30,423 nucleotides of DNA, from the IMG/VR virus record IMGVR_UViG_3300036852_000302, positions 1 through 30,423 of that record; one strand, written 5' to 3'. Positions 1-30,423 of this stretch are shown in pieces. The translations under genes were made by a program, and so were the position numbers. Every line of letters begins with the position of its first letter. Position 1 is the stretch's first letter. This stretch comes from a virus. Below the pieces are notes generated by a model. It saw only the letters and a list, made by a program, of their open reading frames with translations, was not told the origin of the DNA and did not search any database.

Positions 1-127
1 GGGCGCCCCAATAGCTCTAGTACGAATTCGTACGAAAGCTATTCCGATGACGACAAACCAGCCCGCAAAGAACCCGGCAACGTGAACGCCCAGATCGGCC
101 TCGCCGTAGGCGTCGGAGCGGGCACGG
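1..127. repeat. Left copy of 127-bp terminal direct repeat (circular junction)
   Basis: Identical base for base to 30297-30423. An exact overlap of this length at both contig ends is the usual mark of a closed circular assembly, and 127 is a common maximum k-mer, so the overlap is probably assembly redundancy and not a biological terminal repeat. The non-redundant circle is 30,296 bp. It could instead be a real short terminal repeat, but the coding frame of the ParB-like remnant runs straight through it, which favours circularity. Confidence 0.93.
10..43. repeat. 34-bp imperfect palindrome at the junction
   Basis: The centre GTACGAATTCGTAC (20-33) is a perfect palindrome. The outer arms AATAGCT (10-16) and AGCTATT (37-43) are also complementary, leaving two mismatched pairs out of 17. 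It lies inside the ParB-like remnant, so it may be a chance product of Ser/Asn-rich coding sequence, or a protein-binding or recombination site. The same palindrome is repeated at the right end because of the terminal overlap. Confidence 0.6.
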
Positions 128-390
128 GCGAAGGCCCGCCAAGGAGAGCGCACTGACCTAAAGAAGAACAAGAACATTCAGGCAAATTTGCCCGTAGGTT
201 CGGACAACATCGTCCCGTTCCCGGCCGAGAGCGCGCAGGTCCGCGACGAAGTCGCCAAGCAGGCCGGTATCAGCCCGCGCACGGCCTCCGACGCCATCAC
301 CGTCAAGGAGCGTGGCACACCTGAGGATTGGAAGGCCGTGACCAACGGCACCCCAACGCCACGGGGAGGGCCATGGCGCAGGGATTGGGT

Positions 391-412
391 GGTCCGGCCA
401 ATTGGCCGGACC
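391..412. repeat. Perfect 22-bp palindrome
   Basis: Each half is GGTCCGGCCAA and the second half is its exact reverse complement, with no spacer. It lies just past the stop of the minus-strand gene ending at 417 and downstream of the ParB-like remnant, that is, between convergent units. There is no T-run on either side, so it is not a classical intrinsic terminator. A regulator or recombinase site, or a cruciform, fits better. Confidence 0.75.
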
Positions 413-416
413 TTGG

Positions 417-605
417 CTAGGGTGATCTGTTCCCGTTGCCCAGATCACCCAGGACGCCGGACTTGGGCGGCGGCGGTTTCGACGGGTCCGCGATCTCCGC
501 CCAATACCGACAGTACTGTGCAAACCGCCTCCGCATAGCCGGTGCTGTCGCGTCAACGTCTTGGATTGTGAGACCCTCCAGCAGGGCGGAGATCTTGGAG
601 ATCAT
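417..605 (-). CDS. Small protein of unknown function
   Basis: A 62-residue protein beginning MISKISALLEGLTIQDVDA and containing a central basic/aromatic stretch (RRRFAQYCRYWAEIAD) and a proline-rich tail (PSKPPPPKSG). The ATG at 605 is preceded by GGGGAGG and overlaps the stop of the gene upstream (602-877), so the two are probably translationally coupled. It is the last gene of a four-gene minus-strand cluster. I do not recognise a family. Small proteins of this shape are common in the early accessory regions of proteobacterial phages. Confidence 0.65.
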   Translation of the reverse strand: MISKISALLEGLTIQDVDATAPAMRRRFAQYCRYWAEIADPSKPPPPKSGVLGDLGNGNRSP

Positions 606-877
606 TGGAGCGCCTCCCCATTGGTCTCCGGTGCTTCTGGGTGCATCGCGCAAGCCGGCTCCGGTTCGGTTGGTTCCTCGCCGAGCGCCATCTGAATGCG
701 CTCGACCGCGGCCTCCAAGCCCTTGGCTGTGAACCAAATCGACTGTGCCAGCGCGGTCTTGTCTTCGCCGCGCTCGATCATGAAGCCGAAGGCCAGATGG
801 AGCACGCTTGCCGCGGCTTCCAGCACGACGAGATCATCTTCGATCTTGATGTAGGCGAGCTTGAAGGGGTCGATCAT
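602..877 (-). CDS. Small protein of unknown function
   Basis: A 91-residue, mostly helical protein starting MIDPFKLAYIKIEDDLVVLE. The ATG at 877 follows GAGGAGG at good spacing, and the gene overlaps its neighbour upstream (874-1176) by four bases. It has two amphipathic helices (residues about 10-40 and 46-70) and an acidic, proline-rich C-terminus. No signal peptide or membrane segment is visible. Function is unknown; the operon layout suggests it is co-expressed with the three other minus-strand genes here. Confidence 0.7.
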   Translation of the reverse strand: MIDPFKLAYIKIEDDLVVLEAAASVLHLAFGFMIERGEDKTALAQSIWFTAKGLEAAVERIQMALGEEPTEPEPACAMHPEAPETNGEALQ

Positions 878-1176
878 GTGCGCGCCTCCTCGGCCTTGGG
901 CCACAGCAACGCGTGGAGCACGTTGACTTCATCGAGCGCCAGTCGCCCAAGCACGTCGATGGCGTCAGGGTATCCCGTGTCCCCGCAGGCGCTTGCGTTG
1001 CCTACGACCTCAAGGGCAATGACGAGGCCTTTGATGTTGCACAGGTGCTCCTGCGCATCGATCGAGACGGGGGTGCCGTACAGCCCCCTGTAGTCAGCGG
1101 CCTCCTGGCCGGTGAATGGGTTTGATATCGCCGCGACGGCTTCCGGGGGTGACAGGCTGGGGATGGGATGGGGCAT
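874..1176 (-). CDS. Small protein of unknown function
   Basis: A 100-residue protein starting MPHPIPSLSPPEAVAAISNP. The ATG at 1176 is chosen because AGGAGGAG lies just upstream. The body contains a helical segment with NIKGLVIALEVVG and DVLGRLALDEVNVLHALL. Stop and next start overlap (ATGA), so it is in one operon with 602-877 and 417-605. A long hairpin lies in its 5' leader (1216-1262). I do not recognise a family. Confidence 0.7.
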   Translation of the reverse strand: MPHPIPSLSPPEAVAAISNPFTGQEAADYRGLYGTPVSIDAQEHLCNIKGLVIALEVVGNASACGDTGYPDAIDVLGRLALDEVNVLHALLWPKAEEART

Positions 1177-1215
1177 GGGTACTCCTCCTACTCGGTTCAG
1201 TCTTAGCGAAAGGGA

Positions 1216-1262
1216 AGGCTGCCCAGCGCGCACGGTGCGGGAAATGACGCGCCGGGCAGCCT
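1216..1262 (-). terminator. Long hairpin between minus-strand genes; possible terminator or attenuator
   Basis: AGGCTGCCC (1216-1224) pairs with GGGCAGCCT (1254-1262), and inside these GCGCG (1226-1230) pairs with CGCGC (1248-1252). That gives 14 pairs around one mismatch and a 17-base loop. On the minus strand the stem is followed by TCCCTTTCGC, a weak T-rich stretch. It sits between the gene ending at 1306 and the start of the gene at 1176, so it could end the first transcript or act as a leader hairpin for the second. Confidence 0.5.
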
Positions 1263-1305
1263 CAGGCGCACCCCGGGGGGAGGTTGGGGTGGGCCATCTC
1301 GGTGG

Positions 1306-1536
1306 TCAGGCGTCGCTGAGCGCGTCCTCGATCTCGGCAGCGAGGCCGGGGCGGCCAAAGTAGTGCCGGAGCGCGTTGGCGAGGCGCGTGGCGTCGTGAA
1401 TGGTGCGCGTCTCCACGAAGGCCCTCAGCTCCTGCTGCAGCGTCATGTGCAGGACCGGAAACTCCGAGATCACGATCGCAGCCAGGTGGCCGACGATTGA
1501 CTCGGGGAGTTGGCGCTGATGGTCGGGCATGCACAT
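1306..1536 (-). CDS. Small protein of unknown function
   Basis: A 76-residue protein with MCMPDHQRQLPESIVGHLA at its start. A GAGGAG lies eight bases before the ATG at 1536; the ATG at 1530 is the alternative. The sequence is helical and ends RPGLAAEIEDALSDA. It is transcribed away from the regulator at 1676, and the shared 139-bp intergenic region holds the GATATC-containing operator, so the two directions are probably co-regulated. I do not recognise a family. Confidence 0.7.
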   Translation of the reverse strand: MCMPDHQRQLPESIVGHLAAIVISEFPVLHMTLQQELRAFVETRTIHDATRLANALRHYFGRPGLAAEIEDALSDA

Positions 1537-1595
1537 GAAGCGAACTCCTCGAACAGCAATGTGTGGCGGTCCCTTGCTTGGGACGTAGGGGGCAT

Positions 1596-1621
1596 GATAT
1601 CTCTGGGCATCAGAAGATATC
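1596..1621. promoter_or_regulatory. Inverted repeat GATATCT/AGATATC, candidate operator
   Basis: GATATCT (1596-1602) and AGATATC (1615-1621) are perfect inverted arms with a 12-base spacer, in the divergent intergenic region. A third GATATC sits in the palindrome at 1638-1653. The cluster fits binding by a small DNA-binding protein such as the adjacent one at 1676. Confidence 0.5.
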
Positions 1622-1637
1622 AAGCACATTCTGCAAT

Positions 1638-1653
1638 CGGGTGATATCACCCG
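1638..1653. promoter_or_regulatory. Perfect 16-bp palindrome CGGGTGATATCACCCG, candidate operator
   Basis: It lies 22 bases upstream of the start of the gene at 1676. The left flank plus half-site, AATCGGGTG, occurs again at 16541-16549, upstream of another small putative DNA-binding gene, where the opposite arm CACCCGA follows after 14 bases. This suggests a shared regulator. Confidence 0.6.
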
Positions 1654-1675
1654 GTACATGAGGAAGGACGAGAAG

Positions 1676-1882
1676 ATGAGTGAGCGGGCTCTGGTGCGGT
1701 TCAAGCCGTCACTTGGCAAACTCATTGACCGGTGGCGCCACACTCAGTTGGACGCACCGTCAAGGCCTGATGCCATTAGGAGGCTGACCGCGATTGCGCT
1801 CAAGGCCGCCGGACTGTCCGACGATGGCGGCGACGGCGAGGCCAAGGCGAAGAAGCCGGCCAAGGGAGGCCGCAAGCCATGA
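1676..1882 (+). CDS. Small basic protein, possible ribbon-helix-helix-type regulator
   Basis: A 68-residue protein starting MSERALVRFKPSLGKLIDRW. The ATG at 1676 is preferred over 1658 because AGGAAGGA lies at the right distance. The N-terminal strand RALVRFKPS, followed by helix LGKLIDRWRH and then PDAIRRLTAIALKAAG, follows the strand-helix-helix order of small ribbon-helix-helix proteins. The C-terminus is Lys-rich (KAKKPAKGGRK). A perfect palindrome lies just upstream, as expected for autoregulation. The family is inferred from pattern only. It overlaps the next gene by four bases (ATGA). Confidence 0.6.
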   Translation: MSERALVRFKPSLGKLIDRWRHTQLDAPSRPDAIRRLTAIALKAAGLSDDGGDGEAKAKKPAKGGRKP

Positions 1883-2148
1883 CCATCGAGCAAGCCGCAG
1901 AGCGGCTCAAGGAGCTGCCGGGTGACTGGTGGTGGAGCATCGGCCTCTGCAACCGCACGGCCCACGCCACCGTTGCGCCGGACTACGCTCCCAGCGACGA
2001 GATGCGCGCGTTCGACGAGCGGTTCAACGCTGGCTTCGATGCCGACCTTCGCCACGTCGCGGGGCACTACCGCACGCCCGCCGAGGCGCTGTTGGCAGCG
2101 ATCGAGAAGGCGAAGGTAGCTGTGGCAGCTTGGGAGGCTCAGCGGTAG
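1879..2148 (+). CDS. Small protein of unknown function
   Basis: An 89-residue protein starting MTIEQAAERLKELPGDWWWS. It overlaps the upstream regulator by four bases and should be co-translated with it. The central part is rich in His, Arg and Asp (RAFDERFNAGFDADLRHVAG) and the C-terminus is a long Ala-rich helix. I do not recognise a family. The coupling suggests a partner of the putative regulator, but it lacks obvious toxin or antitoxin hallmarks. Confidence 0.65.
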   Translation: MTIEQAAERLKELPGDWWWSIGLCNRTAHATVAPDYAPSDEMRAFDERFNAGFDADLRHVAGHYRTPAEALLAAIEKAKVAVAAWEAQR

Positions 2149-2163
2149 GCGCCGCCTGTTGTT

Positions 2164-2284
2164 GCCCTGTTGAAACAGGGCTGTGGACAGATGTCCGCAA
2201 TCTGACGGAAAACGTCCGTCCATCTGTGATAGTATGTAGAGGCTCACAACGCGAAACGCGCCCGAGGATGTCTCCTGCGGGCGC
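2164..2284. promoter_or_regulatory. Hairpin-rich leader, candidate origin or control region
   Basis: Several stems lie in about 120 bases: GCCCTGT-TGAA-ACAGGGC (2164-2181); TGTGGACA-GA-TGTCCGCA with one wobble pair (2182-2199); GACGG/CCGTC (2204-2220); and GCGCCCGAGGA-TGTC-TCCT-G-CGGGCGC (2258-2284), eleven pairs with one bulged G. None has a following T-run, so they are not simple terminators. TGATAGTAT at 2227-2235 resembles an extended -10. The cluster sits right before the candidate replication initiator, so it may be its control region or an origin. Confidence 0.5.
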
Positions 2285-2362
2285 GCTCGCGTATCCAGTT
2301 CAGTTCCCAAAGTTGCGTTGCGTCACCCCTGACCCAAGCTCAACCGTAGGGACTAAATCTCC

Positions 2363-3934
2363 ATGTTGAATACTCTGAACTCCCCCGAAGCGCAAGCCCA
2401 GCCCGAGGGCGATGCACAGGCCCCGATGGCGATGGGGCCGGCGATCGAGGCGGCAATCATACCGGACGAGGAGATGCAGCTGCGCGTCTTCCGAGCCGCT
2501 GTCGACGCCATCGTGAGGCTGCCTGGAGTGTCATGGGCGGACAAGGGGTTCCTCGTTGCCTTGGTCTGCCGGCTCGATTTCGCCAGGGGTGTGCTCGCCG
2601 ATTCCCACGAGTGGCTCGCGAAGTGGTTCAGGTCGAGCAAGGGCGCCATCAGGAAGCGGCGCGAGGCCTTGGCCTCGGCTGGGCACACCATCGAACGACA
2701 GATTCAGGACGAGGTAAACGGCGGCAATCTGACCAGTGAGATCGCGTTGCCGATGCTCGCCAAGGTGGCTCTTGATGTGGCTGCCAAGGGAGGGGTGTCC
2801 GAAAACGGGCATAGGGGGTGCCCGAAATCGGACACCAATAAGGTTGGAGTCTCACCTGATAGGGAAATAACTAAACAGCACGCAACGCTCTCTGGCGAGA
2901 GCGGCCCGCTGGCTGAAAGGAAATTTGAGCCAAAGAAGCTGAAGTCATGGAAGGCGGACGCCTACTGGCGCGAGAGAGGTTTCACCTACAACGGCGAGAT
3001 CAAGATGGAGGAGTGGTCCCTGGACTACTGGCGCGCCCGCCTCGGTCACCACGGTGGAGCCCCGGACCACGTCGCCACGGCAGCATCGTATCTACAGGTT
3101 ATCGAGCTTGCCCACGAACTGGGGGCCACCCTTCGCCTGGGCCACCCCGGCTGCATCGTCAATGCCCTGGCCTACCGGGTGGCCGCGGCCCACGGCAAGG
3201 GCAAGGAGATCGGCTCGATCGCCTTCATCGCCCAGCGCCTCTCGCGCCTTTGCGACGAAGGGGACGACACCTGGATCTACGACTTGCCGTTTCAAATCTC
3301 TCAGGATCGGCAGGAGCGAGCGGTGCAGCTCGCCAACAAGGCGCTGGCTGCCATGGACAAGGCCAATATCCGCGCCGCCCGTCGCAAACTGCTCGCAACC
3401 GCGGGCATCGAGGAGATGGACGCCCGGATTGAGCATTACGGGCACGATATCGTTGACGATGGCATAGCCCGAGAGGTCGCCGCCGGTGCGCCTCAGCTTG
3501 GCGATGGGTACTCAATCGCCGGCTGGTCATGGTTCGATGATGCTATCAAGGCCGCGCGCGCCGCGCGCCAGGAGCGGTCGCGCAAACCGACACAGGGGCG
3601 TCGGATGATGACGGACGCCGAGATGCGGGCGGAATGGGCTCGGCAGCGAACGGTGGCAGCGGAGAAGCTTGCGACCATGCGCGAGATCGCAGCGGCCGGC
3701 ATCGAGCAACTGAAGGCTGCCGGCATCGAGGCCGAAGAGCACAGGCTTCTGATCACATCAGAGGTCAACGACCTCGCCAGCAGGCTACATCGAGCCGCGG
3801 ACAAGCGGCAGGTGCTTACGGCCGTGGTCGAGCGCTTCCTGGCCGCGCCACACAGGCGCGATGTCAAAGGGTGGTCGAACCTCCACAAGGCATTCGACGC
3901 TGTGCTTGCCGAGACGTCCAAGGCGTCGGCATAA
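2363..3934 (+). CDS. Candidate replication initiator (helix-turn-helix protein)
   Basis: A 523-residue soluble protein. Residues about 50-110 (LPGVSWADKGFLVALVCRLD and AKWFRSSKGAIRKRREALAS) look like a winged helix-turn-helix of the type found in plasmid and phage replication initiators. A middle region (about 190-260) is rich in Trp and Tyr, and the C-terminal third (about 395-500) is mostly long charged helices. No nuclease, ATPase or primase motif is visible, so it would act as a DNA-binding initiator together with the primase and helicase at 12115-14306. A hairpin cluster lies directly upstream. The role is inferred from domain pattern and position; a transcriptional regulator is the main alternative. 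Confidence 0.6.
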   Translation: MLNTLNSPEAQAQPEGDAQAPMAMGPAIEAAIIPDEEMQLRVFRAAVDAIVRLPGVSWADKGFLVALVCRLDFARGVLADSHEWLAKWFRSSKGAIRKRREALASAGHTIERQIQDEVNGGNLTSEIALPMLAKVALDVAAKGGVSENGHRGCPKSDTNKVGVSPDREITKQHATLSGESGPLAERKFEPKKLKSWKADAYWRERGFTYNGEIKMEEWSLDYWRARLGHHGGAPDHVATAASYLQVIELAHELGATLRLGHPGCIVNALAYRVAAAHGKGKEIGSIAFIAQRLSRLCDEGDDTWIYDLPFQISQDRQERAVQLANKALAAMDKANIRAARRKLLATAGIEEMDARIEHYGHDIVDDGIAREVAAGAPQLGDGYSIAGWSWFDDAIKAARAARQERSRKPTQGRRMMTDAEMRAEWARQRTVAAEKLATMREIAAAGIEQLKAAGIEAEEHRLLITSEVNDLASRLHRAADKRQVLTAVVERFLAAPHRRDVKGWSNLHKAFDAVLAETSKASA

Positions 3935-3964
3935 GGTGCAAGGGTTGGAAGAGGAGACGATCCG

Positions 3965-4192
3965 ATGCCAAAGTTGCAACGCTCTGGGGAGCCTGACTTC
4001 GGACACTCCGAAGATATGATCCGCCACTACTGGCATCCGGGGTACGGACACGTGGCAACCCGATCGCAGCGCTCGGGGAGCTTTACCCTGATCTCGGTCG
4101 TGGCTGACTTCTTGCCCCAGGAGCCAACCGCCAAGCCCAAGCGCCGCAAGCGCGCCGCTGCCGAGCCGGGGAAAGCACGGAGGCAGGCGTGA
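3965..4192 (+). CDS. Small protein of unknown function
   Basis: A 75-residue protein starting MPKLQRSGEPDFGHSEDMIR, with AGAGGAG before the ATG at 3965. The first half is His- and aromatic-rich (MIRHYWHPGYGHVATRS). The C-terminus is a basic tail (KPKRRKRAAAEPGKARRQA) that would suit nucleic-acid binding. It lies 30 bases after the candidate initiator and is probably in the same transcript. Family unknown. Confidence 0.6.
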   Translation: MPKLQRSGEPDFGHSEDMIRHYWHPGYGHVATRSQRSGSFTLISVVADFLPQEPTAKPKRRKRAAAEPGKARRQA

Positions 4193-4231
4193 GCGCAACG
4201 CCGAGTTGCTCAAGCAGGCCAAGGGGCTCAA

Positions 4232-4513
4232 ATGACCCGCCGCTTCGCAGCCCGCCGCAGCCTCGACCGCGAGCAAGGGGGCTGCATCGACTTCGACGCC
4301 GCGCTGGAGGCGTACATCTTCGGCGGAGACGCCGAGGAGCTGCTGCGCGCCGCCGGCAACGTGCTGGGATCGACCATACCGCTGGACCCGGAGCACGCCG
4401 AGGCCATCGCCGCGCTCACCGGCTGTCACCGCGAACTCCTGGACTACGACGATGCTGGCAGAGCCGTGCGGCGCTGGTTCGCCACCATGGCGGAGCCCGG
4501 CGCGAGGCATTGA
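4232..4513 (+). CDS. Small protein of unknown function
   Basis: A 93-residue acidic helical protein starting MTRRFAARRSLDREQGGCID. AAGGGG precedes the ATG at 4232. Residues 20-75 form likely helices around DAALEAYIFGGDAEELLRA and PEHAEAIAALTG. There is no recognisable domain. It belongs to the run of same-strand small genes after the candidate initiator. Confidence 0.6.
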   Translation: MTRRFAARRSLDREQGGCIDFDAALEAYIFGGDAEELLRAAGNVLGSTIPLDPEHAEAIAALTGCHRELLDYDDAGRAVRRWFATMAEPGARH

Positions 4514-4565
4514 CGGAGTGCCGGCCAGTTGAGATGCCGGCTTCCACCCTGTAGACTTACACACC

Positions 4566-4790
4566 ATGGACTTCGAGATCCTCGGCGACATCTCTCAGGT
4601 CGAGACGATCGCCAAGGGAGCAGGGGTCCGAGACCGAGCGCGACTGCGGCGGACCTACGGCGGCAGCCGATGGCTCAAGAAGAAGGGTATCGCCCGCGTC
4701 CGGCTGCCCAACGGGAGGGTCAGTGACGAGGAGTTGCACTGGTACGAGGCCCACGGCGTCGGGCGAGTCGAGTTCAAGATAAAGCGTTGA
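4566..4790 (+). CDS. Conserved-type small phage/mobile-element protein
   Basis: A 74-residue protein starting MDFEILGDISQVETIAKGAG and ending with HWYEAHGVGRVEFKIKR. The arrangement ETIA-x-G-x-G-x-R, RWLKKKG-IARVRL and ELHWYEAHG is a pattern I recall from a widespread family of short uncharacterised proteins in proteobacterial genomes and prophages; I cannot name the family. The following gene starts almost immediately, suggesting a two-gene unit. Function unknown. Confidence 0.75.
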   Translation: MDFEILGDISQVETIAKGAGVRDRARLRRTYGGSRWLKKKGIARVRLPNGRVSDEELHWYEAHGVGRVEFKIKR

Positions 4791-4798
4791 GATCCACC

Positions 4799-5038
4799 AT
4801 GGCCAAGAAGCACCTCGTCGTCTGCATCTCCAACGAAGGCTACCCGGCCTCTCTTGAGGCGCGGAAGATTTACGTCTCGATCGAGGACCCCGACGCAGAG
4901 AAGGACGGGCTCATCCGTGTCATCGACGAGAGCGGCGAGGACTATCTGTTTTCGAAGGCGCGCTTCAGGCCGGTCGAGCTGTCCCCCTCCGTCAAGAGGG
5001 CGGTGCTGGCCGCTCCGGCTTCCGCCACCGCCGGCTAG
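4799..5038 (+). CDS. Conserved-type small protein of unknown function
   Basis: A 79-residue protein starting MAKKHLVVCISNEGYPASLE. The pattern NEGY-x-ASLE-x-RKIY, then D-x-EAEK-x-G-IRVIDESGEDYL-F and FRPVELSPSVKRAVL is one I recall from a common bacterial and phage family, probably a small beta-barrel-like protein. It overlaps or abuts 4566-4790: a TTG start at 4787 would overlap the previous stop, but ATG 4799 gives the conserved N-terminus. I do not assign a function. The two genes together look like a compact cassette. Confidence 0.75.
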   Translation: MAKKHLVVCISNEGYPASLEARKIYVSIEDPDAEKDGLIRVIDESGEDYLFSKARFRPVELSPSVKRAVLAAPASATAG

Positions 5039-5209
5039 CCCCGCGCATTAACCAGCCGCGTTGCATATAACAACACGCCAGAGGGCTCCTGGGCGGCCGC
5101 TCGCGCTCCCAGCGCCGTGAGCCCGTCAATCTCCCTGGTGCCCGCCAGCGGCCCACGCCAGCGAGGCGCAGCCGCATTCCAAGGGGAGGGGCCGGGGCTG
5201 CGGGCGTAT

Positions 5210-5262
5210 TGGTGGAAGCGGCTGGATTCGAACCAGCGTCACCGAGACGCTTGTGGCCTCGG
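5210..5262 (-). other. tRNA 3'-end-like sequence, candidate attP core
   Basis: Read on the minus strand, a perfect T-arm GCTGG-TTCGAAT-CCAGC is followed by acceptor strand CGCTTCC, discriminator A and CCA (5210-5237). Upstream, CCGAG/CTCGG enclose an 11-base loop, which is not a normal anticodon loop, and no matching 5' acceptor or D-arm is convincing. So this is a partial tRNA, not a working gene. Phages that integrate into tRNA genes carry exactly such a 3' part in attP, and the integrase gene starts 1.1 kb away. I see no gene in 5039-5442 apart from this. The identity of the host tRNA is not resolved. Confidence 0.5.
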
Positions 5263-5442
5263 AGAGTTGCTTCTCGCGCAGATTGCGCGCTGCATCGCTT
5301 TCGTATTGCATGCAAACGTTCCACTCTTTCACGGCGGGGCCGTCAACATGGGTGGGCCTGTCGTCCACATCTTTGAGCGAGATGCCGACGGCCGGCGCGC
5401 TCCTCGATGGCGCGGAGCACGATTTCCGGGTAGGTGGAAGGG

Positions 5443-5946
5443 ATGGGACGACGACGCAAAATGCCGCGCCTCAACTGGCGGGAGCGCCTGCCAGGCTGGG
5501 TGCCTTGGTCGCGTCAGGAAACCGGTTATGGAATTGTCAACAAACCGGTTTCATTCGAAACCGGTTGTGGAATGGTTGAGCCACAACATCCTGTTGTTGC
5601 TGAGCTAAAACCGGTTTCCGACGTTGAAGCACTACGCGCCGAGATGGAGGCCGGCTCCCCTGTCTTCCACGCCCGGTATCTGCTGGCGCATCTTCAGGTT
5701 CAGGGCTACGCAGGGACGAGTCTGACCAGCCTCAGCGTCCGCGACAACGCCTACCCCAAGCTCTGCACCGAGCGCGGCTGGGAGCCGCTCCCCTGGCACG
5801 GCCCCCAGGGCGTCGGAAAGCACCTAGGCCTGCTCTGTGGCGGGAGGCCGATCAGGCCAGGGCCAGATGGCAAGCCGACACGAGGCTATGCGATACCGGC
5901 TGCGGTGGTCGAGCTCGCCGCCGCGAAGCGGGAGCGGACCGGGTGA
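5443..5946 (+). CDS. Unknown protein with embedded AAACCGGTT sites
   Basis: A 167-residue protein. The ATG at 5443 is preceded by AGGTGGAAGG; a GTG at 5434 is possible. The N-terminal 60 residues are low in predicted order and are encoded by the repeated AAACCGGTT motif (TGYG, KPVSFETG, KPVSD). The rest (VEALRAEMEAGSPVFHARYL onward, ending in a Pro/Gly-rich C-terminus with GRPIRPGPDGKPTRGYAIPA) looks like a folded domain of unknown kind. It sits between the candidate attP and the integrase, where excision or regulatory genes are common. The N-terminal part may be non-coding DNA that happens to stay open, with the true start further in (for example near residue 61). Confidence 0.5.
   Translation: MGRRRKMPRLNWRERLPGWVPWSRQETGYGIVNKPVSFETGCGMVEPQHPVVAELKPVSDVEALRAEMEAGSPVFHARYLLAHLQVQGYAGTSLTSLSVRDNAYPKLCTERGWEPLPWHGPQGVGKHLGLLCGGRPIRPGPDGKPTRGYAIPAAVVELAAAKRERTG
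5519..5617. repeat. Four copies of AAACCGGTT palindromic motif
   Basis: Copies at 5519-5527, 5542-5551, 5558-5566 and 5607-5617 share the 8-bp palindrome AACCGGTT. Motif starts are 23, 16 and 50 bases apart. A tight cluster of four in 100 bases of GC-rich DNA, between attP-like DNA and the integrase, suggests binding sites for a recombination accessory protein or regulator. Confidence 0.7.
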
Positions 5947-5973
5947 CTCGCCCCCCGCGCCCGGTGGAACCGA

Positions 5974-6012
5974 CGCATCCTTTAATAGCGTCCGGGCTTA
6001 TTAAAGGATGCG
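5974..6012. repeat. Perfect 14-bp inverted repeat with 11-base spacer
   Basis: CGCATCCTTTAATA (5974-5987) and TATTAAAGGATGCG (5999-6012) are exact reverse complements around GCGTCCGGGCT. No T-run follows. It lies after the stop at 5946 and before the integrase. It could be a recombinase core-type site, an operator, or a factor-independent stem that ends transcription from 5443-5946. Confidence 0.75.
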
Positions 6013-6083
6013 CAAAAGCGCGCGCCGGCGCCCGTAGGGGTTGCCGCTGAAACCGGCGAGCCCGACGATGTCTGGGGACAAAA

Positions 6084-6330
6084 TGTGGGACGCCGCTCCG
6101 CCACTATTTTCGAATAACGTAGTAGATCAAACACTTACTGCAGAAATTACTGCGGGCACTCCCTCCGCCAGCTGCCTTAGTCAGCACCCGCGACATCCCG
6201 CGCCATCAAGCGACAATAACCCAGCAAACACAAGGCTTTCTGGCCCCTGAGCCTCCATGTTGGCGCAAGCTGTCGCGTCCTCTCGCGACTTGTCATGACG
6301 AAAGAAATGTGGGACGGGAGGTGTGGGACG
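6084..6330 (+). repeat. Three direct repeats TGTGGGACG before the integrase
   Basis: Copies at 6084-6092, 6308-6316 and 6322-6330, the last two 14 bases apart. The region 5947-6345 otherwise holds no credible gene. Short direct repeats beside an integrase gene often are arm-type integrase sites; this is inference. A second local repeat, TTACTGC, occurs twice at about 6136-6157. Confidence 0.5.
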
Positions 6331-6345
6331 AAGGGAGGAACGACC

Positions 6346-7560
6346 ATGCCACGGGATTCGAAATCGCGGAACGGGCTGGCGGCCAACGTCGTGGACTTGG
6401 CGCTGAAGGGCAAGCTGGTGCCGGGCAGCTATTCGGACGGCAGAGGCTTGCTGCTCAAGGTCGATAAGGGCTCGGCGCGCTGGGTGCTTCGCATCATGAT
6501 TGGCGGCAAGCGGCGCGACCTGGGGTTAGGCAGCGTCCAGCACGTCGGGCTCGCCGATGCGCGCGAGCGGGCCGCGGCGAAGGTGAAGGAGGTGCGCGCC
6601 GGCAAGGAGCCGACCAGGGTCAAGGCGCTGACGTTCCGGGAAGCGGCGAAAGCCGTCTACGAGCTGCGCAAGGCCGATTGGAAGGAAGGCAGCAAGCACG
6701 TTGACGAGTGGTGGGATCAACTTGAGAACCACATCCTGCCGGCGCTCGGCTCGAAATTGGTCGGCGACATCGAGCCCAGCGATATGTACGAGGCCCTGAA
6801 GCCGCACTGGAACCAGATTGAGGAGACAGCGCGGCGCCTGCGCCAGCGCTGCGAGCTGGTGTTCGACTGGGCCACGGTGAAGGGCTATCGCGCGGCCAAT
6901 CTCGGCAACCCTGCATCGATCTGCGTCGCCGCGCTGCCGAAGCAGACCGACGAGACCGCGCCGCATCCGGCGGTGATGTGGAAGGAGGCGCCGACCTTCG
7001 TCGAGGCGTTGCGCGATTCCAAGGCACGCGAGGGCGCCCGGCTGTGTCTTGAGTTCACGTTGCTGACGGCCTGCCGCACAGCGGAGGCGCTCTATGCGGA
7101 ATGGTCTGAGATGGATCTGGAGGGCAGGACCTGGACAGTTCCTGCTGGCCGGATGAAGCGCGGCAAGGAGCACCGCGTGGCGCTCTCGATGGAGGCGATC
7201 GCCGTGCTGGAGACCGCGAAGGCGAAGTGGCCGAACAGCCGCGTCGTGTTCAACGGCAGGTGGCCCGGCGAGCCGCTGTCCAATCAAGCGATGCTGATGC
7301 TGATGCGCCGCCTCGCCTTCAAGGACCATGACGGCCGGGTGGCGGTGCCGCACGGGTGCCGGGCAACATTCCGGTCCTGGGCCGCGGACCACCAGCTGGA
7401 CGACAAGGCGTGCGAGTTGGCGCTGTCGCATCAGGTCGGTACGAAGGTTTCTCGATCGTACGACCGAAGCGACCTGCTCGACCCGCGCCGGGCGATCATG
7501 CAGGCGTGGGCCGACTTTTGCACCGGCAAGGAGGTCGAGAAGGCGATGGAGGCCGCGTGA
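6346..7560 (+). CDS. int: Tyrosine site-specific integrase, P4/DUF4102 type
   Basis: A 404-residue integrase that would insert the circle into a chromosomal attB and, with an excisionase, release it. The start at 6346 (MPRDSKSRNGLAAN) follows AAGGGAGG; an upstream ATG at 6295 reads through the direct repeats and is less likely. Residues about 5-95 match the N-terminal DUF4102-type arm-binding domain (YSDGRGLLLKV, RWVLRIMIGGKRRDLGLGS). A SAM-like core-binding domain follows (about 95-190). The catalytic residues are visible: Arg244 (LTACRTAEAL), Lys271, His336/Arg339 (PHGCRATFRSW), His362 (ALSHQVG) and Tyr372 (SRSYDRSDLLDPRR). Length is typical. The tRNA-end-like sequence at 5210 is the likely partner site. 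Confidence 0.95.
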   Translation: MPRDSKSRNGLAANVVDLALKGKLVPGSYSDGRGLLLKVDKGSARWVLRIMIGGKRRDLGLGSVQHVGLADARERAAAKVKEVRAGKEPTRVKALTFREAAKAVYELRKADWKEGSKHVDEWWDQLENHILPALGSKLVGDIEPSDMYEALKPHWNQIEETARRLRQRCELVFDWATVKGYRAANLGNPASICVAALPKQTDETAPHPAVMWKEAPTFVEALRDSKAREGARLCLEFTLLTACRTAEALYAEWSEMDLEGRTWTVPAGRMKRGKEHRVALSMEAIAVLETAKAKWPNSRVVFNGRWPGEPLSNQAMLMLMRRLAFKDHDGRVAVPHGCRATFRSWAADHQLDDKACELALSHQVGTKVSRSYDRSDLLDPRRAIMQAWADFCTGKEVEKAMEAA

Positions 7561-7561
7561 C

Positions 7562-8011
7562 ATGCCCCGGCGCAATACGCGCGCCTACTACACAGCGACG
7601 CTGCTCGCCCATGTAAAGCGTGTCTTCGCCGAGCCGGCGCACCATCGTATGCAGCAGCGGTTGGATCATCTGCGGTCCGTCCTGCCCGATGCGGCTGTCC
7701 TAAGATTGATCGACAACACGAAGCTCGGTGAGCCTCTCTGGCGGTTCGATCTGGACGTCAGCGCGGTCAGTACCGAGGAACTGGCCAGCGCCGCAGCCCG
7801 CATCAAGCCGGCACGACGAGGGCGCCCATTGGGGCATCGCCTGCCTATCGAAAACCTCAAGCTGATGAAGCGCATCGACGCCGCCGTGGATGCGGGCGAG
7901 GGCTCGGTCAGGGCCGTCTGCGAGCGCATCGCCGACCGGCACGGTATCTCGGCCGAAGGCCTGCGCAAGCAGTACCGCAGATATTGCAAGCAGCGCAGCG
8001 TCCCGATTTGA
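7562..8011 (+). CDS. Unknown protein with C-terminal helix-turn-helix-like region
   Basis: A 149-residue basic protein starting MPRRNTRAYYTATLLAHVKR, immediately after the integrase stop, so it is co-transcribed. Residues about 108-145 (VDAGEGSVRAVCERIADRHG followed by ISAEGLRKQYRRYCK) read like a helix-turn-helix. It could assist integration or regulate int. I do not recognise a named family. The downstream interval (8012-8227) is AT-rich with TATAAT at 8052-8057, but no good -35 at normal spacing. Confidence 0.7.
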   Translation: MPRRNTRAYYTATLLAHVKRVFAEPAHHRMQQRLDHLRSVLPDAAVLRLIDNTKLGEPLWRFDLDVSAVSTEELASAAARIKPARRGRPLGHRLPIENLKLMKRIDAAVDAGEGSVRAVCERIADRHGISAEGLRKQYRRYCKQRSVPI

Positions 8012-8227
8012 GGCCCCATTGAGTATTCGCCAATGTTCCTAATTTGTTCTATATAATCCCTATTGCCAGACCCATAACTTAAAATTGTCCACAGGCTTAA
8101 GTCTATGATTTAGCGAGAGAATTTGAAATCTCTCCCGTATCCCCCTTGCGCTCAATACAATTACTCGCGCATTACCCCGCAGCGGCGCGCCATCGCGCGT
8201 GAGATATACGGCGGAAAGGTACGGATA

Positions 8228-8542
8228 ATGAACATCGATCCCCTGCTGCCTAAGCAGGTGTTTGCCGAGGCGCGCGGCTGCAGCGTGCGCACCATCGATC
8301 GGATGGTGAAGGACAAGCTGATCCCGCGCGGTGAGCCAATTAACGGCACGGCCGTGGGCTGGCGCGCCAGCATGGTCAACCTGACGCTGGAGGAGCTGGA
8401 AGCTCTGGCAAAAGCGCAGACCTACGATGGCGCCGCGGAGCAGGAGGCACGCGCTGCCAAGATGCGCGAGATCGGCGCCAAGGGTGGCCGGCGTTCGCGG
8501 GGGAAGCCCGTCAAGGCGCATGCCGACACGGAGGCTGCGTGA
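8228..8542 (+). CDS. AlpA/excisionase-like helix-turn-helix protein
   Basis: A 104-residue protein starting MNIDPLLPKQVFAEARGCSV. The start at 8228 follows GGAAAGG; an in-frame ATG at 8123 would add 35 residues with no family character. Residues 6-45 (LLPKQVFAEARGCSVRTIDR then LIPRGEPINGTAVGWRASMV) match the compact winged HTH of AlpA and phage excisionases, and WRASMVNLTLEELEAL resembles the conserved end of AlpA-type proteins. The C-terminus is basic (GGRRSRGKPVKAH). Its place about 670 bp after the integrase gene supports a role in excision or in control of int. Confidence 0.75.
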   Translation: MNIDPLLPKQVFAEARGCSVRTIDRMVKDKLIPRGEPINGTAVGWRASMVNLTLEELEALAKAQTYDGAAEQEARAAKMREIGAKGGRRSRGKPVKAHADTEAA

Positions 8543-8543
8543 C

Positions 8544-8897
8544 ATGCCTCACTCGCCGAACCTGATCGCGAGCATCCTGCGACTGGTCGAGAAGGACTAT
8601 CCGCCGGGGTCATACCGCTACGAAATCGAGCGGCCGATCCCCGGAACAAAGATGTTTCCTGACATTCTCGTTTGGAGCGGCCACCGCATCCAATGCGCCG
8701 TCGAGATCGGCTACACGCGGCCCGAGAAGCTCACGGCTTATCGGGCCGAGCACAAGATCCCGGATGTCCGATGGTACGACAAGGCCGGCAACCTCCATGC
8801 CGATGTCGAGGAGCGGATGTTGCGGGCGACCGTGTATGTGGAGCCCTGCGCACGAGTTCTCAGTGTACTCAATCTGGCAGGAAGTGACCTGTGCTGA
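8544..8897 (+). CDS. Unknown protein with nuclease-fold-like motif
   Basis: A 117-residue protein starting MPHSPNLIASILRLVEKDYP, two bases after the previous gene. Residues 38-57 (FPDILVWSGHRIQCAVEIGY) recall the PD...E-x-K core of PD-(D/E)XK nuclease folds: Pro39-Asp40, then Glu54, but the catalytic Lys position is Gly56. A conserved-looking YRAEHKIPDVRWYD follows, as in proteins that pair such cores with a small-molecule or DNA substrate. It may be an inactive or variant member. The family call is tentative. Confidence 0.6.
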   Translation: MPHSPNLIASILRLVEKDYPPGSYRYEIERPIPGTKMFPDILVWSGHRIQCAVEIGYTRPEKLTAYRAEHKIPDVRWYDKAGNLHADVEERMLRATVYVEPCARVLSVLNLAGSDLC

Positions 8898-9303
8898 CTC
8901 CATCTGTGTGGACGAGGCTGAGGCCGCAGCGACCGATGGTGATATGGATGACTTCTATAAGTCTCTCACGTCGGAGGTGTTATCGACCGTGGTCACGGAC
9001 TGGGACCACGCGTGGTTCCCATCGTTCTGTGACAAGTGCGGGGAACATTGGCTCGCAAATGAGTGTGATGCCGAGGTGCTTATTGATGCCCTCGATTGCC
9101 GGCCGATAGATTTTGGTCGGGAGTGGGGCGCCCGCATCTTCAAGGGATCATGGCAGGATGCATGCAGGCACGTGGATGCCGTCCACGGGTTGAGCCTCGA
9201 ATACCAGAATGGCATCGCCATTCGTGATGATTCCAATCTCACTCTGCAACGCGAGATCCTGATCGCTCGCGATCAGCAAATCGCCAAACTGGGGGCCGCC
9301 TGA
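8884..9303 (+). CDS. Unknown Cys/His-containing protein
   Basis: A 139-residue acidic protein. Residues contain FCDKCGEHWLANECD and later WQDACRHVDAVHG, giving spaced Cys and His that could hold zinc. The start is uncertain: GTG at 8884 (poor RBS spacing), GTG at 8908 or ATG at 8944 (MDDFYKSLTSEVLSTVVTDW) are all in frame. The Cys/His part is in every version. It overlaps the next start as TGATG. Base composition is slightly lower in GC than the neighbours. Function unknown. Confidence 0.6.
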   Translation: MTCADSICVDEAEAAATDGDMDDFYKSLTSEVLSTVVTDWDHAWFPSFCDKCGEHWLANECDAEVLIDALDCRPIDFGREWGARIFKGSWQDACRHVDAVHGLSLEYQNGIAIRDDSNLTLQREILIARDQQIAKLGAA

Positions 9304-9518
9304 TGCAGCCCCTCCCTCAGGACCACGCCGCCCGCATCGCCGAGCTGGCGCTCAGCTCGTCGGCCGTCCCGTTTTCCAGGCTAGCTGTCGCCGTGCTGGT
9401 GGATATCTCCCTGGGAGATCTGACCATCGATCCCGACCAGGCCCAGCAGTTCGCCGAGCTGGCGTTGCGGGCGGCGGTGACGGCCGAGATCTTGGCCGGC
9501 AGGGAGGCGACCCGATGA
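9303..9518 (+). CDS. Small helical protein of unknown function
   Basis: A 71-residue protein starting MQPLPQDHAARIAELALSSS, overlapping both neighbours (TGATG and ATGA). It is two Ala/Leu-rich helices separated by VDISLGDLTIDPDQAQQFAE. No domain recognised. The tight overlaps place it in one operon from 8544 to 10048. Confidence 0.65.
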   Translation: MQPLPQDHAARIAELALSSSAVPFSRLAVAVLVDISLGDLTIDPDQAQQFAELALRAAVTAEILAGREATR

Positions 9519-10048
9519 AGTACCGGTACTACAGACTCGAAGCGACGAAAGAGGAATGGGCGGCGTGGACGGATGCCTACAATGCAGCTGGCCGAGATGG
9601 CTTGCCCCTACCGCCATCGCCGGAACGACGCAAAGTCGGATTCTACGATGATGGCTCGCTCTACAATCCCGACGGCTATCCGGAGGAGGCAGCGCGCGCC
9701 TACATCGAACCTAGATACGCAGAGTGGAAAGCAGAGAGAGAGCGCAGGCGTAAAGAGGGCGCCGTCAAGGCAGTGGCCAAGCGCAGGAAGCGCCGCGAGA
9801 AGCTCATTCATCAGGCCGGCGCAATGCTGCTGCGCAACGAGGTTATCGGACCGCGCGAGGCGTGCATCGTCTGTGAGCGCCTGCTGACGGACGCGCCATC
9901 AATCGCGCGTGGTATCGGCCCGGAATGTTGGGACACGATCCTTGATTGGGTCGAAGTCTCGGACAAGCCATCAGCACAACGACTCCGGGATCGCGCCCTC
10001 GCCAACACAGAGATGGTGCTGGTCGATGCCGAGTCGATCGCTGCCTGA
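9515..10048 (+). CDS. DUF6011-like zinc-motif protein
   Basis: A 177-residue protein. The N-terminal third has a distinctive MKYRYYRLEATKEEWAAWTD, the middle (65-100) is a highly basic helix (KAERERRRKEGAVKAVAKRR), and residues 117-139 (CIVCERLLTDAPSIARGIGP then ECW) match the DUF6011-type motif C-x2-C-x-R-x-L-T-x-x-x-SIARGIGP-x-C that is common in phage and plasmid proteins. The usual fourth Cys is replaced by Trp/Asp. The motif probably binds zinc; basic residues suggest nucleic-acid contact. Exact role unknown. Confidence 0.75.
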   Translation: MKYRYYRLEATKEEWAAWTDAYNAAGRDGLPLPPSPERRKVGFYDDGSLYNPDGYPEEAARAYIEPRYAEWKAERERRRKEGAVKAVAKRRKRREKLIHQAGAMLLRNEVIGPREACIVCERLLTDAPSIARGIGPECWDTILDWVEVSDKPSAQRLRDRALANTEMVLVDAESIAA

Positions 10049-10091
10049 CCGACTGCCTGACACTGTTTCAACAGCAGGAGAACAGACCATC

Positions 10092-10529
10092 ATGAAGGCC
10101 TTCACGACCGTTGACGGCGACCGTGTCGCACTCCGCCGCCACCAAGTGCGCGAGTCCTATGTGGACAACACCGAGGACCCAAGCACCATCGTGCTCGTGG
10201 CCGACGGTCACGGCACGACGCGTGTTGGCATCGGCACGATTGAGGCAATGCCCGAGCTCACCACGCTCGACGAGGTTCAGGCCTGGCTCGGTATCACCTT
10301 GCCCACGCTCACCGTCGTAGACGGCGTGCTCACGGGGCATCGCTGCGGGCACCAGAACGTCCCGCCCGCCGGCCACACGTGGCCTACATGGAGCGTTTCA
10401 CCCGGTCATTGCGAGCATGCCGAGGATCACGCGGAGCTGGAGCGGACGCGCGTCTGCGGCTGGAAGACTGGCTTGTGCGCGGGGCCGTGCCCGAGCTGCC
10501 CGAATGTCGAGTTGCGCGCCGCAGCCTGA
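10092..10529 (+). CDS. Unknown Cys/His-rich protein
   Basis: A 145-residue protein starting MKAFTTVDGDRVALRRHQVR, with AGGAGA upstream of ATG 10092. Residues about 6-75 look like a small beta-rich domain. The C-terminal half has many Cys and His (HRCGHQNV, GHCEHAEDH, RVCGWKTGLC, GPCPSCPN), suggesting one or two metal sites. A small stem, CTGTTTCAACAG (10063-10074), precedes the RBS; its reverse complement occurs in the leader hairpin at 2167-2178. I do not recognise a family. Confidence 0.65.
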   Translation: MKAFTTVDGDRVALRRHQVRESYVDNTEDPSTIVLVADGHGTTRVGIGTIEAMPELTTLDEVQAWLGITLPTLTVVDGVLTGHRCGHQNVPPAGHTWPTWSVSPGHCEHAEDHAELERTRVCGWKTGLCAGPCPSCPNVELRAAA

Positions 10530-10536
10530 CCACCCG

Positions 10537-10555
10537 CGAGGGGTCTGACCCCTCG
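10537..10555. promoter_or_regulatory. Perfect 8-bp hairpin with 3-base loop
   Basis: CGAGGGGT-CTG-ACCCCTCG lies in the 50-base gap between the genes ending at 10529 and starting at 10580. No T-run follows. It is strong enough to pause transcription or shield mRNA and may set relative expression of the two genes. Confidence 0.55.
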
Positions 10556-10579
10556 CCCATCACCAGAAAGGAGAACAGC

Positions 10580-11056
10580 ATGCTGCTCGACATTGATGCT
10601 GAAGACCTAGACGCTGAAGACTTCCACAATCTGGCTCTCGTGCTCGACAGCTTGGCGATCACGGAGGTCACGCCCGAGATGCTCGATGCCCTGGGCATTG
10701 CGCGCGATGTCAACCGGCTCGTTGACCACGTCAATACGCAGGCGCTGGAGCTGCTTGCCCGGTGCGGCGGACTCGACGGCGCGGAGATCTGGACGTGTGG
10801 CGGCAGCAAGCCCGACAGCGTCGTGCATCACGTCGAGATGCTCTGCCTTGAAGGCTCGGATGAACCGACGCCAGTGCTCATGGGCAACGCCGGCGGTTGG
10901 CGCATCATGGAGCTGCATGATCTCGGCGAGCTGCAATACCTCCAGCCGGCCGGGGTCAACTCCTACGCCGAAGGCGGCACCGTGGCGCTGTTGAAAGCAT
11001 ACGCGGAGCGCATGAGGAAGGGCGCGACCGCCGCGCCACACGAGACCGCAGCATGA
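10580..11056 (+). CDS. Unknown protein
   Basis: A 158-residue acidic protein starting MLLDIDAEDLDAEDFHNLAL, with AAAGGAG before ATG 10580. The N-terminus has a duplicated DAEDLDAEDF motif. The middle contains AEIWTCGGSKPDSVVHHVEM and a Gly/aromatic segment (MGNAGGWRIMELHDLG). No catalytic pattern is clear. It overlaps the next gene by four bases. Function unknown. Confidence 0.65.
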   Translation: MLLDIDAEDLDAEDFHNLALVLDSLAITEVTPEMLDALGIARDVNRLVDHVNTQALELLARCGGLDGAEIWTCGGSKPDSVVHHVEMLCLEGSDEPTPVLMGNAGGWRIMELHDLGELQYLQPAGVNSYAEGGTVALLKAYAERMRKGATAAPHETAA

Positions 11057-11841
11057 TCACCACAGCGCGGCGCTCGGCGCCTCGCCCAGAAACGCAACCG
11101 GCCGCGCAAGGTGTGGACCTGGGCGCGGCCGATCACAAAGCATGGCACGTAATGACCGACGACCCAAAGCGTGACTGGCTAGCCGTACCCGACACACCGC
11201 CGGGTCTCGGTCACAACAGCCGGGCGGCGGGTGTGGGCGACACCCAGATCGACCCTGAGGCGCGCGACCTGTTGGACACGCTCGGCGAGCTTACGAATGG
11301 CTATCTGCTACGGCCGAAGCGTACCCGCCACGACATGCTCTTCGCCGCTATCCAGGGGCTAGGGCTCGTCAGCACGTTCATGGAGATGCGCGGCGCCACC
11401 AAGCACCAGATCGCCATCCTCAATCATGTCCTGATGGCGCTTTGGGAGGTGTCCAAGGGCAATCACGTTCGCTGGATGGAGCCGAAGGGGGCAGTGGGGC
11501 GCCCCGGCATCGTGGACACCGTGGCGACGCTTCGCGGCGCCTACGCCGGCTGCATGCAGAATGAAATGGATAAGGGTCGGCCGGAGAGGGGCGCTTCCCT
11601 CCACGTGCTGAACAAGATCCCTAAGAACAGCGTCGCCTTTGACGGGCTCAAGAAGGAGGAGGTGAGCCGCGGGTGCGTGACGAAGTGGCGTCGCGAGCAC
11701 TGCATCGGGAAGGTCCCCGACAGCCGGATGAAGCAGGCTTTCCAGGCCATCCTGGAGACGGAGAAGAGGCGCCCCGGCACCTGCGACAGATTTCTGGCTG
11801 ACCCGCACACCGACTTCCTGCCCGATCCAGATGACGAATGA
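11053..11841 (+). CDS. Unknown protein upstream of the replication genes
   Basis: A 262-residue protein. The first 60 residues are disordered and include PGLGHNSRA, a short motif often seen near the start of phage-encoded alphaproteobacterial proteins. The body (about 70-240) is helical and basic, with LVSTFMEMRGATKHQIAILN, EPKGAVGRPGIVDTVATLRG and TKWRREHCIGKVPDSRMKQA. Its position before primase and helicase suggests a DNA-metabolism role, but no motif proves it. Confidence 0.65.
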   Translation: MITTARRSAPRPETQPAAQGVDLGAADHKAWHVMTDDPKRDWLAVPDTPPGLGHNSRAAGVGDTQIDPEARDLLDTLGELTNGYLLRPKRTRHDMLFAAIQGLGLVSTFMEMRGATKHQIAILNHVLMALWEVSKGNHVRWMEPKGAVGRPGIVDTVATLRGAYAGCMQNEMDKGRPERGASLHVLNKIPKNSVAFDGLKKEEVSRGCVTKWRREHCIGKVPDSRMKQAFQAILETEKRRPGTCDRFLADPHTDFLPDPDDE

Positions 11842-11922
11842 CGGACGGACAGGTGTATCTGCAAACCCTTAACCCCTGTTTTTAGCGCAAGAAATTTCTG
11901 CCAGGGTCCTGAAAATGCGTAA

Positions 11923-11939
11923 GGCCGCTCGCGGCGGCC
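11923..11939. promoter_or_regulatory. GC hairpin in the gap before the primase
   Basis: GGCCGC-TCGCG-GCGGCC has a perfect 6-bp stem. It lies in the 11842-12038 gap, about 80 bases after a stop, with no T-run after it. The rest of the gap shows no convincing promoter; GGCGTAC-like or T-rich boxes are absent. Confidence 0.4.
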
Positions 11940-12038
11940 CTGCATCCTCAATCGTGTGTTCTCGTAGTTGCATCGTCTCTGAGTAACCGTCCGCCGTACC
12001 ACCAGCGGGCGGGTTCCTCCAACCAGGAGCGAGCGCGA

Positions 12039-12134
12039 ATGCAACGTCCAGCGATCCAACACCGCGTGGATACCAGCTTCGTGCCCCTCCGTCAACTGCC
12101 GGGCACGAGAGCGCATGGGCGCGTCGTCTGCTGA
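12039..12134 (+). CDS. Possible 31-codon leader ORF
   Basis: The ATG at 12039 follows CCAGGAGCGAGCGCGA, a good RBS at normal spacing. The reading frame MQRPAIQHRVDTSFVPLRQL continues to TGA at 12134, overlapping the first 20 bases of the primase gene, which itself has only a weak RBS. That arrangement fits translational coupling. It could be chance. Confidence 0.4.
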   Translation: MQRPAIQHRVDTSFVPLRQLPGTRAHGRVVC

Positions 12135-13059
12135 CACCCTTCTACTTCCGTCGCCGAGGGAAGCCGCTCGCCTGCTGGGCGGCGAGCACTACGGCACGCG
12201 CGTCGTGTGCCCAGGACCGGGACACTCCAGGGGCGACAGGTCCCTATCGATCAAGTTCGATGCTGACGCTCCGGACGGGTTCGCTGTCTTCTCGTTCACG
12301 GGCCAAGACCCGCTCGCCTGCAAAGACTACGTGCGCCGGATGCTCGGCCTGCCGGAGTTCGGCGCTCGCCGGACGGCGCCGGTAGACCACGCTGCCATTA
12401 CTCGCAGGCGCACCGAAGCCGAGGCGCGGGCGGCAACCGAGTCGGAACAGCAGATCGGCAAGGCGCGGTGGCTGTGGGGCCAGGTGCAGCCGATCATGGG
12501 CACACCCGCGGAGAGGTACCTGCGCGCCAAGCGCAAGCTCACCATCGTGCCGGCGACGCTGCGGTTCCTACCGGCGCGCGGCACCTACCCGCCGTCCCTG
12601 GTAGCCGCCTACGGCATGCCGACGGAGGAGATCGAGCCGGGCACCTACGACACGCTCCCGCCCGATGCCGTCCACGCCGTGCACCTGACGCGGCTCCTGC
12701 CTGATGGTTCCGACCGCGAGCGCGGACCCAACGCCAAAATCATGATCGGACGGCCAGCGGAGTGGCCCATCGCGCTCATCCCGGTCAACGACCTCGGCGG
12801 ACTCCTGATCGCCGAGGGCGTTGAGACTGTGCTCTCCTACGCCCACCTCGGCCTTGGCATTTGGGCTGCCGGCGCCAAGGACCGGCTGCCCGTAATCGCG
12901 CCGACGATCGCCGCTCTCCCCTACGTCGAGTGCTGCACGATCTCGCCCGACGAAGACGACCCGGCGAGGGTCGGTGCCAAGACCAGCCGCGTTCGCGCCG
13001 AGGAGCTGGCCGAGCGGCTGACCGAGTTACGTCCGGACCTTGAAGTGAGGATCGCCTGA
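12115..13059 (+). CDS. Toprim-type DNA primase
   Basis: A 314-residue primase-like protein that would lay RNA primers for replication of the circle. Residues 32-46 (CPGPGHSRGDRSLSI) and FSFTGQDPLACKDYVR form the modified N-terminal zinc-type region found in phage/plasmid Toprim primases. The linker region (about 110-160) includes TPAERYLRAK and LRFLPARG, which is typical of this family. The Toprim core is visible: LLIAEGVETVLSY with Glu234/Glu237 and CTISPDEDD with Asp279/Asp281. It has no helicase domain of its own; that is supplied by the next gene, which overlaps as TGATG. The start at 12115 has a weak RBS and may depend on the small upstream ORF. Confidence 0.88.
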   Translation: MGASSADTLLLPSPREAARLLGGEHYGTRVVCPGPGHSRGDRSLSIKFDADAPDGFAVFSFTGQDPLACKDYVRRMLGLPEFGARRTAPVDHAAITRRRTEAEARAATESEQQIGKARWLWGQVQPIMGTPAERYLRAKRKLTIVPATLRFLPARGTYPPSLVAAYGMPTEEIEPGTYDTLPPDAVHAVHLTRLLPDGSDRERGPNAKIMIGRPAEWPIALIPVNDLGGLLIAEGVETVLSYAHLGLGIWAAGAKDRLPVIAPTIAALPYVECCTISPDEDDPARVGAKTSRVRAEELAERLTELRPDLEVRIA

Positions 13060-14306
13060 TGGGCCGCGACGCCAACGACGACCTGCGGGAAGGCGGCCCA
13101 GAGGCTGTCACGGAGCGATATGCCAGGGCGAAGCCGTACAGGCCGAAGCTCAATGGGCAGGCTGGCGCTCACACGACAAAAGCGAAGCGCACCATGCCCA
13201 ACGGCACTCATGAGAAACTCGCTGGCCGGGTTGTGGAGAAGGCACTTAAGAAGATCGAGCTCATCGCTTTCAACGACATCAAGCTACTCGATGACCCTCA
13301 GTATCGCGTCGATCGCATCCTGCCTTACACCGGGCTGGCTATCGTCTGGGGGCCGCCGAAATCTGGCAAGAGCTTCTGGCTCTTCGACCTGCTCATGCAT
13401 GTCGCCCTCGGCTGGGAGTACCGCGGTCACGAAGTTGAGCAGGGCGCCGTTGTCTATTGCTACTTCGAGGGCCAGCGCGCTGCGTCGCGACGTAAAGAGG
13501 CCTTCCGCCAGCAGCACCTGAATGACTACGACAAGGATGTGCCCTTCTACTTGATGCCCGTCACGCTCAACCTCGTGCAGGATCACGAGGCCCTGATTGA
13601 CGCCATCAGGGGGATTGGCATCAAGCCGGTCGTGGTTGCGCTCGATACACTCAATCGCAGCCTCCAGGGGTCCGAGTCCAAAGATGAGGACATGGCCCGG
13701 TACATCGCCGCCTGCGATGCCATCCGTGATGCTTTCGACTGCGTCGTGCCTCTCGTTCACCATTGCGGCCACGACGCCAGCAGGCCGCGCGGTCACTCGT
13801 CCCTGGGCGGCGCACACGACGCCATGATCGCCGTGAAGCGCTCCGAGGACGGCGACGCGATCATCGTCGAGGTCGAAGAGATGAAGGACGGCGACGCCGG
13901 CCTGAAGCTGGCCAGCCGCTTGGATGTCGTCGAGGTCGGTGTCGATCGGCGCGGTCAGCCGCTCACCTCCTGCGTCGTGGTGCCGTGTGATGCACCCACC
14001 CAGCAGCCCGAGAAGAAGGCGCGCGGCAGGCCCAAAGGGACGCCCAGGGAGGTCATCGGACTGCGTGCTTTGGAGATGGCATTGAGCGAGGCTGGAACGT
14101 CTCCGCCAGGCTCAAATCATATTCCGCAAGGACCACACGCCAGGGTTGTCACCCTCAATAGTTACAAAGCCTACGCTGTGCAAATGGGTCTTTGCAACCA
14201 GGAGGCGAAAACGAAGCACCAGAACGAGGCTTTGAGGCGCGTTTTGGATGGGCTGGTCGCAAAAAATCAAGCCGGTGTTTGGGGTGAATATATATGGAAA
14301 ATCTGA
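13059..14306 (+). CDS. RepA-like AAA/RecA-fold replicative helicase
   Basis: A 415-residue ATPase of the RepA/AAA_25 kind, expected to form a hexameric helicase. Walker A GPPKSGKS is at 98-105, Walker B VVVALD at 191-196, then LVHHCGHD (232-239) and RPRGHSSLGGAHDAMIAVKR, which mark this family. A basic RGRPKG element at 322-327 resembles an AT-hook, followed by a C-terminal winged-helix-like domain (about 333-410) ending AGVWGEYIWKI. The primase lies directly upstream. The last 50 bases of the gene include the first copy of GGTCGCAAAAAATC, continued as an array after the stop. An AT-hook next to A-tract repeats hints that the helicase could load there; this is inference. A start at Met46 (MPNGTHEKLA) is possible. 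Confidence 0.9.
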   Translation: MGRDANDDLREGGPEAVTERYARAKPYRPKLNGQAGAHTTKAKRTMPNGTHEKLAGRVVEKALKKIELIAFNDIKLLDDPQYRVDRILPYTGLAIVWGPPKSGKSFWLFDLLMHVALGWEYRGHEVEQGAVVYCYFEGQRAASRRKEAFRQQHLNDYDKDVPFYLMPVTLNLVQDHEALIDAIRGIGIKPVVVALDTLNRSLQGSESKDEDMARYIAACDAIRDAFDCVVPLVHHCGHDASRPRGHSSLGGAHDAMIAVKRSEDGDAIIVEVEEMKDGDAGLKLASRLDVVEVGVDRRGQPLTSCVVVPCDAPTQQPEKKARGRPKGTPREVIGLRALEMALSEAGTSPPGSNHIPQGPHARVVTLNSYKAYAVQMGLCNQEAKTKHQNEALRRVLDGLVAKNQAGVWGEYIWKI

Positions 14307-14433
14307 CACCTACGAATAGGGTCGCAAAAAATCAGCGAAGCGAAAAGATTTTTTGCGGCCCGCCGGGTCAACCCCTCGGTCGCACGGGTCGCAAAAAATA
14401 TACGCACCCCTACGGGGCGTATTTTTTGCGACC
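14255..14433. repeat. GGTCGCAAAAAAT repeat array with two hairpins; candidate origin or bidirectional terminator
   Basis: Direct copies start at 14255, 14320 and 14387 (65 and 67 bases apart). Inverted copies at 14347-14360 (one mismatch) and 14420-14433 (exact) pair with the second and third. The third pair encloses CGC-A-CCCC-TAC-GGGG-CG, making a long hairpin whose inner stem ends in TTTTTT on the plus strand and in T6 on the minus strand, as a two-way intrinsic terminator would. Regular spacing, a copy inside the helicase gene, and position right after primase and helicase also fit replication-origin iterons or single-strand initiation hairpins. Both readings can be true. Confidence 0.75.
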
Positions 14434-14478
14434 GACCGGAGACCCCTACCGTTGGTTGCACGCAACAGGAGAGGAGAG

Positions 14479-14892
14479 ATGACCAAACAGCATGCCGCCC
14501 GGAGTAAGCCTCGGCCGAAGAGGACCGTGAGCCGCGAGTCGGTTGGGTCTCGGCCGCTGGTCTTCGATCTACCCTTACCGCCGCCAGGCACAGATCTGCA
14601 TCCAGGGTGTCTAACCATCCCGGATGCCTCGACCTCGAAGTGGCTCTCCGATGCCATCAGGGATCGTGTTCGGGTGGATAGCTTCCGGGGGCTCGCGGCG
14701 CTGTACGAAGGCGAGGTCAACGTCACCCTCGCCGTCGCCTACAAGGAAATCTGCGATCTGCCCTGGGTGTGGAGCCGCTTGCAATACGCAATTGGGCCGC
14801 AGCATGTCGTCGGGCTCACGCTACAGCGCGATGACTCAATTCGACTAGGGCGTGTGCGGGTGGAGTTGGCGCCGATGAGGTGGGCCGCATGA
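14479..14892 (+). CDS. Unknown protein
   Basis: A 137-residue protein. The start at 14479 (MTKQHAARSKPRPKRTVSRE) has GGAGAGGAGAG before it; upstream in-frame codons run through the hairpin array and are non-coding. The N-terminus is basic and disordered. The rest has DASTSKWLSDAIRDRVRVDS and VNVTLAVAYKEICDLPWVWS, an alpha/beta pattern with no known catalytic motif. It begins the operon that runs with overlaps to 16529. Confidence 0.65.
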   Translation: MTKQHAARSKPRPKRTVSRESVGSRPLVFDLPLPPPGTDLHPGCLTIPDASTSKWLSDAIRDRVRVDSFRGLAALYEGEVNVTLAVAYKEICDLPWVWSRLQYAIGPQHVVGLTLQRDDSIRLGRVRVELAPMRWAA

Positions 14893-15260
14893 CCACCCAC
14901 CTCGCTGCCGCCGAAGCCCGGCACCAACAAGCCGTCGCCGCCCTAGCCGATGCCGAGGCCGAGTTGCTCGCCGCCATGAGGGTGATCTATCCGGCGCACG
15001 CCACCTCAGTGGAGGCTATGGCCGACCGACGGTTCGAGGCGCTGCTCGAAGGTCGGCAGCCCTTCTGGGAGCTGGCGCAGGCCTTCGGCACCTACCGCCG
15101 GGCGCAGCGCGCTGAGGCCAAGGCCAGGAGCGCGGCCTACAGGGCGAAGTTCGCCGCCGTGCCTGCCGCTCCACCGGCCTCACCTCCTGCTCGCCGCAAG
15201 AAAGCGGTGCCGCGGAAAATGACCATCGGCGCCTACTTCGCCGAGGCGCGAGCCGCATGA
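14889..15260 (+). CDS. Ala-rich coiled-coil protein
   Basis: A 123-residue protein starting MTTHLAAAEARHQQAVAALA, overlapping the previous stop (ATGA) and the next start. Residues 1-40 and 65-95 are heptad-like Ala/Glu/Arg helices. A Pro/Lys-rich linker (AAPPASPPARRKKAVPRK) precedes a short conserved-looking end TIGAYFAEARAA. Function unknown; a structural or DNA-associated accessory role is likely. Confidence 0.6.
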   Translation: MTTHLAAAEARHQQAVAALADAEAELLAAMRVIYPAHATSVEAMADRRFEALLEGRQPFWELAQAFGTYRRAQRAEAKARSAAYRAKFAAVPAAPPASPPARRKKAVPRKMTIGAYFAEARAA

Positions 15261-15799
15261 CCTTCGATCTCGTCATTATCTCCGTCAGCGAGCGCGCCGT
15301 GCAGTGCGCGCTTGAAGATGGCTCCCCCGCATTCTGGTTGCCGCGCCAGAAGGTCGAATGGCGCGGCGCCCTCGATCCCGGCGATGTGGTCAGCGTCACT
15401 ATCCCTCGATGGCTGGCCCTGAAGCATACGCAACTTATCGCATCGCGAGTGAGTACCCAAACAGTGCTCGAACTCCAGAAGTTCGAGCTCGATCCAACCA
15501 TAGCAACCGCAGAAGGCAGTTTCCCAATGGCCTACGACAACGACATGTCCGGCGCACTCTTCAAGAACGACCGCAAGGAGAAGCCCAGTCACGCCGACTA
15601 TCGAGGCGACGTGACAATCGACGGCCGGAAGTACTGGCTGAACGGCTGGATCAAGGAAACCAAGGAAGGCAAGAAGTACCTCTCGCTCAGCGTGAAGCCG
15701 GTTGAGCAGCGCACCGACGACCGCCGCCAGCCGCAGCGACCTGCCGGTGGGCCGTCGTTCGCGGACAGCGACATACCGTTTGCCGCGGAGGTGCGGTGA
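15257..15799 (+). CDS. Two-domain protein with a DUF736-like/ssDNA-binding-like C-terminal half
   Basis: A 180-residue protein that looks like two proteins joined. Residues 1-60 (MTFDLVIISVSERAVQCALE, FWLPRQKVEW, GDVVSVTIPRWLALKHTQLI) match the short phage proteins that end at a WLPRS...VTVPEWLA-like pattern. Residues 91-155 (MAYDNDMSGALFKNDRKEKP, DYRGDVTIDGRKYWLNGWIK, KKYLSLSVKPVE) match the small DUF736-like / phage ssDNA-binding-like family, which normally begins at MAYDN. AGAAGG lies before the internal ATG at 15527, so the second half may also be made alone. A fusion caused by loss of a stop codon, or a real two-domain protein, are both possible. Confidence 0.75.
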   Translation: MTFDLVIISVSERAVQCALEDGSPAFWLPRQKVEWRGALDPGDVVSVTIPRWLALKHTQLIASRVSTQTVLELQKFELDPTIATAEGSFPMAYDNDMSGALFKNDRKEKPSHADYRGDVTIDGRKYWLNGWIKETKEGKKYLSLSVKPVEQRTDDRRQPQRPAGGPSFADSDIPFAAEVR

Positions 15800-15957
15800 T
15801 GGCTCGTCGAGGCGAGGCCGGCATGAGCACCAAGCCGGCCCTGCCACCGCCGTGGGTCCGCCGCTGCGATTGGAAGTTCTACGGCAATGAGGTGGACTTC
15901 TACTTTCCCGGGCTCGACCAGGCCTGCCGAGGGCCGCGAGCTGCACCGGCTTTGTGA
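15799..15957 (+). CDS. Small unknown protein, possibly the 5' half of a frameshifted gene
   Basis: A 52-residue frame starting MARRGEAGMSTKPALPPPWV with CDWKFYGNEVDFYFPGLDQA in the middle. It overlaps the previous stop (TGATG). From about 15915 the sense seems to move into the +1 frame, which contains GRELHRLCDWAERN (see 15887-16075). The tail RGPRAAPAL looks like out-of-frame translation. So this may be the front part of a gene broken by an indel. Confidence 0.45.
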   Translation: MARRGEAGMSTKPALPPPWVRRCDWKFYGNEVDFYFPGLDQACRGPRAAPAL

Positions 15958-16075
15958 CTGGGCCGAACGGAACACCGACCAGCTCGCCGCATGGATGGCG
16001 ATGGTCGACACCTTCCGCGCCGCCAACCAGTGCGGCTGCCCGGCCTGCGTCGCCGAGCGAGGAGTGAACGCATGA
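15887..16075 (+). CDS. Small CxxC protein, possibly the 3' half of a frameshifted gene
   Basis: A 62-residue frame ending GRELHRLCDWAERNTDQLAA... CGCPACVAERGVNA. The body after residue 15 is a helix with a C-terminal C-G-C-P-A-C metal-type motif. The ATG at 15887 has GGAAG upstream and may be real, but the N-terminal 14 residues (RWTSTFPGSTRPAE) look out of frame. Its stop overlaps the next ATG (ATGA). Together with 15799-15957 it could be one gene of about 90 residues. Confidence 0.5.
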   Translation: MRWTSTFPGSTRPAEGRELHRLCDWAERNTDQLAAWMAMVDTFRAANQCGCPACVAERGVNA

Positions 16076-16230
16076 AGCTCAAAGGCATCACCATCAAGGG
16101 CTTCAAGCTCACCAAGGGCGGCCGCGTCGAGAAAGATCCGCGCCGTCTCAACGTGTCCCAGCGTCTGAAAGAACAGTCCCGAAACAGTAAGCGCGTGCGC
16201 GTCGTCTCCCGAAGGAAGACACAGCCATGA
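16072..16230 (+). CDS. Small very basic protein
   Basis: A 52-residue protein starting MKLKGITIKGFKLTKGGRVE and ending KRVRVVSRRKTQP. It overlaps both neighbours by four bases. It has about 17 Lys/Arg and no Cys, so RNA or DNA binding is plausible, but the family is unknown. Confidence 0.6.
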   Translation: MKLKGITIKGFKLTKGGRVEKDPRRLNVSQRLKEQSRNSKRVRVVSRRKTQP

Positions 16231-16529
16231 AGGGCAAGAACGTCCTGAACCCGTTCGATCCAGCTGAGGCCATAGGCACCACCGAAGCCGCGCACATGGC
16301 AGACGTCAGCGACCGCACCATCCGTAACTGGGTGCTGGAGCACGACATTGGCCGCAAGGTCGGCGGACATAACAAGGTCAGTAAACCGGCGCTAACCATG
16401 TTCATCGAGGGCGATACCGGCGCGTTGGCTGACTACCATGCCGGCGAGAGGACTGCCCGCGTCCAGTCCTACTTCGAGCGGCATGATATCCAGGCTTCCG
16501 CTTCTTCCGATTTTGCCGCTGTAGACTGA
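16227..16529 (+). CDS. Helix-turn-helix DNA-binding protein
   Basis: A 100-residue protein starting MKGKNVLNPFDPAEAIGTTE. Residues 17-52 (IGTTEAAHMADVSDRTIRNW, VLEHDIGRKVGGHNKVSKPA) are a clear MerR/excisionase-like helix-turn-helix with a wing. The C-terminus (LADYHAGERTARVQSYFERH) is helical. It is the last gene of the operon before an intergenic operator-like site, so it could act there. A role as a packaging or recombination co-factor is also possible because TerS lies 0.7 kb downstream. Confidence 0.75.
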   Translation: MKGKNVLNPFDPAEAIGTTEAAHMADVSDRTIRNWVLEHDIGRKVGGHNKVSKPALTMFIEGDTGALADYHAGERTARVQSYFERHDIQASASSDFAAVD

Positions 16530-16542
16530 TCACATATGTAAA

Positions 16543-16570
16543 TCGGGTGTTCCACTGCGGAGTCACCCGA
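16543..16570. promoter_or_regulatory. Inverted repeat TCGGGTG/CACCCGA, candidate operator
   Basis: TCGGGTG (16543-16549) and CACCCGA (16564-16570) are exact inverted arms with a 14-base spacer, ending just before the ATG at 16572. The half-site with flank, AATCGGGTG, is shared with the palindrome at 1638-1653. It probably regulates the gene at 16572 and the late region behind it. Confidence 0.55.
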
Positions 16571-16571
16571 G

Positions 16572-16781
16572 ATGCAAATCGCATCTACATCACGGTTTCC
16601 CGACGCGATCCGATGCCGCGTCCCTCGCGGCATGCCCCAGGCAGTCGAAGCGGCCGCACGCGCTCAGCTTACTGCCCCATCCGAATACATCCGTCGCGCC
16701 GTCTTGGCTGCGTTGAGGACTGACGGGGTCCACCTGGACCCAGACGGCCACGTCGACACGGGAGTCGCCGAGAGGCGCTGA
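16572..16781 (+). CDS. Small putative ribbon-helix-helix-like protein
   Basis: A 69-residue protein. After a short N-terminus, RCRVPRGMPQAVEAAARAQL and APSEYIRRAVLAALRTDGVH give strand-helix-helix with an SEYIRRA motif, typical of short phage/plasmid proteins with an RHH-like fold. An inverted repeat lies against its start codon, as expected for self-control. Start ATG 16572 is in the footprint of the right arm. Assignment is by pattern only. Confidence 0.65.
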   Translation: MQIASTSRFPDAIRCRVPRGMPQAVEAAARAQLTAPSEYIRRAVLAALRTDGVHLDPDGHVDTGVAERR

Positions 16782-16784
16782 CCC

Positions 16785-16949
16785 ATGGCCAACCTCAGCA
16801 CCTCGATCACACCAGAGCGCACCAGCTACGGCAAGATCGTGCCCGAGCACGTACTGGCAGACCGACGCCGAGTCCGTAACGAGCGCATCAAACTCGCCGG
16901 CAGGACCATTCTGGCCCAGGCCATCGAGCAGGAGGCGGCATCGTCGTGA
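16785..16949 (+). CDS. Small unknown protein
   Basis: A 54-residue protein starting MANLSTSITPERTSYGKIVP, three bases after the previous stop. It continues DRRRVRNERIKLAGRTILAQ and ends QEAASS. It is a helical, basic peptide without a recognised family. The next gene starts with GTG inside its last codons (16946). Confidence 0.55.
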   Translation: MANLSTSITPERTSYGKIVPEHVLADRRRVRNERIKLAGRTILAQAIEQEAASS

Positions 16950-17206
16950 AGCCCAACCCTTGCCCGCTCTGCGGCGTCGACATGAGTGTGTGGGGCCGCA
17001 TGCACACGTGCCGCCCACCGTCCACGGCAGACACGTCAGCGAGCGCAGAGCATGTGGCTAACGCTGGCAGCGTGATTGAGCATCTGGCTAACAGACCGGG
17101 CCGCAATCGAGCCAGCACCACTTACCGCTACCGCAACCCCACCAAGCGCCGCCTCTACATGCGTAACCTCATGCGCCAGCGCCGTGCAACGGGGAGAGCC
17201 GCATGA
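16946..17206 (+). CDS. Small zinc-finger-like protein
   Basis: An 86-residue protein starting with GTG at 16946 (MKPNPCPLCGVDMSVWGRMH). Cys6 and Cys9 with His20 and Cys22 (CPLCG ... MHTC) form a likely C2HC zinc site. The C-terminus is basic (YRYRNPTKRRLYMRNLMRQR). The stop overlaps the TerS start (ATGA), so it is made just ahead of the terminase and may help packaging. HNH-like residues beyond this are not visible, so I do not call it a nuclease. Confidence 0.6.
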   Translation: MKPNPCPLCGVDMSVWGRMHTCRPPSTADTSASAEHVANAGSVIEHLANRPGRNRASTTYRYRNPTKRRLYMRNLMRQRRATGRAA

Positions 17207-17811
17207 GCCTCGCAGCCTCCTCCGAGGACACGCCCCGAAAGCTCAAGCGCGAGAACTCCAAGGCCAAAAACGGCAAAGGCCCAAAGCCCGTCCTCCCGAC
17301 GCCAAGGCTCCATGCGCCACCCCGCACAGACGACCACCTCGGTAAATATCCACCCGAGGTCATCGATGACATCTTCCGACGCGTTTCTCACGGAGAGACT
17401 TTGACCCAGGCTTGCAACAGCAATCCGAATTATCCTCATCCGTCGAGTGTCATCGATTGGGCCATTAAGGACCCCGTTCTAGCCCAACGGTACGCGCACG
17501 CGCGCGAAGGCCAAACTGCCCGGTGGGCGGACGATATCGTCGACTCGGTCAAGGCCGCGACGCCTGAGACGGCGAACGTGGTTCGGCTGGAGATCGACGC
17601 GAAGAAGTGGCTGCTCGCTCGTCTCCGGCCTGCTCAGTACGGCGACAAGGTTGATCTGACCACCGCCGGCCAGCCGCTGCAGCAGGTCGACGCTGCTGCT
17701 GCAATCAAGGCGCTACTCGATGCGCTGCCGGCGCTGGCACCGACCGCCCTGCCCTCGCCGACTGTGCTCGACGCCGTGGCGGTGCCCGTCGAGACGGAGG
17801 GTGAGCCATGA
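17203..17811 (+). CDS. terS: Phage terminase small subunit
   Basis: A 202-residue protein that should recognise the packaging start and recruit the large subunit. Residues 50-95 form the DNA-binding HTH (YPPEVIDDIFRRVSHGETLT, then SSVIDWAIKDPVLAQRYAHA). The hallmark of this TerS type, AKKWLLARLRPAQYGDKVDL, is at 133-152. The Ala/Pro-rich tail would be the oligomer-to-TerL contact. It is the first of the packaging genes but is separated from TerL by a recombinase gene, which is unusual. The gene is complete. Confidence 0.85.
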   Translation: MSLAASSEDTPRKLKRENSKAKNGKGPKPVLPTPRLHAPPRTDDHLGKYPPEVIDDIFRRVSHGETLTQACNSNPNYPHPSSVIDWAIKDPVLAQRYAHAREGQTARWADDIVDSVKAATPETANVVRLEIDAKKWLLARLRPAQYGDKVDLTTAGQPLQQVDAAAAIKALLDALPALAPTALPSPTVLDAVAVPVETEGEP

Positions 17812-17835
17812 CGCATCTGAGCCTCCGAAACCAAC

Positions 17836-17880
17836 AACTCTTTACAAAGCAAGCATTGTGTAAAGAGTTTAACTCTGTTA
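17836..17880. repeat. Overlapping palindromes between TerS and the recombinase gene
   Basis: AACTCTTTACA (17836-17846) and TGTAAAGAGTT (17859-17869) are exact inverted arms around a 12-base spacer. The right arm also starts a second palindrome, GTAAAGAGTTTAACTCT with GTTAC behind it. The stretch is far richer in A/T than the genes around it. It lies 37 bases before the start of the FimB-like recombinase gene, so it may be that enzyme's crossover site, its operator, or a terminator for terS. Confidence 0.7.
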
Positions 17881-17916
17881 CCTCCGATGCCATCGGCATT
17901 TCTGGAGGGTGTTTCG

Positions 17917-18474
17917 ATGAAGGCCAAACGGCAAAAGGTAAAGAGAGACCGCAAGTACCTGTACGAGCACGAGGTGAAGAAGCTCCTCGATGCCGCCAAG
18001 AAGGGGCGTCATGGCACCAGGGACTATTCCCTGCTGCTGCTGATGTACCGGCACGGGCTTCGGGTGTCCGAGGCTACAGGCATGCGGCTGAGCCAGCTCG
18101 ATCTCAACACATCACGCTTGGTGGTGGAGCGGCTGAAGGGCTCGACGGACGGCAACCACCCGGTGGCCGGCGACACGCTCCGGGCACTCAGGAGCTACCT
18201 CAGGGTCCGCGAGCCAGGTCAGCCATGGCTGTTCCTGTCGGAGCGTGGCGGGCAGCTGACGCGCCAGGCAGTCAACTACATCATCGCCCAGGCTGCAGAG
18301 CGGGCTGGGTTGGAGCATGCCCACCCACACGCACTGCGGCACAGCTGCGGCTGGCGGCTGGCGAACAAGGGGACGCCGATCAGGTTCATGCAGGACCTGC
18401 TCGGGCACAAGGACCCCAAACACACCTCGTACTACGCGCAGGTCGCGGGCAAGAACCTCGACGGCCTGACGTAG
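17917..18474 (+). CDS. FimB/XerD-like tyrosine recombinase (catalytic domain only)
   Basis: A 185-residue recombinase. The start at 17917 (MKAKRQKVKRDRKYLYEHEV) follows GGAGGG. It lacks a separate core-binding domain and has FimB/FimE-like length. Catalytic residues are visible: Arg49 (YRHGLRVSEA), Lys74 (ERLKGS), His138/Arg141 (PHALRHSCGW), His164 (LLGHKD) and Tyr172 or 173 (TSYYAQVA). FimB-like enzymes invert or excise short segments at inverted repeats, and one such repeat lies just upstream. Being between TerS and TerL it could control packaging gene expression, resolve multimers, or be an insertion. It is complete and probably active. Confidence 0.9.
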   Translation: MKAKRQKVKRDRKYLYEHEVKKLLDAAKKGRHGTRDYSLLLLMYRHGLRVSEATGMRLSQLDLNTSRLVVERLKGSTDGNHPVAGDTLRALRSYLRVREPGQPWLFLSERGGQLTRQAVNYIIAQAAERAGLEHAHPHALRHSCGWRLANKGTPIRFMQDLLGHKDPKHTSYYAQVAGKNLDGLT

Positions 18475-18502
18475 GCTGCAGCCACGCAGGGGGTGCTCTC
18501 CC

Positions 18503-20038
18503 ATGAGCATCCCGCCCGAACTTGTCGCCCTCGCCCAGCGCCTTGCCGGACTCACACCGGAGCAGCGCGACGCTGCCATCGCCAAGATGCCAGCGGCCCA
18601 GCAGCGGACGCTCGTCGCGACGATCACGGGCGTGCCGCTCATCAAGGCGACGATCGGCGCGACCGCCAAACTCACACCGAAGCAGGCCGAAGCCGACGCG
18701 CTGCTCGACGGCCCATGCCGCCACACTCTGCTCGTGGGTGGATCACGCAGCGGGAAGACGTGGACCATCGTCCGCAAGCTCGTCCAGCGTGCGCTGACGG
18801 CGACGTGCCGGCAGGTGGTGCTGCGCTTCCGGTTCAACTCCCTGCACGCGTCCATCATCGGCGACACGCTGCCGGCCGTCATGGCCGCCCACTACCCTGG
18901 TGCAGAGTGGCGGATCGACAAGCAGCTGTGGGTTGCCAGGTTCAGCAACGACAGCGAGCTGTGGTTCTCCGGCCTGGACGAGGCCGACCGGGTCGAGAAG
19001 GTGCTGGGCCAGGGTCACGTCGGGCTCTACTTCAATGAAAGTTCTCAGATCCCGTGGAGCTCGCGGCAGGTAGCCGTCACCCGCCTCGCGCAGAAGATTG
19101 AGGGTGTGCCGCAAAAGGCTTTTTACGACGCCAACCCTCCGAGCCGGCGGTCATGGCTGCACAGCATCTTCGTGGACAAGGTTGATCCTGATCGGCACCA
19201 GCCGCTAGCAAATCCCGACTCGTACGGGTGGCTGCTGCTCAATCCGAACGACAACCGCGAGAACCTCACGGACGAGTACCTCGCGGATCTCGATGCGCTT
19301 GATGAGCGGCGGCGCAATCGGTTCTTCCTGGGGCTGTGGTCGGACGACGCGGAGAACGCGCTCTGGACGGTGGAGCTTCTCGACAAGGGGCGGCTCATCA
19401 CCCAGGCGCCGCCCGACATGCAGCGTATAGTGATTGCGGTGGACCCAACGGGGTGCTCGGGGCCGGAGGATTTGCGCTCGGACGAGGTTGGCATCGTCGT
19501 TGTTGGCCTAGGTACCGATGGTCGCGGCTACGTGCTCGAAGACCTGTCCGGCCGGTTCGGGCCTGATCAGTGGAAGACGATCGTGGCGAGCGCCTATGAC
19601 CGGTGGGGCGCTGATGCCGTGGTGGTCGAGACGAATTTCGGCGGCGCAATGGTGACAGAAGTCTTGAGAACGGCCGTGGCGCAAGGTGGCTATCCGCTCA
19701 ACATCAAGGAGGTGTCGGCATCGCGTGGCAAGCACGTTCGCGCCGAGCCGATTGCGGCGCTGTGGTCGCAGGACCGTGTGTCGCTTGCTGGCCGGTTCAC
19801 GGAGCTTGAGAACCAGATGCTGTCGATGACGACGGCTGGCTATCGCGGTGACCGGTCGCCCGATCGTCTCGACGCGATGGTCTGGGGCATGACGGCACTC
19901 TTCCCGGCGATGGCTCGGGATGCTCGCGACGCGGCGTCTGGTGGTGCCGAGTCGCGTCGACGGACCCGCATCCCCAAGGTGATCTACTCGCGTGGCTTCG
20001 AGGTCAGCCGAATGTATTCGGCGCGGGGGAGGCGCTGA
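18503..20038 (+). CDS. terL: Phage terminase large subunit
   Basis: A 511-residue packaging motor and nuclease. The first 60 residues are an extra Ala-rich segment. Walker A GGSRSGKT is at 79-86, the Walker B-like strand GLYFNE at 174-179, and the coupling motif AFYDANPP at about 206-213. The RNase H-like nuclease shows IAVDPTG (Asp314), VVVETNFGG (Glu376) and SPDRLDAMVWG (Asp454/Asp457), so both active centres look intact. TerS lies upstream but a recombinase gene intervenes. No portal gene follows, which is very unusual for a complete phage. Confidence 0.95.
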   Translation: MSIPPELVALAQRLAGLTPEQRDAAIAKMPAAQQRTLVATITGVPLIKATIGATAKLTPKQAEADALLDGPCRHTLLVGGSRSGKTWTIVRKLVQRALTATCRQVVLRFRFNSLHASIIGDTLPAVMAAHYPGAEWRIDKQLWVARFSNDSELWFSGLDEADRVEKVLGQGHVGLYFNESSQIPWSSRQVAVTRLAQKIEGVPQKAFYDANPPSRRSWLHSIFVDKVDPDRHQPLANPDSYGWLLLNPNDNRENLTDEYLADLDALDERRRNRFFLGLWSDDAENALWTVELLDKGRLITQAPPDMQRIVIAVDPTGCSGPEDLRSDEVGIVVVGLGTDGRGYVLEDLSGRFGPDQWKTIVASAYDRWGADAVVVETNFGGAMVTEVLRTAVAQGGYPLNIKEVSASRGKHVRAEPIAALWSQDRVSLAGRFTELENQMLSMTTAGYRGDRSPDRLDAMVWGMTALFPAMARDARDAASGGAESRRRTRIPKVIYSRGFEVSRMYSARGRR

Positions 20039-20039
20039 G

Positions 20040-20375
20040 ATGGCAGCCCAACCCCCTGCGCAGCCCAACAAGCCCGAGCAGCTGCCGAACGGCAGCGTGG
20101 TGGCATGGGACCACTTGTTGCGCAAGTATGCGGTATTCAGCCCATCCGGCGATTTGGCGGGGTATCGGTACGACGTCGAGCGAGCGCGTAAGTTCGCTTC
20201 CTCGCTGCCTGTTGGTCCGCCACCTCCACCGCCTCCGACGCCACTCAGCCGGAGCCCGCGTGCTCGCCCGCTTCCGCCGCAGACCTTTCTACCCACGACG
20301 ACGACGCCCGAGGCTGAGCGCAGCTTCTTCCCCACCCGTCGGCCGCTGCGTGTGGTGCGCGTTCGGCCGCGATGA
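20040..20375 (+). CDS. Small proline-rich protein of unknown function
   Basis: A 111-residue protein starting MAAQPPAQPNKPEQLPNGSV. Residues 15-60 (NGSVVAWDHLLRKYAVFSPS, DLAGYRYDVERARKFASSLP) look folded, followed by a run of seven prolines and a Pro/Arg-rich tail. It begins two bases after the TerL stop. It is too short for a portal. It may be a packaging accessory or a virion decoration; no family recognised. Confidence 0.6.
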   Translation: MAAQPPAQPNKPEQLPNGSVVAWDHLLRKYAVFSPSGDLAGYRYDVERARKFASSLPVGPPPPPPPTPLSRSPRARPLPPQTFLPTTTTPEAERSFFPTRRPLRVVRVRPR

Positions 20376-21067
20376 CTGAGAGGACCAAGGACATGGTGAC
20401 AATGATGAGAACGCAGAAACTGGCAGCTTCCACGGGCATGCTTGCGGCGGAGCGTGAGCGCCTGGAGCGCGAGATCGAGGCTTTGAGTAACGGCTTGCCG
20501 GGCGAGGCTGCGGCGATTGTTGCGCGTGCCGACGAATTGATGGCCGAGCACGGCGCCAAGATTGCGGAGCTTAAGTCGAAGCGCGATGCGATCGACGCCA
20601 CGTTTGAGGTCGATGCAGCCAAGGCCAAGGAGGCGCGGGCCAAGGCGCGGGGTGAACGTCTGCAGGCCCACTGTAACGAACTCGTCGCGGTGGAGGCGTC
20701 GCGGCTCGACCATATCGCCAACGCTCAGGAGCTATTGGAAAAGGCTGTTGCTGAGATCAACGCTGCCTTCGACGATCACAGCCGCCTGCGCGAGATTGCT
20801 CGGGCACTGACGCCAGGGGTGAGCATGCCGGCGCTGATGGCGTTGTCGCCCACGGACCTCGCGAACAGGACCGGTGCGTGGGTCATGGGACTACTGAAGG
20901 GCGTGAGGCTTCCGGGGGCGCTTCCTGGCGCGGCGCACCACATCGGACCGCTGGCGCTCCTCACCTCAATCCATTTCCGCCAGGACATGACTTGGCGCGA
21001 GCGCGAGGAGCGCGTTGTGGCGCCTGCCATTGAGGCTGCTGTCGGCTATGCACAGGGAGATGCCTAA
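20372..21067 (+). CDS. Coiled-coil protein, possible scaffold or virion accessory
   Basis: A 231-residue protein. Residues 20-145 form a long charged coiled coil (AAERERLEREIEALSNGLPG, KIAELKSKRDAID), followed by a less charged domain (PALMALSPTDLANRTGAWVM). The start may be 20372 (overlapping the previous stop) or 20393 (with GAGAGG upstream). The fold and place after TerL would suit a scaffolding or structural protein, but no homology signal confirms it. Confidence 0.55.
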   Translation: MTERTKDMVTMMRTQKLAASTGMLAAERERLEREIEALSNGLPGEAAAIVARADELMAEHGAKIAELKSKRDAIDATFEVDAAKAKEARAKARGERLQAHCNELVAVEASRLDHIANAQELLEKAVAEINAAFDDHSRLREIARALTPGVSMPALMALSPTDLANRTGAWVMGLLKGVRLPGALPGAAHHIGPLALLTSIHFRQDMTWREREERVVAPAIEAAVGYAQGDA

Positions 21068-21999
21068 TGGCGATCGAACGCCCCTCATGGGGAGCGCCCG
21101 CCGCAGGTGCTGGCATTGGCGGCCGTGAGACACCCGGCGACGTGCCGGCGAGACCTGAGCCGGCGAGCGAGGCGAAGCCTGCAGAGGCAGTGGAGGCGCC
21201 GCGCGCTGCACCGGCGGTTGTCGATGCTCGCGCGCTCGATGCGATCGATCCTGAGGACCAGGCGACCTATCGCCGGCTTATTGCTGATGGGTTGTTCAGC
21301 CCCGAGGAGGTGCAGAACGTCTACATGCTCAGCGACTCCGAGATGGAGGCACTGCAGCAGCCGGCACGGGGCAAGGCGTCCATAGAGAGAGAGCTGGAGA
21401 AAATAGCGCGCGTGATGCGTGAGGACCGCCCCAGATATGAGCGAGAGTTTGCCGGACGTTATCGCGAGCTGCTGGAGGCGAAGGAGCAGCAGAAGGCGAA
21501 CCAGGCCAAGGGGGGCGGCGCCAAGGCTGCGTCGAATGAGCCGGCTGATGTCTCTGGTCTCCCGCCCGAAGTTGTAGCCGACTGGTCGAAGGCCGGAGGC
21601 CTCGAGCATCATCTCAAGGTCGCGCAGGGCACAGCCAGCCTTGCGTTCGACGCGCTGGATGACCAGGAGGCGGCGACGTTCCAGCAAGGTTTCGACCAGC
21701 TTCCGGCACCGATCCAGGCCGCGGTTTACCAGGGAATCAGCGTCGAGCCGGGTTTCGCGAAGTCGGCCAGCGATGCGGCCGTCACCGAGTTCGCCGCGAT
21801 CGGCACGGAATGTGCCGACTTGGTTGCGTCGTGGGGCTCCAAGGCTTCGAGCCGGCTGGGTGTCGCGCAGTCGCGCGTCGCCACGATCTTGAAGGGCTTG
21901 CCTGCATCTGAACGGCAGGCCGCAATGGCGTGGATGGACAGCATGCCTGCAAGCCAGCAGGCCGCCGTGGTCCGCAGCCTCGCAGGTAAGGGGCGCTGA
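21067..21999 (+). CDS. Unknown late-region protein
   Basis: A 310-residue protein with a disordered Pro/Ala-rich N-terminus (1-55). Residues 70-145 include the pattern SIERELEKIARVMREDRPRY EREFAGRYRELLEA, which I recall from uncharacterised phage late proteins. The C-terminal part has LPPEVVADWSKAGGLEHHLK and two Gln/Ala-rich repeats, LPAPIQAAVYQGI and MPASQQAAVVRSL. It does not look like a major capsid fold (no clear spine helix and loop pattern), but I cannot exclude a divergent head or scaffold protein. Confidence 0.55.
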   Translation: MAIERPSWGAPAAGAGIGGRETPGDVPARPEPASEAKPAEAVEAPRAAPAVVDARALDAIDPEDQATYRRLIADGLFSPEEVQNVYMLSDSEMEALQQPARGKASIERELEKIARVMREDRPRYEREFAGRYRELLEAKEQQKANQAKGGGAKAASNEPADVSGLPPEVVADWSKAGGLEHHLKVAQGTASLAFDALDDQEAATFQQGFDQLPAPIQAAVYQGISVEPGFAKSASDAAVTEFAAIGTECADLVASWGSKASSRLGVAQSRVATILKGLPASERQAAMAWMDSMPASQQAAVVRSLAGKGR

Positions 22000-22001
22000 C
22001 C

Positions 22002-22631
22002 ATGCCGGCCAAGCTGCCGAGCGTCACACGAAGGCGTTCGGACTCTGACCCAGACCCTGAGATCCGTCGCCTCTATGTCGAGGGCGCGACGATGAGAGCA
22101 AGGATTCTCATCGACTGGGCGACGCGGCGCGACGCGCGGGCGCGTCAGGTCGAGGAGGAGGTCTCGCTGCCGAGCGCGCCGGATGTGCCCATGGGTGTAA
22201 ATCCCGAAAACTCCGCTTTCATCCCGCTGGGTCTTAGCTCCTGGCAGGGCGAAGACGCTGAATTCGATCCGAGCGAGTTCGACGGCGATGGCTACGATGA
22301 AGTCGAGATCGAGTCCGATCCAGTCGCGGCGATCGAGCCAGCAGATGCCGGCCGCATCGCCGAGCGTCTGAAGGGGCTCAACCACGCTCAGCTCAAGCAG
22401 GTCGCCGCAGCATTCAGCGAGGAAGGCGATGACGCGGAAGGCCTGCGGCAGAGCCTGCTCAGCTACGTCGATGGATGCGGCAACGACGCCGCCGACGATG
22501 CTCGCGGCGATCCCGATGCGGCGCGCGAGGCCGGGCGCCGTGAGGCGGTAACATTCCTCTCGGAAGAGATCGACAGCGCCGCGGCTATGCCGGCGAGCGA
22601 AGACGATCCAGACGAAGAGATGGCCAGCTGA
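22002..22631 (+). CDS. Acidic unknown late-region protein
   Basis: A 209-residue protein, strongly acidic in its second half (FDPSEFDGDGYDEVEIESDP and ASEDDPDEEM). The N-terminus is basic (PSVTRRRSDSDPDPEIRRLY). Acidic, Ala-rich proteins between terminase and internal proteins are often scaffolds or chaperones for assembly. No domain is certain. Confidence 0.55.
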   Translation: MPAKLPSVTRRRSDSDPDPEIRRLYVEGATMRARILIDWATRRDARARQVEEEVSLPSAPDVPMGVNPENSAFIPLGLSSWQGEDAEFDPSEFDGDGYDEVEIESDPVAAIEPADAGRIAERLKGLNHAQLKQVAAAFSEEGDDAEGLRQSLLSYVDGCGNDAADDARGDPDAAREAGRREAVTFLSEEIDSAAAMPASEDDPDEEMAS

Positions 22632-22642
22632 GGACGACGAAC

Positions 22643-24688
22643 ATGGCAGACGACTACAACGAGCCGACACCCGGCTTTGCCGAGGAAATCCAGCGTGCAC
22701 TAGGAGGATCGGAGGCACCGCCTGAGCAGCCGGCCGCGCCGCGGGCAGATCCCGCGTTGCAGGAGTGGGAGGCGCTGCGCCGTCGGCGGAAGGGCGCCAA
22801 CGCGGCGCCTCCGGAGCCGGTCGAGACCCAACCGGACCCCAACGTCGGCCTGAGCCCGCTTGCCCAGGAACTGGAGCGGGAGGGCTGGTTCGGTCAGCTC
22901 GCTGCACAGAATGCGGCGGAGCGCGAGTCCGAGCGGCGGGCGGCCATCCGACAGTCTGCCGAGGCGGCAGCCCAGGAGGCGGCACGATACGGCGGCGGCG
23001 ATGCGCCGGAGCTGTACCCAGGCGAGGCTGAGGCGACGCGGAATGCTGGCGCCGTCTTTGCCGAGGCGCCACGATGGGTGGCGCAGCATCTCTTTCAGCT
23101 GCCAGGTAGCATCGTCGCGGGCGGTGGCAGCGTGCTGCAGGCACCTGATGTGACCATTGCGGCGGGTCAGTACGGTGGGCAGGCGACGCGCCAAAGGCAG
23201 TTGGCGCTCGCCGACGCCATCGACCGGGGCGAGTCCTACAGCCTGAGACAGCCCGGCTCCTATTCCGTCGACACCCCGCTCGTGATGTTCGCCAACCAGT
23301 ATCGGTCGGCGGGCCCTGAAGACCGGGCGCGCATGCGGGCAAGTTTGCAGTCCGAGATCGCGGCGTTCAACCCTACGCCGATCCAGCAACGTCCCCTCTA
23401 CCGAGCCGGCGAGGCGATGCAGGAGACCGGGCGCAATCTGGTTCCTCATTTGGAGGGCTACAATGAGCAGAGCGTCGCCACGCAGCTGTCTCGCGGTCTC
23501 GGCTCGATGATCGTCGGCATGCCGGTGGCCATGATTTCTGGTCCGGCTGGTGTGGTCGGCGGTGCCGCAGTGTTCGGCGCCATGGGTATTGGCGAGGCCA
23601 CGCAAAGTGCCGTCGAGTTCGACCGGCGCGAGCGTGCGGCAGGACGCGAAGGGATCTCGCAGGAGCAAATCGTTCTCGCCGGCATCCTTGGCGTTGCGCC
23701 TGGCACGACTGACATTCTCCCTGTCGAGGTGATGCTCAACCGCCTTCGCATCCCCGGGGTTCCGCCGGCTGCAAACCGCATCCTCGCACGAGCGGTCGCA
23801 AGCGTAGGCGGGCGCACCGTGATCCAGGCCCTGACTGAGGGCGGGCAGGAGGCATTCCAGCAGATCCTGCAGAACTTGATCACACAGCAGGTCTACAACC
23901 CGAACCAAGAACTTACTGAAAACACATGGTGGAATGCTGTGATCGGCGCAGGCGTCGGCGCCGAGTCCGAGCTCGGCCGGACCGCTCTTGCCAGCCTCGC
24001 CCGGTTGGGACGTGGTCGCGGCGGACGGGCGGCTACACAGCCCCCAACCGCTGCGCCCACGTCGGTGGAGGGCGGCTGGCAGCAGGCGGAGACGGAGACG
24101 CGGGCGGCCACTGCTCCTCCAACACTTCCAGAGGGAGCGTATGCCGATGACGTTGCCTGGGCCAACTCGCCAGAGGGCCGCGAATACCGCCGGCAGATAA
24201 GGGCCAGCTATGAGCGCCGATACCGCAGCGAGCCCCTGGACGTCTTAGGCAACAGAGACCGCATGGGTTGGGTGTTGGATCGATTCGGCGATCTCCGGGA
24301 CGCGGTCGGGCTGGGTGTTCCTGAGCCGCCGAATGACCCAGAGCTGCAGGCGCGGATGACCAGGGCAGACGCGGCGACCAGGGCCGCGCTCGTTAGCGAG
24401 GCGTACGTGATCGACGCCAATGGTCAGCGGCAAGGGGAGCCCGTGATCGTCCTGGACCCCAACTACTTCTCCCGCGACGGCCAGCGCTTCGCGAGAGTGC
24501 AGCAGCCGGATGGCACGACATCATCGCTGCCGGCGGAACAGCTGCAACCCACCGGCCGCGAGAGCGCGGCTGTGCGAGAAGCACGCGCTCGCGTCGGGTC
24601 GCCGCCACAGCCTGCTGCGCCGGCCGTGCAGCCTGACTGGGACGCGTTCGGGGCGAGCGCCATCTTCCGCCTAGGAGACCACGAATGA
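22643..24688 (+). CDS. Large candidate internal virion / ejection-type protein
   Basis: A 681-residue protein. The first 135 residues are disordered and Gln/Glu/Arg-rich. Hydrophobic Gly/Ala stretches at 285-318 (LGSMIVGMPVAMISGPAGVV), 343-357 and 431-440 could insert in membranes. The segment TEGGQEAFQQILQNLITQQV YNPNQELTENT (398-428) resembles a repeated pattern in large internal proteins of podovirus-like phages, which leave the head with the DNA. No transglycosylase, protease or polymerase motif is visible. The C-terminal 230 residues are polar. In a particle from a helper it could be a cargo protein that helps DNA entry. The family call is moderate. Confidence 0.65.
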   Translation: MADDYNEPTPGFAEEIQRALGGSEAPPEQPAAPRADPALQEWEALRRRRKGANAAPPEPVETQPDPNVGLSPLAQELEREGWFGQLAAQNAAERESERRAAIRQSAEAAAQEAARYGGGDAPELYPGEAEATRNAGAVFAEAPRWVAQHLFQLPGSIVAGGGSVLQAPDVTIAAGQYGGQATRQRQLALADAIDRGESYSLRQPGSYSVDTPLVMFANQYRSAGPEDRARMRASLQSEIAAFNPTPIQQRPLYRAGEAMQETGRNLVPHLEGYNEQSVATQLSRGLGSMIVGMPVAMISGPAGVVGGAAVFGAMGIGEATQSAVEFDRRERAAGREGISQEQIVLAGILGVAPGTTDILPVEVMLNRLRIPGVPPAANRILARAVASVGGRTVIQALTEGGQEAFQQILQNLITQQVYNPNQELTENTWWNAVIGAGVGAESELGRTALASLARLGRGRGGRAATQPPTAAPTSVEGGWQQAETETRAATAPPTLPEGAYADDVAWANSPEGREYRRQIRASYERRYRSEPLDVLGNRDRMGWVLDRFGDLRDAVGLGVPEPPNDPELQARMTRADAATRAALVSEAYVIDANGQRQGEPVIVLDPNYFSRDGQRFARVQQPDGTTSSLPAEQLQPTGRESAAVREARARVGSPPQPAAPAVQPDWDAFGASAIFRLGDHE

Positions 24689-25452
24689 GCGCACTGATCG
24701 CCGTCTGCATGCACGACGCCGTCCACCTCCTGACCGACGGCGCTGCGCTGGCACGCAGCGACGGCACCCTGGTGGAGTTTCGCCGGAAACAGGCACTTTG
24801 CTGCAACAACGGTGTCGCGGTGGCCGCGATCGGCTTTTCGCCGCGCGCCTGGCACTTCGCGCAGCTGGCCGACGAGCAGCTGAATGACTTCGACGCAGTG
24901 ATCGATGCTGCCGTCGAACTATGGGCTGAGACCTGGCGGGCACTGCCCGCCGACGCCCAAGATATCCCCGGCGTGATGGTGCTTGCCGGCTGGAGCGCAA
25001 AAGCTGGGAAGCTCAGCATGTATGTGATCAGGGAGAACAGCGAGCTCGTTGAGGCTGGAGCGTACGCCGCCGGGCCGGTGGATACGTGCGGAGAAGCGCT
25101 GCGTCGGATTACTAAACGGTTCGGCCCCGACCCGTCGAGTTTTACCATCCGCGACGGGGTGGAGGTGATGGAAGCGTTGCGCCGAGAGCATCCGCGTCCG
25201 TACCCAACTGGCCTGCGGCCTGCGGTTGGCGGGTTCATCACGCACACGATGATGACGGCTACGGACGTTAGGACCGAGGTGATACATCGCTGGCCGGATC
25301 GTATCGGCCACCCTATCGACATTGATGCGTCGGCCGATCCCGAGATGCGCGACGACAACTTCTGCGGCATGACGATGGCCGAGGTCTACGCGATGCGCGA
25401 GGCCATGGTGCTCCGGCGGGCGGTACATCTGGACGAAGGATTGAGCACGTGA
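24685..25452 (+). CDS. Unknown protein, possible Ntn-hydrolase-like fold
   Basis: A 255-residue protein starting MSALIAVCMHDAVHLLTDGA. The sequence LLTDGAALARSDGTLVEFRR KQALCC followed by GVAVAAIGFSPRA and GVMVLAGWSAKAGKLSMYVI follows the strand pattern of Ntn-hydrolase/proteasome-like proteins that occur near phage fibre genes. The nucleophile at the mature N-terminus cannot be defined. It overlaps the previous gene by four bases and the next GTG start. It may be a structural protein that reuses the fold. Confidence 0.5.
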   Translation: MSALIAVCMHDAVHLLTDGAALARSDGTLVEFRRKQALCCNNGVAVAAIGFSPRAWHFAQLADEQLNDFDAVIDAAVELWAETWRALPADAQDIPGVMVLAGWSAKAGKLSMYVIRENSELVEAGAYAAGPVDTCGEALRRITKRFGPDPSSFTIRDGVEVMEALRREHPRPYPTGLRPAVGGFITHTMMTATDVRTEVIHRWPDRIGHPIDIDASADPEMRDDNFCGMTMAEVYAMREAMVLRRAVHLDEGLST

Positions 25453-25685
25453 GCGGGTTATTCGCCAAGCCGAAAATGCCTCCGCCTCCCAAGCCCCAGC
25501 GCATGCCGGTCGAGACTGACCCATCGATCCAGGCCGCCGGGATACGGGCACGCGAGGACGCGATGAAGCGGTCGGGGCGACTCTCGACCATTCTAACGGA
25601 TCAGCTCGGCGCGACGGCGGGACCGCGCGCTCCGAACCCAGAAAAGGTGATGATGGGCTCCAGCGGCGTAAAGTTTGGAGCATGA
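25449..25685 (+). CDS. Small virion-associated-type protein
   Basis: A 78-residue protein with GTG start (MSGLFAKPKMPPPPKPQRMP). The pattern Pro/Lys-rich start, then AAGIRAREDAMKRSGRLSTI LT and a C-terminal SSGVKFGA is one I recall from small conserved genes near the portal or head-tail connector of podovirus-like phages. Here no portal is next to it, and it precedes the fibre. I infer a particle-associated role; the molecular function is unknown. Confidence 0.65.
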   Translation: MSGLFAKPKMPPPPKPQRMPVETDPSIQAAGIRAREDAMKRSGRLSTILTDQLGATAGPRAPNPEKVMMGSSGVKFGA

Positions 25686-25728
25686 TCGATGCCGATTACC
25701 TGGACGAAGGACTAACGAGGCAAACAAA

Positions 25729-25980
25729 ATGGCAACAACAATCACAAAGCGGATTTCCGGCACGGCAGCGGGCGGCGCGACCAAGCGCGTCAGCCAAGGT
25801 CCGAATGATGGACTAACCTTGCTGGAGCTTGAAGGTGACGCAGGTGACGGCGTCCTGCTCCTCGAAGGCGACGTGCAGTCCGGTAGCGACGCGTTGAAAC
25901 TTGAAGGCGACGTGGCGGCTGCCGATGAGGCAGCCTTCGCTTCGGCACAGACCAAGCGGATTCCGGAGCCTGTAGTCTGA
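25729..25980 (+). CDS. Small repeat-like acidic protein
   Basis: An 83-residue protein starting MATTITKRISGTAAGGATKR at ATG 25729. It has three related units, LTLLELEGDAGDG, VLLLEGDVQSGSD and ALKLEGDVAAAD, and the sequence TKRISGTA/TKRIPEP at both ends. The LEGD repeats look like a short beta-solenoid or trimer-forming segment. It overlaps the fibre start (TGATG), which suggests a fibre partner or chaperone. Confidence 0.6.
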   Translation: MATTITKRISGTAAGGATKRVSQGPNDGLTLLELEGDAGDGVLLLEGDVQSGSDALKLEGDVAAADEAAFASAQTKRIPEPVV

Positions 25981-27596
25981 TGGCCAACAAAACACTATCA
26001 AGCCTCACGGCCGGGACACCATCGCCGACCGATTACATCTACGGTGTGGTCGGCGCAGACTCGCGGAAGATCCTGCTCTCTACTCTGTTCGCTTCCGGCA
26101 TGGCCGACGGAACGGCCGCTGCACCTGGGTTGGCATTTAACAGCGATCCAGATGTTGGCCTGTTCCGACCCACCGCAAACACGCTCGGCATAGCCGCTAC
26201 ATCCGGCGTCCAGTTCCAGAACGCATCTTGGCTGATGGGTCGCAATGCTGCCGACTCTGCCAATCTCAACATGTTCCGGGTCAACTCCAGCAACTACACG
26301 GAGTTCTCAAATCCCCTCTACTACGACGAGACGAGCACCTTCCATAACGACATGGCCGCACTCACGCTGGTGCGGACGATCTCCGACCCAAGTGGTGCGC
26401 CCGGCGTCACCTACACCGGCCTCGTGAATGGCGCGTCGTTTCTGGTCAATGGCGGCAAGGGCGACAATGCCAATTATCGCGGCACCACGACGATGTTCGT
26501 CTACGCGAAGGACCGAAGCGACGTAACAGCCCTGAACAAGGGCGTTCTCTATGGCCTGGAGGTATGGGTCGCCCCACAGGTTGCGAGGAACAACGTACCG
26601 AATGACGACGCCGTGGGCATCATCGTCGTCAACTCCGGGACGGCAACGGCCACCGATGGCGTTTACATCGGTCGCGGCGGCAGCCTAGGTGCCAACGACG
26701 ATTATGCAGGAGGGTCATTCATCACGGAAGCGTGGAGCGATGGGGCGTTCCGCGGCACTGGTGAATATAATTACGGTCTCGATCTGCGGTTGGCGACCAT
26801 CGCCACGGCCGCGATCGGCATACCCAATAATACTTGGGTGGTTGCTCGCAACCAAGCCAACAACAACGACGTCAATATCTGGAAGCTCAACGCCACCAAC
26901 ACCACGGAATTTAGCCAAAACGCACAGTTCAACAGTTCCGTCCAGTTCAATGATGATCTGCTGCTTGATTCAAGTGCCATCATCAACTGGAACAGCGGCG
27001 ATGTGACCCTTACCTACTCGACCAATGCTCTTGCATTTGCCGGGGCGAGCAGTGGTTACTCGTTTGACAGCACGGTTGCCGTCAGCAACTCGGGTTCATT
27101 CTTCACAGCCCTTCGCTTGGAGAGCACCAGCGCTGATGCAAACAATGGTCCGTATATAAACATCTATCGGAACTCGGCCTCTCCGGCGGCTAGCGATGGT
27201 CTCGGAGTGCTGGTTTTCAAGGGCAAGGACAGCGGCGGAAACGATACTGACTATGCCTATATTTCAGCTTCTATCATCGACCCGACGAATGGCAGCGAAG
27301 ATGGGGAAGTTATCTTCAATGCGATGATCGGCGGCGCAGACACGCAGGTCTGGCGGTACGGCAATGGCGTTCAGATCGGCTCTCCGACCGGAGCCTATAA
27401 AGGCGCTGGCACGCTCAATGCCGCCTCCGGCCTTTACACGAATGGCGTTGGTGTATTCAGCGGGAGCGGGGCTCCATCACTCAGCGCGCCGAAGGGCTCC
27501 ATTTATACCAACACTACTGCGACCACCACCACGACGCGCCTCTACGTCAATACCGATGGCGGCACCACCTGGACGAACTTAACGACTGCTGCGTAG
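25980..27596 (+). CDS. Tail-fibre/tailspike-like protein
   Basis: A 538-residue beta-rich, Asn/Ser/Thr/Gly-rich protein. The start MANKTLSSLTAGTPSPTDYI YGVVG resembles the usual N-terminus of phage fibre proteins (SALTAG ... DLIYVV). LAFNSDPDVGLFRPTANTLG is a motif common in phage fibres and host-specificity proteins, and the end SIYTNTTATTTTTRLYVNTD GGTTWTNLTTAA matches their frequent C-terminus. No peptidase or lyase site is clear. The lower GC and different composition suggest exchange among elements. It would set host range. Its 3' end overlaps the convergent methyltransferase gene by 18 bases. Confidence 0.85.
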   Translation: MANKTLSSLTAGTPSPTDYIYGVVGADSRKILLSTLFASGMADGTAAAPGLAFNSDPDVGLFRPTANTLGIAATSGVQFQNASWLMGRNAADSANLNMFRVNSSNYTEFSNPLYYDETSTFHNDMAALTLVRTISDPSGAPGVTYTGLVNGASFLVNGGKGDNANYRGTTTMFVYAKDRSDVTALNKGVLYGLEVWVAPQVARNNVPNDDAVGIIVVNSGTATATDGVYIGRGGSLGANDDYAGGSFITEAWSDGAFRGTGEYNYGLDLRLATIATAAIGIPNNTWVVARNQANNNDVNIWKLNATNTTEFSQNAQFNSSVQFNDDLLLDSSAIINWNSGDVTLTYSTNALAFAGASSGYSFDSTVAVSNSGSFFTALRLESTSADANNGPYINIYRNSASPAASDGLGVLVFKGKDSGGNDTDYAYISASIIDPTNGSEDGEVIFNAMIGGADTQVWRYGNGVQIGSPTGAYKGAGTLNAASGLYTNGVGVFSGSGAPSLSAPKGSIYTNTTATTTTTRLYVNTDGGTTWTNLTTAA

Positions 27597-28367
27597 GAGG
27601 CAGAAGGCGCGCCGGTCGCCATGCCCCGTGTATGGGTCGGACGTCTCCATATCGCCAAGCACCTTGTAGTCGAGCACATCCCAGCCGGTGCGCTTGAAGA
27701 GTCGGAGCAACCCGGCCTCGGTGAACATCCAGAAGTTGGTGGCGTCGTTGTTGCTCTCGTCGGCATCGACGAGGTAGGCGCAGGGGATGCCCTTCAAGAG
27801 CGTACGGCCATGGGCTCCGACCTCCGCAGAGTACGCCATGACCCGCGTCGAAAGGAAGGCGTGGGACACGGAATGCGCCAGATGTTCGAGCGCATAGAAC
27901 GGGTTCTTCAGGTGATACAGAAGGCCGAGAAACAGCACGAAATCGTAACGTCCCGGCAGAATGAAGTGCGTGTCCAGATCAATGTTGTGGATGCGAGCCC
28001 TGGAATTCAGACCACGCTTGAGGGCACTCGCACCCTCTAGGCTGTTCATGTTGGTGGCGGGATTGTCGATGATGTCCACGTCTGCGCCGAGGCTTTCCAG
28101 AAGAAAGCCCAAGTCACCGTCGGCCGCGCCGATATCCGCTATCGCTTTGCCGGCAAGGTCAGAGAAGACGTGACGGTTGGCTCCGGTCAGCATCTGATCG
28201 AAGCTCCACACGTTCCCCAGACTGTCGTAGGGGAACCACTGGCGGCCGTCCGGCAGCGTAGTGGTTGTGCGCAATAGCGTCAGTCTTTGCTTGAATGCCC
28301 CTGCCGCGCCTTTGATGCGGTCGAAGGGGTCTGGAATGTCAACCGCCACAGCGTTTGAACCCCGCAT
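27579..28367 (-). CDS. Class I SAM-dependent methyltransferase (CmoB/DUF1698-like)
   Basis: A 262-residue enzyme. The start at 28367 avoids overlap with the divergent gene at 28395; an in-frame start at 28472 is less likely. Motif I is at 78-86 (DIGAADGDLGF), an acidic binding position follows at Asp98/Asp101, and the hallmark YDFVLFLGLLYHLKNPFYAL is at 141-160. This matches the tRNA uridine-modifying CmoB-type and related small-molecule or glycan methyltransferases. I do not infer the substrate: tRNA, cell-surface sugar or a virion component are all possible. It is convergent with the fibre gene and looks like cargo. Confidence 0.85.
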   Translation of the reverse strand: MRGSNAVAVDIPDPFDRIKGAAGAFKQRLTLLRTTTTLPDGRQWFPYDSLGNVWSFDQMLTGANRHVFSDLAGKAIADIGAADGDLGFLLESLGADVDIIDNPATNMNSLEGASALKRGLNSRARIHNIDLDTHFILPGRYDFVLFLGLLYHLKNPFYALEHLAHSVSHAFLSTRVMAYSAEVGAHGRTLLKGIPCAYLVDADESNNDATNFWMFTEAGLLRLFKRTGWDVLDYKVLGDMETSDPYTGHGDRRAFCLLRSSR

Positions 28368-28394
28368 TGTCCCACCGTCGAAAGAGGTCGCCCC

Positions 28395-28583
28395 ATGAAC
28401 CCAGAGATCCAACGCCTGCAGGACGTGCTCGGTGCCATGCAGGCGCAACGCGACCAGGCGCTCAACGCTCATGTCATTTCGCAGGCTGAGAATGCCGCCC
28501 TCAAGCGAACCCTAGCCGACCGCGACGCCAGGATCAAGGCGCTGGAGGCTGATCTTCAGCAAGTTGAGAAGGCGACAGCCTGA
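28395..28583 (+). CDS. Small coiled-coil protein
   Basis: A 62-residue protein starting MNPEIQRLQDVLGAMQAQRD. Nearly the whole chain is one long amphipathic helix with Leu/Ala heptads (NAALKRTLADRDARIKALEA DLQQ). No membrane segment or lipobox, so it is not a spanin. It is divergent from the methyltransferase. Function unknown. Confidence 0.6.
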   Translation: MNPEIQRLQDVLGAMQAQRDQALNAHVISQAENAALKRTLADRDARIKALEADLQQVEKATA

Positions 28584-28590
28584 GGAGATG

Positions 28591-28749
28591 TCAGGCTCGG
28601 AGCCTTGAAACGGTGGCGTGGTGCACGCCGAGCAGCCGGCCGATACTCCTGGCGGAGAGTTCACACGGGGGGGAACTGGAGTTCAACGGCTTGCGTCGTG
28701 GAGCGCAGACGGTCACAGAGGTGAAATCCGTATCGTGTTGATTTCGCAT
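28591..28749 (-). CDS. Small helix-turn-helix protein
   Basis: A 52-residue frame starting MRNQHDTDFTSVTVCAPRRK at 28749 and ending ELSARSIGRLLGVHHATVSR LRA. The last 25 residues are a good homeodomain/resolvase-type HTH: SIGRLLGVHHATVSRL. The RBS is weak. It lies just past the terminator of the gene at 28842, so it would need its own promoter. The HTH echoes that at the C-terminus of that neighbour. It may be a remnant of a longer gene. Confidence 0.5.
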   Translation of the reverse strand: MRNQHDTDFTSVTVCAPRRKPLNSSSPPCELSARSIGRLLGVHHATVSRLRA

Positions 28750-28793
28750 GGAAGTTCCACTGGGGACACGAAAATGAAACGTCCTGGAGCGGA

Positions 28794-28834
28794 CAAAAAG
28801 AAAAGCCCCCGGAACCGCAAGGCTCCGGGGGGCT
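28794..28834 (-). terminator. Intrinsic terminator of the minus-strand gene 28842-29675
   Basis: The stem AGCCCCCGGA/TCCGGGGGGCT (28804-28834), with one unpaired base and an 11-base loop, is followed on the minus strand by CTTTTCTTTTTG. It starts eight bases after the stop codon. Position, stem and T-run are textbook for Rho-independent termination. Confidence 0.85.
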
Positions 28835-28841
28835 GGTTAGT

Positions 28842-29675
28842 TCAGGAGACGGAACGGAGTCGTCTCCATGCGGTGGTGCGGGACAGGCCGAGCTCTCTGC
28901 TCGCGTCCTTTACCTTTGGCGGTCGACCGTGCTTGGCTTGGTAAGCTTCCGCCCAGTCAGCCACCGCGTTCTGCGCAGGCTTGCGTGCTTTTGCCCGCTT
29001 CTTCTCCCGCCGTCTGGCCTTCGGCTTCGATTCCGGCCTCTGGCGAGGACCGGGAGCAAAACCGTAGGCGAGGACGACAGGTGCTGCGATCTCTAACCAA
29101 AGAGGTAAGCCGAGCAGCGTGGCCAGCCGAAGAGTTGCCGCGTGGTCCCCGAGCATGCCTGCTGCAGGGTCGATAGCGGCTTCTGCGCCGAGCCCGACCA
29201 GCTCGGAGCGGGCTTGCACCACTCGTTCCCGAGCGGCTTTCTCCCGCTTCTCCAGCGCCTTGCACGAGGGCGCACGCTCACCGGAGTCGCTGCATTCGGC
29301 ACTCGCTTCGGCTGCTGCCTTGTCGAGGGCCTGCTGAGCCGCGGCGAGTGCCTTGACGGCCTCTTGCCGAGGCAAATTGGCAGATCGCGCAGTATGTGCA
29401 CGCGTCTCCTGCGTGTGGGCGACGCGCGAAAGCACGATGCTGCCGGAGATACAAGCCGCCGCGAGGCCGAGCACCAGGAGGCACACAGCCATAACGTGTT
29501 GGCGGTCTCGCCGCGCGTACTCAGTGAAGGCGAGCAGCGCAGCCGCCGAGATTGCCGCGAGTGGACCGATCAAGTCGCCTTGATGCGACCAGCTCGCCCA
29601 AGCGCTGTACCCGGTGAGGGTCAGGCCCAAGGCTATTGCAAGAAATCGGCGCAGATAATAGACAAGGACTGCCAT
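28842..29675 (-). CDS. Membrane/coiled-coil protein with a C-terminal helix-turn-helix
   Basis: A 277-residue protein. The start at 29675 (MAVLVYYLRRFLAIALGLTL) has GGAGA upstream. Transmembrane helices are likely at 9-28, 34-52, 61-82 and 183-205. Between the third and fourth lies a soluble coiled coil (about 100-165) with two Cys (SAECSDSGERAPSCKALE). The tail is very basic (about 212-232), followed by a classical HTH, HGRPPKVKDASRELGLSRTT AWRRL (249-273). A membrane protein ending in a cytosolic HTH could sense a signal at the membrane and bind DNA. Its own terminator follows. I recall similar proteins in alphaproteobacterial mobile elements, but not a named function. Confidence 0.75.
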   Translation of the reverse strand: MAVLVYYLRRFLAIALGLTLTGYSAWASWSHQGDLIGPLAAISAAALLAFTEYARRDRQHVMAVCLLVLGLAAACISGSIVLSRVAHTQETRAHTARSANLPRQEAVKALAAAQQALDKAAAEASAECSDSGERAPSCKALEKREKAARERVVQARSELVGLGAEAAIDPAAGMLGDHAATLRLATLLGLPLWLEIAAPVVLAYGFAPGPRQRPESKPKARRREKKRAKARKPAQNAVADWAEAYQAKHGRPPKVKDASRELGLSRTTAWRRLRSVS

Positions 29676-29704
29676 GAGCGCGTCTCCATCGCGTTCAAGG
29701 TTTC

Positions 29705-29755
29705 GCCGGGTTGAGGCGTTTGCATCGCCTCCCCGGCACTTCTCCGGCGGAGAAG
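29705..29755. repeat. Two tandem strong hairpins in the gap 29676-29998
   Basis: First: GCCGGG-TT-GAGGCG-TTTGCAT-CGCCTC-CCCGGC (29705-29737), 12 pairs with a 2-base bulge. Second: CTTCTCCG-G-CGGAGAAG (29739-29755). They begin 30 bases before (on the minus strand) the start of the membrane protein gene, so they could form its mRNA leader. They could also be an initiation or binding site. The rest of the 323-bp gap holds no convincing gene. Confidence 0.65.
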
Positions 29756-29955
29756 CGTTCCAGTTCCGCCGGCCTCCCCCCTTCACATCGATCACAGGGT
29801 CCCTTGTGGGAACCGCCGGCCGTTCCGTGTGTCGGCCTTCGCGTCTGCTGTGGGGGATGGTCTCAGTATGTGTTTCGGTGGCACAGAAAGTCAATATGTG
29901 AACGGGCAATGCAGACGAAAAACTGCTGTTCTCCAATCACTTTTTCGTGAGGCAC

Positions 29956-29973
29956 GTCATGACTTGATATGAC
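29956..29973. promoter_or_regulatory. Small inverted repeat before the RHH gene, candidate operator
   Basis: GTCAT (29956-29960) and ATGAC (29969-29973) flank GACTTGAT, in an AT-rich stretch 26 bases before the ATG at 29999. TTGATATGAC overlaps it. Typical size and place for autoregulation by a ribbon-helix-helix protein. Confidence 0.45.
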
Positions 29974-29998
29974 ACCGTAAATCAGACAGCATCCGGCC

Positions 29999-30202
29999 AT
30001 GAAGAAGCCGGCGAAACGCATGGGGCGCCCGCCGAAGCCCCTTGATCAGAAGTTCGTTGACGTGGGTCTAAAGCTCCCACCTGCGATGTTGGAGCAGATT
30101 GACTCCATGGTCAGCGTCGAAGCTGGCGTCGACCGATCCACGACGATCCGCCAACTGCTCGCCGAGGCGCTCGCCGCGCGGCAGAAGAAGGGAAAGCGAT
30201 GA
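29999..30202 (+). CDS. Ribbon-helix-helix (CopG-like) DNA-binding protein
   Basis: A 67-residue protein starting MKKPAKRMGRPPKPLDQKFV. The strand DQKFVDVGLKLPPAMLEQID followed by the helix RSTTIRQLLAEALAARQ is a clear CopG-type ribbon-helix-helix. The N-terminal GRPPKP adds a minor-groove type contact. It is the gene directly upstream of the ParB-like remnant across the junction (the next frame starts inside its stop, ATGA), so the two may once have been a partition or regulation pair. A small inverted repeat lies in front. Probably a repressor of its own operon. Confidence 0.85.
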   Translation: MKKPAKRMGRPPKPLDQKFVDVGLKLPPAMLEQIDSMVSVEAGVDRSTTIRQLLAEALAARQKKGKR

Positions 30203-30212
30203 GCGACCGGGC

Positions 30213-30423
30213 GAGGAGCTGCGGCCAGGATTGGAGGCGGAGGCGAAGGAGAGGCAACGGATCGGGCAGAAGGAGGGAGGCAAGATCGGTGGCCGTGGGC
30301 GCCCCAATAGCTCTAGTACGAATTCGTACGAAAGCTATTCCGATGACGACAAACCAGCCCGCAAAGAACCCGGCAACGTGAACGCCCAGATCGGCCTCGC
30401 CGTAGGCGTCGGAGCGGGCACGG
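30213..30423 (+). pseudogene. ParB-like remnant, upstream part across the junction
   Basis: Frame 0 encodes EELRPGLEAEAKERQRIGQK EGGKIGGRGRP and continues through the circular junction into 1-156. L-x-P-x-LE-x-EAKERQR is the usual linker after the ParB nuclease-like domain in phage/plasmid partition-like proteins. No start codon of quality exists in this frame (stop at 30069-30071); the neighbouring ATG at 30199 is in another frame, so one indel near 30210 would join ATG to this frame. Decay or a sequencing error are both possible. Confidence 0.5.
30297..30423. repeat. Right copy of 127-bp terminal direct repeat
   Basis: Same sequence as 1-127; see that entry. When the circle is closed, position 30423 continues into position 128. 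Confidence 0.93.

Follow-up and report, generated by a model that had tools for sequence, protein, structure and literature searches.

Known phage satellites either steal the packaging motor of a helper phage or carry a whole capsid of their own. The CpmB protein of SaPI1 has a C-terminal motif in common with the scaffold of 80alpha, attaches to the coat protein as that scaffold does, and redirects the size of the capsid (PMC5644958). The cf-PICI and the Streptomyces satellites MulchRoom and MiniFlayer encode both terminase subunits together with portal and capsid (PMC10690885). PICMI are about 6 kb long, have three core genes but no terS homologue, and lie next to fis (PMC10803314), while the Pseudomonas AH14b satellite, of 16.8 kb, uses helper capsids and its own primase and has neither a terminase nor a sid-like gene (PMC4936722).

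Here, we analyzed an IMG/VR-type viral record of 30,423 bp (the window, meaning this whole stretch), which is likely to represent a complete podophage satellite, probably of an alphaproteobacterium, that has its own replication, packaging, and fibre genes and would redirect the capsid of a helper through a copied scaffold motif. Its satellite status, judged from the genes, is well supported, and a new family of podophage satellites is the best reading. Like SaPI1-type PICI with CpmB, the window has an integrase, replication genes, TerS, and a scaffold-motif protein (PMC5644958); in contrast to SaPI1, it also has TerL, a fibre, and an ejected protein, and its helper would be of the podophage type. 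A SaPI1-like redirection is suggested by the scaffold-family C-terminal motif in the window protein, compared here with relatives of the helper and not the exact helper, although, unlike that of CpmB, this motif lies inside the protein and has no sequence relationship to RIIK. PICI, both SaPI and Gram-negative, have an integrase, a primase/replication module, and TerS or Rpp but no TerL, whereas the window has an integrase, a primase, TerS, and TerL too. Its own TerS and TerL liken it to cf-PICI and the Mulch/Flayer satellites, from which it differs in having no major capsid protein, portal, or connectors of its own. PICMI resemble it as phage satellites with possible concatemer packaging, but the window has 30,296 bp, about 40 open reading frames (ORFs), and a full terminase. 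With AH14b, which has no terminase, it has in common its own primase and, as we infer, the use of helper capsids. In contrast to P4-like elements, PHROGs scans of the window found no sid, psu, or delta family, and a full terminase is present. Thus, the window family combines a complete motor and no capsid with an apparent captured scaffold signal, and it extends satellites to environmental podophages, where few have been described. A literature search, with most subscription papers and all preprints beyond its range, returned no satellite that combines a complete terminase and a scaffold motif with the lack of a capsid.

Gene content and podophage relatives

The first 127 bases of the record are an exact direct repeat of the last (1-127 and 30297-30423), so the assembly closes into a circle of 30,296 bp; because 127 is a common assembler word size, this circularity rests on assembly. 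A closed circle cannot have lost genes at its ends, so the absence of head genes is not due to truncation. The features of the window are listed in Table 1. Genes from 12115 to 27596 lie on a single strand and are tightly spaced. PICI are governed by a master regulator, stl or alpA, that responds to a helper protein; the ORFs of note in the window in this regard are an HTH_17/excisionase-like one at 16227-16529 and a CopG-like one at 29999-30202. No tRNA was found in the 30,423 bp. The closest homologue of the helicase (44.7%) is carried by a Xanthobacter plasmid, and its nearest relatives lie on alphaproteobacterial plasmids and prophages, which suggests, without proving it, that the host is probably an alphaproteobacterium. 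No host-borne sister element came up, either in a genome scan or in samples comprising 399 genomes. A defense scan of the window gave a single weak candidate match.

Table 1. Positions, strands, and supporting matches of the features in the window.
Feature	Position	Strand	Evidence
P4/phage-type integrase	6295-7560	+	Arm-DNA-bind_3 2.6e-14, Phage_int_M 2.4e-22, Phage_integrase 6.3e-18 (Pfam); phrog_1 3e-45
Toprim/DUF7146 primase-like protein	12115-13059	+	DUF7146 6.1e-11; phrog_510 DNA primase 1.4e-11
RepA-type AAA_25 replicative helicase	13059-14306	+	AAA_25 2.3e-28
Single-strand DNA-binding protein	15257-15799	+	phrog_18154 1.2e-14; 46% to sister L172
86-aa gene just upstream of TerS	16946-17206	+	kept in sisters L106, L172/L173 (58-60%)
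TerS, Sf6-type small terminase	17203-17811	+	Sf6_terminase E 4.5e-25; phrog_1482 3.5e-25
13-8-13 inverted repeat, candidate recombination site	17836-17869		AACTCTTTACAAA-GCAAGCAT-TGTGTAAAGAGTT; just ahead of recombinase gene
Small tyrosine recombinase, 195 aa, XerC-like catalytic domain only	17887-18474	+	PF00589 9.4e-46
TerL	18503-20038	+	phrog_979 E 6.7e-61
111-aa gene after TerL	20040-20375	+	conserved in L106 (38%), L177 (46%)
231-aa coiled-coil protein	20372-21067	+	conserved in L106 (29%, pairwise E 2e-21), L177 (41%)
Scaffold-motif protein, candidate capsid redirector	21067-21999	+	residues 102-144 match C-terminal motif of podophage scaffolding proteins
Acidic 209-aa protein	22002-22631	+	no family match
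681-aa protein, candidate ejected protein	22643-24688	+	phrog_2206 (virion-RNA-polymerase family) E 4.8e-6
255-aa protein	24685-25452	+	no family match
phrog_831 protein	25449-25685	+	PHROGs 1.4e-6; profile E 1.4e-18; 68.6% to G003/L122
86-aa fibre-operon protein	25720-25980	+	54% to 92-aa gene directly upstream of fibre in G003
Tail fibre, podophage-type N-terminus	25980-27596	+	N-terminus aligns with G003 fibre
Methyltransferase-like cargo gene	27579-28472	-	Methyltransf_23 9.2e-6, just below Pfam cut-off

The original prediction listed both terminase subunits, and the profile matches bear this out. What it missed is the tyrosine recombinase gene between them; a 232-aa ORF at 17808-18506 represents a shadow frame. 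The ATPase and nuclease motifs of TerL are intact, its Walker A (GGSRSGKT), N178-E179, and nuclease residues D314/D458 being invariant as compared to phage homologues. Two alignment-guided scans of IMG/VR identified podophage contigs with a TerL 59-62% identical to that of the window. In the nearest of them (L026, L027, L107, L109, L110, L111, L122, and L151), TerL is followed by phrog_831 and portal genes, the phrog_831 protein lying between TerL and portal. Contigs L026, L027, L109, L110, L122, and L151 have the order TerL, phrog_831-type gene, portal (phrog_332), ~100-aa gene, scaffold, and major capsid protein (phrog_3437), with tail genes after the latter wherever the contig is long enough. 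In the window, by contrast, TerL is directly followed by three other genes. Thus, the podophages with a phrog_332 portal and phrog_3437 capsid (L122/G003, L151/G002, L026, and L027) resemble the window in TerL, the phrog_831-type protein, and the scaffold C-terminal motif but have the complete head and tail genes immediately behind TerL, whereas the window has no portal, major capsid protein, or tail tube/nozzle.

This agrees with the original claim that no portal, capsid, protease, tail, or lysis genes can be recognized. Among the about 40 ORFs, no credible PHROGs match was obtained for portal, capsid, protease, tail tube, tape measure, holin, or endolysin; an 'Rz-like' match at 28842-29936 on the minus strand (E 0.0085) and a 'major head' match of the 255-aa protein (E 0.38) were not credible. 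Iterated profiles of portal, major capsid protein, adaptor, and nozzle, built from the nearest phages, were run with filters off across the window's six frames without any match. No protein within 20372-24688 showed sequence similarity to capsid or portal, so at the level of sequence the satellite reading passes the check that was named originally for this interval. Two of the tailored profiles did match, namely those of the phrog_831-type protein and of the scaffold, the latter through its final residues only. Phages whose TerL has about 60% identity with that of the window possess recognizable head genes, so such genes would be expected to be recognizable in the window as well. The sole gene large enough for a portal, the 681-aa one, is assigned elsewhere. 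AlphaFold models were of low confidence for both the scaffold-motif protein (pLDDT 48) and the 255-aa protein (pLDDT 37).

The ejection-type, small particle-associated, and fibre proteins proposed originally were all recovered. A giant podophage virion-type protein of 4406 aa aligns, in its N-terminal region, with residues 68-473 of the 681-aa protein (E 5e-10). Pattern searches of viral contigs with the 681-aa and 255-aa proteins found nothing, PDB sequence searches with the two gave nothing useful, and the 255-aa protein matched no phage record. The podophage contig G003 (93,968 bp) has a TerL of 61% identity, the phrog_831-type protein, the 92-aa gene, a fibre with the related N-terminus, and the 4406-aa protein; among the podophages compared, it is thus G003 that has the fibre operon and the N-terminus of the giant protein in common with the window. 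Because the fibre operon, phrog_831, and the ejected protein match G003, the particle genes of the window look meant for such a virion. The ends of this contig lie between genes expected to be adjacent in a circular map, which suggests that it is nearly complete. The window/G003 size ratio is 30.3/94 = 0.32, and satellites are usually roughly one-third of the size of their helper (PMC10803314). We regard G003 as related to the helper and not as a demonstrated helper.

A motif in common with podophage scaffolding proteins

From 13 phage scaffolds, we built a profile restricted to the final ~48 residues and compared it with about 26,000 six-frame translations. The best non-scaffold matches were the L106 homologue of the window protein and the window protein itself (16.4 bits), and 20,000 shuffles of the latter all scored below this value (best 11.3). 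Taken alone, the motif match of the window is weak, with E 0.014 across the complete six-frame set. The case is strong because of two further results: the L177 homologue was detected with E 6.2e-12 among 44,034 frames (segment SVERELAEISALRKADSRAYWKDEPLQQRERELL), and a profile of the satellite family aligned with full-length phage scaffolds (hhalign, 95.8%, E 7.5e-9). This profile-profile alignment is confined to the scaffold C terminus and leaves the rest of the family unaligned, so the motif, terminal in phage scaffolds and internal here, is the sole part common to the window protein and the phage proteins. A PDB sequence search with the window protein gave nothing useful. The simplest reading is that, by analogy with CpmB, the protein would bind the coat protein and redirect the capsid. 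The original contrast with satellites that carry capsid-size modifiers needs correction, as the element does carry a candidate modifier. In the L172 contig, the gene at 7113-8120 resembles a scaffold-motif protein by eye, but its score is not significant, and an Acidovorax AP1 scaffold candidate bears no resemblance to it.

Sister elements and the small recombinase

One element in our sample is complete, and four sisters from other metagenomes (L106, L177, L172/L173, and L171) are partial. L106 carries TerS, the recombinase (61%), TerL (65%), and homologues of the 111-aa, 231-aa, and scaffold-motif proteins (38% for the first, 31% for the last), followed by other DNA. L177 has the same six genes in the same order but with an unrelated, BPP-1-like TerL, 80% identical to that of L172; by its gene order, TerL is replaced in L177 with the flanking genes kept. 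L172/L173 have the single-strand DNA-binding protein, the 86-aa gene (58%), TerS (57%), and the recombinase (57%) in common with the window and a BPP-1-like TerL, while L171 has the recombinase, a distant TerS, and a TerL of a third family. In a TerL tree, the window and L106 pair (94/95) within the podophage clade. Contig L108 (TerL 60%) was rejected as a further sister, as it has no recombinase and only small genes common to phages. Third codon positions are the most variable in TerS, TerL, and the recombinase, as expected under selection.

No head genes were found within the extent of the sister contigs, all of which are fragments. Two sister contigs extend beyond the common block, by about 1-1.6 kb, and no fibre was found there. 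The defining core would therefore appear to consist of TerS, the recombinase, TerL, and the scaffold-motif protein. The original view of a capsid-less element with its own terminase is supported, while terminase plus fibre seems not to be its defining pair.

The recombinase is XerC-like in comparison with PDB (3.5e-27, two-sequence profile) and 55-64% identical to those of the four sisters. The stretch with the 13-8-13 repeat is conserved upstream of it in L106, L171, L172, and L177, the L177 site being identical to that of the window at 32/34 bases. A role in inversion was rejected, as no matching inverted pair of the site occurs within 16500-30423, and so was an attP role, because none of the sister contigs has a split site. 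Homologues of the recombinase occur on plasmids; one of them, 56.8% identical and from a Sphingobium plasmid, adjoins a Tn3 transposase, as cointegrate resolvases typically do. This makes multimer resolution by the recombinase and the site our best guess. Unlike the Tn3-associated tyrosine recombinases, that of the window has no transposase beside it; it forms part of a packaging operon and adjoins a conserved 13-8-13 site.

Proposed life cycle and alternative explanations

Because the window has no shell genes, it probably steals the capsid of a helper phage, a dependence suggested by the missing head and tail genes. After infection by a helper, or after induction of one, the element would excise and replicate with its own genes. 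The scaffold-motif protein would bind the helper capsid protein through its copied motif and redirect shell assembly toward the satellite, possibly into smaller shells. TerS would mark the element's own DNA, and a helper-compatible TerL would dock on the helper portal and pump this DNA in. The fibre and the ejected protein would be built onto the helper tail, and the small recombinase, acting at the 13-8-13 site, would resolve packaged or replicated multimers into circles. Capsid-size change, coat-protein binding, and TerL-portal matching are thus predicted steps.

It is conceivable, if somewhat doubtful, that the satellite exerts no capsid-size control and instead fills full-size helper capsids with a multimer of about three copies, as PICMI does, the scaffold-motif protein being, for example, an internal virion protein or an inhibitor of helper assembly. 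Sf6-type TerS accompanies headful packaging in known phages, the recombinase and its site are suited to multimer resolution, and three copies amount to about 91 kb, near the 94-kb related phage. Moreover, PICMI packages concatemers (PMC10803314). This explanation is at odds with the scaffold motif being the only part of the protein in common with phage, and with its analogue CpmB altering capsid size (PMC5644958).

The homology of terminase, fibre, and ejected protein to podophages would also fit a defective prophage or a podophage deletion derivative that lost its head genes. We consider this very improbable: the head genes are not simply deleted but replaced by a conserved gene block common to other elements, the ORFs are intact with the codon-position variation described above, and the TerL of the window groups with that of L106. 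L106 and L177 speak against it as well, since the capsid-less late module recurs in these sisters from another metagenome, which argues against both decay and misassembly. A complete autonomous phage whose capsid and portal have diverged too far to be recognized is similarly very improbable. The acidic 209-aa and 255-aa late proteins have no family and the structure models were uninformative, but TerL is too close to phages with recognizable head genes, the only portal-sized gene is otherwise assigned, and L106 and L177 have no large gene after the scaffold-motif homologue before the contig end. Least probable of all is an assembly artefact, whether a wrongly closed circle or a chimera made from two phages; the terminal repeat has the length of an assembler word, yet independent contigs show the same junctions to the left and right of TerL, and the tract 12115-27596 lies on one strand with tight spacing.

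Returning to a satellite that redirects its helper's capsid, we tentatively propose that the family may be a chassis in which the recombinase and a related TerS are constant, the scaffold-motif protein is tuned to the helper coat, the TerL slot is refilled from unrelated phages to fit the available portal, and multimers are resolved in a Cre/lox-like manner. Since TerL is swapped between sisters that are otherwise syntenic, the TerL-portal match could be tested as a determinant of helper range.

Terminases and a virion-type protein

The TerL genes of L171, L172, and L177, partial sister-element contigs sharing the recombinase with the window, represent two more families beyond that of the window within the same satellite group, suggesting that TerL has been exchanged. 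We found that the 22643-24688 product is a stand-alone relative of the N terminus of the 4406-aa podophage protein, and it may be an ejected protein, truncated or re-purposed.

Upstream of TerS in L172, a 335-aa gene (7113-8120) contains three stretches that by eye resemble the podophage scaffold motif; their profile score was not significant.

Candidate sites and probable cargo

The near-palindrome within the terminal repeat is possibly an att or operator site; its pattern had no match in those of the other loci that were searched for it. The inverted repeat is a candidate site for site-specific recombination, and the two minus-strand genes are probably cargo.

Repeats and minus-strand genes of the window
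Feature	Position	Strand	Remark
Near-palindrome, 34 bp, AATAGCTCTAGTACGAATTCGTACGAAAGCTATT	10-43 and 30306-30339		Within terminal repeat
13-8-13 inverted repeat	17836-17869		Upstream of recombinase; conserved in five elements
Methyltransferase-like gene	27579-28472	-	Strand opposite to late genes
Membrane protein, HTH at C terminus	28842-29936	-	Strand opposite to late genes

What the first reader, a model, noticed from the sequence alone, without database searches (positions are those of the whole stretch)
17836..18474. FimB-like recombinase inserted between TerS and TerL, with palindromes in front
TerS and TerL are normally adjacent. Here a catalytic-domain-only recombinase separates them, and an exact 11-bp inverted repeat plus an overlapping palindrome lies directly before it in AT-rich DNA. 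The enzyme could flip or excise DNA to switch packaging on or off, or resolve multimers.
Basis: partly seen in the sequence, partly recalled or inferred. Interest (0 to 1): 0.75.

Follow-up and report, generated by a model that had tools for sequence, protein, structure and literature searches.

The report
Phage recombinase with own three-part site
Between its two DNA-packaging genes this phage carries a small recombination enzyme right next to that enzyme's own DNA target site, a pair also found on many small plasmids, which most likely cuts joined or end-duplicated copies of the phage genome back into single circles.

Summary
A catalytic-domain-only tyrosine recombinase (17917-18474) lies between TerS (17203-17811, Sf6 type) and TerL (18503-20038), with an exact inverted repeat before it. 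Related phage contigs (L007, L002) have the same order and repeat.

Across 34 relatives (phages, plasmids, chromosomes) the repeat is a recombination-site-like element: two ~14-bp inverted arms around a 6-bp asymmetric centre ending in CA, with arms that change with the recombinase lineage. A third copy of the right arm, in direct orientation, lies 65-68 bp further on in 30 of 34 loci and 77 bp (one helical turn more) in two; in the window, 17937-17946. The layout resembles TnpI/irs of Tn4430.

The window holds one site and has a separate arm-type integrase; close relatives sit in rep-parA-toxin/antitoxin blocks of small plasmids. Inversion or excision within the phage circle is therefore very unlikely, and integration unlikely. 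Best reading: a resolvase acting on two direct copies of its single site (multimers, or redundant ends of headful-packaged DNA), as P1 Cre-lox does. That it acts, and why it sits beside terS, are inferred, not shown.

The parts
17203..17811 (+). TerS, small terminase subunit, Sf6 type
   Evidence: PF20901 E 4.5e-25 and phrog_1482 E 3.5e-25
17836..17849 (+). Left arm of the recombination-site core, AACTCTTTACAAAG
   Evidence: Aligned in register with relatives
17850..17855 (+). 6-bp asymmetric centre, CAAGCA
   Evidence: Among 29 aligned sites, centre position 5 is C in 24 and position 6 is A in 23; the mirror position 1 is T in only 6
17856..17869 (+). Right arm of the core, TTGTGTAAAGAGTT (12 of 14 positions complementary to the left arm)
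17937..17946 (+). Third half-site GGTAAAGAGA, direct repeat of the right arm, 67 bp after it, inside the recombinase reading frame
   Evidence: Same offset (65-68) in 30 of 34 loci, 77 in two; covaries with the arms. 8 of 10 match here, one of the weaker copies
17917..18474 (+). FimB-like, catalytic-domain-only tyrosine recombinase, 185 aa
   Evidence: PF00589; R49 K74 H138 R141 H164 Y173 invariant in 40 sequences; model pLDDT 91 with Xer-like catalytic fold
18503..20038 (+). TerL, large terminase subunit
   Evidence: PF17289, PF04466, phrog_979
6295..7560 (+). Separate full-length integrase with arm-binding, central and catalytic domains (context: integration has its own enzyme)
   Evidence: PF13356, PF22022, PF00589

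Best explanation
The recombinase and the site directly before it form a self-contained site-specific resolution module. Subunits bind the two inverted arms of the core (17836-17869) and exchange strands across the 6-bp asymmetric centre with a second, directly repeated copy of the same site; further recombinase bound at the third half-site (17937-17946) helps to order the synapse, favours deletion between direct repeats and probably also represses the gene. Because the phage genome has one site, the partner copy exists only when the genome is duplicated: in multimers made by recombination or replication, or in linear headful DNA whose redundant ends both carry the site. The product is a monomer circle. 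Its position beside terS, where pac lies in several headful phages, would put the site at the start of the packaged DNA and so inside the terminal redundancy, as proposed for P1 lox. Shown here: gene, intact catalytic residues, conserved three-part site, its single copy in the window, gene order in relatives, plasmid context. Inferred: binding, recombination, its direction, headful packaging and the pac position. My weights: resolution between direct repeats about 0.7; circularisation of redundant ends as the reason for the position about 0.4.
For: Catalytic residues invariant in 40 relatives. Core of two inverted arms and asymmetric 6-bp centre, in register across phages, plasmids and chromosomes, with arms that follow the recombinase lineage: TGTAAAGAGT, ACGGGAAAGT, TACGAACAGT, ATGGGGATGT. 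Third half-site at a rigid offset, direct orientation, mean match 8.4 of 10 against 6.4 for arms of other lineages, 6.6 for reversed and 5.9 for inverted arms; two loci are longer by 10 bp. One orphan copy keeps core and third half-site 67 bp apart with no recombinase found nearby (L194), so the third site is not only coding constraint. One site in the window. Relatives on small plasmids beside rep, parA and toxin-antitoxin genes. TerS-site-REC-TerL in W and L007, TerS-site-REC-small ORF-TerL in L002, TerS-site-REC in L017, site-REC-TerS-TerL in L001 (TerL of L001), although TerL of W and of L007/L002 are only 22-23% identical over part of their length. Separate arm-type integrase in the window. 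A 127-bp terminal repeat marks the record as an assembled circle.
Against: No recombination product, binding assay or read data were available. Headful packaging and the pac position are not shown for this phage. In more distant viral relatives on contigs over 30 kb with a detected TerL, the recombinase is often not near TerL, so the position is a feature of the near clade. The third half-site of the window is imperfect (8 of 10). A fixed third site overlapping the start of the gene could serve autoregulation alone. Some relatives are chromosomal with no sign of a plasmid or phage around them (L118, read by eye).
Confidence: 0.68

Rival explanations
1. The recombinase inverts or excises a segment of the phage genome to switch packaging on or off.
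For: The protein is most like FimB-type invertases among named families (NF007370 141 bits).
Against: Only one site in the window; fimbrial FimB loci lack this core; FimB model scores are far below the curated cut-off of 221; two TerL types are found behind the same block.
Confidence: 0.05
2. The site is an attachment site and the recombinase integrates the phage into a host site or dif-like locus.
For: Simple tyrosine recombinases do integrate some phages (Brujita type, PMC8138268); the true host of the window is unknown, so a host partner site cannot be searched for.
Against: A full arm-type integrase is present; in L103 an arm-type integrase next to tRNA-Leu heads the integrated element while the site and recombinase lie about 5 kb further in, intact; the Paracoccus genome (3.7 Mb) holds no second copy, so no attL/attR pair.
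Confidence: 0.1
3. The three half-sites are mainly an operator: the protein represses its own gene and the recombination is minor or lost.
For: The third half-site overlaps the start of the gene and the core lies where a promoter could be; TnpI binding to irs also regulates expression (PMC7157771).
Against: All six catalytic residues are invariant in 40 relatives; the centre is asymmetric, which an operator does not need. No sigma-70-like promoter was found there, which is weak evidence either way.
Confidence: 0.12
4. A moron: the plasmid module landed in a tolerated gap between terminase genes, still resolves multimers or does nothing useful, and its position has no meaning for packaging. (This competes with the circularisation part of the best explanation, not with the resolvase part.)
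For: Close relatives are plasmid modules; distant viral relatives carry it away from TerL.
Against: The terS-adjacent position is kept across different TerL types.
Confidence: 0.35

Closest known systems
TnpI/irs resolution system of Tn4430 and Tn5401
   Same: Tyrosine recombinase with its site directly upstream; core inverted repeats IR1-IR2 plus direct-repeat accessory sites (PMC7157771).
   Different: Here one accessory direct repeat at 67 bp rather than two, inside the start of the coding region; no Tn3 transposase next to it; the protein has only the catalytic domain.
Cre/loxP of phage P1
   Same: Phage-encoded recombinase acting at one adjacent site to keep the genome monomeric (PMC2409434); proximity of lox to pac is from my own knowledge.
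   Different: lox has an 8-bp spacer and no third site; Cre has an N-terminal domain; P1 is a plasmid prophage while this phage carries an integrase.
Xer/dif and Xer/cer
   Same: 6-bp centre between two arms; the nearest solved structures are XerA, XerD and XerH.
   Different: Own cognate recombinase and arms, no core-binding domain, accessory half-site for the recombinase itself rather than for PepA/ArgR.
FimB/FimE-type DNA invertases
   Same: Same short catalytic-only protein type; joined in one tree.
   Different: No paired inverted sites, no fimbrial genes, different site; scores under the family cut-offs.
Putative multimer resolution (MRS) genes annotated on environmental plasmids (PMC4447125)
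   Same: A module so named next to rep and par on plasmids.
   Different: The passages I read name the module in maps only; no site or three-part architecture was mentioned there. I did not compare its protein with this one.

Membership tests
Tyrosine recombinase superfamily | Catalytic R-K-H-R-H/W-Y in the conserved fold | tested here: met
   R49 K74 H138 R141 H164 Y173 invariant in 40 sequences; model with Xer-like fold
FimB/FimE invertases | Reaches the curated FimB/FimE model score | tested here: not met
   141 and 131 bits against cut-offs 221 and 222
FimB/FimE invertases | Two inverted sites flanking a promoter segment | tested here: not met
   One site only in the window
Cre/lox | 13-8-13 site | tested here: not met
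   Aligned sites support a 6-bp centre; the window alone could be read as 13-8-13 with one mismatch
Cre/lox | N-terminal DNA-binding domain | tested here: not met
   185-aa protein; Pfam catalytic domain covers residues 13-177
TnpI/irs-like resolution site | Inverted core plus direct-repeat accessory half-sites upstream of the recombinase gene | tested here: met
   one accessory repeat rather than two, and it lies in the start of the gene, so it works like irs but is not filed as a TnpI system
TnpI/irs-like resolution site | Deletion-selective recombination | not testable with these tools
   Needs a two-site plasmid assay
Plasmid/phage multimer resolution system | Single site per replicon next to its recombinase | tested here: met
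   Window and plasmids with a clear site; Paracoccus genome
Phage integrase with attP | Site at the ends of the integrated element | tested here: inconclusive
   In one integrated relative (L103) the site is internal beside an arm-type integrase at tRNA-Leu; the window's own prophage was not found
Headful (pac) packaging | Circularly permuted, terminally redundant DNA | not tested
   The 127-bp end repeat shows only that the assembly closes as a circle

The most novel reading that the evidence does not exclude
A widespread, undescribed class of resolution system, made of a catalytic-domain-only FimB-like recombinase and a three-part site (core plus a helically phased third half-site 67 bp away), has been built into the terminase block of phages next to terS, where it couples packaging start to RecA-independent circularisation; the fimbrial on/off invertases would be a side branch of this resolvase family.
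Probability: 0.4. Interest if true: 0.68.

Novelty: new variant of a known kind. Interest (0 to 1): 0.52.

Why it matters
It gives a sequence definition (core, polarity, third half-site at fixed spacing) for a large set of recombinases that databases label only as 'integrase' or 'DNA invertase', so their sites can be found and tested. If they are resolvases, many small plasmids and phages gain an explained maintenance function. In the phages the position next to terS would make a P1-like link between headful packaging and circularisation testable. A 185-aa recombinase with a compact, lineage-specific site is also a simple model of how catalytic-only enzymes choose direct repeats.

Tried and rejected
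Reading the repeat as a terminator: no terminator-like site found. Reading it as half of an invertible pair: no second copy. The overlapping palindrome: not kept in relatives. A Bradyrhizobium site pattern gave no hit in four genomes, not even at the known loci, because I set its spacing two bases short; it says nothing about copy number there. Exact site patterns in viral contigs: one hit for the TTTACA type, the L007 contig itself, and 17 for the CCS/SGG type, of which only one had even a weak recombinase match nearby, so the second pattern is mostly chance. TerL and TerS of the window as baits found TerL relatives without the recombinase (L177 and L179 keep TerS next to TerL) but no further phages with the block. 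No paper naming this system was found.

Full report
Observation. The window is a virus record of 30,423 bases with a 127-bp terminal repeat, so the assembly closes as a circle of 30,296 bases. The recombinase 17917-18474 lies between TerS 17203-17811 and TerL 18503-20038. Inverted repeats of this length occur elsewhere in the window, so the repeat had to be judged by conservation.

The enzyme. It is 185 aa, essentially only the catalytic domain (PF00589 residues 13-177). The six catalytic residues R49, K74, H138, R141, H164 and Y173 are invariant in 40 sequences, the relatives being 36-67% identical to it. The predicted model has mean pLDDT 91 and matches XerA, XerD and XerH and the catalytic domains of HP1 and P2 integrases. 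Its best named models are the FimB/FimE-type invertases, well below their cut-offs.

The site. In 64 non-fimbrial loci of the family, 22 have at least 11 of 14 complementary positions around a 6-bp centre just before the gene, against 1.2 expected from shuffles; 11 fimbrial loci show 1 against 0.4. Aligned sites share register: outer ACT...AGT, inner A/T tract, a variable centre ending in CA (C in 24 and A in 23 of 29 sites) without the mirror TG, so the site has polarity. The arm sequence differs between lineages of the tree. For the window the site reads AACTCTTTACAAAG-caagca-TTGTGTAAAGAGTT.

The third half-site. In 34 loci chosen for a clear core (mostly by the count of complementary positions, a few by eye; spacing was not used for the choice), the best match to the right arm lies 65-68 bp after it in 30, at 77 in two (L090, L094), elsewhere in two. 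It is in direct orientation and follows the lineage-specific arm (mean 8.4 of 10; other-lineage arms 6.4, reversed 6.6, inverted 5.9). A Pseudovibrio contig (L194) keeps core and third site 67 bp apart with no recombinase found. Since the sequence falls in the N-terminal codons, some protein-level constraint may add to this, but the covariation between lineages and the orphan copy argue for a DNA element.

Context in phages. Closest relatives: L007 TerS-site-REC-TerL; L002 TerS-site-REC-small ORF-TerL; L017 TerS-site-REC at the contig end; L001 site-REC-TerS-TerL (TerS of W, L001, L007 and L017 are PF20901; TerL of L001 by phrog_38). L004, L029 and L038 have a TerL 1-3 kb downstream. TerL of W matches TerL of L007 only at 22% over 271 positions although the recombinases are 68% identical; TerL of L007 and L002 are 80% identical. 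TerL relatives without the recombinase keep TerS next to TerL (L177, L179). In viral contigs over 30 kb with a detected TerL, two of six have it close to the recombinase (my reading), so the position is not general.

Context on plasmids and in the tree. Next in the tree come plasmid and genome loci, mainly of Alphaproteobacteria; fimbrial FimB-type genes form a separate, nearly exclusive group (the root is not known). On plasmids the gene sits near rep, parA and toxin-antitoxin genes, e.g. Pukyongiella p5, Methylospira, Cupriavidus, Sphingobium; the core is recognisable in at least four of the eight plasmids read (L166, L167, L170, L172) and weak or not found in the others.

Copy number. The window has no second site. 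With a 24-base pattern and three mismatches, four genomes (G035, G038, G041, G042) have one site, at the recombinase; G036 has two, in two similar contigs that both carry the recombinase; G039 has two, the second beside a frameshifted recombinase; G043 has four, three of them without an intact recombinase; G037 and G040 have none, their sites differing too much. No genome showed a pair flanking a segment.

Mechanism. A single polar site beside its recombinase, an accessory half-site at fixed spacing, and a plasmid-maintenance context fit a resolvase acting between direct repeats that exist only in multimers or in redundant ends. TnpI/irs is the nearest described layout (PMC7157771) and P1 Cre/lox the nearest described use in a phage (PMC2409434). 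The placement beside terS would suit circularisation of headful DNA, since pac lies in or near terS in several such phages (own knowledge). Steps shown: sequence anatomy, conservation, copy number, gene order. Steps inferred: binding, recombination, direction, packaging mode, pac position.

Alternatives. An inversion switch is very unlikely because a second site is missing. Integration is unlikely because the window has an arm-type integrase, and L103 shows an element with an arm-type integrase beside tRNA-Leu whose site and recombinase are internal. Pure autoregulation is possible but does not explain invariant catalytic residues. That the position near terS is accidental remains a real possibility.

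Noticed in passing
window 1-127 and 30297-30423: Exact 127-bp terminal repeat, the length left by a k=127 assembly graph; the record is a circle of 30,296 bases.
   Followed up: partly
window 5518-5566: Two neighbouring inverted repeats sharing AAACCGGTTT, which look like paired operators, about 730 bp before the integrase gene.
   Followed up: no
window 14323-14433 and 5974-6012: Long exact inverted repeats (up to 14 bp per arm), AT-rich in part, possibly terminators.
   Followed up: no
window 391-412: Perfect 22-bp palindrome GGTCCGGCCAATTGGCCGGACC.
   Followed up: no
window 17886-17909: GCCATCGGCATTT before the ribosome-binding site is partly kept in L007, L001 and L002, between core and third half-site.
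   Followed up: no
window 22643-24688: 681-aa protein with weak similarity to a virion RNA polymerase family (phrog_2206, E 5e-6), possibly low-complexity.
   Followed up: no
L193, L194 (Pseudovibrio contigs): Copies of the site without a recombinase, sharing about 100 bp on the far side and then diverging; possibly sites used in trans.
   Followed up: partly
L099, L100, L107, L114, L170: A sister lineage has a differently spaced core (odd spacing, GGACAAAA...TTTTGTCC) and, in L170, a third half-site in the opposite orientation near the start codon.
   Followed up: partly
L015 907-2979: A gene for a phage-type RNA polymerase lies between the recombinase and TerL (phrog_414, E 1.8e-105).
   Followed up: no
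tree: Fimbrial FimB-type invertases fall inside the spread of plasmid and phage recombinases, suggesting the switch enzymes may derive from resolvase-like ancestors (root unknown).
   Followed up: partly
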